From Craspedostauros australis (Eukaryota > Bacillariophyta > Bacillariophyceae > Mastogloiales > Achnanthaceae): a stretch of DNA of 64,000 nt. The position numbers and the translations under genes are program-made. Positions within the stretch are counted from its first letter, which is position 1. Each line of letters begins with the position of its first letter. Shown piece after piece: positions 1-64,000 of this stretch. A model generated the notes under the pieces. That model ran no database searches. It had not been told where the DNA came from and saw only the letters and a program-made list of their open reading frames with translations. The stretch is from assembly GCA_026770025.1 (NCBI GenBank), contig JAMXDE010000008.1, forward strand, positions 2,790,001 through 2,854,000, given 5' to 3'.

Positions 1-77
1 GATCCTGGTGGTGGGACAGACGTTGAATTAGTCATTTTGAGGGATCGAGCAGACACAAACAACACGAGAATGGGCTC

Positions 78-92
78 TACTGTCAAACCATT
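78..92. repeat. Left target-site duplication of the LINE (15 bp)
   Basis: TACTGTCAAACCATT occurs here and again, without mismatch, directly after the LINE 3' end. The flanking bases differ (c before the left copy, t before the right one), so the repeat is exactly 15 bp. It fixes both ends of the element. Confidence 0.92.
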
Positions 93-223
93 ATAATGAC
101 GAGAACCCAAAAAACACAAGCCAACGATAACACTAACAAAAACCAAATCCAAAACAAAAACTCTGACACCAGTACAGATTCTACGGAATCCTCAAGTAGG
201 ACGAGAACAGCAACAAACCGACC

Positions 224-2647
224 ATGACGTCAAAAAACGGCACAAGTTTGAAGCAACATCCCAACGATAAGGAGCACTCTACGAACCAAAGCATGGCATC
301 AGTAACAGCAGGAGGACCTAAGCCACCTCCAGAGCCAGATCCGAAGGTTGTGGAGGCAGAACTGATGGAGAAACAGAACAGAATAGCCATCCAGTGGCAC
401 GAACCGGAGACATCACGATGGAAAAAGCTCCCAAAGCGGGTGGCAGAGAACGCCAAGGCAATCAAAGCGACCGACGTCTACGACGAGGGTCCATCCTCCC
501 TGCACGACAGAGCCAAACGGATGTACATCCAGAAAGCGGAGTGGGAAGGGAAGGACAAGGCCAAAGCGTCGGCACACATGCCAAGCACGCAGGAACTCGC
601 GGAATTCTTCCAGAAGGTGATGGACGGGCGAACGAACAAATTCGGCACACACCGAGTGGCTCAGGACGCTCCCCAACGGGTAAAAATCAAGCAATTGGTG
701 GCGGACCTCTCCAAAACAGACCCGGCCGAATGCTTCAAGATGGAGATGCACACAGACGGCAAATCCATGGCGCGTAACCAAATGACACTGGCGTGGGCAG
801 CGGCGGTACGATACATGGGATGCCAATTCTCCGATGTCGTCATGGCACAAGAAGCATCTTCGGATAGCGACGACGACATGGACGGAATCCAACTGGAATC
901 GATACTGGTCAAACGGACAAGGCAGACATCGCTCACCCAACACGTGGTCAAGACGCCCCCAAAACACAAAGTGAGGGTGATAGCACCAGATGAAACATCC
1001 AACACGGCAGCACCAGAAGACAAGGACCCCACCAACAAGGAACCTTGGGTTCGCGTGAGAGCTTCCTCTGTACAGATGATGGCAACCCCAAAAAGGAAGT
1101 TCAATGAACGATTCGACCTCCGGCTGACCATTCCAAAAAACTCATCCACGCCAATCCGAGACTTCCAATCCAGGTTTGAACTTTGGTTCGACCACGCTCT
1201 GACCATCGAACCAAAGCTGGTCATATACCCTTGGTACAAAAGACACAAGTCCGCAGGCACTATCTCAGACAGCGAGCCAATTCCCACGAACTGGGACGAA
1301 CTCAAGAAGTTTGTATGCCGAGCGAAACCCAACCCAAAAGAGACAGACGTCTACATGCAACTGAAACTGGGCGGCAGTCAGAACCTGAATGCACTCACCA
1401 GTCGACGAGCGGAGATGGAGGGAGGATACGCAACAGGGGAATACGCGTACATCAGAGACCTGAAGGATGCGGAGAACATCACCGATGTGGGCTTTCTAGC
1501 ATACTCAGGAAACTTCACCAACGCAAAGCAGACCATCGGGGTGATCAACAAACTCCTGGAGAAAATCCAGCCCAAGTTGAAGGTAGGAGGAAGGACCAAA
1601 TTCCTAGGACAGGTATCAGACGAAGCAAGAGAAGAACACAAAAAGAACGGAGGCACATGGATAAACACTCCATGGGTGGCCTTACATCTCCATGCGAATA
1701 CCACGCATGCCCGGAAAGTGGCGAAAGCCCTGGGCAAGGTGTTCAACACGAAAGGAGCCGACCGAGGAGGGCTGAACTACAGGTTCGTACCGAACCCAGG
1801 AACAGCTACCATTGGCGCCGACACCGCGACGAAGCTCAGAAAGATGACACGAAAGCACCAACGCTACGTCAAGCAGCTCAAACGGTTCCGACTGGATGGC
1901 GACGTAATGCTGGACACCAAAGATGGGCGCACAGGGACAACCACCCTGCGAGAGTTCCTCAGCCAACAACAAACGCCGGAGGGAAACCCGTTCATCCATG
2001 ATGTCAGCACCACGCACATGATCGACGGAGACGAAGACGCACTCAGCATAGTCGCATTCGACGACCGCTACGATCAAGCCAAAAACGTCCTCAACTCCAT
2101 CGCCATCCGATGCAGAACGGAGATCAACGAATCCACAGACGATTGGTTCGACGACAACATCCTAGAGATGAGTGCGGGGTACGCCAAGGACGCCACAGGA
2201 AAAGGATACGAAGACGTGGAGTTTGAAGGCGAACTCGATTTCATCATGGACGAAGAGATGGGAGAAGTGGAGATCGAAGGGATGGAGGAGGTTCAAGATG
2301 ACTCACCATCAGGATCCCCCGTGGCCAAAAAACCCCGGCTGGAAGACGAGTCCTACCAAACATTCCGCTCGGAATGCGGGAAGTCGCGAGCATCAACCAT
2401 CTACAGTGTAGCGGAGTCAGTCGATGACAGGGAGGAAGTGAAGCAAGACGAGCTCGCAACAGTCATGAGGCAAGCACGCGAAGCACAACAGGCCGAGGTC
2501 AACAGAAAGAAGCTGGAGAAGCAACAACAAGAGCTCATTGAGAAAGACCGGATCATCGAGGAGTTAAGGGCGAAGCACGCTGAAGCAGAGCCTGACCACT
2601 CCGGGACCCCCGGCTCAAGCACGGCAGGGGGCCAATCTCAAGACTAA
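224..2647 (+). CDS. LINE ORF1 protein, 807 aa, no recognised fold
   Basis: This is the first frame of the LINE. It starts at the first ATG after the leader (context ACCATGA) and ends in TAA. By position it should be the RNA-binding or particle-forming ORF1 protein, but I see no CCHC knuckle, RRM or PHD motif. What is visible: a basic, proline-containing N-terminal third; a long central globular-looking part; an acidic patch around residues 670-710; and a charged, glutamine-rich C-terminal helix (about residues 745-795) that should form a coiled coil, as in other ORF1 proteins that trimerise. At 807 residues it is long for an ORF1 protein. It overlaps the open frame of ORF2 by 80 nt. Confidence 0.85.
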   Translation: MTSKNGTSLKQHPNDKEHSTNQSMASVTAGGPKPPPEPDPKVVEAELMEKQNRIAIQWHEPETSRWKKLPKRVAENAKAIKATDVYDEGPSSLHDRAKRMYIQKAEWEGKDKAKASAHMPSTQELAEFFQKVMDGRTNKFGTHRVAQDAPQRVKIKQLVADLSKTDPAECFKMEMHTDGKSMARNQMTLAWAAAVRYMGCQFSDVVMAQEASSDSDDDMDGIQLESILVKRTRQTSLTQHVVKTPPKHKVRVIAPDETSNTAAPEDKDPTNKEPWVRVRASSVQMMATPKRKFNERFDLRLTIPKNSSTPIRDFQSRFELWFDHALTIEPKLVIYPWYKRHKSAGTISDSEPIPTNWDELKKFVCRAKPNPKETDVYMQLKLGGSQNLNALTSRRAEMEGGYATGEYAYIRDLKDAENITDVGFLAYSGNFTNAKQTIGVINKLLEKIQPKLKVGGRTKFLGQVSDEAREEHKKNGGTWINTPWVALHLHANTTHARKVAKALGKVFNTKGADRGGLNYRFVPNPGTATIGADTATKLRKMTRKHQRYVKQLKRFRLDGDVMLDTKDGRTGTTTLREFLSQQQTPEGNPFIHDVSTTHMIDGDEDALSIVAFDDRYDQAKNVLNSIAIRCRTEINESTDDWFDDNILEMSAGYAKDATGKGYEDVEFEGELDFIMDEEMGEVEIEGMEEVQDDSPSGSPVAKKPRLEDESYQTFRSECGKSRASTIYSVAESVDDREEVKQDELATVMRQAREAQQAEVNRKKLEKQQQELIEKDRIIEELRAKHAEAEPDHSGTPGSSTAGGQSQD

Positions 2648-2717
2648 CGAAGGGCTGGAGGGCGGGGAAGCATCAACACCCACCTCCGCAAGCCCAACGG
2701 ATGCAACCGGGGAGGAA

Positions 2718-5700
2718 GTGCGTCGGAATGAGCACGGCCTCCAGGTCTCCCATTGGGGCGACAACCCTCGCGACAAAGGGCGCCAAGCAATACGAATAGG
2801 TGCCCTCAACGTGGGATGTCTTCCTGAAGAGACTGGTCACTGGAAGAACCGCGACACATGGGAGTGGACAAAGACAATGAAGCTCGACATGGTGCTGTTC
2901 TCCGAAATTGGGTTGAACTGGTCAAAGGTAGCCAAACGCCACTCGTGGCACGCACGAATCAAAGGACAGTTCAACTCGTGGCGCCAAACCATGGCACACA
3001 ATAAACAAGAGAAGATGGGGCCCATACGGCAATGGGGAGGCACAGGATGCCTACTAGTCGGCAGCGCAGCAGGACGACACAAAACCTCAGAGGACGACCC
3101 AAGAAAGTTGGGGAGGTGGTCCAGCATGACGCTCCGGGGGCGAAGCGACAAGACGGTACGAATCGTAAGCGTCTACATCCCAACAAAGTCAGGGAAAGGG
3201 CCGCGCACAGTCGCAAACCAACAGGCAGCATGGCTGGAATCCCAGGGAATCGAGACGCCACCGATCACGGTGCTTCTGGAAGACCTCGCAAACGAGATAC
3301 AGAAGTGGCATGGTCACGGGGAAACGATTATCCTCGGCGGAGACATCAACATGAAGGTGAAAAACTCGCAAATGGCAACCATGCTACACAGACAAGGACT
3401 CAGAGAGGCTGTACTCAGCAAGCACCCACAGAAAGCTCCAGTCCCAACTCACATACGCGCAGAGACGGACAGAGTCATCGACGGTATCTGGGTCTCCGAC
3501 TCAGTGGTGGTCCAGCGAGCAGGATATAGCAAGTTTGGGAGCTGGGACCACCGCACGGCGTGGATAGAGATATCAGGCGAGTCCATCTTCGGAGCCCTCA
3601 GCAGGCCAACGAAGAAGTTCGAAGGCAGGCGGTTACAGACCAACAAGCCAACCACATTGCGCAAATATCAAAAGGCAGTGGAATCAGGATACGACAAAGC
3701 CAGGCTTCCACAACGAGCGGCCACCGTGCTAGCAACAGTACGACACAAACCAGACCAAACTGACGCGCTCATTGAAGAGATCGAAAGCATAGACAAGGAA
3801 CGAACAGAGATCATGCTACAAGCAGAGAAAGGATCCCGGCGAGTATTCGCAGGACGAGTGCCGTATTCACCGACAATCAAAACAGCAGCCATGAAAAAGA
3901 AATTCTGGGAAATTGCGTGGAAACGAAGACAAGGAGCAAGGGTCAGCGCGCGATGGTACGACCGAGTGAAGAAGCAAGCGGGCATACGACAACCGACAGC
4001 GCATCTCACCCAAGCAGAGCTCCAGCAAAGACGGAAGGTAGCGCATGAACAATGGAAGCGAGTAAAGCGCGACGCCCTCGAGCACCGACGCACATTCCTG
4101 GAACAACGAGCTGACGAGATGGCCGAAGTTGGCAACACCTCCGCAAGCACCGCGCTGGCGGTACTCATCGCAAGGGAGGAGACAGCCGAAACATTTCGCT
4201 CCATCAAGCGAGCGATCCAGGGAGACTCCGGCGGAAGCAAAGTCACAATGGTCATCGCAACCGACAGCACAGGAGAGGAACGGACGTACAGCAAGGAACA
4301 AGATGTCATCAGCCAATGCATGCAAGCCAACGAACAAAAATACAGGCAGGCATACGTGACGCCGCTGCAAACGGACAGCTTCAAGCGGAGTCTGGAGCAC
4401 GGCGGGATCGACCATGCGGCGAGGCGACACAGGCGGTCCATGGACCAGCACGCTCAGGCTCTGCTCGAGCAGCTGCAGTCAGCCAGTCTAGCGCCGTTAT
4501 GGGACGAGCATCGATTGGAAGTGCCGGTGAAGGAGCATCAGCAAGCCTGGGCGCGAGCACGGGAGCGTACGGCCTCAGGGCCCTCAGGACTGCACTTCGG
4601 AACGTGGAAAGCAAACGCAAAAGTCCTCGAGGTCGCAACAACAGACGCAGCCATGCGAGAGATATCCTTGCGTACAGGGTACAACCTGAAGCGATGGCTC
4701 AGATGTTCCGACATAACACTTCTGAAGGAGGAAGGCAATTTCAGAGTCAACCGGTTCCGAACAATCAGCTTGGTCGAAGGCGACTTCAACGCCAACTTGA
4801 AAAAGATCGGAAGGGAGATGATGAGCCACGCCGAAGCCAACAGCCTGCTCCCAGAGGAACAATACGGCAGTCGCAAGCAACGAAGCGCCGCTGAAGTAAG
4901 CCTGAACAACCGGCTGACCGGCGACATCATCAGAAGCACCGGGCGAACGAGCTTCGTCTGCTCCAACGACGCGAAGAGCTGCTATGATCGTATGGCACAT
5001 GTGCCTCTCCAGCTAAGCATGCGCGGGGTCGGGGTGCCACCAACGGTGGGAACGAGTGTGATAGCTGCAGTGGAAGCAATGAAGCATCACGTACTTACAG
5101 GATACGGGCTTTCACGGGACACCTATCCCAAAAAGGGGTCCAAGCTCCAAGGCCTATTGCAGGGACTCGGGATATCGCCAGCAGGATGGGTAGCCATGAG
5201 CTCGCCTTTAATGAAGACAATGGCAGACAAAGGCTATGGGTTCTCCACGAAGCACCCAGTGACGAACGAGGACACGAAGCTAGTCTGCTTCTCATTCGTA
5301 GACGACACCGACATCATACACACAATCCAGGCGGATGCAGCCAACGCGGAAGCATGCATGGCAGAGATACAACAAGTGGTGGACACGTGGGAGGGTATGC
5401 TTCGAGCTACAGGCGGGGCGCTCGAACCGCGGAAAAGCTACTGGTATCTTCTGGCCTTCAAATGGAGCGGGAAGGAATGGATACACCGAGGCGAAGAGGA
5501 GGTCCCGGGCAGCATCAATATCCGACAGCCAGACAGCGCGGAGCGATCTACACTGCTCAGACTGCCAGTCGATCAAGCCAGAAAGGCTCTTGGAGTAATG
5601 GTGCGCCATGACGGAGTGCAACACGACAACGCGGAAATGTACACGCAGAAATCTCGGAAATGGGCTGACGCAATACGACGAGGCGGGCTGCTCCGAGGGC

Positions 5701-8291
5701 AGGCAAAGGTAGCCCTGCACGCTACCATCATGAAAACCCTGGAGTATCCCCTGGCAAGCGCAACATTCACGAAAGCAGAGTCCGAAAGCATCATGCGACC
5801 CATGCTACAATCAGCGCTCCCGGCGACAGGAGTCCAACGAAACGTGTCACGAGCACTGGTATTTGGTCCGCGGCGGCAATTCGGATTGGGTATACCGCAC
5901 ATATATTATACGCAGGTCACACGACACGTCGAGGAAATCACCAAGCATTGGAACCAAAGCACGATCACAGGAAAGCTGATGCGCAACGCCATGGGCACGC
6001 TGGAACTACAAGCCGGCATGGACCAAGTGTTCACTAGGACGCTGAAACAGTGGCAAGGAGTACTGCCAGACTCGTGGATGAAAGCAGTATGGGCCGAGCT
6101 CAACCACGTTGAGATCACCCTTCGGTTCGAAACGTCGCCGCTGAAGCCGCCAAGGGAAGGAGACACGTTTGTCATGGAGCGCATACTCTCTCTCAACCTG
6201 ACCAAGGCGGAGCTCCAAGCAGTCAACCTGTGCCGAATGGCGAAACAGGTGCTGTGGGTATCCGACATAGCGAATGTCCAAGGCGACGAAGTGCTAGCGG
6301 CCTCCGTCTCTCCAGGACCAACACCTCTCCGGAAAAGCAGCATGAGATGGCCGCGTGTCGGAGAACCATCGCCACGGCAGTGGAAAGAGTGGTCACAGGC
6401 AGTCGGCCGATGCTTCCCATCCACCAGGGGGCCATCTAGAACGTTGTCCCCACCGCTCGGGGAATGGCGGAACTACGGCTCTCAAAAACCCCAATACATG
6501 TATGATCCGGAAGCAGACAGAATCACATCCATCGACCAGGAGGGAGTATATTACCGACGAGTCCCACGCAGGGGACGCAGGAGGGAGTACGCGCGAACAG
6601 TCGGCACCACCGCCCGGGGCACGCAACCAGTGGATGGCTACACCAGCGGACCAAACTTGGCAGTTACAGGAAGCTCCTCAGGTATCGCCACCCAACCGCC
6701 ACCGCCAGTCCAAGACCTCGCGGCCAAGTTCCAGCATCTCTCGGACTCGTCAGCGTGGGCGATCGAGGCATGGGACATCGAGGGCGACGAGACAGTGCTT
6801 GGCGAAGCCATCAGGGCCGGAACGCTCACCGCATGCAGCGACGGTTCGGTAGCCGATGGGCTAGGAGCGGCAGGAGCAGTGATCACCGGCGAGGCCCACG
6901 ACCAAATGGCCAAACTGTGGTTAACCTGCAGGACGCCACGCAGCAGCGACACGATGCAGTCCCACAGGGCGGAGCTATCGGGTTTGTACAGCCTTATGGT
7001 GGCGATCCAATGCATATGCGACTCCCAGGGAGTTGTGTCGGGGCGAGCAGTGGTCGGATGCGACAACGTCGGAGCGCTCAAAGCGCTGGATCCTACCTGG
7101 CACCTGACACCCAGGTCCTCCGATGCTGACCTAATGAGGGCTACGCGAAACAAGATGCTGCAGCTACCAATCAGCATTGAAGGACGGCATGTGAAGGGGC
7201 ACCAAGACGATGACAAGCAGTGGCACGAGCTCGATGAGTGGGCAAAAATGAACGTGGAAGCTGATAAATTGGCCGGGGCCCAGCGGCGAGCCAGCGGTGG
7301 CATCACGCCCTATGACGATATCATCGAAGGCGAGGAAGTATGCCTTTCCAGGCATATGAAGATAACCTCGGTGCGTTATGAACACATAGCCGAGGAAGGT
7401 CTGACCAAAGCAACATTCGAGATATTGAGAAACAGGAAAGTGGTGGACCGAGCAGACGAAGTCAGCTGGCCGGCACTGGGAAGGGCAATTACCGGCCTCG
7501 ATCATGCCAACGCAATGCTGACGTTCAAATTGGTCACCGGCGAAGCAGCAGTGGGCAAGCGGATGAAACAGTGGGGGCTACGGGCGTCCAGCAAATGCCC
7601 CAGTTGCGACGCTGAAGAAGTCCAGGCTCATATCTGGTCTTGCCCCGCCGAGCACAGGGCGGAAGCGACGGCCAAGCACCTGAAGGGAATCCGCATGTGG
7701 ATGGCCAAATATCCAACCAGCCCGCAGGTCACCGCAGCCATAACAGCCATGCTGAGAAGCCAACTGGCAGGCACAGTGCATCTTCAGGCAATGACTGCAA
7801 GTAGAGCGCTGACCGAGGCAATCGAGCAGCAGCGGCGAATAGGGAACGTGTCTCTTTCGCGCGGACTGATCGGCACAAAGTGGGTGGAGTTACAAGCGGT
7901 GTTTCTGGCAAGCCAAGAATCGCGACGATCGCCCCTAACGTGGGGGGCGGAGCTGGCCCGACGCATATGGAGAATAGCGTGGGAACAATGGCGGCTTCGA
8001 AACCATGACATGTTCAACGAAGCCGAGTCAGCCGAGCAGGAGATGATGGAAGCCATGCGCGACAGGTCGGAAGACCTGGCAAGCATGCTCCAAGCCGACA
8101 ATGCCGTCCATAAGCGAGTGCTGGCAGTACGTCCAGGATGCGAGTCCGACGCTGCAAGTGTAGCGCTGTGGATGGAACAGGCGGCGAGACTGCTGCGAAC
8201 CAACCTAGCCACAGGCCCTCTGCTCAAGTGGATGCAAGTCCACTCGAAGACGGGGTTCCAATTGTACCGCAGGACCGAGCCCAACAAGTGA
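2718..8291 (+). CDS. LINE ORF2 polyprotein: endonuclease, reverse transcriptase, RNase H, CCHC
   Basis: This protein nicks the target and copies the LINE RNA. Residues are counted from GTG 2718. The endonuclease covers about 25-285 (ALNVGCL, SEIG, GGDIN, SWDHR). The reverse transcriptase covers about 640-1000, with motif A NDAKSCYDR near 748, LQGLGISPAGW near 813 and the catalytic FVDDTD near 857. RNase H covers about 1370-1520, with CSDGS, HRAEL, GCDN, HVKGHQ and EADKLAG, so its acidic residues are all present. A C-x2-C-x7-H-x3-C knuckle lies near 1627. The frame is open from 2568, overlapping ORF1 in the +1 frame. The first in-frame ATG (2877) lies after the first endonuclease motif, so the true start is either a non-AUG codon or the result of frameshifting or reinitiation from ORF1. 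Confidence 0.93.
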   Translation: MRRNEHGLQVSHWGDNPRDKGRQAIRIGALNVGCLPEETGHWKNRDTWEWTKTMKLDMVLFSEIGLNWSKVAKRHSWHARIKGQFNSWRQTMAHNKQEKMGPIRQWGGTGCLLVGSAAGRHKTSEDDPRKLGRWSSMTLRGRSDKTVRIVSVYIPTKSGKGPRTVANQQAAWLESQGIETPPITVLLEDLANEIQKWHGHGETIILGGDINMKVKNSQMATMLHRQGLREAVLSKHPQKAPVPTHIRAETDRVIDGIWVSDSVVVQRAGYSKFGSWDHRTAWIEISGESIFGALSRPTKKFEGRRLQTNKPTTLRKYQKAVESGYDKARLPQRAATVLATVRHKPDQTDALIEEIESIDKERTEIMLQAEKGSRRVFAGRVPYSPTIKTAAMKKKFWEIAWKRRQGARVSARWYDRVKKQAGIRQPTAHLTQAELQQRRKVAHEQWKRVKRDALEHRRTFLEQRADEMAEVGNTSASTALAVLIAREETAETFRSIKRAIQGDSGGSKVTMVIATDSTGEERTYSKEQDVISQCMQANEQKYRQAYVTPLQTDSFKRSLEHGGIDHAARRHRRSMDQHAQALLEQLQSASLAPLWDEHRLEVPVKEHQQAWARARERTASGPSGLHFGTWKANAKVLEVATTDAAMREISLRTGYNLKRWLRCSDITLLKEEGNFRVNRFRTISLVEGDFNANLKKIGREMMSHAEANSLLPEEQYGSRKQRSAAEVSLNNRLTGDIIRSTGRTSFVCSNDAKSCYDRMAHVPLQLSMRGVGVPPTVGTSVIAAVEAMKHHVLTGYGLSRDTYPKKGSKLQGLLQGLGISPAGWVAMSSPLMKTMADKGYGFSTKHPVTNEDTKLVCFSFVDDTDIIHTIQADAANAEACMAEIQQVVDTWEGMLRATGGALEPRKSYWYLLAFKWSGKEWIHRGEEEVPGSINIRQPDSAERSTLLRLPVDQARKALGVMVRHDGVQHDNAEMYTQKSRKWADAIRRGGLLRGQAKVALHATIMKTLEYPLASATFTKAESESIMRPMLQSALPATGVQRNVSRALVFGPRRQFGLGIPHIYYTQVTRHVEEITKHWNQSTITGKLMRNAMGTLELQAGMDQVFTRTLKQWQGVLPDSWMKAVWAELNHVEITLRFETSPLKPPREGDTFVMERILSLNLTKAELQAVNLCRMAKQVLWVSDIANVQGDEVLAASVSPGPTPLRKSSMRWPRVGEPSPRQWKEWSQAVGRCFPSTRGPSRTLSPPLGEWRNYGSQKPQYMYDPEADRITSIDQEGVYYRRVPRRGRRREYARTVGTTARGTQPVDGYTSGPNLAVTGSSSGIATQPPPPVQDLAAKFQHLSDSSAWAIEAWDIEGDETVLGEAIRAGTLTACSDGSVADGLGAAGAVITGEAHDQMAKLWLTCRTPRSSDTMQSHRAELSGLYSLMVAIQCICDSQGVVSGRAVVGCDNVGALKALDPTWHLTPRSSDADLMRATRNKMLQLPISIEGRHVKGHQDDDKQWHELDEWAKMNVEADKLAGAQRRASGGITPYDDIIEGEEVCLSRHMKITSVRYEHIAEEGLTKATFEILRNRKVVDRADEVSWPALGRAITGLDHANAMLTFKLVTGEAAVGKRMKQWGLRASSKCPSCDAEEVQAHIWSCPAEHRAEATAKHLKGIRMWMAKYPTSPQVTAAITAMLRSQLAGTVHLQAMTASRALTEAIEQQRRIGNVSLSRGLIGTKWVELQAVFLASQESRRSPLTWGAELARRIWRIAWEQWRLRNHDMFNEAESAEQEMMEAMRDRSEDLASMLQADNAVHKRVLAVRPGCESDAASVALWMEQAARLLRTNLATGPLLKWMQVHSKTGFQLYRRTEPNK

Positions 8292-8350
8292 GAACGCAAT
8301 CAACACAGGCAAACAAGTGCTGAGCACCCATACTTCAGATTCCGTACCCC

Positions 8351-8404
8351 CTCCAGGTGTTCCACCTGGAGTTGAAAGGAGGCGGAGAAAAGCGTCGCCG
8401 ACGC
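8351..8404 (+). other. Two hairpins in the LINE 3' UTR
   Basis: A perfect 9-bp stem (CTCCAGGTG, loop TTC, CACCTGGAG) at 8351-8371 is followed by a second palindrome GCGTCGCCGACGC at 8392-8404. LINEs that require specific template recognition often carry 3' stem-loops read by their own reverse transcriptase; that role is inferred here. Confidence 0.6.
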
Positions 8405-8444
8405 AGTCGCAGCATAAGACCGACTAATCTATGAGTTATTTATT

Positions 8445-8459
8445 TACTGTCAAACCATT
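8445..8459. repeat. Right target-site duplication of the LINE (15 bp)
   Basis: A perfect copy of the 15-bp sequence at 78-92. Chromosomal DNA resumes at 8460. Confidence 0.92.
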
Positions 8460-10545
8460 CTGCTGAGAATCGGACAACCAGTGTTGGTGCAGATCAGCCA
8501 AAGAGTGTTTCTTACCTGGTTTTGCAGGGGAAGCAAAGTCAAGGGCGGACTGCTACTAGCTGCGACAGCTTTTTTGGCTGCTGCGGTCACATCGGATGAT
8601 CCGTTCAACATTTTGCATCTGGTGATCTGTGGGAGGGTGCGTTGAGTGTGACAGTTTTTCTCGACTGTTGCCATCCTTGCCTTCGACATGGAATACAGTC
8701 TATTCCAGCATTATCACATGGGCTGGTCCATCCATCCACCAACTTTTCCATGCACCCGTGGAAGTATTCAACTTGGCATGCGCTGCCAACGTATTGCAAT
8801 GTTGGTGCTGAGCGTGGTATACTCTGGGAAAAGATCCGTCCACAGACACACCTCACATCAATTCTGCTCTCCCATACATGCACAGACCCATCATACTTGT
8901 ACCAGGCCGGGTCCATGCTTTTCACAGCATCCCATGTGGGCTTGCACGATACACGAATAGATGGCGTTGTCCATCCCTCCATCCATCCAACCATCCAACC
9001 ATCAGCAGGCAAGCAGGTGGCCACAAGAGACAACATGGCCATCATGATGACTGCATCCAAAGCCTCCAGCCACCAACATCCTTGGAACATGCACAGACAT
9101 CAGAACAGTGGAGGTTGCTGGAGAAGAACCAAGAGGATTGATTAGCAGCAGTAGCAACATCATCTCATCTACTCCTGTTGTGAAGAGCACGCCAAGACAT
9201 CAATCATGCGCCCTTTTGTGCAGTCTGTACAAAACTGGAGAGAGTTGCTGGCTATTGTGCCATTGGTGTCAACAGAAGACAGGTTCCAGCATAAACTGTG
9301 TGCCTTTAGTGGTACAAATCCTGATATCTTCGACTGCACCAAGATCCTTGATTACATCAGGATCAGCAGTACCAATTCGATCCGCAACAGAGGGCGTGCC
9401 AACTCCAGCAGCAGTGGAACGGGAACAAGAAGAGGAGGCAGGAGGCATTGTGCAAGGTTCCTTGCAGCCACACCTCCTCATTCTGCCACCATTATTACAG
9501 CAGTGGCCAGTGGCCATGCACAATATACGCTCAGGACACCAGATGTCAAAACAAGGTATAATACTCCTGCAACTGGTGATATCATCGTGATTCCAACAAC
9601 CACAAGGAAGGAGTGCCAATCGAAACGGCTTTGAACTGGCTTGCAACACCAAGTTGGCTGGATTTGAGCGAACTGGGTCCCAGCCTCCACAGCCAACATG
9701 GTTGTGACCTTGTGACCACGGCAAGAGCTCACTGCCAATTGGATTCTCCCCCATGTACAACCTTTGAAATTGGTCCATGGGCAATCAGAACGTTGGCACT
9801 GCCTGCGATGCTCATTGGCATATGTCGGTAGAATTTTCCACAAGGTTGTGACGGGGAACGAATGCAGACGCCTATCATTGCCAAGGAGGCGATTTCCTTG
9901 AACAGCGACTTGTGCAACGACTTTCCGTCCCAGGTGCACAATGATAAACTATCAGGGACAGTGTTATTCCATTCCACACAGACCCCTGGTCATGCCATCT
10001 TCCATGTGAACTGCCAGGATGCATCAGCTCACATCTTCCCTGCTGATCCCAACCTCAATGGTAGCAGCATGGAAGATGAATTCGAATCCTCCCTCCTTTG
10101 ACCCTTGTCCAGCACCATCTTCAAAGCACCAAGCCTAACAAGCCTATCCTCTTTGAACTTATTCTCCTTCCAGATGAAGCAGCCTCAGCTCAGCAACAAC
10201 AATCAACACAGAGAGAATTCCAAAAATGTTACATACCATCTCGAAGGATCCAGACGGGTCATCTGTGGTTGTGTGCACGAGTCCAGCAAGACCATGCACA
10301 CACATGTGCGAGATCATCCGAACACCTCTGTCCACCTCTAAGAGCCAGAACAGCCTGTGGAGGAGCTGTGTTGTCCTGTTATTGTACACAGCGAAATCAC
10401 ACGAATCCGTCAAGAGAGATCAAGTTTTTCAGGAAGGTGGTGATGAGCTGGTGTAGCAAAGGTACTGATTGGGTAGAGTGACTTCTGAATCTATGTTATC
10501 TTCATTGAGTTAGTTGTATCTCATGTTGCTGCGTTCAAGGACAGC
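8460..10545. other. No recognisable gene; chromosomal DNA after the LINE
   Basis: Only short open frames occur on either strand. The longest is a 161-codon minus-strand frame at 8605-9090 with cysteines and a weak N-terminal hydrophobic stretch. None shows a known motif, steady codon bias or splice-joined continuation. A CATC/CAAC-rich stretch at about 8970-9005 is low complexity. Confidence 0.5.
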
Positions 10546-10547
10546 TC

Positions 10548-10735
10548 TCGGTCATGCATCTTTGCCATCTTGTTCTGATGTGGAGATGACCCATGATGTG
10601 GCAATGACGTCTCCTGTATCGACGTCACTCATCACCATTCCATGGCTCTGTCGATTCCACATTCCATGATGAATCTTGAGGTCGTTGAAGGTGGTGTCAC
10701 TTCAGGTTTAGTTGGGAAGTAGATCATGGTAAACT
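10548..10735 (-). repeat. Diverged copia-type LTR relic
   Basis: This stretch follows the same order of blocks as the LTRs of the two copia elements further along: a CATCTTxGCC..TGxTCTGA block, a GACGTC-rich block, a CATTCCATG-type block and the GGTTTAGTTGGGAAGTA block. Identity is low outside these blocks. It is an old fossil, or belongs to a related LTR family, and no internal region was found beside it. Confidence 0.4.
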
Positions 10736-13020
10736 TGGCGTCACATGATTGCTGGGTGGTGGCCAGACCGAATCTCTGATGTTCTCTAGTGTGTTCCCTA
10801 TGCCAATAATCATGTGTCTGGAGGAAAAGACGTTTCAGCACATACCAGGACGGACTAATCAGAAAATGTATCAGGTGAATAAAGCAGTGTGCTAATAAGC
10901 TGAAAGCAAAGATCATGAAGAACGTGGAAGAGGAAGTGGGGACAAGAAAAACACAGGCAGTAGCCCACGAAGAAAGCACAGGCAATGCCCCCAAGGATGC
11001 GGATGAACACATGGGGCCAAGGTAGTTGGTGTAAGCGCACCGAACGGAAATGAAGGCTCTCATGATTGACTGGCCATCCTCCAAGCGAATACGGCGAGAT
11101 TTGCAACTGCTGTTCGAGTCTATCCTTGCATCAGTCATTGTGAATCCCTCCATCTCTATTAAACTCTGACCCCACCTCATCAGGAGAACAAAGCTCAAGC
11201 ACCAGCTGTGGTGTCCATTGCACGAGGAGTTCGCCACAGTGATAGACAGCTGAAAGAAGATGCAGTACAACCGACATGAGAGTTGAGGAAAACACATCAC
11301 AACCGAGCTCATTCGCATATGTGTGGTGGCCAGATTGCTGATGCGAATCTGCGTGTCAGGCTTCATGCCCAACCTGCATCATTGGAGAATGGAACACGTC
11401 GAATGCGCCATGACGAGGGCAATGGCAACAGTGAAATGGTATGTCATGAGCACGGTCGCGGTTCATTGCTGATGGCCTCTGCACCATCAGAATCGATTCT
11501 TTTGGCTCACGATTGTCATCAGTCAATCCGTTCAAATACTTGGCAGAAACTCGGCGACGGTCACATGCAACGAGCAACAATCATACCACGAGAGCGCTTT
11601 GGCCGCCCAGGGTATCCGTGTTGGCAGCATTGAACGACTAGAATAGGTGAGATGTGTTGCGATGCAGGCTACGAGCATGAGGAGGAGGCAACAATGCATG
11701 GGACTAGCGATGCGCTGCATCTATATGTCTGCATGGAATGTGCCCAGGTTGCGAGAGCTTGGCTGTTGGCGACTGGGCAAAGATTCTGCCTCTAAACACG
11801 TGCCAATGGCAGTGTTTTAGTGCATCCAGCGATCAGCATTCGGTACAGTCGTGGAAACAGTCCTGTCAGGCTCTGCATACACCAGAATATGCAGCAGCGA
11901 CATACACAAGTCGGTTGCCACGTAGTTGGAGCTTGGGCCTTGGCCATATTATGCCTTCCTACTCTGGCCATGCGCACATATCCCAGATGGTATATACTAG
12001 GCTTGAGATGTATGCCAGCTTCATGTCAGGGTGCGCCTGACAATGGAAAGAAGTGAGGAGAAGATATTGGAAGAGGAGAGATGACTGCTCACATACCCTG
12101 TCATGTGGGGTCAATTGATGTTGGAATACGCCGATCGCGAGATCGGTTGCCTTGTGCAGACATTGCTTCTACAGGTCAGTCGTCCACATGCGCAAGGCGA
12201 CACCGGAAGAGGGTCGAGGGGACGATTGCGAAAAGCATGCAGAAGATGGGGCGCCCTGCACCAGGTAAGTGCATCAGTGATGGCATTGTGCGTGTATGGG
12301 AACATTGCATTTGTGGCTCAGACTCTGACATCACATGGTGCGTATTGCGTTGGAGTTGTTCTTCATCTCTGTTGCATGGCATGCATCATGCTATACTGCT
12401 GTGTGCGAACCCTCAACACTTGGACCATCCAGCAACTTTCATGTCATTAAATACTACTATCACCATCATCATTGTCCGCTGCAATCGAGTCGAGCATTAA
12501 GCTCGTACCTTCGCCGTCGGTCACAAAGCATGGAAAGAATGAAAATCAAATGGATACTCATGCTAGGCCAGATGCCAGGGGCAACACCGATCTGATACTT
12601 GAGCGCCACCATCTTGATCTGCAAACACTGATCGATCCCGGCAGCACATGCCTAATCCTTCATCCGACAGTCCTTGGATGAATGACCCAAGAGAGACCGA
12701 AGGAATCACCAACATGTCACGACCCTTGACCGAATGGACTTGTTTTTACACCAATCATTGCACGCGACGTGGACAATGCGAATCGAAAGTGGTCTTTCGA
12801 CAGATGTCAACATCACAAGTGTTGTGCACGCGGAGCACAAACATCTCGCACGGTCAAAGGTTTCCCAGGCAGAGTGACAAATTTTGAGTGTGCGAGATGC
12901 GTGTTGCCCCCAACGATGAATTCAGTAATGGATGCCGGTTGTGCTTTCAATCGCTTCCATGGAACGATCTCCGATCATGACAACTGGCGGTCACAACGCA
13001 GATTGTTCAGGAGCTGCTTT
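10736..13020. other. No recognisable gene
   Basis: A 246-codon minus-strand frame (10632-11372) runs through the LTR relic and looks fortuitous. The rest has only short frames and no motifs I can name. Confidence 0.45.
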
Positions 13021-13026
13021 TGTGGT

Positions 13027-13115
13027 TAGATTGTTGTTGTTGTTGTTGTTGTTGTCGTCATTGTTGTTGTTGTTGTTGTTGTTGTCGTCGTCGTTGTTGT
13101 TGTTGTTGTTGTTGG
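13027..13115. repeat. TTG/TCG trinucleotide repeat
   Basis: A run of TTG units interrupted by a few TCG units and one TCA, about 89 bp long. It gives poly-Leu/Cys/Asn frames that are not genes. Confidence 0.95.
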
Positions 13116-13504
13116 AATCGTAGCTTGTGGTGTGTGGGTGCGATAGAGGTTGGCGAACTTGGAGAGATTGCACCCAACACAACAGGATCACGAGTTGAAC
13201 TCTCTCCCACCAAGATCCCAACCGCCGCTGGTATTCACTGCCAAATACAAGGTCTGTCCCTCTTTCGTGAAGATACTGTGCGACATCGAGAAGAATTGAT
13301 TGGTCACTGAAAATTCAAACACTATCGTGGAGAACATTTCTCGCCGAAGTTAGATCAGAAATTAGAAATTTGGAATCAATATTTGATGACTTGAGGCCTT
13401 TGTTCTCGTCCAAAACGTGAAATACGTTGAGAACAAGAAAATCATGCGTCTCCGGAAACGGGAAAACACACAAAACTGCGTTCAATTCGGAAGAATCAAG
13501 TGAT

Positions 13505-14015
13505 TGACACTGAAACAAGAAGCCAAGAGCAAAGCAGATGAACAACGGCCAGAAGCCAACGATGGCCATGAACAGCAGCAGAACAGAGAACAAAGCAGTG
13601 TGGAAGTCAAGCTGGGCATCAAGATCTGGATTACCCACCAACCCACAACGCTGGATTGCGATGCCTGATCGGCAGCCCAGATGAAGCAGAAGCCTCAGCA
13701 AGCCTGGCGCCACTGCGCAATCCTCATCATTTCTTCACACCCAACCGCCCCACCCGTGCGAAATGCGAGAGCGCCGATGATGGACACGACTGGACAGCGA
13801 GCCGAAGCACGACTGGCGATTCCGAACCCCATGTGCCTCTCAACGTCCGCATGCTCAACGTGTTTAGTCGTAGACTAATGCGAAAAATATAAACTTTTTA
13901 ACTACAAGGCCCAGGATCTTGTAACTTCACTCATATACTCTCTGCAACATAATAGGATGATCTAAGTGCTTATCTTAAAAATCCGCAAAAACGTACGTTT
14001 CTATCCTGAATGGGG
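13505..14015 (+). repeat. Left arm of a large inverted repeat
   Basis: Read on the minus strand this stretch matches 25765-25910 joined to 27720-28215. Shared blocks include a Leu/Phe-coding stretch around GATCCAGATCTTGA, CGGAATCGCCAGTCGTGC, and ATCCGCAA near the inner end. The left arm lacks both the 1.8-kb transposon and a further insertion of about 140 bp seen in the right arm. The 132-codon minus frame at 13315-13713 partly covers it and is probably not a gene. Confidence 0.75.
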
Positions 14016-14136
14016 TCGTATCGCAAAGGAGGACATGTCTTGGAATTCAAAGCAGCTCATTCATCGCCATTGACAGAAAGTGAGAGTGTCAGTGATACTC
14101 CACGAGTTCAGCACAACACGAACGCTTCCAAAAGAG

Positions 14137-15900
14137 ATGGCGAGTGAAGGTGGAGAAATTGTTCCTGATTCTGAGCAATCCAAGAATCAGGAAGACAGCT
14201 GCGGAGACAAGATGAATCTGGAGAAGCTGGAAGAAGCAACGACCATGGCGGGAATCAACCGAGCCGTTGGGTCGGGAAAGGGCGTTCCTGATCAAGAGGT
14301 GGAGGTTGCTGTGAGCAGCAGCAGTGGTGGCAACATCTCGGAAGTCCCGACGACCCACCATACTCAAGAACAACAGCAAAGCGAAACAGACATGAAACAG
14401 GGAATGGATGACGACATGATCGACGTAAACATCGACATCGATAGCGACAGTGAATTGGCGCAGAACATGGAGACAGTCACCCTGGAAGACAACAATGGCG
14501 ACACTGCCGGCACTGGTGCTGATACTGGCGCCGTCAACGGTGTAACGAATGGAGCAACGGAACATGCGACGGACCACGCCAATCCTTCTCCGGAGAAGGT
14601 TTCTCTGTCCGCAAATGAGGCAGAGGAGGCTGAAGGCGATGCCGCAGTTACGAACGATGGACAACCAGGAACTGAAAAGGAGATCAACGACGACCAGCAT
14701 GAGGATGCCACCCCTGACGACGATGACGAACAACCAAAACCCAAGAACCCGCTGGAGTACATGCGCAAGGCCGGTGTTGCCGTGGCCGGCGGGACCTTGG
14801 TCGTCGTGGGGGCCATCATGATTCCCTTGCCGACGCCATTTGGTGCCGTCATTGCAGGTTCGGGCATGGCCGTGCTGGGGACGGAATTCGAATCCGCCAA
14901 CAAGGTCAACAAGCAAGTCGTCTCCAAGGCCAAGGAGCACTTTCAGCAGGCGCGCACCAACCTCGCGACGCGCATCAAGAGGACGGCCGAGTCCATGGAT
15001 GAACATGTGGAGAGTGACGGCGATGATACTGCCGGCAACAAAGGCAAACAGAAGGATGGTGGCAAAGACGAAAAAGCCAATCGGGAAGGTGAGAGCGCCC
15101 TGGCTAGCAGCGATGCTCGAAATGAGGGTAATACCACCAGCGATGGCAAGGAGGGTGAAAGTGAGACAGCAGATGCTACTCAGGAGGAACAAAACGAAAC
15201 AGAAGCGCTCGCAGACACGTCTGCTGACAATCAACATGACGCCGTCAGAAAGGAATCCGAACTGCCTCCCAGTACTTCGGACAATCACCAGACAACAGAC
15301 ACGATGTCCGAACCCATGGATTCGCCCATCGACAGCTCAACGTCTCACTCGGATGGAACCACTGAACAATTCGCCGACACCAAGAACGACGGCGGTAAAT
15401 CTCGAGCACCTCGCAGGACGCGCTCCGCGACATCTTGGCTTGCCTTGAGACCCAGCGAGCGCAAGCGGATCCAACAGCAGCAGCAAGAGCAACGGCGACA
15501 GGAGCAGCAGTCGGAAGCAGCAACAACAACAACAGCAACAACAGCTGATTGGAATGCCGACAAGCCAGATCAATCCAAGCCCACATCGTTCCAGAATGCA
15601 CGCAAGTATTTCCGCAAACGAACGGCGACCTTCCTGACTGGCACATTGCTGCCGTTGGTCCAACAAAAGGAGACGCCCGCGCATGCTGCGGAAGATGATG
15701 CAGATGTGGGCGTCACCATCACCGAGGAACAGCATCAACAGCAGATCGACGCTCTCAGCAACATGAAAGCACACACCAGCAACCACGCGGATGACACATC
15801 CGCCAGCGAGTCATCCAATGCGCCATCGGCCGATGACAACATGGACGCAGATCTTGCAGCCAGCACAACGCAGGCGACGGAAGAAATCATGGAGGCATAA
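14137..15900 (+). CDS. PGPGW-like membrane protein with long acidic flanks
   Basis: The predicted protein has 587 aa. The start chosen is the ATG at 14137; the frame is open 57 nt upstream but without another ATG. The first 200 residues are acidic and low in complexity. At about residues 203-255 there is a conserved hydrophobic block (NPLEYMRKAG, then two membrane-spanning stretches around GAIMIPLPTPFGAVIAGSGM and a TEFESA end) which resembles the bacterial and plastid-lineage PGPGW family of small membrane proteins; the usual PGPGW core is PTPFG here. The rest is disordered, rich in Asp, Glu, Ser, Thr and Gln, with a basic RRTRSATSW patch near 430 and a Gln run near 450. The function of the family is unknown. 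A 399-codon frame on the opposite strand is a shadow. Confidence 0.7.
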   Translation: MASEGGEIVPDSEQSKNQEDSCGDKMNLEKLEEATTMAGINRAVGSGKGVPDQEVEVAVSSSSGGNISEVPTTHHTQEQQQSETDMKQGMDDDMIDVNIDIDSDSELAQNMETVTLEDNNGDTAGTGADTGAVNGVTNGATEHATDHANPSPEKVSLSANEAEEAEGDAAVTNDGQPGTEKEINDDQHEDATPDDDDEQPKPKNPLEYMRKAGVAVAGGTLVVVGAIMIPLPTPFGAVIAGSGMAVLGTEFESANKVNKQVVSKAKEHFQQARTNLATRIKRTAESMDEHVESDGDDTAGNKGKQKDGGKDEKANREGESALASSDARNEGNTTSDGKEGESETADATQEEQNETEALADTSADNQHDAVRKESELPPSTSDNHQTTDTMSEPMDSPIDSSTSHSDGTTEQFADTKNDGGKSRAPRRTRSATSWLALRPSERKRIQQQQQEQRRQEQQSEAATTTTATTADWNADKPDQSKPTSFQNARKYFRKRTATFLTGTLLPLVQQKETPAHAAEDDADVGVTITEEQHQQQIDALSNMKAHTSNHADDTSASESSNAPSADDNMDADLAASTTQATEEIMEA

Positions 15901-16411
15901 CATAACATAACATAACATAGCGCCACTTTAACTCATAACGCAAGAAGGGTTGCAAAGACCAGGGAGAGTGGTGTGTGCTTCTCCTGATTCTGTGCCAACA
16001 GTATCGACATTAGGTTCATTCTTCGCTTCGAACAGTGAGGAATTTGGAGGAAGAGGGTTGAAGTCGATCAGATGCTTACAGACGGACAGACGAAAAGAAT
16101 TGTTCGCAAGGTTTGCTTAAAATATGGAATGTTCTGAATCACCGCAGATTTTTCGCCACAACATCGGAAGCCGAATCTTTCTTCTTCTTCCATGTTTTCG
16201 CGCCGTACTGCTCCTACCTTGCCTTTCTCATGGCGATGTGGACAAAGCGGGCGTCCCGAAACACCTCCAATTCGCCATTTCAGAAGATTGCTGTTGTGGG
16301 AAACATAACGTCAGCAATCAAGCCAACGTGAAAGATCGCAACAGGTCCCCAAGATCCACCTGATTTCAGGTTTGGTTGGAAAGAAAGAAACCAGACGAGC
16401 AGATCAACATC
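15901..16411. other. Intergenic, with a CATAA pentanucleotide run
   Basis: The TAA stop is followed at once by several CATAA units (15897-15919). The rest is T-rich and should hold the 3' end of one gene and the promoter of the next. No motif is firm enough to name. Confidence 0.5.
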
Positions 16412-17713
16412 ATGCGGAACGAACACAACGAGGAGGAGAACGCCACGATTGAGTGCGATGGTGGAAGAACACCTGTGCCTCCGAGCAATGGAGTGCCGCA
16501 ACTCACCGCCGGTTCGCCAACTCTGAATCTCACGTTGGTGAACAATTCGTACGCGCCTCCCGGCAACCAGCTGAGTGTGTTTGCCGCAACGCCTTCGAAT
16601 CCACGCGCCCTGCCACCCTCCACCAACATGAACGAGTTTGCGGCCTTGCCTTCCAGCTCGTCAGGTGGTTCTCGCCAACGCGCTCTGCCAGCTCCGACGA
16701 ATGGACCTGCGGCCTTGCCTTTTAGCCAACCAGCCAATCCGCAGCTGGAGACGGCGACTGACGACAACCAAGTCGAGGACGGCTTGGAAGCGCCGCTGTT
16801 GCAAGCCGATGCAGAGAGCGGCGAATTGCAAGCCGCTCCAACCGCGGAGAACACGACCACGGCCCTGATGCGGGCTCCGTCTCGCGCGCTGGCGTCGATC
16901 AACCGCCGTCTGCCGCGGGCGCTCAAGCTGAACGCATGGACAGCAATAGCCGTCGGTGGCACGATCGCAGCTGCCGCCACGGGATCCCTGCCCTTCATCC
17001 CTCAGGACATGCATGGCGGGAACCACAACAACGATGCTGGAAACACCCAACGACTACACTGCGCGGCGCGGCTGTCCAACATTCCTGTTCACGCATTCGA
17101 GAAGGAACATGGAACTCCGCATGCCAAAGTGGTCGACTGGTTCACGCATGGCAAAGGGCGCGCCATCCTGGTGCCCGATACCGACGAGGACTGCACGTGG
17201 GAATCGGACTTCGGCCAGACGTACGCGTTGATGATGATACGTGAATCGCTCGAGGTCAACGATGATTCGTGGCATCCTGTTCACGTCATGGTGGAGGCTG
17301 CCGATGCGTGCCACTGGAGCCGCGTCCAATGCGATGCTCAAGACAAGGTCATCGGATTGTTCTTGGGGCAGGACACATTGTTGGGGAGTCTTCCCGATGA
17401 GCTGTTCGGTCTGCGCCATCTCGAGACGCTGCACGTGCTCGCCAATCCGAAGCTAGTTGGGACCATCTCGACTCTCATTGGCGGCCTCAGTCGTCTCAAG
17501 GAGTTGCACGTCCACAAGACTTCCATTCAAGGCACCATCCCCACGGAATTGGGTTCACTGACACGCCTTGCGACTGCACTGTTCCACGAGACTCAACTGA
17601 AAGGGGATATGCCATCCGAAGTCTGCGATCTGAAAAACCGAGGTACACTCAAGCAGCTGGAAGCATCCTGTCAATTGGTCCCGTGCCCCTGCTGCATCTG
17701 CGCGCCTTCATGA
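16412..17713 (+). CDS. Leucine-rich-repeat membrane protein (diatom receptor-like type)
   Basis: The protein has 433 aa from ATG 16412; there is no ATG further upstream in the frame. A disordered N-terminus (about 1-170, with repeated ALP motifs) leads to one membrane span at about 172-194 (AWTAIAVGGTIAAAATG), which suggests a type II layout with the C-terminus outside. The outer part has the CHWSRVQCD cap near 298, then four to five LRRs with the plant-like LxGxIPxxLGxL pattern (GSLPDELFGL, GTIPTELGSL, GDMPSEVCDL), and ends in a cysteine cap CPCCICAPS. Diatoms have large families built this way, some with roles guessed in sensing or adhesion. It has no kinase domain. It looks complete. Confidence 0.85.
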   Translation: MRNEHNEEENATIECDGGRTPVPPSNGVPQLTAGSPTLNLTLVNNSYAPPGNQLSVFAATPSNPRALPPSTNMNEFAALPSSSSGGSRQRALPAPTNGPAALPFSQPANPQLETATDDNQVEDGLEAPLLQADAESGELQAAPTAENTTTALMRAPSRALASINRRLPRALKLNAWTAIAVGGTIAAAATGSLPFIPQDMHGGNHNNDAGNTQRLHCAARLSNIPVHAFEKEHGTPHAKVVDWFTHGKGRAILVPDTDEDCTWESDFGQTYALMMIRESLEVNDDSWHPVHVMVEAADACHWSRVQCDAQDKVIGLFLGQDTLLGSLPDELFGLRHLETLHVLANPKLVGTISTLIGGLSRLKELHVHKTSIQGTIPTELGSLTRLATALFHETQLKGDMPSEVCDLKNRGTLKQLEASCQLVPCPCCICAPS

Positions 17714-18384
17714 ACATGGACGCAATGGCATCTCGCTTCAACTGCAGCTCTCGCCACAGCGTAAGGCTGGTGGCTACTCGATGATCCTTCGATCTAATAT
17801 TCGAACAGTTAAAAATAATGTGATGCTCTATTGTATTATATAACATTAAATAGTATTTCCATGCAGCACCTGCCATTTACTATATCGTGCTCCTATTTCT
17901 GCTCTTGTGCAACATTCGGCATCCTATCCACAGAGAGGGAGGAGTCTGTAGTCTGCGAATACTCTGCTACCTAAACCCAGGTATTCTACCCTGTAACTCG
18001 TGCTGTGGGTTAACCTCCTTTCGCCACCTCTGTTCCGACCGCGTGACGTCACCGCTTGTCAAACAACACCGGCCATCTGTTTTTCGTGTCATCGGAATCT
18101 CGGACGACGCACAGACAAGATCTCGTTCTGCGACGCAACACGAGGCGAACCGAGGTCAGTCAGAAAAGGCCAACAGCAACCAACGCAATCACGGCGACTG
18201 TTCTGATCCTCGCACTTCTCTTGCTCACGTAATCACAATTCCAGTGTCTGTGATCTGCGCAATCCAATCGCTCCGCCTTGTGCACAATCGGCTCTCCACG
18301 AGCAGTCGTATGCCTATTCAATCAAAGAGAGGAGTCCTCGCAATACCATTGATAGTACCATTCCCATACAAACACCATTGGAAC
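17714..18384. other. Intergenic between two plus-strand genes
   Basis: There is an AT-rich block at 17795-17890 with several TATAT and TTAAAT stretches. The reading frame of the next gene happens to be open from 17887, but it shows no motif there and the ATG at 18385 opens a signal peptide. Confidence 0.45.
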
Positions 18385-19326
18385 ATGAAGATCCTGATTG
18401 CTTCCGTGGCCACCACCACCATCGTTGCGACGTTGGCAACGGGCGCGGCCGCCTTCTCCGCCGGTGACGTGCCATCGGACGCCTCCTTCGCCCTGTTCGA
18501 TCGCTTCCGCGCCGATTGTCCTGCCGATCCAAGCTGCATCTACCAATTCAACGCGGACCTCATCACCGCGGACGCAAGCGCGGATGGCAGCGATGCCGAC
18601 ACGCATGACAAGGCCGTCTGGGCGGCCGTCTTTCGCTCCAACAACAACAACCCGTCCGTCTTCGTGCGCGATGAGTTCTTGGGTGCCATGAATGCCGCGA
18701 CGACCGCGTCCGCGACTTCGTCGTCCGATGAGGTGCAGCTGCCCATCTCCACGCCGGATCGCATGGACGACAAGCTGCAGAACAACCTCGCACGCGAAAA
18801 GCCAGTCGCCATTGCGCGGTTGCGACCCTCCGACGACTTTGACGACACGTGGGTGCTGGATTTCATCCGCTGCGTCCTCAAGAAGGAAACCATGGACGAA
18901 TCCTGCGACGGCGGCAGCGAATTCATGGAGGCCATCTCCGTGGGCGTCGACGCTCTGCTGTTGCATCATTTGCAGTGCACGACGGTCCCGTTCGAGGGTG
19001 CCATCCGGACAAAATCGACGCTGTTTTCGAGCAAGGTGCTGGAGGAACGTGGATTCGAACCGGTCGAAGAACTGGCCAAGGACATGGCGACGCACGTGTC
19101 GGCCTACGAGCCCTGCATGGCCAAGTACGCGCAGCGGTCGATAAGCACGGTCTCCAAGAGTCCCGGGGCGCGCGATCGGGCGTTGCAAATAATATCCCTG
19201 CTGGGACGCATGGATCCGGACAAGGAGGAGGCGTCGTCGCGAGATCGCAGCATGGTGGGCAGCACCGACGGCGTGGACGACGATGAGGACAACGATCCGT
19301 GGGCTGGCATCAAGCAGTTCATATAG
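18385..19326 (+). CDS. Secreted or plastid-targeted protein of unknown function
   Basis: The protein has 313 aa. The start at 18385 gives a clear signal peptide (MKILIASVATTTIVATLA, cleavage near GAAAFSA). The AAAF-SA cleavage context resembles the ASAFAP motif of diatom plastid bipartite targeting sequences, so the plastid is as likely a destination as the secretory route. The mature part is acidic, with about six cysteines that could pair (CPADPSC near 48-54, CVLKKETMDESC near 168-180, C near 203 and 239), and a helical C-terminal half. It ends in an acidic DDDEDNDPWAG tail. I do not recognise the family. A 391-codon frame on the other strand is a shadow. Confidence 0.7.
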   Translation: MKILIASVATTTIVATLATGAAAFSAGDVPSDASFALFDRFRADCPADPSCIYQFNADLITADASADGSDADTHDKAVWAAVFRSNNNNPSVFVRDEFLGAMNAATTASATSSSDEVQLPISTPDRMDDKLQNNLAREKPVAIARLRPSDDFDDTWVLDFIRCVLKKETMDESCDGGSEFMEAISVGVDALLLHHLQCTTVPFEGAIRTKSTLFSSKVLEERGFEPVEELAKDMATHVSAYEPCMAKYAQRSISTVSKSPGARDRALQIISLLGRMDPDKEEASSRDRSMVGSTDGVDDDEDNDPWAGIKQFI

Positions 19327-19616
19327 AGTGGAATGGAATGGAGCAATTCTCGTCCTACCCGTAATGGGAGGATGAAGTGTACTCTGCTGTGAAAGAGGCG
19401 CAAGCGCCCATCGCGGTGTGATTGCTCGACGTTCGAGCACAGAGTGCAGGTCAAGCACGGAGACTCCAGAGGGACACAACAGGAAATGCTGATTCACACA
19501 AATCTAATTCAAGACTAGTCACACAATGCTCTCGAGAGTACAATAGCAGTTTCGTTTTCCTGGTTTTCTTTCGTAATCGTACGCATCAAACATCTTCCAT
19601 CTCGTTTTTTCTCTCT

Positions 19617-22600
19617 CTACGTGTCATCCCATTCAAAGATGGCCTGCGGCAGAACGCTGCCCTTCACATGATTCACCTTGATGGTGGCGCCCCACTCTCT
19701 GTAGTACGCACAACAATCCTCCAAATAATCTAACGCGTCGTCTTCGCGGCCGCAGGATCGCAACGCCAATCCCGCACGTTCGCAGGCCAACGTCCGGTCG
19801 CTGTTGTTGCCATTCTCGACGGCATGATCCATCGCCTTCTTGTACCACGCCATGCCTTCGTCGATCGATTCCTCCATCGAGTTCAATTCGCCGCGGATCA
19901 TGTACACCTTCTGCAAGATGTTGGCGGGTGCGAATTCGGCCAGATTCTCCAAGTACGCCAGCTGCTCCCGCGCCTTCGACAGGTAGTACTTCATGCGCTT
20001 GCTCGATTCGCGGTCCGCCTTCTTGGCTTCGCGGTAGGCGCCCCATGCCATCGATGTGCAGATCATGGCGTCCAGGAAGTGGACCTTGATGGACAACGAG
20101 GAGAACAGCATCTCCGTGTTGCCCATGTCTTTCACCTTGTCCAGGATTTCCTGCGCGCGTTTGAACTTGTGCAGGAGGAAGGCCATCTCGGCCTGGCAGA
20201 GGTACAGACTGAACAGGATCTTGCGGTTGGAATGCAGCTTGGCGTATTTGAACTCCTCCTCCTCGTTCATGATGCTGCCCGACAACACCAGCGGGTTGGT
20301 CTCGGTCGTTGCGCCGATGAGATTTAGCACCGTCTGAAAGAATGGACGCAGAATCCGCATCAGCACCTCCTGATTCTTCTTGTGCAGCAACTGGTACACG
20401 CCCTTCATGGCCGCAGCGACGTTGGAAAGCGAACCGCCAGCCACGAGCATGTTGAATACCGACAATACCGGACTGATCAGTGCAAACTGTGTTCCCCAAC
20501 AATCGAACGATGTGTAATGAGTGGCGTCAATACGTGGCCATCAAGAGTTCCGCAAGGGCGTTGATGAAGCAATAGAGAGGGAAGGTTGAAGGTGAGAGAT
20601 TGTGATGAGGCTTTCAATACCACCACACAGCACAATGCACTGTTGTACCAAATACTGCGGACACCAACACCATCCAAAATACCATAATACCATCGCGTAC
20701 CTCGTTGTCACCAGCCTCCATGCAGAGACGGTACGCAATCTTCAGTGGTTGCTGACACTGTTTCCATGGCTTGCAGTAACGGCTCAAGATCCCCCAATGG
20801 ATAGACATCACGCGGCCTCTCCAGGTCTGCTCTTCGATCTTCTCCATGATCTGCACCGCCAATTCGCTGCACCAAATCCCCTTTTCGATATCCCCCAGCA
20901 TGCACAGTTGGCTGCCCAACGTGGCGAATCCCACGGCCGACGTATCCGTCAAACCATGCTTGACGGTCAACGCCACCATGCGGCTCGCAATGAGATGGAC
21001 CAAGCCGCCTTGGGCGATAAAGCAGGACGACAGCAGCAGATTCAGAATGCTCATGGCCCCGGACCGTCGGCTATCCACCATCATCTTCAATGACAGGACG
21101 TCCGAATCTTGCAAGGGATCCAGCGTGCGCCGCACGGATTTGATTTCGTATTCCATGGCGTTCTTGCGGTTGTTGGAGAATACCTGCTCTCCCAACTTCG
21201 GCAGCACGCTGAGCGCCAGCGAGATGGAATCGTCATGCATCGTGCGTCCGCTCAACGATTTCATCTGGATGGTGTAGGCCTTCAACTTGTCGGAGGCATT
21301 CCTGGCATTCTCGAGAATCTCAACCAGCCGATTGTCCATGCGCGTGAAATTGCCGGAGCTGTTATACACATCGGCCGAGGCGCTGTACAGGGCCAGACTC
21401 AGTTCGTACTGCTGCCTCCATTTCTGCTTGCCGGGCAGCAGCAGTTCGATTCCCAAATCGAGGTAATTGACGGCCGATATGAACTCCGTCCATCCGCTGG
21501 TGTCCAACCCGGCCTGCAAACACAGCTTGGCGAATGCCTGCTTGCCCGAAGGCCGGAGGTGCATCCGGCTGTGACGCAAATGTGCCAAGGCACGGTAAAT
21601 CCCCACCGCCTTCACATCCTGCAGGTACAAATCGCCGATATTGGTATGGTACTTCGCCAGATCCTCCTTCGTGATGAGCTGGTAGACGCAATCCTTGAAG
21701 GCGGCGTTGGCGAATTCGTACCGCGCCGTGGCGACGGTGTCCGTGTCGGTGATGGTCTTGGCATCCGCGACATCCAACTTCTTGATGATGCCCACCTCCT
21801 TGGCCTCTTGCAATGATTTGAGAAAGACGCGATCCAACGTTTCGCTGCCGGCGTTGTACACCTTCTTCAGCCGTTGCTCGTCGATCTTCATTCCCATGCA
21901 GGATGCCATTTGCAGCAGCTTCTGGCAGGAATGGCTCAGCATCATGTACAGCAAACCAAACAATTGATGGACCTCGCCACCGACCTTCAGCGGCGTTGCC
22001 GTGATTTTGTACTCGCGGGGTGGCCTGTCCTTGTCCTTGTCAACGCTGTTGCTGGGTGCCATGATGGCAGTGCTCTTGTTACGATCGGCATCGTCATTTT
22101 TCTCCTCTTTATCGCCGTGATGGATGTCGTTGTTTGCAGCAGCAGCAGCAGCAGCAGCATGGTTGCCATTGGAATCGCCATCTCCCTTGCCGCCATTGTC
22201 GGCTGCGTCATAATCGTCGCCCATATCAGGCAGGAAGACATCCTTGTGCCGTTCCAAGAGTTGCAAACAAAGCTGGATGGACAACGCGTTGCCTTTGGTC
22301 CCCTCGTGTATTTGCTCGGACCACGCCTCGAGGTTGGGATACTCCTTGAGATCGTACGCGTTGTCGTCCCGCATCCAATTGAGGATGGACGAGGCAGGAA
22401 TTGGAGACGGCAGGATGGGAACGGACTGAACCCCGGCCGCCTCGAGATTGCGCAGGAACATGGAGAATGGATGTCGCACGCCGACGGGACGGAAGGCGAC
22501 GACGCACAGCAGACCCTGGATCTTTTGATCGGCCACCAAGATTTTGAGGACCTCGAGCGATCCGGGATCGGCGGCCTGGCAGTCATCGAGGACGAGGACG

Positions 22601-24909
22601 ATCGGGTGGTCGGGATGCGAGATGGCCCGCATGAAGTTGCAGTACGTGACGAGGAAACTGGAGCGGTCGCGTTTGTGTTTGTTGGGCAGGTCGTTTCTGG
22701 ATTTGTGTCCCAAAAATGGTGACAAGATGGAGCTTGCCGCCGCGGGATGGCTTTCGCTGGCGTCGGTCGCTGTGGACAGGTTCATGACCTTGGCCAACGT
22801 GGGAATGACAGACGCCAACGACTGCATCTCGGACAGATCCATGACCCTGGACAAGGCCATGCGCACGCGCTGCAAGGATCCCTCCTGACCCTTCTCGAGG
22901 AGACGCTGCAAGAAGAGCTTGCTCGTTTCGATGAGCGGTGCGAAGGGTTGGGGATAATCGATGGCATCGTAACGCCCCATGACGAAGTATCCGTGATCAA
23001 ACTCCACCCTGGACTGCAATGATTTGAGAAGCGCCGTCTTGCCATTGCCGCGCTGTCCCACGACCATGACGAGATGACGTAGATGGCGGTTGTCGTAGGC
23101 GCCGGCGAGCTTGGCGTAGTCGTCCTCGCGCGCGTACATGTTGGGCGTCGTGGTGATGTCGAAATGGAAGAGGCTGCTGGCGTTGGTCTCCACGGAACCG
23201 AAGGTGTAGGTGGAGGATTGCTTGACGGCGTCATCGGCCGATGCGGAGACCGATCCTTCCATCTGCTGCGACAAGGAGGATCTCGAGACCGGCACGGACA
23301 CCGACGTTTCCATGGGCAAGGGACCGAGCGATTGGATCTGCAGCTGCTGCTGTTTCCGCCTTCTGCGCCTTGCGTTTTGCTTCTTGGATCTGGTGGATCG
23401 CGATGACCTGGTCGATTTCATCGATCGGATGGACCTTGTCGGCGATGCCGGTGCCATCTCCTGCTTGTCCTGACGGGGGATGCCGTTGATGCCCAGCATG
23501 GTTGTTGCGGGCGACATCATTTTCCGTTTGGGCATGATCGATACCAGCGACCTCGTCCTGCGAGGCATCGAGGATGATGTGACCATCGCTTGCTCCTGTT
23601 GCCGTTGCTGTGCTGTCGCGGGGACCGTCGGGTTTTCGATGCCATCCGCGCCCGCTTTTGTGATGGGTGCTGCTGTATCGGCGGATGCAGTTGCAGATGT
23701 TCCGGCTGGCGGTGACGTTCTGTTCATTCTGGAATCCCGAAGAAGAGTGTTGTAGCTGACATCGCTGCCGTTCATTGCATGATTTGTACCGTTGCGCTGG
23801 ACAGCCGAGGGACTGCTTGGTGTTGCGCTGTTGGATGATATCGTCGTTGTTGGTGTTGTCGTGAGGCTTGTTGGTGGTAATCGTGAGATGACATGTGTTT
23901 TGGGCGGTGTCTCATTTTCGGACACTTCCGCAATCACATCCATGGCTTCATCGTTTGTGTCGTTGGCACTCATGGCGCCATAACCTCTGTTCATTTCGTT
24001 GCCGACACCATTGCCGACACCATTGCCGACACCATTGCCGTCGCCGCTGATGCTCTTGCTGGCAGGACCAGGCTTCGTCGCGTTCTTTTTGGCTTGGTTG
24101 GTGCTGGAATTCGTGGGACGACCTGACTTGGCCAAGAGACTGGCGATGGACTCCGCGGTCATCAGCATCGGCGATGTATCCATTGGCGGAGGCGGGAGCG
24201 GGGTCTCTGCAGTGTTCTTCTTGTCGTCTTTTCCACTCCTGTTGTCATTGAGGCCGCCATTGCCGTTCGCGGCGATGACAACCGCCTCATCAGGACCCTT
24301 GTCACCGCCTTTCGACTCACGTTCGAGCGTATCGCTGGTGCTCATAACCGTGCTCGCAGCATTAGTATTGCCTTCCGCGAAGACGACATTGGCAGGCGCT
24401 TCCATGCGATCCGACGCCGACGACGATAAAGTCGTCGAGGCCGTGCCGGAAGCCGATCCCTGCTCGTTGGGGATACCGGCCGTCGACGATGCCGCCATGG
24501 CCGCCTTGAGCTCGTCTTCCAACATCTGCGTGATGCTGGCGTTGTGATGCTCCAGCGACGATGGTGCGTTGGCCGTGCTTCCGATGATGTCGCTGATGCT
24601 GACATCGGTGTCGTCGTTGTCGTCGTTGTCATGGAGGGTGTCGCCATTGCCGCCATTGCCGCCGCTGGCGGTGTCATCCTTCTCGCGCAAGGCCTTGATC
24701 ATGGGATTGTTGAGCATCATGGCCATCATGCTCTCCAAGTCCCTGGAGGAAGCAGATCGGTTGGACAGTTCATCGTGCACGCTGCCATTGCTGCTGCTGT
24801 CGTAGCCGCTGCTGTCGCTGTCATCGCTATGACTGCCACTGCCACTGCCACTGCTGTACTGGCTATCATCGTCATCCGAGATGGACACATCAGCGAGGGG
24901 GTCCGCCAT
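19617..24909 (-). CDS. Large AAA-type (AAA_16-like) ATPase with TPR-like C-terminal repeats
   Basis: Two exons, 24909-20701 and 20486-19617, are joined across a 214-bp intron (GTACGC donor, CACAG acceptor) that keeps the frame, giving 1692 aa. Residues 1-560 are low-complexity (Ser, Asp, Thr, Gly), including four NGVG-type units near 290. An ATPase domain follows: P-loop GQRGNGKTALL near 616, the GYFVMGRYDAIDYPQPFAPL segment seen after the P-loop in signal-type ATPases, and Walker B VLVLDDCQ near 770. A poly-Ala stretch lies near 923. The C-terminal 700 residues are alpha-helical and TPR-like. This layout matches the middle part of the large ATPases linked to PAS, kinase or cyclase domains in bacteria and algae, but none of those output domains is present. 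It may be a scaffold or a STAND-type switch. Confidence 0.75.
20487..20700 (-). other. Intron of the AAA-type ATPase gene
   Basis: A GT-AG intron of 214 bp, phase 0. Skipping it joins the GDNE and FALISPVL codons in frame; reading through gives stop codons soon after the donor. Confidence 0.8.
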
Positions 24910-25764
24910 GGTGCTGCTGATGACCCTTGAGGTGTGGCTGCGAGTGTGTGTGGCGGTAGTCGTAACTTGGCAGCAGAAGTGCCCGCAGAGGAGGTATAGT
25001 ACGAGCCACTATGTATTCCGGGCAGTTGTGATGTTTGCCTCCGACTCTGCCTCTCCGTCTTTCTCGTTCTCCTTCTCTTGCGCTCTGACTTGCACTCTGA
25101 CTTGCACTCTGACGTGCACTCTGACGTGCACTCTGACTTCGGCTTTGGCTTCGGTTGACCTCCTGTGTTGGTTGGAGTTGGCCTTTCTCTCGTGCTGACG
25201 TGCTATGGGGGGTACCGTGGTTGTGAATGGTGTTGGTGTTGGTATTGGCGTCAGTGTTGGTGTCAGTACTGCCGCTGTGCTCCAACTTCTCCACTCTCTT
25301 CCTCCTCTCTTTCCCTCTCCCTCTCTTGATGTCGATGTTCCGTTTGGCACTCCGTCATCGCCACCGACACCGACACCGTCCTCCCGCCATTGCCGCTCCA
25401 ACTTCGCGAGTGTTCTCCACTCAGCCTCAACGAAAGCGAAGGAAAATGCAATGATGCCTCCCGTTGTCCTTGCAGGCTAATTGGTGCGGCGAGCTCACCA
25501 GGCACATTTAACAGTCGACTCAAACGCGTCAGGCCAAACCCATTGTCGCATCGCGGGAACAAATAGACGCAATTTAATTGTGGGACCCGCGCCAACAAAT
25601 CCAATTGGCATCGTCATCGGAGAAACCACCATCATCGACTTGTGCGATTGCGAAAAGACGTGTTGCGATTCATTGGATCCAAACAGCTTTGGTCATTTCG
25701 GACGCATGCGGCACTCTGGTTCCAGTCGTGTTCCGCCAACAAAACAACCCGAACATATGACCCC
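24910..25764. other. Upstream region of the ATPase gene, simple repeats
   Basis: This holds a 12-bp tandem repeat (CACTCTGACTTG type, five units, 25081-25140) and GTTGGTGT-rich low-complexity DNA to about 25270. The 91- and 130-codon frames on either strand follow the repeats and are not convincing genes. Confidence 0.6.
25081..25140. repeat. 12-bp tandem repeat, five units
   Basis: Units of the form CACTCTGAC(T/G)TG in direct repeat, about 200 bp upstream of the ATPase start codon on its transcript side. Confidence 0.9.
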
Positions 25765-28215
25765 GTTCAGGGTTCGCACGTACTCACTTGCGGATTTTTG
25801 AGATAAGCACTTCGATCATCCTATTTTGTTGTAGAGAGTATATGTGTAAAGTAACAAGCTCCTGGGCCCCGTAGTTAAAAGTTTATATTTTTCGCACCAA
25901 TCTACGACTAGTGGCTATTGGCTAATTTCTGTTTTTTTGGTAATTATTGGTAACCATTGGCATATCGCCGACGGCACAAGCTGCCATTTGATGAGTTGAT
26001 GCCCGTTGCCTGACATCTTTACATTATTAGAAAGAGGAGAGTGAGAGCTATCTGTTGATGTCTTCATTGTTGGCAAACGGTCTCCGCTTCATGTTCATCT
26101 CGATGCCTCTTTTTACCCTTTATCGGCCTTTTTCATACGGACGACGTACGGACATGATTTCGGAATTTTTTCGTTGGTAACCATTGGTAACCACGTAGAG
26201 TCTACGACGTTCAGGTACAGAAATTTGTTGCTTCTTCGTCCAACAGCGACCAACTGTCTTCCAAAGACCCGCATCCAATTCTGTTTCGTCTATTACTCAA
26301 GTGGATGGCATGGCTGAATTCGTCGCTTCATTCTGCTTCGGGTGGTGTGTTGGTCAGCGGTCCAGGATGCCTTTGTGTGTTGCTTTGGGTGTTTGAAGTT
26401 AGTCACTAATGCTCGTGACAGCCATGATCATCAATCCGTGAACGCACAAAAGTTCGCGCCAAAAAAATATCGCGCGTTTTTACGTGTTGTTGATTCGAAC
26501 CGTTTTGTTCGCAGGAGTCTCTTTACTTTATGCAAGGTTGTGCATCGCCCTGACGTCGGATCATCGTTCCGTTGCTTTCAGGTGACGCAGAATCCTCTTT
26601 TGCACCTGCCCATGTAGCCTTGGTCTTCGAATCTCACTTCCTCCAAAGATATATCAGTTGCAAGTTTTTCGTCACTTTTATCGTGTACTATCCTCGCGAG
26701 GAAACATCGCTTCCTGATCAGGCACCAAAACTGTCTTCATTGACACCGGTTGCTACACTCATGCGATGGGCAGGGTCGTTGACGCAGTCGCTGTTCGTGC
26801 TCTATCAAACCGCGTTCGAACCGTTCTGTGCAGGTAGCCTGATGTTCTATACGATCTCCAGCGCAACTATGGCCAATCGAACACCGGCCTCTACATTGCG
26901 CAGGTGACACATGCTAAAATGCGCGCACATGGCGCGGAAATTTTGCGCGGCGCAGTTGCACATGCTCAGCGATGCGGAAGATCCAAAGAAGAGCGGTGAG
27001 AGCATGGCAAGGTGGAACTCCTCAGTGTGAAACAGTCGACTCTGCTCTATTTTGGACTGCTATTGTGTGCTGCTGCTAACCAAGGGATCATTGCTCTCCC
27101 AAGCAGGATTGATGCAACAATACACATGCATCCAAGTTGTTGTTGCCAAGACTGTTGCTGGTGTACAGTATTCTGGAGTATAACTGAAACGATATTGTAG
27201 AAAGCATCAACCATATCATCAACCACAATGCAATACGATGAGCGAAGCCACAATGGATGATATCAGGATGTAAGGAACTGATCATGGCATGTGAGGAACA
27301 CATGGGTTGGTATCACATTGTTTTGTGATCATTTCCACCGCGTGTTAACATGCGGTGGGGTACACAAAATTCGCCACGATACATCGCGGTGATTGGCATT
27401 CGTGAATGACAATATGGAGTGGTGGCCCCAGAGAAACGAGTAGATCTCGACAACTACCCATCCAATCGCCGCCAAACTTGGAGAGGGTGATTAAAAGCCA
27501 CATATGCGAATGCTCACAAAAGGAGAGCTCAAACAAATGGAGCGGCATGAACTTGCCGAGGAGGTTTGTGGCAGAAAAGGTGTTTTTTGGGCCGCTTCGA
27601 GTGGGACTGACGTACAAAATGTACCAGCGTCTACGGCGAAATTGACTCATACGACTAGTTACCAATTGTTACCAATGGTTACCAAAAAAATTGGCCTCCA
27701 CCCAAGCCAAAAGACACTAGAAACGTCAAGCATGCGGACGTAGAGGGGCAAGTGTGGTTCGGAATCGCCAGTCGTGCTTCGGCTTGCTGTCCAGTCGTGT
27801 CTATTATCGACGCTCCCACATTTAGCGTGGGTGAGGTGGTCGGTTTCGATGAAATGGTGAGGATTGCATGGTAGCGGTTGGCATGATGAGGCTGCTACTT
27901 CGTCTGGACCGTGGATCAGTGGTCGAAATCTAGAGTTTTGGGTTGGTGGGTGATCCAGATCTTGACCCCCAGCTTGACTTTCCCACTGTCTTGTTCTCGG
28001 TTCTGCCGCTGTTCATGCACTGGGACGTTGAGCTTCGTCCTCACCCCAATCAGTACACACTGCCTTCCTTCCATATGTCTACTCATTATTGCGGCCTCGT
28101 CCTCGATTCAGGTCTATTCCCTGCCTGTGTGTTTGGACCTCCTCTCTGCTAGTCCTCGCCAACAGCCATTGTTGGCTTCTGGCCGTTGTTCATCTGCTCT
28201 CCTCTTGGCTTTATA
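25765..28215 (-). repeat. Right arm of the large inverted repeat, interrupted
   Basis: The inverted copy of 13505-14015. The arm is split into 25765-25910 and 27720-28215 by a 1.8-kb transposon, and has about 140 bp extra around 28013-28160. Similarity to the left arm is roughly 75-85% in the aligned blocks by eye. Confidence 0.75.
25911..27717. mobile_element. Non-autonomous DNA transposon with TA duplication
   Basis: The ends are inverted repeats: GTGGCTATTGGCT at the left and the complement GTGTCTTTTGGCT at the right, each next to TA (25909-25910 and 27718-27719). The left repeat arm at about 13870-13880 has the same flanks with a single TA and no insert, so it is a paralogous empty site. 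Subterminal GGTAACCATTGG motifs lie inside both ends. The longest internal frame is 111 codons and no transposase is seen. TA duplication suggests the Tc1/mariner group or a relative. Confidence 0.75.
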
Positions 28216-28383
28216 TTTCGGTGTCAATTGCCAAACTGCACAAGTAGCTACTGAAGACGTATTGGCCCATTGTTGTGTGTCCTGGTTGGAGCTCTTGTGA
28301 TTTATTATGAGTCATCCTAGGACGATGTCCAACCAGTATTTTTGATTAATACGATTAGTAAAAAGGTAAGATGTACAGTGAAA

Positions 28384-29345
28384 GCTGTCATGCCCCTTGA
28401 TCTTGAGGATGACCCCTGTAGAACAGAGCTGTGACGAAAGTGGTTAGTGTTGGCCGCACCAATGCCTTTGTGAGCATATCCGCGAAGTTCTGTGCCAATG
28501 AAACAAAAACTGGGACCAGTATGTCGGCTCCCACAGACTCACGCACTTTGTGCTTTTGTAGCAGGCTGTCTGCAATCATCTTGTTCGAGATCACAGCATT
28601 GTTGTCACAGAATGTGATAGCCAAAGACTTGACTTGGACTCCCAGCGATTGGAATGCGTATCTGAGTGCAATAATCTCCTCGGTCACTGATCTCATTGCA
28701 TTGAATTCCGTGCCATGTGTAGATGTTGTGATGGATGTTTGTTGCTTGCTGGAGAAGTGTACTGGCGTCCTACCCAGGAATAGTATGATGCCCATGTTGG
28801 ATCTCCTGGTGACCAGATTGTGGGCGTGATCTGCATCTATGAATGCGTACATTGGTAGCTCTGGGTAGATTGGCTTTGGTGATCTGTCATCGATGTCTTC
28901 CATGGCCTCGGGATATTCCTCCTTCATCTGTGCTACCAGTTCTGGGTTTGATGGTGTTGTGTTGAAGTTGTCGAATTTCATTGGCCTGGAATCGATCTGT
29001 GTTCGCAGAGTGGACTTGTGCTTGAGATAGCCCCATACTTTGAGTGCGCATTCAAGATGTCCTTTCCGTGGTGATGCAGTGAAGTGTGAAAGTGAGGAAG
29101 TTGCAAATGTGACGTCGAAACGTCCAAGCTGGACAGCTCAGTTCAGCATGCCAATGAGCTGCTGGATTTTTTGTTGCTTGCCAGGTGTTAGTAGTTTGGA
29201 GTCATCTGTTTCCGGATGGTCCTTGGTCCTCATGGGAACATGTTGGCTGTGAAGTGATCCATGCTGGCACTTGCCTTTGTCCAGTGCATTTGAGATGTAT
29301 TTGCTGCATCCAGCGCTCCATTTGCCTTTTGCATTTCTGGAATAG
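28384..29345 (-). mobile_element. Copia-type pol fragment (fossil)
   Basis: Minus-strand translation shows the end of a Ty1/copia reverse transcriptase and most of an RNase H domain (FIDADHAHNLVTRRS and the later ADMLTKAL type motifs). It belongs to a lineage clearly different from elements A and B. No LTR could be tied to it. The fragment is broken and old, with a few breaks and most of the element missing. Confidence 0.8.
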
Positions 29346-30073
29346 TCATTCCTGAGAGTTGAGATTCAATGAGGGACAGACTATTACCGGATACGGTATC
29401 AACCAGATGGGAGAAATTCTTGTTTTGGCGCGAAATCTTCCGACTTGATCGACCACCAAACCTTTTTCTCCTCCTTTCTCTCCTCCATTCACGAATCCAT
29501 CATGACTCAAACATGACCGACCTGACTCACAATTCACCTTGGGAACTATATGCTCCTCAGATCCTTTTACTACAACATACCTCGATTCCTTCCATGCTGA
29601 TGACTACTGCACCACTGCCGTAGTCTTAACGCGTGTATCCAACCTGCTTCAACTCAAGCAATGGAATCCGAGAGCCAGCTCCAACCACAGCCACTGCTTC
29701 ACGGTCGTCACTGCCATGTGCCATGATCTACACTGCAGTGTATCTACGTGTGTGGAGAGCAAGGCGCTGTAATGACTGTATACCCTGTAGCACTGAATCA
29801 AGTGCACCAGTGCAGGGTCTCGCCAAGTTGTGTGACATCGTTTCTTCACCCTATTAACACCACAAGCTAACTCATAATAAACACAGACAAGGATTAGCTA
29901 CAAAGCACTCATCTACTCATCGTTACAGTAACAACTCTTCAATCAGTACACCTCTCTTGAACTGCATCACACGGCTATCCCGAAGCTGGCAGATTCAAGA
30001 GACATCCTCCACCGATTCGCGCCGACTACGCTCGAATCCTAACTCTGAGATAGTATTTGGGTGGGCCAATGTC
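29346..30073. other. No recognisable gene between copia fragment and solo LTR
   Basis: Short frames only. The last 50 bp before the solo LTR could be either chromosomal DNA or the remains of an internal region; I cannot decide. Confidence 0.4.
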
Positions 30074-30427
30074 TGTTGGCAAGTTCCACTCACGGAAGCC
30101 TACAATCGTGGAAGACGGTGTTGTTGATAGTTGGTCTGTTTGCTATTTCATTACGTTGAGACTCCAATCCTCTTGGTGTTCATTCTCTTGCCCAATGCTC
30201 TTGGCACATTTGTCTATCTTGTGGATTGGGTTGTCCAACTATGAGTTGGTACGTGAGATGCTCTCTTGCTGTTATTTGTATTCTCTCTCTCTCTCTCTCT
30301 CTCTCGATATCGTGTACTTGCGCTACACGATACTTTGCGTTCGATGCATACTCTGCATTCGACACTCCGTTTGTTCATTACTGGTTCCTACTCCATGAGT
30401 ACTTACCATTGAACTTCACCTCCTGTA

Positions 30428-31220
30428 TGTTGGCAAGTTCCGCTCACGGTAACCTACGAACGTGGAAGATGGTGTTGGTTGATAGTCGTCTGTTTGCTAT
30501 TTCATTACGTTGGCACTCCGATACTCTCGGTGTCCGTTCGTTCTCTTGCCCGATGCTCTTGGCGCTTCAATCTGTTTCGTAGATTCAGTCTCCGACTATG
30601 AGTCGGTATGCAAGATCCTCTCCCGCTCCTCTCTGTATTCTCTCTCTCTCTCTCTCAACATCGTGTGTTCGTGCTACACGATACTCCATGTTCGATGCGT
30701 ACTCCGCATCCGACACTCTGTTCATTCAGTACTGGTTTCTACTCCATGAGTACTTACCATTTGAAGTTCACCTTCAGTATCCATGATCTTCATGAGTCAT
30801 CGCATCTTCGCCTCCTGCTCTGACTTGGAGACAGCTGTCGACGTGGTGACATGTTGACATCCTGTCGACGTCAGTAGGCGTCCTTCTGCTCTCCAGATGT
30901 CACGTTCCATTGGTGATGCAGTAGTCTGTCAGATGATATCGTCATCTGAGGTTTAGTTGGGAAGTACCTCGAGATTCTCTTGGTACCATTGATGCATGGA
31001 CGGACGATCTTCTGATTCTCTCAGAAATCGTTATTTGCAAATTTCCTCCAGAAATCTTGCCCCTTTTCGTGTGTTCCATTTCCCCTGTAATTCTGACGAA
31101 TCACAGTATACTATCGACACGAATGTAGTTATACCGTCCAAGTGCGTATGAGAGAATAACGGGTGAACGATGCACATATACACGTACATCTCGACATATA
31201 CTCACATGTACATCTCGACA
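30428..31220 (-). repeat. 3' LTR of copia A
   Basis: About 793 bp, TGTCGAG to CCAACA on the element strand, with a CT/GA microsatellite inside. Confidence 0.92.
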
Positions 31221-31240
31221 CCCTTCCTGTGTGCATTCGG

Positions 31241-34200
31241 TCATTCGAATGTTCTTGATGTGTCAAGGTACGACTTCTCGTGTTCGCGTTGTAAGTCGGC
31301 CTTGATGTTCTTGGTGAATCCGTCGCTTGTGTTCTGCTCGGATTTGACAAAAATGATTTCGATGGTTTTGTTGATTACCATATTCCTCACGTAGTGATGG
31401 CGCACGTCGATGTGCCGCGATTGTTGGGATGTTGATGGGTTCTTGGCGATGAAGATCGCTCCGATGTTGTCCACGCGGACCTTGATCGGTGTCTTCACTG
31501 GGACGCCCACACTTTCGAGTAACTGCACGACGAAGAAGATTTCTTTTGCCGCTTTGGAAAGGGCAACGCATTCTGCTTCGGATGAGCTGAGTGTGACGGC
31601 CTTCTGTGCCTTGGATCGCCAAAGGATTGGTACCTTGCACAGGTATAGGATGAATCCCCCTACGCTAATTCTTGTGTTCTTGTCTCCTGCATATTCGCTA
31701 TCGCAGAAGAGCTCCATGTCCCAGCCGTCGTCGTCTGGATGCGCTGGATGGATCTTCAATCCATAGTCCTTTGTATCGATCACATACTTGATGATCCGAT
31801 ACATCTCCTTCATTGCGGCCTTGGTGGGCCCGATCAATACCTTGGAGAGTTCCCTCACAGGGTTCGCGATATCTGGTCGCGAGTGCTTGATGAGGAAGAG
31901 TAGCATACCGACGCCTCGGCGGTATTCGGCATGTTCTTCCGGTCCGACCTTCTGTAGTCCATTATCTTCGGATGGTCGTACGATGATTTGACCCAGGGTT
32001 CCCGGTGTCCCATAGCGTTGCATCTTCTCAACCTTGGTTCCGAACTCTTCGATGAGGTGTCGGATGAGATGTGGTTGACGCAATGTCGCTCTAGTCTTGT
32101 CATGGTTCAGTTCGATGTTGCAGCTGAGCTAGTCTCCGAGTCCGCGCTCGATTGTCACCTTGAATTTGCTACCTTGGATCTCCTTCAGGAATGTCTCCAG
32201 TGCCTTGGAGTCTCCGCAACAGAAGCAATCGTCCACGTAGATGGCCACGATCATGCTTCCTTCGTTCGTCTTCCTGTAGAACAGGCACGGGTCTGCCGCG
32301 CTCTGTTCGAAGTTGATATTCTTGAGAGTCGATACCAACATCTTGAACCATTGTCTGGCGCTCTGCACAAGTCCGTAGATTGGCTTGTGTAGGGTCAGGG
32401 CTTCGTCTGGTTGATGATCCATCCCGTTGGGACAGTTCATGTAGATCTCCTCGTCGAGGTCTCCATGTAGGAATGCCGTTACGACATCGACGAGTGCGCA
32501 GTCCATCTTCTTGATCAGCATAATCACCATCATGACCCGATAGGTCACGTCATGGATGACGGGTGAGTAATGCTCTTGGAAGTCTACTCCTGCGACTTGT
32601 GAATAGCCACATGCAACGAGTCGTGCTCGATGTGTGCCGTCACGCTTCAGCTTGAAGACCCATTTGCACTTGCAGCATCTGCGGCCGCGTGGGATGGCGT
32701 CTCGTTTGATCTTGCTGTACACCTTGCGTGTATCCATGGAGTCGAACTCCTTCTTGATGGCTGCTCGATATCCCTTTCGATGGATAGGATCTGGGTGATT
32801 GAAGGCTCCATCGAATGTTGTAGGTTCGATGTGCTTCTCTGGTTCCTTGTTCTCGTCCTGCATCGACAATCCGATGTCGATCGCTGGTCTCTTGGTGATG
32901 ATTGCATTCATCCCGTATAATCCAGTCGTGCTATGGTGAGTGATTTCGATCTCTTCATCTTCATCTTCGATTTCTTCGTCATCTGTAGTTTCGTTGTTGG
33001 AGTCGTCGATCATCTCGTCGCTGAGTTCGTCACTCGCCTCATTGGATGATGAATCGCTCTCATAGCCTTCTTCCTTTCGACCTCGTTCGTTGAAGTCTGC
33101 GAGCTCGCGCAGAGCTCTGGGAATACTTTTCCCTGCAGTTGATTTGGGATTAGCTTCTCCCTTCCTGCCTCGTGCTTCGTGACGTTGGATCCTCTCCTTT
33201 CTAGCTATGTCACGCTTGCTTGGTTTGCTTGGTGGAGATCTGGATGGTGTGTCATGTGTAGACCTCGCTGGTGTGTTCGGAGGAGTGACGCCTGTGTCAT
33301 CGTCGGCTTCGTTGCCGGATGGTAGGATCTCATCATCTTCATGATTGGATTCGCTCCAATCTTCCTCGTCATTGTGGATTAGTTGAGTCGTTACTCCATC
33401 GTCCTCATTATCCTCATCATCGCTGTCTGATAGGATGTAGTACCTGTTGCTGTCAGCGAAAGATACTCTCTTCGCCTCTGATGTTCGACGCGTTGCCGTC
33501 CTTGGCGTTGCTCCCTTCCGTCCGATGGTTGTGAAGCCGTCTGCGTCCGTTGTTCCTGTTTCCTTGGATATGTTCGGTCCTGGTGCCCAGCCACGGAACT
33601 GTCCGTATGATTGGTTGAGCCACTTGATATCGCGTGAGCAGATGAGTGACTTGGTCGATGGTCTGTACATGTTGTAGACCCCTGATGCATGTTGGTGTGC
33701 ATATCCGATGAACACCATCTCTTCTCCTCTATTCTTGAGCTTGGCGGTGATCCCGCCGTAGGTAGTCTTCACAACACCCACCTCTCCAAACGTGCGGAGT
33801 GCATCCGCATATGGTGGATCGTTGCTGAAGAATTGTCGATGTGGTGACTCCTTCTGGTTCTTCGCTACGGTGATGTTGGCGATGGCGGTGGCAGTGCTAG
33901 CAGCTGCTGCCCACAGGCCATGCCTATACTCTTCGTCGAGCTGTGCTCCGTTGAGCATGGAGCGGATCTTGGTGTAGAGGTACGCGAACTTGCGTTCTAC
34001 TCTGCTGTTCTGTTGCGGCGTGTTCGATGCCGTGTATTCGAATTTCACGTTGAGTCCTGCATCGATGAGAATATCCTCCGTGGATTTGTTCTCTCCGCTG
34101 TTGTCACCTCGGAAGATGATCTGTTGGTCACCAGTCTGTGACTTGATCGTCTGGACGAATCGTTTGATGTATCCTGGTTGATCACTTTTGTTCTTGAGAA

Positions 34201-37200
34201 AGAAACTCCAGCAGTGATCCGTGCAGTCGTCCACGATCAGGGTCCAGTAGCGTTTATCTCCGAAGCTTATGTGTTTAGTGTAACTAATGTCAATGAAGAG
34301 CCGTTCGCCACGGCGAGTTGCTCTCGGAATGGTTGCCTTCGGAATATTCTTCACTCTTGCGTTCGCGACCGCGCAGTCGCGACACACCGGCATCTCGCCG
34401 ATGATTTTCCATCCGTACTGAGCGGCCGTCTGCTTCATGGTCTCGAGTGGCGCATGGCCAAGCATTCGGTGCAGGTTCACCGCGCTGATCTCCTTGGATG
34501 GATTCTTGACGATGGCTGTGCAAGCCTTGTCGTCGTCTGTTGGCATGATGGGATGCATCTGCACTCCCGTGATGAATCCGTTGGATGTGAGGAAGACTCG
34601 ATCGAACACGATCTTCGTTCCGGATCCATTGATGATGTCCATCAGAATGCCGTTGTTACCAAGCTGGTAACCGTTGTACAGAGCCTTGTTCGTAGAGAAA
34701 AGGTTCACCGCCATCTTGGGTGTGTACTTCACATCATCAAGCCGGATGACGTGACCAGTGTTGTCTCGCTGCTTGACCTTCAAGCGAATGGATCCCATCT
34801 TGGGAGAGTCCAGCTTCGTGCTGTCTCCCACTTGGACGAAGGACTTGATGTGCCGCATGTTGAAGAGAGCGGCGTCCGAGTTGACGATGTGACACGAAGC
34901 TCTGCTATCGGCGAGCCAGGTGTCCTTGTTGACCTTGTCCTTGTACTTGGTGCTCAGTTCGTGGAGTTGCTCCACAGCTGCCGCAGCTATCTCGTCGTTG
35001 AAGCTGCCGTCATCGTCGTCTTCGTGGACTCCATCTTCGTTGTATGGATTGCGATGGTCCTCATCGTCCATGTCATCGGGTAGTTGTGCATAATCCGATG
35101 GAATCGTACTGTTCCGATGCGATCCTGTGGCTGGATCGTATGGGTAGACGCGTGGTCGCTCGCGTAAGAGCACGCGCATGCATCCTCCAAGGATGTAATG
35201 CAGATCCGTCTCTGGGATCGTTTCCGAGTTGTTCGCTTCCAATATGCGGTTGATGATGATCGCATTGACGAGGATCTCTTCGATTGATTCGAAGTGCTCG
35301 GATAGGATGGATCCCATCATGTTCACCCATATTGGCATGAGTGCTCCTCGTGTGGTTCTTGGGAACATTCGCATCCCCGCTTCCATTACGGCGTCAAAGA
35401 TGAGCTGCTTTTGGATTATCAATGCTGTTGCTGTTGCATTCGGGATGGTGCTGTGACGGAGGAGGTAATCGACGCTGTTGGGATCCTCAATAGGTGGGAA
35501 GTCGATATTCCCTGGGTAGATGACACGCTCGTTTGGATTGAAGTTGTCATCTGGATGATTGCCGTCCTCGGATTCGTCGCTGTCATCCTCGTCGAAGATG
35601 CCCGATCTGTTGATCCCCGCCGCTGGAGGAGGAGGCGCCGCACCGCGGTCCGCCTCGTCGGCGTCGTCGTCGTCATCGCTCATGGCCTCTTCGATGTCGC
35701 TATCGTTGGCCTCGTTGTCCATCTCAGCTTCGTCGCCGTATGAACCGATCAGGTCGTGCGCGTTGAAGCAGCATTCGTAGCTCACTTCGCGTCTTGGATC
35801 CACCTCGTGGATGATTGGCTCCTCGCTGAGCCACTCCGGGACGATCTCATCGTCCTGCACTTCGTCGTTACTCCCAACGTACTCGAAGTTATCGAAGAAG
35901 GAGTCTTCGATGTAGTCGTTGGACACCAACATGCAGAGCGTCATGTCTTTCGCAGAGAGTACCATCTCGTGTCTGCTCTTGTCGTGTCCTTGTGTTGCTG
36001 TGTTGGCCTGTTCGTCGGCCTTCTTCTTCTCGTTGAACTTCTTCTTTCGGCACTCCGCCTCGCGATGTCCGAAGATGCTGCAGTAGTTACACTTGCCCTT
36101 GAAGCCGCTTCCCTTGTTGCGCTTTCCGTTCATCTTGTTGTTGTTGTTGTTGTTGTTGTTTTTCTTGTTGTTCGATTTCTTGCGTTCTGGGCAATCGGCG
36201 GATCTATGGCCATACACGCCACAGTTGTGACAAGCACCCTTGAAGTTACCGGTGCTTGTGAAGCTGGTGTCGTTGCTCTTCGTGTTACTGTCTTGGAAGT
36301 CGTCGATGTACGCCTTGCCTCCTTGATGAGTGGCGTATGCTGTGCGAAGTACTCCTCTGATCGTGTTGATGGTGACCAGTTCCGGATTAAACGTGAGTTG
36401 GTGATGGAAGTTCACGACGTGGGTTTTGTATTCCACGCTCACCGTGCTGAGGATCTGCATGATCATCTCCTCGTCCGTGATCTCGTACTTGACATCGTGG
36501 AGACGCGACCGTAAACCTTCGAGTCGCGTGATGTAGATGTCGGGGTCCGTGTCTCTCTTCATCTTTTCGTTGTTGAATTGGCGCTTGAGTTTGATCTTCG
36601 TCGCCGCGTCGGATGGTCGGAACTTCTCCGCGAGAACGTTCCACGCTGCGTGTGCGTCTCCTTCGGGGTAGTCGTCGGAGATGCATTGGTTGATGTACTG
36701 GATGGCCTGCTTACCTTTTCCTTTCTCTGCATCCATCATGAGGATCAGATCGCTGAAGCAGTCGCATCCCAGCTCATAGATCTCCTCCATCGCTTCCTTG
36801 TCCTCATCGGCGGCTGCCGCGATCTCGCTCACTGTTGGCACCTTGGTCTTGCCCAACATCACGTCTCTCGTCTTCTGTGCACGAGCGTATGCCTTCGTTT
36901 GGGACTCCCATGCGCTGTAGTCTTCCTGTTCACTGCTGAACATTGGCGCCTTGATGCGTCGCTTGTTCATGTTGGCTGATGTCGCCATGTTGGTTCGTTG
37001 TTTCGTCGTTGGTGCGCTCGCACCCTTGATTTCCGTTCGTTTCTGTGTTATCACTTTTTCGATTTTTGCCTGTTGTTGCGCGGAGATTGTTTTCGTCACA
37101 AATTCTCCCCCTGGTGGTGTCTCACTTTTTCCACCCTGTTTGGCTGTGCGAATGCTCTTCGTCACACCAGTCTCCTCTTGCTTGATCGCCTCAAGAATCC

Positions 37201-37393
37201 TCTTCTCCTTACGATGTAGTCTTGCAGACCGTTCTTCTTTGGTCTCGTCGATCGCGCTTGCGTCTGCGCCTGATAGGACAGTAGCCGCGGCTACTTCCTT
37301 CTCTTCTCGTGGTGGAGTCTCACTCGCACCTTCTTCTCTCTTGATAGCCGGATTGGACAGAGGGATGTCTTTCAATTCCTCTTCCTCGCTCAT
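31241..37393 (-). other. gag-pol coding region of copia A (broken)
   Basis: In element order it carries gag with two CCHC knuckles, an acidic spacer, aspartic protease, integrase, reverse transcriptase and RNase H, which is the copia order (integrase before reverse transcriptase). See element B for the domains in a copy that looks whole. Confidence 0.9.
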
Positions 37394-37475
37394 TCAGCCT
37401 GCTGCTCTTGAATGATGTTCGTCTTCCTCGCACGATACGATTCGCGGGCTCGCCCTGATCTATCGTTTATAAACG

Positions 37476-38266
37476 TGTTGGCAAGTTCCGCTCACGGTAA
37501 CCTACGATCGTGGAAGATGGTGTTGGTTGATAGTCGTCTGTTTGCTATTTCATTACGTTGGCACTCCGATACTCTCGGTGTCCGTTCGTTCTCTTGCCCG
37601 ATGCTCTCGGCGCTTCAATCTGTTTCGTAGATTCAGTCTCCGACTATGAGTCGGTATGCGAGATCCTCTCTCGCTCCTCTCTGTATTCTCTCTCTCTCTC
37701 TCAACATCGTGTGTTCGTGCTACACGATACTCCATGTTCGATGCGTACTCCGCATCCGACACTCTGTTCATTCAGTACTGGTTTCTACTCCATGAGTACT
37801 TACCATTTGAAGTTCACCTTCAGTATCCATGATCTTCATGAGTCATCGCATCTTCGCCTCCTGCTCTGACTTGGAGACAGCTGTCGACGTGGTGACATGT
37901 TGACATCCTGTCAACGTCAGTAGGCGTCCTTCTGCTCTCCAGATGTCACGTTCCATTGGTGATGCAGTAGTCTGTCAGATGATATCGTCATCTGAGGTTT
38001 AGTTGGAAAGTACCTCGAGATTCTCTTGGTACCATTGATGCATGGACGGACGATCTTCTGATTCTCTCAGAAATCGTTATTTGCAAATTTCCTCCAGAAA
38101 TCTTGCCCCTTTTCGTGTGTTCCATTTCCCCTGTAATTCTGACGAATCACAGTATACTATCGACACGAATGTAGTTATACCGTCCAAGTGCGTATGAGAG
38201 AATAGCGGGTGAACGATGCACATATACACGTACATCTTGACATATACTCACATGTACATCTCGACA
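37476..38266 (-). repeat. 5' LTR of copia A
   Basis: About 791 bp, same ends as the 3' copy. It should carry the element's promoter. Confidence 0.92.
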
Positions 38267-38690
38267 CCTGTATTCATGATCTTGATGCCCTTCGGTCATT
38301 GGATCTTTACCTTCTGCTTCTGACATAGAGACAGATGTCAACATGGTGACATGTTGACATCCTGTCGACGTCAGTAGGAGTCCTTCTGCTCTCCAGATGT
38401 CACGTTCCATTGGTGATGCAGCAGCCTGTCAGATGATATCGTCATCTGAGGTTTAGTTGGGAAGTACCTTGAGATTCTCTTGGTACCATTGATGGATGGA
38501 CGGACGATCTTCTAATTCTCTCAGAAATCTTGCTCATTTTCGTGTGTTCCATTCCCCTGTAATTCTGACGAATCACAGCATACTATTTAAACGAATGTAG
38601 TTGTACCGTCCAAGTGCGTATGAGAGAATAGCGGGTGAACAATGCACATATACACGTACATCTCGACATACTCACATGTACATCTCGACA

Positions 38691-39729
38691 CAAGTTAACA
38701 CACACATGCATTGTCATTGAGGGTTGCAAACCCAAAGGATTCAGATTATAAGGGTTATAGGGTCGTGTAGGATCGTCAGAGAGTACGCTACTCTTCTGTG
38801 GTTGGGCGATACCCGTGTTCGCATGTTAACCCCGTTTTAACCGTTTCACACGTATCCCTGTTTGTTGGTACCATGAGGAAACAAACAGTTTGATGGAACA
38901 GCGAGACAGGAAAGGAAGAAAGCGAATAGTGACGTCACATGGGCATTGCAAAGACCCTAATCCTCACGAAAGTGGCTGTCTCTATTGTGCCCAGACGAGT
39001 CTCTATTGCGGGGCTCCCCTTGGCATTCAGTCAGCCCGGCGCGTCCCAGTACCCAAGTTCTGGGGCCGCTACAACTGCGTCATGTCAATGTTGACTGTCA
39101 AATTTGTCGCAAGAAGGCCCAAAATCTCACTCGGGACATCCCCAGTGAGATTTCTCCAAATCTGAAGAACAGGAACCCTTCGCTCGCGGCGGCAGAGCCA
39201 GGACAGCATGTGCATGATTGCTGAGCAGTATAGCTGCACTGTGCTATAAAATGTATCAATGTTGGGGTGTTCACGCCAGGGCAACGCTCGCACAGGCACA
39301 GACCCAATTCAACTATTACGTATAGCAAGTCGCAAGAAGCGATACTCTACTCCAGGATACATTTCTCAGCACTAAACCGCATTCCCACCCACGCAAGGCC
39401 CAGCCAGAATTTGGAAACGTGTTTGATCCTGCAAAGCGCATTCAACTCTCGTTCTGTCTGAGCTTCTGTGACCTGATTGTGTTTGCATCACGGAGGCGAT
39501 GATCACTGAAGACCCTTCCGCCCCAGGGAGTTGAGGGAAATATGCATATATGTCATTTATATGGAAAATACGTTGTATCACTGTTCTACCAACAAACCCC
39601 GTTCGGGTTTGATTTCTGCTCGTCAGTCCAATGTCGAACGCATACTGTAGTCTACGAAAAGGCAGCGCAGCTGTTGACGACACGATGAAGTGATTGTGGC
39701 ATTCAATAGGATGTGGATCACTCTTGACT
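38691..39729. other. No gene recognised; one strong palindrome
   Basis: This lies between the old LTR and the Harbinger-like transposase. It holds a near-perfect 32-bp palindrome at 39122-39153 and short frames only. The transposon's terminal repeats might lie here but I could not match them by eye. Confidence 0.45.
39122..39153. repeat. 32-bp near-perfect palindrome
   Basis: AAATCTCACT is paired with AGTGAGATTT, and inside it GGGA with TCCC, leaving one C/C mismatch and a 2-base centre. It could be a hairpin terminator, a cruciform or a protein-binding site. Confidence 0.7.
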
Positions 39730-40814
39730 CTAGTAATTAACTTGGTATGGACTGAAGCCTCCAGATTGAATAGACAGTTGTGTGAGAAAGGCAATTGTTT
39801 TGAACACCTCCTTATGGCGTTCTCTATCTGACCTGTATGTGTTCCCCAAGATTGCCCATCTCTTGAATTGCCGATTGATTGTTTCATGGCGCGCACGAGC
39901 ATTGGACTTTGCTCGTCGGTTCGACTTCGACACATAGCTGGTTGGCTTCAGCACATGGGGCCCACCATACCCCCCATCAGCCTCAACACATTCTCCCTTC
40001 ATCAGTCTGTTCGCGAGGAAGGCATTGAATATTTTCTGATCGGACCACCTGCCACAGGGAAAAGGACCGATTGCCCAAACAATGCTGCCTGTTTGAATTG
40101 AGATTGCTACTTCGTATCTTAATCCAGACGTCTTGAACTTGTGGCTGTACCACTTTGTGCTGAAAGGCGTTGGCTCGCGGATCCGAAAGTCAGTGCCATC
40201 CACAGTAACATGACAAGTTCGAGGTTTTGAAGAATTCAAGCGGTTTCGCCATTTGATCTGGAAGGAAGTGTGAGAAGATGTTGAATTCAATACAGGCATT
40301 GGGCACATTGCAGAAGGCAGAACGAGCGCAGCACAAAGTCACTTACCACTTCTTTGTAACATTGCTGAATGCAGGCAATCATTTGCCAGATCCACTTTCG
40401 AAGTGTGTGTGGATCTGCTCCGAAAGTCGCCTTCAATACATCGTAGGTGGGGTAGTTCTTGAGAAAGTGGAGAGCCCAGAACAGATGCTTTGGTTGTGCC
40501 TTGGCTGGGAGCACGCATCGATTCCATACCTCCTTGCACAGCTTGGGCGTAATGCCAAACCATGCAATGAATGCTCGTCTTGATGTTTCCGACCAGCCAC
40601 CCTTGGGGGGCAGGCTCCCCATCAGGAAGAATCCTATGGATTCGAAGTCAGCAGAGGAGTGCTGGGACCGAAGCAACTGTTGTTGTTGCCTCGTCATCCT
40701 GATGGTCTCACTCTTGTCCTTCAGCCTTGATCTTCGATTGCTTGACTTGCCAGCCTTGCTGGCAGAGATGCTGTTGCATGTCATGGTGATGGCGATGGAC
40801 GACGAACCAGCCAA
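39730..40814 (-). CDS. PIF/Harbinger-like DDE transposase, two exons
   Basis: Exon 1 (40814-40347) and exon 2 (40257-39730) join in phase 0 across an 89-bp intron with a GTAAGT donor and a TTCCAG acceptor, giving 331 aa. The N-terminal part is basic and helical (SWSETSRRAF-like segment, HFLKNYPTYDVLKATFG) as in the helix-turn-helix part of Harbinger and IS5-like transposases. The catalytic domain shows the three acidic residues: VDGTDF, then EADGGYGG, then RHETINRQFKRW. YSHKFKTSGLRYEVAI is the other conserved block. Nothing breaks the joined frame, so the protein may be functional. I could not find the element's inverted ends or a Myb-type partner gene next to it. Confidence 0.85.
40258..40346 (-). 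other. Intron of the Harbinger-like transposase
   Basis: 89 bp, GTAAGT...TTCCAG. Removing it joins CYKEV to IKWRNR without a frame change. Confidence 0.85.
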
Positions 40815-41660
40815 TGGGCGTTGACATCAAGACCGCGTGCGTTGGATGGAGCAGCACGTCTCTGATCGATTGCGGATGTTGATGGTTGTGTGTGTGTATG
40901 CGTGTGAACTAGTGGTGATGCCTCGGTTGATTGCCTTGGTGTTGCGAAGGTGCGGCGCTTGGTGATCATGCCATTTTGGTTTGATGGCGATGGCGGAAAT
41001 TGGAATTGTGAGCAGAGTGTTGTTGTCGATGGCGTTGCATGGGTGTGACACGCTGCCAACCGATGTCATGATTCGCGATACAGTTTTTTCACGTTGCGCT
41101 GCGAAGTGCAGCGAGTGGAACGACTCACGTCGGTTCTCACGCGCCAATACAACGTGTGGGGGGTTCTTGTGCTGTCACTTGTTCTGCTTGTTGTCAACCA
41201 TCGGCCAGCAACCTCACCAAATCACAGTCTTCCCTCTTGCTCTCGAGCGTTCAAGCCCGGAGCTTGCCCTGCTGACTCGGCTTGGCGGATACATTTTCAC
41301 GCCAGCACATATTCGCAACTACGGCGACGAAGCTATTGTATCTATGTTTCTGTAGTACGGCAGGAGCATGCATCATTCAAATGCAGTATTGTACATGGAA
41401 ACAAATGACGTTGATGTGTGTGATTCAAATTGTTACAAACGCTGCAATCAACGGTTGTCTCCTGTGCTCTGCTATACAAAATTAGTACGACCGCTTTGCA
41501 TGAATCATAGTGGTTGCTCATGTCTGGTGCGCGGTATTGGCTCTGGTGCAACGCCTGTGCTCTCACAACGGAATTAGTGAATGTTTGGTACATCTATTGT
41601 CGTGTCCAGGCGTTACTCAATATGACAGAGACCGTTACTTGTCATGACCGGTTCGATGAC
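40815..41660. other. No gene recognised
   Basis: Upstream of the transposase on its strand. GTGTGTGT-type simple sequence lies near 40885-40910; other frames are short and without motifs. Confidence 0.45.
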
Positions 41661-41665
41661 ACAAT

Positions 41666-42010
41666 CGTGAGGGAAAAAACGCTTTTGTGGGGGAAAAAAC
41701 GGGGTCCGTAGGGGAAATAAACAACACCATCAGGGAAATAACTGCATCGTGGGGGAAATTTGTGCATCGTTAGGGAGTTTTGGGGAATAAAATTCCCTTG
41801 CAATTTCCCTCACGAATATGTCGTTGGCCTCGTACATTTACGTGTGATTGTTGACATCATCATATTATTGCAGTTACAGAATTTCCCCTACAACTCCAAA
41901 ATTTCCCTTACGATGCTGTAATTTCCCTTGCATTCTCATAATTTCCCCTACGACCCCCAATTTTTCCCCTGCAATCTAGACAATTTCCCCTACGACACTG
42001 GGAATTCCCT
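41666..42010. repeat. Phased inverted array of TTTCCC/GGGAAA motifs
   Basis: Left half: GGGAAA (or GGGAGT) begins at 41671, 41691, 41712, 41733, 41753 and 41773. Right half: TTTCCC (or ATTCCC) begins at 41882, 41902, 41922, 41942, 41963, 41984 and 42004, with two more in the centre at 41792 and 41804. Spacing is 20-21 bp in both halves. The shared unit is about ATTTCCCCTACGATGC, and the left half is its complement. Units are too short and regular for CRISPR. It may be a foldback element, the subterminal binding sites of a transposon, or an array for a DNA-binding protein. Confidence 0.85.
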
Positions 42011-42278
42011 TGCAACAATGCTTCCCGCCAACCATGTACTGTGCCCTGGATAGTGCTACACTTCTGATGTTAGTTAATCAATGCCTGCTCAGTTCTCACC
42101 TGGGTTTGCTCAACTTGGTGGGGATGGTTGCTTCTGAAGTGCCATGACAACGGCAAATTTGCGATGATGTTGCAGAAAATTATGCAAGTTGCTTGACTTG
42201 TTGCGATTCTTCCCGTTCATACGCTGCTTTCTCATGCTTGGTTTGTGGTGTGAGGGATGGTCTCACAACACAACAACA

Positions 42279-43939
42279 ATGACACCTCGCAACAGCAACA
42301 ACAAGCCAACTCGGCATAAAACACATCCCATCTTCAACAAATCCGGTTTCCGCAAATGGTACCGAGATTCTGACGACGCTGTGTACATCATCAAAGGTCT
42401 TATCAACAACTCCATCCCACAGACCTTCAGTGAGTTCATCAAGACACACACCGACTGGGTTGATTCAAAGGGCAAGAACTACCTCCGCTGAAACCTCGCA
42501 AACAACTTCAAAAGCTGTGTCGATCGCTTCAAAAAGCATCAGTCTCGGCGAGAACGTAAGTGCCAACAGTGATGAGATGAATGATGGCATCATTTGTGTG
42601 GTGATGTGATTTTCCTGTCTTGCGATGTGAATTTTGTGATGGCCACTCACATCCCTCCCGCTTCTCTTTCTCAGCCTTTGAGAAGACATTCCGACAACGT
42701 CTTGGATTGCCAGGAACACCCGAACGCAATCGAGACGTTCCGGGACTCGATCAGCTCTCCCTCCAGCCAGGAAGCGACAGCAGTCCTCCACGTGGAAACG
42801 AACAGAACAACAACAACAACACGGAAAATCAAAGCAACAACAACGCACCATCCGCCAACACCGACGAAAGCAGTGAAGACGAAGACTTCGAACTTGGCGA
42901 CGACGACGATCAATCGTTGATCACAACGGAGTCGTACGACACCATCGAAAGCAACGACAACATCCCTCCCATCACTCAAGACGCCAGTCCGGTCGCCCAT
43001 CTGCCACGCGCTTCCAACGAATCCATCGATAGTGGTGACGAAGACGAGTACACCTTCGAGACCGTCGAATCCAGTGACGACGTCGAGGTTGTTGGCACAT
43101 CAGCACCACCTCCTCGTGTCCTCTTCAAAGAGCTCCCTCTCCAATCCAAGCCCAGCACAAGCACACAGGACGCCAAGATGCCTGCACAAAAGGCCGCCAT
43201 CAAGAAGCCTGTCGAGAACAGCGACACGGATCTTGCTGTGTCCCAGAAGGTTCAGGGCTGCGGTGGGAAGGTCTCGACTGAGATCCCTGGATTGCACTTC
43301 ATCCCAATCCAGGTTCCAGATCCCAACTCTTCTGCAGCCCACGCAAGCATGCGAACTGGCTACATTGTCTACTTTGAGGTTCCTTTTGGAGTGACCGTCG
43401 ATTCTGTTGAATTCAAGATTGTGGATGAAAGCACAATCAGCGTCAGTTTCGCGAAAAACGTTCGAAACTACAACACCAAATACAGGGTGACAGCGGAGCA
43501 TCTGCGAGTTGGGAACCTGGACCCCCAGATCCAAAGCTACTTTGATATCTTCTGGGGCCACTACAAGGCTGAGCATGACACAGAGAAGCATGCAGTCAGT
43601 CTGACTGACACATTCCCAGGCAAGGTCGAGCTGGATTTTGTGAATCCTGAGAATGGATACGCCAAGGTTGGTGAGGACGATGATCCGATCACGCTCCTTC
43701 ACTTCCAAGCAGATCCTGATCGTGTTGGGAAGATCTTTGAGGATGATTCTGATGATGATGACTTGCCAATCTTCTATGTCATGTATGCATTTACTCTTGG
43801 TGTCCGAGATACCAAAAAGGTGAAGGCAACGCCCGTTGGCAAGAAAAAGGTGCGGCGTGCCCGACGTGCTGCAGCGCACAGTGAGAAGGACATCACCAAG
43901 GATGACATGTCCATCCATCCCAATGAAGCCACATCTTAG
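42279..43939 (+). pseudogene. Two-exon gene of unknown family with an in-frame TGA in exon 1
   Basis: Exon 1 (42279-42555, from ATG) and exon 2 (42675-43939) join across a 119-bp intron (GTAAGT donor, CTTTCTCAG acceptor) in one frame, except for a TGA at 42489-42491, where a Trp (TGG) would fit the surrounding sequence. Exon 1 codes for a Trp- and Lys-rich helical domain (SGFRKWYRDSDDAVYIIKGL). Exon 2 has a Gln/Asn run, an acidic Ser-rich stretch, and a beta-rich C-terminal domain of about 190 residues (TGYIVYFEVPFGV and on), perhaps of the p23/Hsp20 fold, ending in a basic tail. Apart from the TGA everything is open, so it is a very recent pseudogene, a readthrough gene, or a sequencing error. 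Confidence 0.65.
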
Positions 43940-44854
43940 TGCAAACAGTGCACAATCGCATCTAGCACCAACATCAACACAAACCGTAACAGTAATAGTA
44001 GTAGTAGTAGCAGTTCTGAACAACAGCAAGTTTTGTGAAATCGAGACAGCTGATTTGTGTTGTGTTGCAAAACATTCGAGATTGTTCGATCCGATTCTGA
44101 GATGTCGAATCATGGGTGGAGATATGTCCCGGATGTCAATTTCCCTCAACTCCCAGTAGTTGGTGAGGCTTTTCTCTCTCCTTTTCGCTGGGAAGGTGCA
44201 AACCCAGACACCGATTCATCGCTTGCGTTATTGCGTTGAAGCGATCAAGATGTTGATGTGCTTTCCGCTGCTCTACTCCAAGAGTGTTGTTTTACCGAAT
44301 GAGTTGTGGTGGTTACATGTTGCGTGTTGTGTGTTGCGTGCCAAAACACAGAAAGTGTGCACCCTTTTGGAAATCAGACCACGACAAAGTGCTCTCGTAC
44401 CACAGACGAGTATTGCGGATCAAGAAGAACGACAGACGATGGCATGTGGAGATGAGCAAGGGTGGCATGTTCCAAGTCTGCCTGTCCCACCATCCTCACA
44501 TGCGCTTTGCTCGTGTGTAGTTCAGACCCAATGGATGATGGACGTTGGGGAGGGTCATGCTGCACCATAAATGTTGGGCATCGGCATCGATCCACGGAGT
44601 CTTTCCATCCAACGGTGATGTCGTCAGTTGTGAAGGTCCCAGGTCGTGAAGGAGCTTTGGCCCCCTCGACATCATAACATTCTCGTACCGTGTTGCCTCA
44701 TGCACAACATCGAAGACGTGAGCAAAATGGTCCAAACAAACAACAAATCAAACTCTTCATCTCATAAATTCATCCAAGTTGTCAACCAATAACACCAAAC
44801 AAACAACTATCAACCCTGAACGATCAATCACCAACCACCAAGTACCGAGCAACC
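43940..44854. other. Intergenic; short TAG repeat
   Basis: This holds the tail of the previous gene with a GTA/TAG run (43992-44010) and the presumed promoter of the secreted protein gene. Two frames of 130 codons or less have no motif. Confidence 0.45.
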
Positions 44855-47380
44855 ATGATCTACACCAAGACAGCCTTCGCGACCTTTCTCGCTCTCGCCG
44901 ACACGGCAACGGTCGACGCCGTGCTCCGCGGCAACAGGATTCCCGTGGATCCAACCGAGGAACTTCACATGATGATGATGAAGACCCGCATCCTCAAGGG
45001 CGCCGGCGGTGACACGAACAAGAGCAACAAGAACAACCAAGTGCCACCCACTGAAAACCCAACTGATCCAGAAACGACCCCGCCAACCGCGTCGCCGACC
45101 TCCCAGCCCACTCTCCTACCAACTGCCAAACCATCAGCTGCCCCAACCGTCTTCGATTCCACCATCTCCGTTGCCTGCAAGCCGGATGGCGCGACCGATC
45201 TCACAATGGAAGAGAGAAGCGCCAAAACCATCATCTGTAACTCTGCCAAGCCATCCTGCCGCGAGGCCATCACTGCCGTCAAGGAATCCGAGCAGCTGCA
45301 GAACTTCTTCGGATGCGCAGGAGACCTCGGCGAAGGAGCTGCACGCAAGCTCTTCAGCAAGTACGCATCCAGCGATATCCTTTCTGGCCAATTGGCCCTG
45401 GTCGCTACCACCAAGCCAGTCCTCGTCACCCAACGACCAGATGAAATGAACGCAGCGTGCGCGGCCATGGCTGCGATGCAATCGCCTGCCGTTGCCACCC
45501 CATGCTGCCAAGGATCCTCGGGATGCACCTCAGTCACCGGTTCTGCCTCCAACTCCCCTCCATTCATGACCGTCGCCATCACTGCATGCACCGGCGACAG
45601 CGCCTGCAAGGACATGGGTCCCAACTCCCTCATTCTCGATTCCTCCTGCACTGGCGCGAGTGCATGCGAGTTGATGAACGAAAATGAAATCAACCCGTCC
45701 ATCACAGGAGTCACCTTCGTCGGTGAGATGGCATGCACCACCCCTCAATCTTGTGAGGGAGTGGGACGTCGTTCTCATGGTGATGTCACCATCCAGACTG
45801 GTGCATGCGTTGGGACAGACGCATGCAAGGCAGCTGGACGCCGCGTCGTGCAGAAGACCACCCGAATCCGCAGCCACATCGACATCGGTGAGAATGCGTG
45901 CGTCGGCAGCAATGCCTGCAAGGACGCCCATTCCACTGTCAACTATGGTACTGCTGGCAAGCGTGCAGGCAGCCTGACCATTGGCGCTGGTGGCTGTGCC
46001 GCTGATGGGTCATGCGAGAAGATGAGCTTCAATGACAAGATGACAACCGACCTCGTCGTCCCTCCTGGTGGATGCGGCAGTGTCGAAGGCTGCAAGGGAT
46101 GCATGACGAAGACGGAGTGCGACTCCGACGAAGTCTACATCATCAGCGATGTTGATGGGGCCTGTCCAAAGGGAGGCAGTGACAGCAACATGAATCCCAC
46201 TGGTGACAGAGTGGATGAGTACTGCATTGGCAAGGACACCTTGCCCACAGACTGTCCAACCTTTTCCCCCACCCCTTTCCCAACACCTGCCACATCACCT
46301 CCCACATCATCCCCCACTGCTCCAACTGCTTCGCCGACTTCGGCACCTACTTCGGCTCCAACATCAGCTCCAACATCGGCTCCAACTCCCCAGCCATTCC
46401 TGGATGCCCTCGGAACACCAAGCACATCCGCGGGAATGTCCCTTCTCTCCACTATCCAAAACAAAGCAGATCTTCTTGGGATCTTTGAAAACCAGGCAAC
46501 CATTGCTGACGGCGTCGCTCTCTTCAATACCATCAGCGAAAAGACCGGCGTCCTCAAGATCTTCAGCGCGGCCGCCGCTGCCACTGGTGAGATGTTCACT
46601 GGAACCGCTGATGATGCTATGGCTTGGTGTGGTATGGCAGAACGCACATGCTGCGTCGGAACCGAGGCCTGCTCCTGGACCGGGATCGCGTCTATCGCAT
46701 CCAACAGTTGCATTGGGGACAAGGCCTGCAAAAGCATCGAGACTCAGTCCATGATCTTCCAGGCATCCTGCCTCTCTGGCACTTCTCCCGATAAAGACGC
46801 ATGCTCCTTCTTCAACTTCAACTCTGGAAGTGACAAGGCCTCCATCATTGGACCAGGATCGTGCACTGGAAACCAGGCATGCTGGTCCTTCGCGCAACAG
46901 TCCAACGGCGACGCCATTATTGGCGCAGAATCATGCGCTGCAGCAAGAGCCTGCGTTGCCATGGGTGCTGGGCCAGAAGACTACAAGACCATAACACCCA
47001 CTAAGGGCAACGGCACCACCGACAACAAGCGTGTGTCCACCACTATTGTGGGAGCCGGGTCCTGTGTCGGTACCTCTTCGTGCGCATACATCAACGCTCT
47101 CTACTACTCCTGCGGTAACAACTACAATCAGTTCGAGGGAGACACAATGATTGGTGATGGTACTTGCGTGCCGGGGGCATCCTGTTTCTACCTGGGCTAC
47201 GACTACGACTTTAACGCGGACATCACCCTCTCCGACGGCGTGTGCAACGATACCCCCATCATTTCATTCGCCAAATGCAACCGATGCAAAAGCGGTATTT
47301 TTGCAGGCAACTCCTGCGAGCCTCTCACCGCTGTCTTGACCATTGCCTCCGGCAGCTCTTGCCCAGCCACCTGCACCTAA
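44855..47380 (+). CDS. Secreted cysteine-rich repeat protein with Pro/Thr-rich linkers
   Basis: The protein has 841 aa from an ATG in good context (AACCATGA). The N-terminus has a short hydrophobic signal-like stretch (TAFATFLALADTATVDA) and then a Pro/Thr/Ser linker (about 60-97). Two blocks of solenoid-like repeats follow, about residues 200-440 and 575-830, each opening with a CC-G-x-C signature (TPCCQGSSGC; RTCCVGTEAC) and made of units of about 25-35 residues with the pattern I-x2-G-x-C-x-G-x2-A-C. The blocks are separated by a second linker of repeated TSAP units (about 470-510). Regular cysteine pairs and a GxxxI period suggest a disulfide-held beta-helix. It is likely a cell-wall or extracellular-matrix protein of a diatom-specific family. 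The PTSAPT linker is a common diatom feature. Confidence 0.8.
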   Translation: MIYTKTAFATFLALADTATVDAVLRGNRIPVDPTEELHMMMMKTRILKGAGGDTNKSNKNNQVPPTENPTDPETTPPTASPTSQPTLLPTAKPSAAPTVFDSTISVACKPDGATDLTMEERSAKTIICNSAKPSCREAITAVKESEQLQNFFGCAGDLGEGAARKLFSKYASSDILSGQLALVATTKPVLVTQRPDEMNAACAAMAAMQSPAVATPCCQGSSGCTSVTGSASNSPPFMTVAITACTGDSACKDMGPNSLILDSSCTGASACELMNENEINPSITGVTFVGEMACTTPQSCEGVGRRSHGDVTIQTGACVGTDACKAAGRRVVQKTTRIRSHIDIGENACVGSNACKDAHSTVNYGTAGKRAGSLTIGAGGCAADGSCEKMSFNDKMTTDLVVPPGGCGSVEGCKGCMTKTECDSDEVYIISDVDGACPKGGSDSNMNPTGDRVDEYCIGKDTLPTDCPTFSPTPFPTPATSPPTSSPTAPTASPTSAPTSAPTSAPTSAPTPQPFLDALGTPSTSAGMSLLSTIQNKADLLGIFENQATIADGVALFNTISEKTGVLKIFSAAAAATGEMFTGTADDAMAWCGMAERTCCVGTEACSWTGIASIASNSCIGDKACKSIETQSMIFQASCLSGTSPDKDACSFFNFNSGSDKASIIGPGSCTGNQACWSFAQQSNGDAIIGAESCAAARACVAMGAGPEDYKTITPTKGNGTTDNKRVSTTIVGAGSCVGTSSCAYINALYYSCGNNYNQFEGDTMIGDGTCVPGASCFYLGYDYDFNADITLSDGVCNDTPIISFAKCNRCKSGIFAGNSCEPLTAVLTIASGSSCPATCT

Positions 47381-48159
47381 GTGGCCTGTGGGAACAGGAG
47401 CACGAACACATCCCTCCTCCGGTTCCACACCAAATCCAGGTCTTGAAGGGTTTGGGCCAGCCACCTTACGGATAACAACAAAATCACCCTCTTCATTGGG
47501 TCTTCAGCACAACCAAAGTATCGAAAGGATCTCGCCGTCCATCGGCATACAGTATCCACGGACTTGGGCGAGAGCGTTGCTGGGACAAGAAAGCGATGTA
47601 GCGCTCAATTTGACCAGTGCCTGACAGCCCCAACGTGTGGTGCACTGTAAAACAATTCATATCACTCATCCTCATACACTCGTAAAACTAAATACGACCA
47701 CTTGAGTGACGGGACCTGCAGTCCGTCCTGGGGTGCCGGCAACATACGGGGCTTTCGACCAAAACACTCACATATTCATAAACTAAAATATAAGCTGCGT
47801 GATGCACGCCGATTTTGCTTTAATGTCTTAGTTTCAGTTGTATGGAACCCTTCGTTTCGGGACGCGCACGGAATTTGGCGTTTCAGCCTCATCATCGTTT
47901 GACCTGTTCGAACATATTGTCTCAGCGAGTAACCGTTATTACACGTTAACATTCGAATTCAAATTATTGACTCTGGTCGCACGTGGCGAATCTCCTCACA
48001 TTTCGGCACAGAATCAATCTTTGCTTTTCCATGGTGGTGTGCTGTGCTTGTGACATGTTCATGTAGTGCTCGTATCATTACCTTCTTGCCCTCCTCCTGC
48101 TCAGTTCACTTTCATCACTAGTAGTCTTCTCCATCTGCCCATCAGTATCAATCAGCATC
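47381..48159. other. Intergenic, with one arm of a 100-bp inverted repeat
   Basis: No gene is recognised. The repeat arm at 47698-47795 is described separately. The last 150 bp should be the leader of the small ORF that follows. Confidence 0.5.
47698..47795 (+). repeat. 100-bp repeat, left copy of an inverted pair
   Basis: It starts CCACTTGAGTGACGGGACC and ends in CACATATTCATAAA plus an AT-rich tail. It matches the complement of 56762-56864 at about 85% by eye. Confidence 0.85.
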
Positions 48160-48512
48160 ATGCCCGTCTCTCCCACGAAAGCTGCTTCCAAGGATGCCAA
48201 TCCATCTCCCTCCAAGAAGCATCGTTTGACCTCCTCTCCATTTGTGTGCTCCTTCCCATCCGATCTGTTCGATGGCAAGGAACTGTTCACACCATCTACT
48301 GCTGAGAAGCTGTTGCCTCCCTCGGATATGGATGGTAAGCAGCACATTCTTCCACCTACAACAGACAAGGTCTTGCCTCCTGTGCTCAAAGGCGCGACCT
48401 TCGACAACGAGCACGACGTTGAGACTCTTACCAATGACGAACAGAATCGCACACTCCAACAAGAACGCAATGAACACAACCAATACAACAATTACCCAAC
48501 CACCTACGAACG
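48160..48512 (+). CDS. Small host ORF interrupted by copia B
   Basis: From ATG 48160 (context ATCATCATG) the frame codes for about 118 residues of a hydrophilic protein (MPVSPTKAASKDANPSPSKK, later FPSDLFDGKELFTPST and a Gln/Glu/Asn-rich end) and then runs into the LTR of element B. It contains repeated LFTPST/LLPP-type segments but no domain I know. Beyond the element, 56376-56549 carries a Glu-rich open stretch ending in TAA; whether it belongs to the same gene is unclear. The gene is presumably inactivated by the insertion in this haplotype. Confidence 0.5.
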
Positions 48513-49303
48513 TGTCGAGATGTACATGTGAGTATATGTCAAGATGTACGTGTATATGTGCATCGTTCACCCGTTATTCTCTCATACGCACTTGGACGGT
48601 ATAACTATACTCGTGTCGATAGTATGCTGTGATTCGTCAGAATTACAGAGGAAACGGAACACACAAAAAGGGGCAAGATTTCTGGAGGAAATTTGCAAAT
48701 AACGATTTCTGGAAGAATCAGAAGATCGTCCGTCCATGCATCAATGGTACCAAGAGAATCTCGAGGTACTTTCCAACTAAACCTCAGATGACGATATCAT
48801 CTGACAGACTACTGCATCACCAATGGAACGTGACATCTGGAGAGCAGAAGGACGCCTACTGACGTCGACAGGATGTCAACATGTCACCACGTCGACAGCT
48901 GTCTCCAAGTCAGAGCAGGAGGCGAAGATACGATGACCCATGAAGATCATGGATACTGAAGGTGAACTTCAAATGGTAAGTACTCATGGAGTAGAAGCCA
49001 GTACTGAATGAACAGAGTGTCAAATGCGGAGTACGCATCAAACACGGAGGATCGTGTAGCACGAGCACACGATGAAGAGAGAGAGAGAGAGAATACAGAG
49101 AGGAGCGAGAGAGGATCTCGCGTACCGACTCATAGTCGGAGACCGAATCTACGAAACAGATTGAAGCGCCAAGAGCATCGGGCAAGAGAACGAACGGACA
49201 CCGAGAGTATTGGAGTGCCAATGTAATGAAATAGCAAACGAACGACTATCAACCAACACCATCTTCCACGATCGTAGGTTACCGTGAGCGGAACTTGCCA
49301 ACA
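48513..49303 (+). repeat. 5' LTR of copia B
   Basis: 791 bp, TGTCGAG to CCAACA. It contains a GA microsatellite and should hold the element's promoter. Confidence 0.93.
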
Positions 49304-49385
49304 CGTTTATAAACGATAGATCAGGGCGAGCCCGCGAATCGTATCGTGCGAGGAAGACGAACATCATTCAAGAGCAGCAGGCTGA

Positions 49386-52300
49386 ATGAGCGAGGAAGAG
49401 GAATTGAAAGACATCCCTCTGTCCAATCCGACTATCAAGAGAGAAGAAGGTGCGAGTGAGACTCCACCACGAGAAGAGAAGGAAGCAACCGCGGCTACTG
49501 TCCTATCAAGCGCAGACGCAAGCGCGATCGACGAGACCGAAGAAGAACGGTCTGCAAGACTACATCGTAAGGAGAAGAGGATTCTCAAGGCGATCAAGCA
49601 AGAGGAGACTGGTGTGACGAAGAGCATTCGCACAGCCAAACAGGGTGGGAAAAGTGAGACACCACCAGGAGGAGAATTTGTGACGAAAACAATCTCCGCG
49701 CAACAACAGGCGAAAATCGAAGAATCGACAACACAGAAACAAACGGAAACCAAGGGCGCGAGCGCACCAACGACGAAACAACGAACCAACATGGCAACAT
49801 CAGCCAACATGAACAAGCGACGCATCAAGGCGCCGATGTTCAGCGGTGAACAGGAAGACTACAGCGCATGGGAGTCCCAAGCGAAGGCATACGCTCGTGC
49901 ACAGAAGACGAGAGACGTGATGTTGGGCAAGACCAAGGTACCAACAGTGAGCGAGATCGCGGCAGCCACCGGCGAGGCCAAGGAAGCAATGGAGGAGATC
50001 TACGAGCTGGGATGCGACTGCTTCAGCGATCTGATCCTCATGATGGATGCAGAGAAAGGAAAAGGCAAGCAGGCCATCCAGTACATCAACCAATGCATCT
50101 CCGACGACTACCCTGAAGGAGACGCACACGCAGCGTGGAACGTTCTCGCGGAGAAGTTCCGACCATCCGATGCGGTGACGAAGATCAAACTCAAGCGCCA
50201 ATTCAACAACGAAAAGATGAAGAGAGACACGGACCCCGACATTTACATCACGCAACTTGAGAGTCTACGATCGCGTCTCCACGATGTCAAGTACGAGATC
50301 ACGGACGAGGAAATGATCATGCAGATTCTCAGCACGGTGAGCGTGGAATACAAAACCCACGTCGTGAACTTCCAACACCAACTCACGTTCAATCCAGAAC
50401 TGGTTACCATCAACGCGATCAGAGGAGTACTCCGAACAGCATACGCCACTCATCAAGGAGGCAAGGTGTACATCGACGACTTCCAAGACAGCAATACGAA
50501 GAGCAACGACACCGGCTTCACAAGCACCGGTAACTTCAAGGGTACTTGTCACAACTGTGGCGTGTATGGCCATAGATCCGCCGATTGCCCAGAACGCAAG
50601 AAACCGAACAACAAGAAAAACAACAACAACAACAACAAGATGAACGGAAAGCGCAACAAGGGAAGCGGCTTCAAGGGCAAGTGCAACTACTGCGGCATCT
50701 TCGGACATCGCGAGGCGGAGTGCCGAAAGAAGAAGTTCAACGAGAAGAAGAAGGCCGACGAACAGGCCAACACAGCAACGCAAGGACACGACAAGAGCGG
50801 GCACGAGATGGTACTCTCTGCGAAGGACATGCCGCTCTGCATGTTGGTGTCCGACGACTACATCGAAGACTCCTTCTTCGATAACTTCGAATACGTCGGG
50901 AGTGACGACGAAGTACAGGATGATGAGATCATCCCGGAGTGGCTCAGCGAGGAGCCAATCATCCACGAGGTGGATCCAAGACGCGAAGTGAGCTACGAAT
51001 GCTGCTTCAACGCGCACGATCTGATCGGTTCATACGGCGACGAAGCTGAGATGGACGACGAGGCCAACAATAGCGACATCGAAGAGGCCATGAGCGACAA
51101 CGACGACGACGCCGACGAGGACAGCGCAGATGAAGACGATGAGGCGGACCGCGGCGCGGCGCCTCCTCCTCCAGCGGCGGGGAACAACAGATCGGGCATC
51201 TTCGACGAGGATGACAGCGACGAATCCGAGGACGGCAATCATCCAGACGACAGCTTCAATCCAAACGAGCGTGTCGTGTACCCAGGGAATATCGACTTCC
51301 CACCAATCGAGGATCCCAACAGGTCCAACTACCTCCATCGTCATGACACCATCCCATATGCAACAGAAACAGCATTGGTGATCCAGAAGCAACTCATCTT
51401 CGATGCAGTGATGGAAGCAGGAGTGAGCCTGTTCCCAGGAATCGAACGAGGAGTACTCAGACCGATATGGGTCAACATGATGGGATCCATCCTATCCGAG
51501 AACTTCAGATCGATTGAAGAGATTCTCGCCAATTCAGTTGTGATCAATCGCATACTGGAAGCAGCCGAGACAGAGACAATCCCAGAGACGGATCTTCATT
51601 ACATCCTTGGAGGATGTATGCGCGTACTCTTACGCGAACGACCACGGGTCCATCCATACGATCCAGCCACAGGATCTCATCGGAACAGTACGATTCCATC
51701 GGACTACGCGCAATTACCCGATGACATGGATGACGGAGATCATCATCCTCCATACAACGAAGATGGAGTCCACGAAGACGATGATGACGGCAGCTTCAAC
51801 GACGAGATAGCTGCGGCAGCTGTGGAGCAACTCCACGAGCTGAGCACCAAGTACAAGGACAAGGTCAACAAGGACACCTGGCTCGCCGACAGCGGAGCTT
51901 CGTGTCACATCGTCAATTCAGACGCCGCTCTCTTCAACGTACGGCATATCAAGTCCTTCGTCCAAGTGGGAGACAGCACGAAGCTGGATTCTCCCAAGAT
52001 GGGGTCCATTCGCTTGAAGATCAAGCAGCGAGACAACACTGGCCACATCATCCGGCTCGATGACGTGAAGTACACACCGAAAATGGCGGTGAACCTTTTC
52101 TCCACGAACAAGGCTCTGTACAACGGTTACCAGCTTGGTAACAACGGCATTCTGATGGACATCATCAACGGATCCGGAATGAAGATCGTATTCGACCGAG
52201 TCTTCCCCACATCCAACGGATTCATCACGGGAGTGCAGATGCATCCCATCATGCCAACAGACGATGACAAAGCTTGTACAGCTATCGTCAAGAATCCATC

Positions 52301-55300
52301 CAAGGAGATCAGCGCGGTGAACCTGCACCGAATGCTCGGCCACGCGCCACTCGAGACCATGAAGCGGACGGCCGCTCAGTACGGATGGAAAATCATCGGC
52401 GAGATGTCGGTGTGTCGTGACTGCGCGGTCGCGAACGCAAGAGTGAAGAATATTCCGAAGGCAACTATTCCAAGAGCTACTCGCCGCGGCGAACGGTTCT
52501 TCATTGACATTAGTTACACTAAACACATAAGCTTCGGAGATAAACGCTACTGGACCCTGATCGTGGACGACTGCACGGATCACTGCTGGAGTTTCTTTCT
52601 CAAGAACAAGAGTGATCAACCAGGATACATCAAACGATTCATCCAGACGATCAAGTCACAGACTGGTGACCAACAGATCATCTTCCGAGGTGACAACAGC
52701 GGAGAGAACAAATCCACGGAGGATATTCTCATCGATGCAGGACTCAACGTGAAATTCGAATACACGGCATCGAACACGCCGCAACAGAACGGAAGAGTGG
52801 AACGCAAGTTCGCGTACCTCTACACCAAGATTCGCTCCATGCTCAACGGAGCACAGCTCGACGAAGAGTATAGGCATGGCCTGTGGGCAGCAGCTGCTAG
52901 CACTGCCACCGCCATCGCCAACATCACTGTAGCGAAGAACCAGAAGGAGTCACCACATCGACAATTCTTCGGCAATGATCCACCATATGCGGACGCGCTC
53001 CGCACATTTGGAGAGGTGGGTGTTGTGAAGACTACCTACGGCGGGATTACCGCCAAACTCAAGAACAGAGGAGAAGAGATGGTGTTCATCGGATATGCAC
53101 ACCAACATGCATCAGGGGTCTACAACATGTATAGACCATCGACCAAGTCACTCATCTGCTCACGCGATATCAAATGGCTCAACCAATCATATGGACAGTT
53201 CCGTGGCTGGGCACCAGCACCGAACATATCCAACGAAACAGGAACAACAGACGCAGACGGCTTCACAACCATCGGACGAAAGGGAGCAACGCCAAGGACG
53301 GCAACGCGTCAAACATCGGAAGCAAAGAGAGTTTCTTTTGCTGACAGCAACAGGTACTACATCCTATCAGACAGCGATGATGAGGATAATGAGGACGACG
53401 GAGTAGTGACTCAACTAATCCAGAATGACGAGGAAGATCGGAGCGAATCCAATCATGAGGATGACGAAATCCTACCCTCCGGCGACGAAGCCGATGACGA
53501 GACAGGTGTCACTCCTCCGAACACACCAGCAAGGTCTACACATGACACACCATCTAGATTTCCACCAAGCAAACCAAATAAGCGTGACATAACTAGAAAG
53601 GAGAGGATCCAACGTCACGAAGCACGAGGCAGGAAGGGAGAAGCTAATCCCAAGCCAACCGCAGGGAAGAGTATTCCCAGAGCTCTGCGCGAGCTCGAAG
53701 ACTTCAACGAACGAGGTCGAAAGGAAGAAGGCTATGAGAGCGATCCATCATCCAATGAGGCAAGTGACGAACTCAGCGACGAGATGATCGACAACTCCAA
53801 CAACGAAACTACAGATGATGAAGAAATCGAAGACGAAGATGAAGAGATCGAGATCACTCATCATAGCACAACAGGACTATACGGAATGAATGCAATCATT
53901 ACCGAATCACCAGCGATCGACATCGGACTGTCGATGCAGGACGAGAACAAGGAACCAGAGAAGCACATCGAACCTACAACATTCGATGGAGCCTTCAATC
54001 ACCCAGATCCTATCCATCGAAAGGGATATCGAGCAGCCATCAAGAAAGAGTTCGACTCCATGGATACACGCAAGGTGTATAGCAAGATCAGACGAGACGC
54101 CATCCCACGCGGCCGCAGATGCTGCAAGTGCAAATGGGTCTTCAAGCTGAAGCGTGACGGCACACATCGAGCACGGCTCGTTGCATGTGGCTATTCACAA
54201 GTTGCAGGAGTAGACTTCCAAGAGCATTACTCACCCGTCATCCATGACGTGACCTATCGGGTCATGATGGTGATCATGCTAATCAAGAAGATGGACTGCG
54301 CACTCGTCGATGTCGTAACGGCATTCCTACATGGAGACCTCGACGAGGAGATCTACATGAACTGTCCCAATGGGATGGATCATCAACCAGACGAAGCCCT
54401 GACCCTACACAAGCCAATCTACGGACTTGTGCAGAGCGCCAGGCAATGGTTCAAGATGTTGGTATCGACCCTCAAGAATATCAACTTCGAACAGAGCGCA
54501 GCAGACCCGTGCCTGTTCTACAGGAAGACGAACGAAGGAAGCATGATCGTGGCCATCTACGTGGACGATTGCTTCTGTTGCGGAGACTCCAAGGCACTGG
54601 AGACATTCCTGAAGGACATCCAAGGCAGCAAGTTCAAGGTGACAATCGAGCGCGGACTCGGAGACTACCTCAGCTGCAACATCGAACTGAACCATGACAA
54701 GACTAGAGCGACATTGCGTCAACCACATCTCATCCGACACCTCATCGAAGAGTTCGGAGCCAAGGTTGAGAAGATGCAACGTTATGGGACACCGAGAACC
54801 CCGGGCCAAGTCATCATACGACCATCCGAAGATAACGGACTGCAGAAGGTCGGACCGGAAGAACATGCCGAATACCGCCGAGGCGTCGGTATGCTACTCT
54901 TCCTCATCAAGCACTCGCGACCAGATATCGCGAACCCTGTGAGGGAACTCTCCAAGGTATTGATCGGGCCCACCAAAGCCGCAATGAAGGAGATGTATCG
55001 GATCATCAAGTATGTGATCGATACAAAGGACTATGGATTGAAGATCCATCCAGCGCGTCCAGATGACGACGGCTGGGACATGGAGCTCTTCTGCGACAGC
55101 GAATATGCAGGAGACAAGAACACAAGAATTAGCGTAGGGGGATTCATCCTATACCTGTGCAAGGTACCAATTCTTTGGCGATCCAAGGCACAGAAGGCCG
55201 TCACACTCAGCTCATCCGAAGCAGAATACGTTGCCCTTTCCGAAGCGGCAAAGGAGATCTTCTTCGTCATGCAGCTACTCGAAAGTGTGGGCGTCCCAGT

Positions 55301-55556
55301 GAAGACACCGATCAAGGTCCGTGTAGACAACATCGGAGCAATCTTCATCGCCAAGAACCCATCGACATCCCAACGATCGCGGCACATCGACGTGCGCCAT
55401 CACTACGTGAGGAACATGGTAATCAACAAAACCATCGAAATCATTTTTGTCAAATCCGAGCAGAATACAAGCGACGGATTCACCAAGAACATCAAGGCCG
55501 ACTTACAACGTGAACATGAGAAGTCGTACCTTGACACATCGAGAACATTCGAATGA
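49386..55556 (+). CDS. Copia B gag-pol polyprotein, 2056 aa
   Basis: One continuous frame from an ATG 82 bp after the LTR. Domain order by eye: a charged N-terminus; a gag region (about 140-380); two CCHC knuckles (CHNCGVYGHRSADC near 400 and CNYCGIFGHREAEC near 440); an acidic spacer of about 250 residues; aspartic protease (ADSGAS near 835); integrase with an HHCC region and DDE core (about 980-1250); reverse transcriptase with YVDD near 1725; and RNase H ending near 2040. Integrase before reverse transcriptase marks it as Ty1/copia. Gag and pol are in one frame with no stop between them, as in many plant and diatom copia elements. The acidic spacer between gag and protease is unusually long. 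Confidence 0.95.
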   Translation: MSEEEELKDIPLSNPTIKREEGASETPPREEKEATAATVLSSADASAIDETEEERSARLHRKEKRILKAIKQEETGVTKSIRTAKQGGKSETPPGGEFVTKTISAQQQAKIEESTTQKQTETKGASAPTTKQRTNMATSANMNKRRIKAPMFSGEQEDYSAWESQAKAYARAQKTRDVMLGKTKVPTVSEIAAATGEAKEAMEEIYELGCDCFSDLILMMDAEKGKGKQAIQYINQCISDDYPEGDAHAAWNVLAEKFRPSDAVTKIKLKRQFNNEKMKRDTDPDIYITQLESLRSRLHDVKYEITDEEMIMQILSTVSVEYKTHVVNFQHQLTFNPELVTINAIRGVLRTAYATHQGGKVYIDDFQDSNTKSNDTGFTSTGNFKGTCHNCGVYGHRSADCPERKKPNNKKNNNNNNKMNGKRNKGSGFKGKCNYCGIFGHREAECRKKKFNEKKKADEQANTATQGHDKSGHEMVLSAKDMPLCMLVSDDYIEDSFFDNFEYVGSDDEVQDDEIIPEWLSEEPIIHEVDPRREVSYECCFNAHDLIGSYGDEAEMDDEANNSDIEEAMSDNDDDADEDSADEDDEADRGAAPPPPAAGNNRSGIFDEDDSDESEDGNHPDDSFNPNERVVYPGNIDFPPIEDPNRSNYLHRHDTIPYATETALVIQKQLIFDAVMEAGVSLFPGIERGVLRPIWVNMMGSILSENFRSIEEILANSVVINRILEAAETETIPETDLHYILGGCMRVLLRERPRVHPYDPATGSHRNSTIPSDYAQLPDDMDDGDHHPPYNEDGVHEDDDDGSFNDEIAAAAVEQLHELSTKYKDKVNKDTWLADSGASCHIVNSDAALFNVRHIKSFVQVGDSTKLDSPKMGSIRLKIKQRDNTGHIIRLDDVKYTPKMAVNLFSTNKALYNGYQLGNNGILMDIINGSGMKIVFDRVFPTSNGFITGVQMHPIMPTDDDKACTAIVKNPSKEISAVNLHRMLGHAPLETMKRTAAQYGWKIIGEMSVCRDCAVANARVKNIPKATIPRATRRGERFFIDISYTKHISFGDKRYWTLIVDDCTDHCWSFFLKNKSDQPGYIKRFIQTIKSQTGDQQIIFRGDNSGENKSTEDILIDAGLNVKFEYTASNTPQQNGRVERKFAYLYTKIRSMLNGAQLDEEYRHGLWAAAASTATAIANITVAKNQKESPHRQFFGNDPPYADALRTFGEVGVVKTTYGGITAKLKNRGEEMVFIGYAHQHASGVYNMYRPSTKSLICSRDIKWLNQSYGQFRGWAPAPNISNETGTTDADGFTTIGRKGATPRTATRQTSEAKRVSFADSNRYYILSDSDDEDNEDDGVVTQLIQNDEEDRSESNHEDDEILPSGDEADDETGVTPPNTPARSTHDTPSRFPPSKPNKRDITRKERIQRHEARGRKGEANPKPTAGKSIPRALRELEDFNERGRKEEGYESDPSSNEASDELSDEMIDNSNNETTDDEEIEDEDEEIEITHHSTTGLYGMNAIITESPAIDIGLSMQDENKEPEKHIEPTTFDGAFNHPDPIHRKGYRAAIKKEFDSMDTRKVYSKIRRDAIPRGRRCCKCKWVFKLKRDGTHRARLVACGYSQVAGVDFQEHYSPVIHDVTYRVMMVIMLIKKMDCALVDVVTAFLHGDLDEEIYMNCPNGMDHQPDEALTLHKPIYGLVQSARQWFKMLVSTLKNINFEQSAADPCLFYRKTNEGSMIVAIYVDDCFCCGDSKALETFLKDIQGSKFKVTIERGLGDYLSCNIELNHDKTRATLRQPHLIRHLIEEFGAKVEKMQRYGTPRTPGQVIIRPSEDNGLQKVGPEEHAEYRRGVGMLLFLIKHSRPDIANPVRELSKVLIGPTKAAMKEMYRIIKYVIDTKDYGLKIHPARPDDDGWDMELFCDSEYAGDKNTRISVGGFILYLCKVPILWRSKAQKAVTLSSSEAEYVALSEAAKEIFFVMQLLESVGVPVKTPIKVRVDNIGAIFIAKNPSTSQRSRHIDVRHHYVRNMVINKTIEIIFVKSEQNTSDGFTKNIKADLQREHEKSYLDTSRTFE

Positions 55557-55576
55557 CCGAATGCACACAGGAAGGG

Positions 55577-56369
55577 TGTCGAGATGTACATGTGAGTATA
55601 TGTCAAGATGTACGTGTATATGTGCATCGTTCACCCGTTATTCTCTCATACGCACTTGGACGGTATAACTATACTCGTGTCGATAGTATGCTGTGATTCG
55701 TCAGAATTACAGAGGAAACGGAACACACAAAAAGGGGCAAGATTTCTGGAGGAAATTTGCAAATAACGATTTCTGGAAGAATCAGAAGATCGTCCGTCCA
55801 TGCATCAATGGTACCAAGAGAATCTCGAGGTACTTTCCAACTAAACCTCAGATGACGATATCATCTGACAGACTACTGCATCACCAATGGAACGTGACAT
55901 CTGGAGAGCAGAAGGACGCCTACTGACGTCGACAGGATGTCAACATGTCACCACGTCGACAGCTGTCTCCAAGTCAGAGCAGGAGGCGAAGATACGATGA
56001 CCCATGAAGATCATGGATACTGAAGGTGAACTTCAAATGGTAAGTACTCATGGAGTAGAAGCCAGTACTGAATGAACAGAGTGTCGAATGCGGAGTACGC
56101 ATCAAACACGGAGGATCGTGTAGCACGAGCACACGATGAAGAGAGAGAGAGAGAGAGAATACAGAGAGGAGCGAGAGAGGATCTCGCGTACCGACTCATA
56201 GTCGGAGACCGAATCTACGAAACAGATTGAAGCGCCAAGAGCATCGGGCAAGAGAACGAACGGACACCGAGAGTATCGGAGTGCCAACGTAATGAAATAG
56301 CAAACGAACGACTATCAACCAACACCATCTTCCACGATCGTAGGTTACCGTGAGCGGAACTTGCCAACA
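55577..56369 (+). repeat. 3' LTR of copia B
   Basis: 793 bp, nearly identical to the 5' copy. Confidence 0.93.
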
Positions 56370-56549
56370 CGAACGCAAACAATACTGACGCAGAGATCGT
56401 GCCTCCATGACAGACAACAAACAGAAGAGGAGGAAATCGCGCTGCAACGAGAAGAAAACGAAACATGGGAGCGAATTGCATGCGAGACTCAAACGATGAA
56501 GGAAAATACGAAATCTCCTGAGATGGTGGAACAAAATGTGAGGACATAA

Positions 56550-57008
56550 TTGCGGTGAAGAGCCAGAGCCGAAATAGAGGGACTAAATAAATAGATTTAC
56601 GCTGAAAATGACATCGACAATCCCTCTTTTGGCGATGCCGGCGAAGGAACCAAGACACCGAATCTGGCCATAGTGCGCTAGTTGTGTCTAGATGAGCTCA
56701 AAATCGAGGGGTCCATAAAAAATAAAATAAGATCTTATAGCAAGAACGAGATTCACAGCATATCTTATAATTTATCTAATTTATGAATATGTGGGTGGCT
56801 TGGTCGAAAGCCCGATAGGTTGCCACCACCCCAGGACCGACTGCAGGTCCCGTCACTCAAGTGGTTCCTAATACTTTGTGTCGAGATGATTGTCTCTAGA
56901 TTATAATTTGTTTTAACCGTTTTGGTGTCACGGTGCCGATCGGATACACCCTTCCGACTCATCATTCATAGGACATGACACGATACATGTATGGTACACT
57001 GAGTTCGT
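56550..57008. other. Intergenic, AT-rich
   Basis: This contains the right copy of the 100-bp repeat (56762-56864) and the downstream end of the SLC4 gene. No gene recognised. Confidence 0.5.
56762..56864 (-). repeat. 100-bp repeat, right copy of an inverted pair
   Basis: The inverted counterpart of 47698-47795. The pair brackets the small host ORF and copia B. Confidence 0.85.
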
Positions 57009-59003
57009 TTAGGCGTGCATGACGGCCTCGTCATCCTCCGCAACGTGATCCTCATCCTTCTTGTCGTTCTCGGTGTCGTTGCCTGGCGCCTTCATGGCCT
57101 CATCTTGCGGATCGAGGAATTTCAGATCCTCTTGCGAGAAGAGGGCGTGCACCAAGTACGATCGGATGGGCACGAGGGCGGCGACCATGGCGGGGAAGAT
57201 GTATCCCACTTCGGAGAAATGGCCGATCGCAAAGATGGTGGTGCCGCAGGCTGCCTGGATGAAGGTGTAGAGCTGCGTCGTTCTCCATGGAACGTTCTGC
57301 ATGATGGGCGTGGTCGGACGGGCCTCGGGCACCTGCGTGGTGTAGAGTAACCGTTCCATGATTTCGTTACCGTCCAAGGCGACGATGCCGAGATACAGGA
57401 AGATGCCGAAGAGCGATCCGACCGGGATCCATGACACCATGACGAGGGAGCAGAGCGCGACGAACATGAGCAAGGCCTGGAAGAGCGAACTCCAGCGCTG
57501 TTCCTGGCAGTCGGAGAAGATCTCTCGTGAGACACCGTCGATCATCTTGTGCTCGCGCTTGCACAAGGCGCGCACGTGCAGCGGTGCCTGTGGGATGAGC
57601 CCGTTGCCCGGCGGTACTCCGAGCAGGCCGCTGTGAGGTTCAAAAGGCATTACGAAACAAGTTAAGATGAATGGTGAGAAATGTTGACGAATTCGCATGG
57701 ATCACGTAGCATACTTCAATCCAACAACAGCTCCATAACAACATGTTCCACACCAATGCACAACTCAAGCATATCCAACAACAAAACACGAACGAACGTA
57801 CCACGGAATCATGGTGATACCGAGAATGAAGAAATCCCAATGATACGCCGGTGGCTTCTGAAGATGGAACTTGGGACTTTGCGCCATGATGCTGGAGACG
57901 TTGTGATCGATGAAGAAGAGGGCGAAGAACATGAATCCTGGAAACAGCGCACCCAGAATGCCCTTCGTCTCGATGCCGTCCAAGGGCGACGTGAACCAAT
58001 CGCGGTCGGATGTGGGCTGCCAGTCCCATGGCGTCGTGCGGATATTGACGCGCTCCAGGGCGTCTTCGCCGTTGGCGTCCTCGAGGGCGACGCCCGGCAG
58101 GTAGGAGAGGGCCGTCGTGATGATCAAGGCGAGCATCATGTTGTAGCTGGTGAGTATTTCTCGCGTGAGCTCGGTGAACATGGTCCACTGCTCGGCGTGA
58201 TGCAGCGTCCAGCAGATCCAGCACGTGGCGACGCCGATGAGGACGTTGGCGTAGGCCGCGCTGCGAATGGCCGGATCGAGGTTCTCCTCGCCCATCTTGG
58301 CCGGGTTGACGAGATCGCGGATGGATTCGAAGCAGAAGCTGATGCCGATGAAGAACTCGAAGATCTGCAGCGTGAATGGCGTGATCCGCCAGACGAAGTT
58401 GACGAGGCCGGTCATGGCGGCGATGATGTGCATGAGGGCGGACCAGATGATGACCCACCAGTAGAATGCGAAGTAGTCGGCGTCGAACTGCTCCGCCAGT
58501 CCGTACGAGGTTCCCAGGAGCAGCGCGGTGGGACCCGTGATGCCGAGCACCGTCATCGCCTGGCCGGCAAAGAGCGCGTAGATGGTGCCGATGATGCCCG
58601 CGCTGAGCAGGACCTCGGCGACGGCCAGGTTGCCTTCGGTCTGGCGATCCAGGACCTCGGCGAAGATGAGCGCGGGGATGAGCTGCACCACGAAGGCGTA
58701 GAAGGTGGCGTTGAAGACGCGCAGTATGTTGGACGGCACGCCCCAGTCACCCATGTACAGCGGTCCGCGCACCTTGAGATCGTCCACCATGCCTGTCATG
58801 AATTGGAAGATGGGCATGCTCTTGGTTGCGTTGTCCGCACTGTCTGTATTGTTTGTATTGTTTGCATTGTCCGCATTGTTGCTGTCGCCGTTGCTGTCCT
58901 CGATCGTGACCTGCTCCGTGACAGGAGAAGCGTCGCTGTCCGCATCATTGTCGCTGATGGTGACCGGCGACTGGTCTGTGATTTCGTCTTCTCTTGGTGG
59001 CAT
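57009..59003 (-). CDS. SLC4-family anion (bicarbonate/borate) transporter
   Basis: Exon 1 (59003-57802) and exon 2 (57630-57009) join across a 171-bp intron (GTACGT donor, CTCACAG acceptor) to give 607 aa; the join recreates the family motif PCGLLGVPPGNGLIPQAPLH. After an acidic N-terminus of about 70 residues come the SLC4 membrane helices: FAEVLDRQTEG, GITGPTALLLGTSYGLAEQF (the TGP motif of the anion site), FEFFIGISFCFESIRDL, FIDHNVSSIMAQ, and in exon 2 the last helices with VSWIPVGSLFGIFLYLG. Length and lack of a big cytosolic N-domain match the plant BOR1-like branch. In diatoms, SLC4 proteins take up bicarbonate at the plasma membrane for carbon concentration; borate transport is the alternative. 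The ATG at 59003 is the first in frame. Confidence 0.93.
57631..57801 (-). other. Intron of the SLC4 gene
   Basis: 171 bp, GT-AG, splitting a codon after its second base (TG|C). Confidence 0.88.
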
Positions 59004-59571
59004 CTTGTGGTCTTCCAATTGCAATAACAGAGTGATACAAGTGACACAGTGACACAGTGATGCAGTGATAGAGAGATAGAGTATGGTACGAGTAGAGTGT
59101 TCTACTCTGCTTGTGTTGTTGTGTGTTGTTGTGTGTTGTTGTGTGTTGCTGTGTGTTGCTGTGTGTTGCGCTTTCTGATTTGTTGTGAGCGCAAACAGTG
59201 TGCAGCCGATTTGTTTTCGTGTTTGGCGGTTGGATGGAGTCGAAATGTGTTGAATAGTGTTGAATAGTGTTGTTGGCTTGGACTGAGTTCAGTTCCGTTG
59301 GGTACTGTGGTTGGAAGAGGAATAGATTCCGTCTTTGTTCTCGTCTGCAATGGCAGCTTTGGCAAGAAGCAGTTGAGCAAGAACGAGTACCGCAGTGTGA
59401 TGTTGCCGAGTATCAGAGCGCGCGCAAATGCAGAGCGCGAGTTCGTTTTCCAATCTCCTTTTTCTCCTTTTGTTCTGTTTCTTCTCCTGGTCTTCTTGAC
59501 GCTTCGTTCGGCAACTTCCGACGTCAATGCAGAAAGGCGCGATCAGCAACGATGGTCGGGACGATGATTGC

Positions 59572-59623
<52 letters not shown>

Positions 59624-60417
59624 GGCGGCAGTTGGTTTGGAACCTTTGGGAATGAATGAATGGATGAAGATGGGATTGCCCTCTCTCTGCGCGCTTTGCT
59701 GCTGTTTGTGACTTTGGGAGCTTTGTAGCCGTTGTGTTGTTGTTGTTGCTGTTGCTGTCGTCGTCGTTCCCGTGATGGATGGACGGGTGGGTGGATTGGT
59801 GGTGGTGGGCGCAACGTGTGTGTCTCATGCGTCAAAGAAAGGCACGGAGAAAAGGGATCGTTGCAGCGCAGGCTCGAAGTAACTTTTTGCTTCTTCCGTT
59901 GTCCATTCACAAACGTGACGTGGTGCTATTTCAACTGCAACTGACGTTGTCAGCGGTTAGATTCGAAATTATCTCCATTTGTGCCGACAAATTTGGCTGC
60001 GCGTCGTGCAGCTTCCGTGGAGATTTGGCGTCACATCGTCATTTCTCCAAATGGATGGATGGATGTGTCGTGCCAACGAGCGTGTCGTGCGTTCACAGAA
60101 TAATAGTACCTTTCACGAAGTACTACTATTACATTGTTGGTTGAGAAGTCGATCCCAAAAGAACAAATCCAAAACACGGATGCCATCACATGATGTGCTT
60201 CGGCAGCCCAGGAAGGATTTAACACAACATCAGGTTCAGATCATCACAATCAGCATCATCTGCACCAACATCTGCAGCAACAGCATCATCCTCCGTCGTC
60301 TCTTGTTGTTGGTATCGGCGCAACCGTTGTAACACGGAAAGCATCTCTCACGATTCCCCGCTCCAACACCTCCACAAGCCTCCTCGTACTCATCATCCAC
60401 AATTGGACAAACCAACG
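59004..60417. other. Divergent intergenic region with microsatellites
   Basis: 1.4 kb between the starts of the SLC4 (minus) and MFS (plus) genes. It contains a 10-bp tandem repeat of GTGTTGTTGT type (about 59110-59170), a GAT run (about 59563-59622) and CTG/GTT-rich stretches (59725-59765). Frames of up to 179 codons derive from these repeats. Confidence 0.6.
59563..59622. repeat. GAT trinucleotide microsatellite
   Basis: About 17 units of GAT with one early interruption (GCGAT). Confidence 0.95.
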
Positions 60418-62341
60418 ATGCCATCGGTTCATCATCTGTTCCTCGTGATGGCCTGGATCACTCTTTTCGGCGGTTCCACCACAACGCAGGCGTTGGCGCC
60501 TCCTCAAAGGCAGGCCGATGGCAGGTTGGGACATCAGCAGATTCAACAGCCACGCCATCAATGGCATCACCAGCATCACAATCAACAACAGCGTCGACAG
60601 CAGATGCGCCCATCGCTCGATCATGGCATCGCACTCACGACGAATGGATTGGCGTTGCGGCCCAATCCACTGCGCACGACGTTGCTGCAGGCCAAGCCAT
60701 CCGATGACTCTGGATCGGCAAGCATCGACGAAGATGACAGCAACAACGCCTGGCTCTTCTTCCTCGTGCTTCCACTATGGGCCGTCCTCCTCTCCAACCA
60801 ATGGTCGCGATATCTCATCGGATACGTCGTGGACTTCAGCCCCAACGCCGATCCCTTCCTCGCCATGAACGTCGCCATCGGCTTCAACGAGGGCCAGTAC
60901 GCCATCTTGGCCTCGCTGGCTTTCACCATCCTCTTCGCCATCGCGTCGTTGGGCGCCGGCGCCTTGGCCGACCGCGTCAACCGCCAACAGCTCACCGTCG
61001 CCTCGGCCATCGGCTGGAGCGTGGCAGGATTGGGCATGTCCATGTCCTCATCGTACGAAGAGGTCGTCGTGTGGCGCGTCGTCATGGGATTGGCCTGCGC
61101 CTTTGCCACGCCGACGGCCTACAGCCTCATCAATCAGAACGTGCCCAAGAGCCGCGTGGCGCTGGCCAGCAGCATCTACGGGACGGGCGTCGTGTTCGGT
61201 GGCGCCTTCGCATCGCTGTCGGTGCTGTTGGATACGTCGTACGGCTGGCAGACCACGACGCAGGTCGCGGCGCTGTTCGGGATTCTAGCGGCCGGTGTGG
61301 CCGGCATTTGCGTCAAGGATGAGCGCGACGTTGCGTCGTTGATCGATGTTGCGGACGATGGTGATGATGATGATGATGATGATGGGAATGGAGACAATCC
61401 GATCTCAGAGTTCTTGACGAATGTCAAACAAGTCACATCGACCAATCGGGTCAAGTGGATCCTCATCGCCAGCGTCTTTCGCTTTTCGGCTGGTCTGTGC
61501 ATCGGGGTGAGTCGTCGTCGAATGGTCGTTGAATGGTCGTTGCATGGTCGTCGAAGGATTGTTGGAGCGCATCTGCGGATGGATCAATGAATGACGACGT
61601 TCTTGCAGTGATGTGCGATAGAGTAGTGTTGCTCCGATCTGCTCTGCTCTGATGCATGCAAATGGAGACAAAATCCAACTCACTTTGATGCCCACGTTTG
61701 CATGTACTGCCAACACTCGCCATCATTCTCGAATCCACATCGCTCCATGACAGGTATGGGCACCACCCTACTTCCGACTTACATTCCCCGACAACATCGC
61801 CGACTACGCCGTCGCCCAAGCCGCCATCACAGGCCTCGCAGGATCTGCCAGTGGCGTCGTCGGTGGTGCCTGCGCTGATTGGTTGTCGTCACAAGGCGGC
61901 GACGACCCGGCAGGACGCAGATTATGGATCCCCGTCGTCGGCAGCGCGCTGGCAGCACCGGCTTGGTACTTCACCATGACGACGCAGGGTGGGTTCACTA
62001 TGGCGATGACCTTCCTCGCCATCGAGTACTTCGTCGCGGAATGCTGGTTCGGACCCACCATCAGCACGCTGCAGGCCACCGTGGGACCCAAGGTGGGCGG
62101 CACGGCGCAAGGCGTCTTTTCCTTGACGGGTGCCGTTGCCAATTTGGCGCCCACCCTGTTGGGGTATCTGTACGGCCGGTCGGTCGATGCCGCGAACATG
62201 GCGGCCGGTGCCACGCAGTCGCAATCGTCGTTGGTGGATCTGCTCGTGGTGGGGGTTGTCGTGTCGTACTTGCTCAGCTCGTTTGGATTCGCTATGGCGG
62301 CCACGGCCAAGGAGACGCCGGAGCCGTCCTCGGAGTCGTAA
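60418..62341 (+). CDS. Major facilitator superfamily transporter, spinster-like
   Basis: Exon 1 (60418-61506) and exon 2 (61754-62341) join in frame across a 247-bp intron (GTGAGT donor, GACAG acceptor): GLCIG then VWAPPYF, giving 558 aa. The N-terminus (MPSVHHLFLVMAWITLFGGS, then TQALAPPQ) looks like a signal peptide followed by a plastid-type cleavage context, then a Gln/His-rich stretch. The membrane part has the MFS loop signature GALADRVNRQQL between helices 2 and 3, WRVVMGLACAFATPTAYSLI and a second half with GPTISTLQATV and GAVANLAPTLLGYLYG. Overall order and the R/K-rich loop match spinster-type sphingolipid or organic-anion carriers, but the substrate is unknown. A poly-Asp loop lies between the two halves. 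Confidence 0.88.
61507..61753 (+). other. Intron of the MFS gene
   Basis: 247 bp, GTGAGT...GACAG, phase 0. Confidence 0.85.
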
Positions 62342-62748
62342 CTCGCAGAGTAATAGGACACTACCAAATGCTATAGAGTAGCCGTTTTGGAATCATCACG
62401 TTGATTGCAGGAGGATGTCCTTCTTCTTTGGGTTCTTTTGAGGGTGCATAGGTAGTGCGTGTGGTAACGAACAAAACTGAAGTAGGATGATCTAGATTGG
62501 TGGTATGTAGATTTTCGCTCCTCTTCTGATTGAGTCAACAGCGTTTTGACGTCATCACGCGAAGCAGAAAGAAGGGTTGGCCACCAGAGCCGCAACACGA
62601 AACACGCGCCCACGCGAACATCAACATCAACAAGGAGCACCCATCAAAGCCCATCATCATCATCCTCCTTCACGAGAGACAACCAAAGGAACATCTCTCC
62701 TTCTTTGAACAATACCATACACTTTGACGATACATTCCCACGCAGAAC
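62342..62748. other. Intergenic, head of the ISD11 gene
   Basis: 407 bp with no gene. The last 150 bp are C/A-rich with ATCATC repeats and should hold the ISD11 leader. Confidence 0.5.
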
Positions 62749-63226
62749 ATGACCATGCCACCGACAGTACTGTACAGATCCCTGCTGAGGGAGGCCAAGA
62801 AGATGGGAGATTACAACTTCCGATCGTTCGCCTTGAGAAGAGTCAAAGCTGGCTTCAAGGCCAACAGGGCGCTGCAAGGGTGAGTGCTGCTTGCGCGTGT
62901 GTACTCGGAGAGCTTGTCTCACTGATGCTTCGATGTTGGCCGATGCGATATGCTGTTGCCACACATACGCGCATGAATGAATAGATACATACATAAGTGA
63001 CCAGTCGCTTCCTCCATTTCTCACACTCCTCTTCACGATCCTCTTTGCCTTGTTTCATCCTCACAATTCATGCAACTGCCTTCATGTGTCCACAATACTT
63101 CACCGTAAATCACGCAGCGAGGAAGCAACCGCAGCAATTCTGGATGGACAGAAACAGCTGGAAATGCTGAAGAGACAGGCGGTGTTGGGACAGCTGTATC
63201 CAAGCGCGAGAAGCGTGATGGAGTAG
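62749..63226 (+). CDS. ISD11: ISD11/LYRM4-type LYR protein (Fe-S cluster assembly)
   Basis: Exon 1 (62749-62879) and exon 2 (63118-63226) join across a 238-bp intron to give 79 aa, close to the usual 80-95. The LYR motif is VLYRSLLREA at residues 7-16, followed by GDYNFRSFALRRVKAGF, a hallmark of ISD11 rather than other LYR proteins. Exon 2 ends with LKRQAVLGQLYP, matching the RRQ-x3-GQLY end of the family. ISD11 binds and stabilises the cysteine desulfurase NFS1 in the mitochondrial matrix together with acyl carrier protein. ATG 62749 or 62755 may be used; both keep the domain whole. No single-exon frame reveals this gene. Confidence 0.92.
62880..63117 (+). other. Intron of the ISD11 gene
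   Basis: 238 bp, GTGAGT...CACGCAG, splitting a glycine codon (GG|C). Confidence 0.88.
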
Positions 63227-63552
63227 ACAACAAGTGCTAGGAAACAAGTGCATGAAAAATGCATCATGATGATATTGCGACGTCTGTCACATCGTTACCT
63301 TCGACAGGCGCATAGTATCCACTCTGCAGTCCGATATGCTTGTGGCACATGCATGTGTTCTCCCGAGTATCATCAGAGCGCAAGAGGATCAACCCAATGC
63401 GGAATAGAGTACTCCATGGAGAGCACACGCGCACACACTGGATGGCATCTCAAATTACGGACCAAAGAAAATAACGGACTCCACATTGCGTGTTCGCACG
63501 AGTTCATGTTGTTACGGAGTATATGGCACCATATTCTAATGTTTTGAAGTTA
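63227..63552. other. Short intergenic region between convergent genes
   Basis: 326 bp holding the 3' ends of ISD11 and the XPA-like gene. Nothing else seen. Confidence 0.6.
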
Positions 63553-64000
63553 TCACTTGCGCTTGAACATGGCCTCTGCCTTGGCCATATCCTTCATCAA
63601 TCGCTTTTCTTGTCGCTGTTGGCGTTCTTCAATGAGACCCTGCATGCCTCCAAATCGTTTGCGTGCTCGCCGCCGCAGTTCCGTGCGCTTGTACATCTTC
63701 ATCGGCGTCCAACCTTTGTGATGCGGATTCTCACGTTCTTCACATTCGCACACGGCCAACGTGCCCTGCGGCAAGCAATACATCTTCATGGCCTCCTTCT
63801 TCGTGACGAAGGACGATGCATTCTCTTCGAATTGTTCCAAGACATCGAGCTGAAGCAACTTGGTCTCTTCGTCATCAGCGTCGTCTTTGTCTTTGTCTTT
63901 CTTTGCTTCATCCTTCGTTTCACTTGTTTCGAGCTTGCGTCGTTTCTGCTGTTTTTGCTGTTGTTGCTCGATCTCTTGCTGCCGTTTCGCAGCAGCAGCA
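63553..64000 (-). CDS. XPA-like DNA-repair protein, C-terminal part (runs off the window)
   Basis: The minus-strand frame is open from the window edge to the TGA at 63553, about 148 codons. After a Gln/Lys-rich stretch and an acidic stretch comes a block resembling the C-terminal DNA-binding half of XPA: VTKKEAMKMYCLP, then ENPHHKGWTPMKMYKRTEL and the helix RRARKRFGGMQGLIEERQQRQ. In XPA the matching TKTEAK..YLL and KNPHH..W.DMKLYL segments bind damaged DNA in nucleotide excision repair. The zinc finger, which would lie upstream, is outside the window, so an XPA-related protein with another job remains possible. Confidence 0.6.
   Translation of the reverse strand, partial: AAAAKRQQEIEQQQQKQQKRRKLETSETKDEAKKDKDKDDADDEETKLLQLDVLEQFEENASSFVTKKEAMKMYCLPQGTLAVCECEERENPHHKGWTPMKMYKRTELRRRARKRFGGMQGLIEERQQRQEKRLMKDMAKAEAMFKRK

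Follow-up and report, generated by a model that had tools for sequence, protein, structure and literature searches.

The window, that is, the whole stretch of 64,000 nucleotides analysed here, contains a 4,627-bp PIF/Harbinger-type (PHIS) transposon (39527-44153), and inside this transposon lies an array of short repeated units in two facing arms. The array occupies part of the gap between a transposase gene on the minus strand and a divergent partner gene on the plus strand, with 880 bp between its edge and the transposase start and 263 bp to the partner start; the transposase stop lies 188 bp inward from the left TIR, and the partner stop 199 bp inward from the right one (Table 1). The Harbinger-type region is flanked by a pair of oppositely oriented Copia-type LTR retrotransposons (approximately 30428-38268 and 48512-56384), which are about 95-96% alike; the right one has a single uninterrupted 2056-codon frame. 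Just outside the left Copia element is a piece (38319-38670) with 92-95% likeness to LTR-side sequence, and a 43-bp stretch at 10696-10738 resembles a portion of the Copia LTR region at 72-74%. Two long adjacent frames of 807 and 1804 codons (224-8291) are perhaps a non-LTR retrotransposon; the longer of these, which is the second, weakly matches an endonuclease-reverse transcriptase family (E 0.00032, below the curated cut-off).

The ends of the transposon were recovered in a search for inverted pairs with at least 15 of 16 bases matching in the interval between the two Copia elements (38401-48500). This search gave two loci: one pair at 40484/47507 with 15/16 matching bases, and one with 16/16 that corresponds to the element ends. 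The 16/16 match begins GGG at 39526, and the 15-bp repeat with equal outer 3-mers begins GGA; the CAG duplication next to it is read from one insertion only. Among 300 first-order Markov sequences of this 10.1-kb stretch, perfect 15-bp pair windows numbered 26 (0.087 per stretch, with overlapping windows counted apart), 2 of which had equal outer 3-mers (0.007 per stretch), compared with 2 and 1, respectively, in the real stretch. No further TIR copy with fewer than 3 mismatches is present in the window, the TIR-with-flank pattern had 0 matches in viral contigs, and the whole element had no blastn match to phage records.

The introns and start codons of both element genes were inferred from the sequence. 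The ORF at 39730-40308 matches the Pfam family DDE_Tnp_4 (PF13359) with an E value of 3.2e-10 (40.3 bits, cut-off 24.8) over profile positions 1-157 of 158, and also matches DDE_Tnp_1 (E 1.1e-6). We take PF13359 to be the family marking PIF/Harbinger, and the candidate catalytic triad presumably consists of the D in VDGTD, the D in EADGGY, and the E in RHETIN. Transposase exon 1 has no Pfam match. Relatives of the catalytic exon were absent from viral contigs, none of 71 pattern stretches in genome contigs was confirmed as one, and no solved structure is similar to the transposase exon by sequence. The partner gene is 513 codons long and is interrupted by a single in-frame stop at 42489; the partner protein may therefore not be produced from this copy. 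Its exon 1, the candidate DNA-binding domain, is modelled as helical with low confidence (mean pLDDT 53.9) and shows no Pfam match to Myb/SANT, the domain type expected of the second gene in this superfamily; the partner ORF at 42620-43939 is likewise without a Pfam match. The model of the 3' part (43178-43939) has several strands and very low confidence (mean pLDDT 37.8). A search of viral contigs for relatives of this 3' part gave 12 stretches, 0 of them confirmed, and comparison by sequence with solved structures gave three weak matches of unrelated name. As read from the sequence, the matching TIRs, the CAG duplication (target duplications in this superfamily are short, mostly 3 bp), the DDE transposase, and the second gene correspond to a PIF/Harbinger-type element with two genes.

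Table 1 Features of the transposon and of the array within it (window coordinates; gene models as predicted from sequence)
Feature	Position	Strand	Details
Target-site duplication, left copy	39524..39526		CAG
Left TIR	39527..39541	+	GGAGTTGAGGGAAAT, 15/15 perfect
Transposase exon 2	39730..40257	-	175 codons + stop
Inferred transposase intron	40258..40346	-	89 bp, GTAAGT...CAG
Transposase exon 1	40347..40784	-	146 codons from inferred ATG
Left arm of array	41665..41780	-	Six units, 20-21 bp apart; 14-mer starts 41665, 41685, 41706, 41727, 41747, 41767; spacing 20, 21, 21, 20, 20
Inner pair of units	41790..41815	+	Starts 41790 and 41802, 12 bp apart
Inter-arm gap	41816..41879	none	64 bp, 37.5% GC
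Right arm of array	41880..42015	+	Seven units, 20-21 bp apart; 14-mer starts 41880, 41900, 41920, 41940, 41961, 41982, 42002; spacing 20, 20, 20, 21, 21, 20
Partner exon 1	42279..42555	+	Candidate DNA-binding domain
Partner exon 2	42675..43939	+	
Right TIR	44139..44153	-	Reverse complement of GGAGTTGAGGGAAAT
Target-site duplication, right copy	44154..44156		CAG

The array unit reads AATTTCCCYTRCRA. An earlier reading made from the letters alone (hereafter the sequence-only reading) had described six GGGAAA-type units facing seven TTTCCC-type units, and its positions and spacings agree with those found here; the innermost left unit (41767) reads GGGAGT rather than GGGAAA. The 70-bp core that it placed between the arms holds the two additional plus-strand units, which reduces the gap proper to the length given in Table 1. 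Its further proposal that all units lie on one face of the helix holds for a helix of approximately 10.2 bp per turn, the only pitch at which the mean steps of the arms (20.4 and 20.33 bp) are exactly two turns and the phase drift along the arms is 0 and -14 degrees, but fails at 10.5 bp per turn, where the drift reaches -103 and -137 degrees. The array region (41600-42050) is non-coding, since each of the six frames contains 4-6 stops. An inverted 19-bp pair (41658-41676/41804-41822, 89% complementary) has one half at the outermost unit of the left arm and the other at the second unit of the inner pair, and runs past the unit; a nested MITE with these ends was considered and rejected by eye, the outer 3-mers being unequal. 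The heptamer ATATGTC occurs on the plus strand at 39548 and 44122, close to the two transposon ends, and at 41816, on the border of the array core; the window has 10 copies with both strands counted.

The array is a real, non-random feature that is known from one copy only. A 14-base unit pattern with up to 2 mismatches has 13 matches in the window, of which 11 fall inside the array and 2 outside it, compared with a mean of 1.93 (sd 1.54) in dinucleotide shuffles, none of which (n = 100) reached 13. The longest run of TTCCC at 20- or 21-bp steps is 7 in the real window, and 1 or 2 (163 and 37, respectively, of 200) in shuffles. In a scan with a 14-base weight matrix built from the 13 arm units, ranks 1 to 15 of 127,974 window positions all go to the 15 array units. 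Leave-one-out scores are fairer than these ranks because 13 of the 15 ranked units built the matrix; they range from 7.9 to 21.8 bits, the lowest belonging to units 41727 and 41767 (7.89 and 7.96), which score no better than the best chance sites. Within-arm identity is 0.78-0.86 for bases 1-8, 0.57-0.67 for bases 9-14, and 0.31-0.32 for spacer bases 15-19, as against 0.25 in 2000 random sets drawn from the element, 9-10% of which reached the spacer values. The 5' half of the unit is thus the better conserved one, as had been noted from the letters, and TTTCCC is its strongest core. Retention of the motif with loss of the spacer is unexpected for a mere slipped repeat, and the sites therefore look selected.

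The same spacers bear on the possibility that the inverted arms fold back in RNA or DNA, as a source of small RNA or as a cruciform, and are a relic of an inverted duplication. The single-strand DNA fold of -71 kcal/mol is far below the shuffle mean of -38.6 (sd 4.26, n = 100, z -7.61, 0/100 as low), although facing arrays of any kind fold so. Spacer similarity peaks in the hairpin register (0.425 versus an off-register mean of 0.300), but this effect is weak, being reached by 5.6% of 5040 permutations. Further, stem pairing would not favour motifs that are kept between near-random spacers, and Rfam gave no match at gathering score in 39400-44300. We consider a folding function very unlikely, while a weak trace of inverted arm duplication may remain in the spacers.

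The array unit recurs at both ends of the transposon. With the first 11 bases of the matrix, the right end ranks 7 and the left end 10 of 127,980 window positions, and the two ends are the only sites of at least 15.9 bits outside the array in the whole window. The right-end 11-mer AATTTCCCTCA (44138-44148, plus strand) agrees fully with unit 41802 over bases 1-11, and the minus-strand 11-mer at the left end, TATTTCCCTCA (39532-39542), matches the array unit; both extend one base past the 15-bp TIR. In random sequence a site of this score was present in 6 of 200,000 15-mers and in 6 of 300,000 16-mers, the latter being the fairer control because of that additional base. Outside the array, 12 of 63,595 window 16-mers hold such a site, which is the amount that the two ends give. 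The two end matches count as one coincidence, since the ends copy each other, and with the full 14-base unit the ends rank just 38 and 40 of 127,974, bases 12-14 being different.

The left end is oriented as the left arm and the right end as the right arm. This arrangement, with every arm oriented like the end on its own side, is what would be seen if the array were to gather transposition proteins centrally and capture the ends, one arm per end, with no part in gene regulation. The array and the element also share their midpoint (41840.0), but this coincidence was spotted afterwards, may be due to chance, and is given little weight. Sites approximately 2.1 kb from the ends are, moreover, without precedent in the literature as far as it was surveyed, and a purely synaptic role appears improbable to us, though worth keeping in view.

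A search of sequence collections for two units 18-21 bp apart returned 2 viral and 24 prokaryote stretches. Letters were inspected for 5 of the 26 (L002 and stretches of L001, L006, L010, and L020), and of the 26 contigs at least 4 (L002, L006, L010, and L020) contain units similar to those of the array at steps of about 21 bp. A looser unit count on all 26 stretches (up to 3 mismatches, run without a shuffle control) gave a densest 400 bp with 15 units in L020, 10 each in L002 and L010, 8 each in L014 and L023, 7 each in L006 and L015, and at most 6 in the rest. The likeness is partly by construction because the pattern selects such units. Arrays of this kind are not peculiar to the element, and we claim no kinship between them and the array.

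Three of these look-alikes (L006:325-401, L010:1597-1828, and L020:1409-1821) are bacterial tandem units of approximately 21 bp that resemble the array unit; at least one of the six frames is open in each, so coding repeats are possible there. Their similar core fits an explanation of the array as a decaying minisatellite without a function of its own, of a kind arising in bacteria too, and TRF indeed gives a period of 20 in either arm. Neutral decay should nevertheless strike motif and spacer equally, and here the motif alone is kept; the match to both transposon ends is also left unexplained, which makes this account very unlikely. In the IMG/VR contig L002 (2740-3110), TGTAAGGAAA-type and TTTCCCTTACA-type units face one another across a stretch that includes an AT-rich run, and this could be a replication origin or a regulatory array. 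This layout and the AT-richer core of the present array are consistent with a replication-origin-like site, at which an initiator would bind facing iterons. However, L002 came from searching for this very motif, the four L002 proteins scanned had no PHROG match, and recurrence of the unit at the transposon ends is not accounted for by an origin; we regard this as the least probable of the explanations considered, and a highly improbable one.

Taken as a whole, the data lead us to believe that the array is probably a group of clustered internal sites to which the end-binding protein of the enclosing PIF/Harbinger-type transposon binds. We go no further than this because similar arrays exist without a known transposon link. 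The published part of the PIF/Harbinger record that we surveyed also places binding sites in terminal or subterminal positions, not centrally, which speaks against our reading. The sequence-only reading had offered a binding platform for a transposase or recombinase among its guesses; this is the one we favour, since the array lies within a Harbinger-type element and shares part of the terminal motif, with binding itself predicted from the letters. A nucleosome or replication role, another of its guesses, finds no direct support in the sequence. Its statement that nothing in the usual list of features explains the array no longer holds, since the enclosing element accounts for the location. 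A foldback element, which it had also suggested, does not fit: the long, internally repetitive TIRs of that type are absent, the arms being central and internal and the ends merely 15 bp.

Under this binding-site interpretation, the DNA-binding protein of the element would recognise ATTTCCCYYR both at the ends and in the array. The most likely recogniser would be the partner product, by comparison with Harbinger3_DR and Ping/Pong; the alternative is the transposase. The two-turn spacing could let many copies of the protein bind side by side, and the clustered sites would concentrate transposition proteins locally. Their most likely use would be autoregulation of the two divergent genes; the array may also titrate or load the protein, which would then capture the ends.

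Harbinger-type transposons need two proteins, and to our knowledge the balancing of these proteins and their delivery to the ends are poorly understood. With end-like sites between the two genes, feedback control and capture of the ends can be framed as a concrete, testable hypothesis, and the array also suggests which motif the DNA-binding protein might recognise. A CWG-duplicating element would in addition be placed in what, to judge from the proteins of the window, may be a diatom or a similar alga. The central position, the two facing phased arms, and the number of sites are unusual here. A stronger version, in which a phased, two-faced array of the element's own terminal motif at its exact centre sets the expression of the divergent genes and also assembles the proteins that capture the ends, is put forward tentatively and is in our view rather unlikely. 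This version takes the element to be of a target-site class that its describing paper reports from animals only. If true, this would be a control architecture undescribed for PIF/Harbinger in the surveyed literature. We found no description of such an array in the portion of the Harbinger literature covered; with coverage this partial, the case for novelty is weak.

Harbinger-like elements have been recorded in the diatom T. pseudonana (PMC2806351), and those described from Ectocarpus have ANT and TNA targets (PMC12477816). By its CAG duplication, two genes, short TIR, and 4.6-kb length, the present element fits NuwaI, although we do not file it as a member on these sequence features. According to the available part of the describing paper (PMC4482050), the NuwaI group of the PHIS (PIF/Harbinger, ISL2EU, Spy) superfamily was found in 16 animal genomes only, with a CWG target duplication (CAG on both sides here, in one insertion), TIRs of 12-61 bp (15 bp here), two genes including a DDE transposase as in the present element, and an average length of approximately 4462 bp (4627 bp here). 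NuwaI TIRs usually begin GGG, whereas the TIR here begins GGA; if one ignores the duplication, it begins GGG; the same part of that paper makes no mention of a central array (PMC4482050). The Myb/SANT domain, undetected by Pfam in our element, may be a further difference from NuwaI.

With zebrafish Harbinger3_DR and rice Ping/Pong the element shares a transposase accompanied by a separate DNA-binding protein, which is putative here. In Harbinger3_DR, a 9-bp motif of the subterminal regions is recognised by the Myb-like protein (PMC9710019), the ORF1 protein is reported to bind the TIRs and the transposase (PMC2836001), and the Myb-like protein and the transposase interact and are both needed for transposition (PMC9710019; PMC2836001). 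A domain of the Myb/GT1 type generally contacts some 6-8 bases (PMC9921582), which is the size of the TTTCCC core. The differences are that a facing central array is not described for these systems in the sources as far as available, and that the target duplication of mPing is TAA (PMC2836001) and CAG here; mPing and mPong are reported to be without a common internal promoting sequence (PMC9921582). Galileo/Foldback elements carry tandem repeats with extra transposase-binding sites (PMC3688188), but belong to the P-element superfamily and have these repeats inside long terminal repeats. In maize Spm/En (CACTA), short repeated motifs are bound by the element's own protein TnpA, which can block transcription (PMC2613891). 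This element is of another superfamily, and its sites are subterminal, near the ends, and not central between divergent genes; by analogy, the TnpA sites of maize Spm would be the closest working counterpart of the array.
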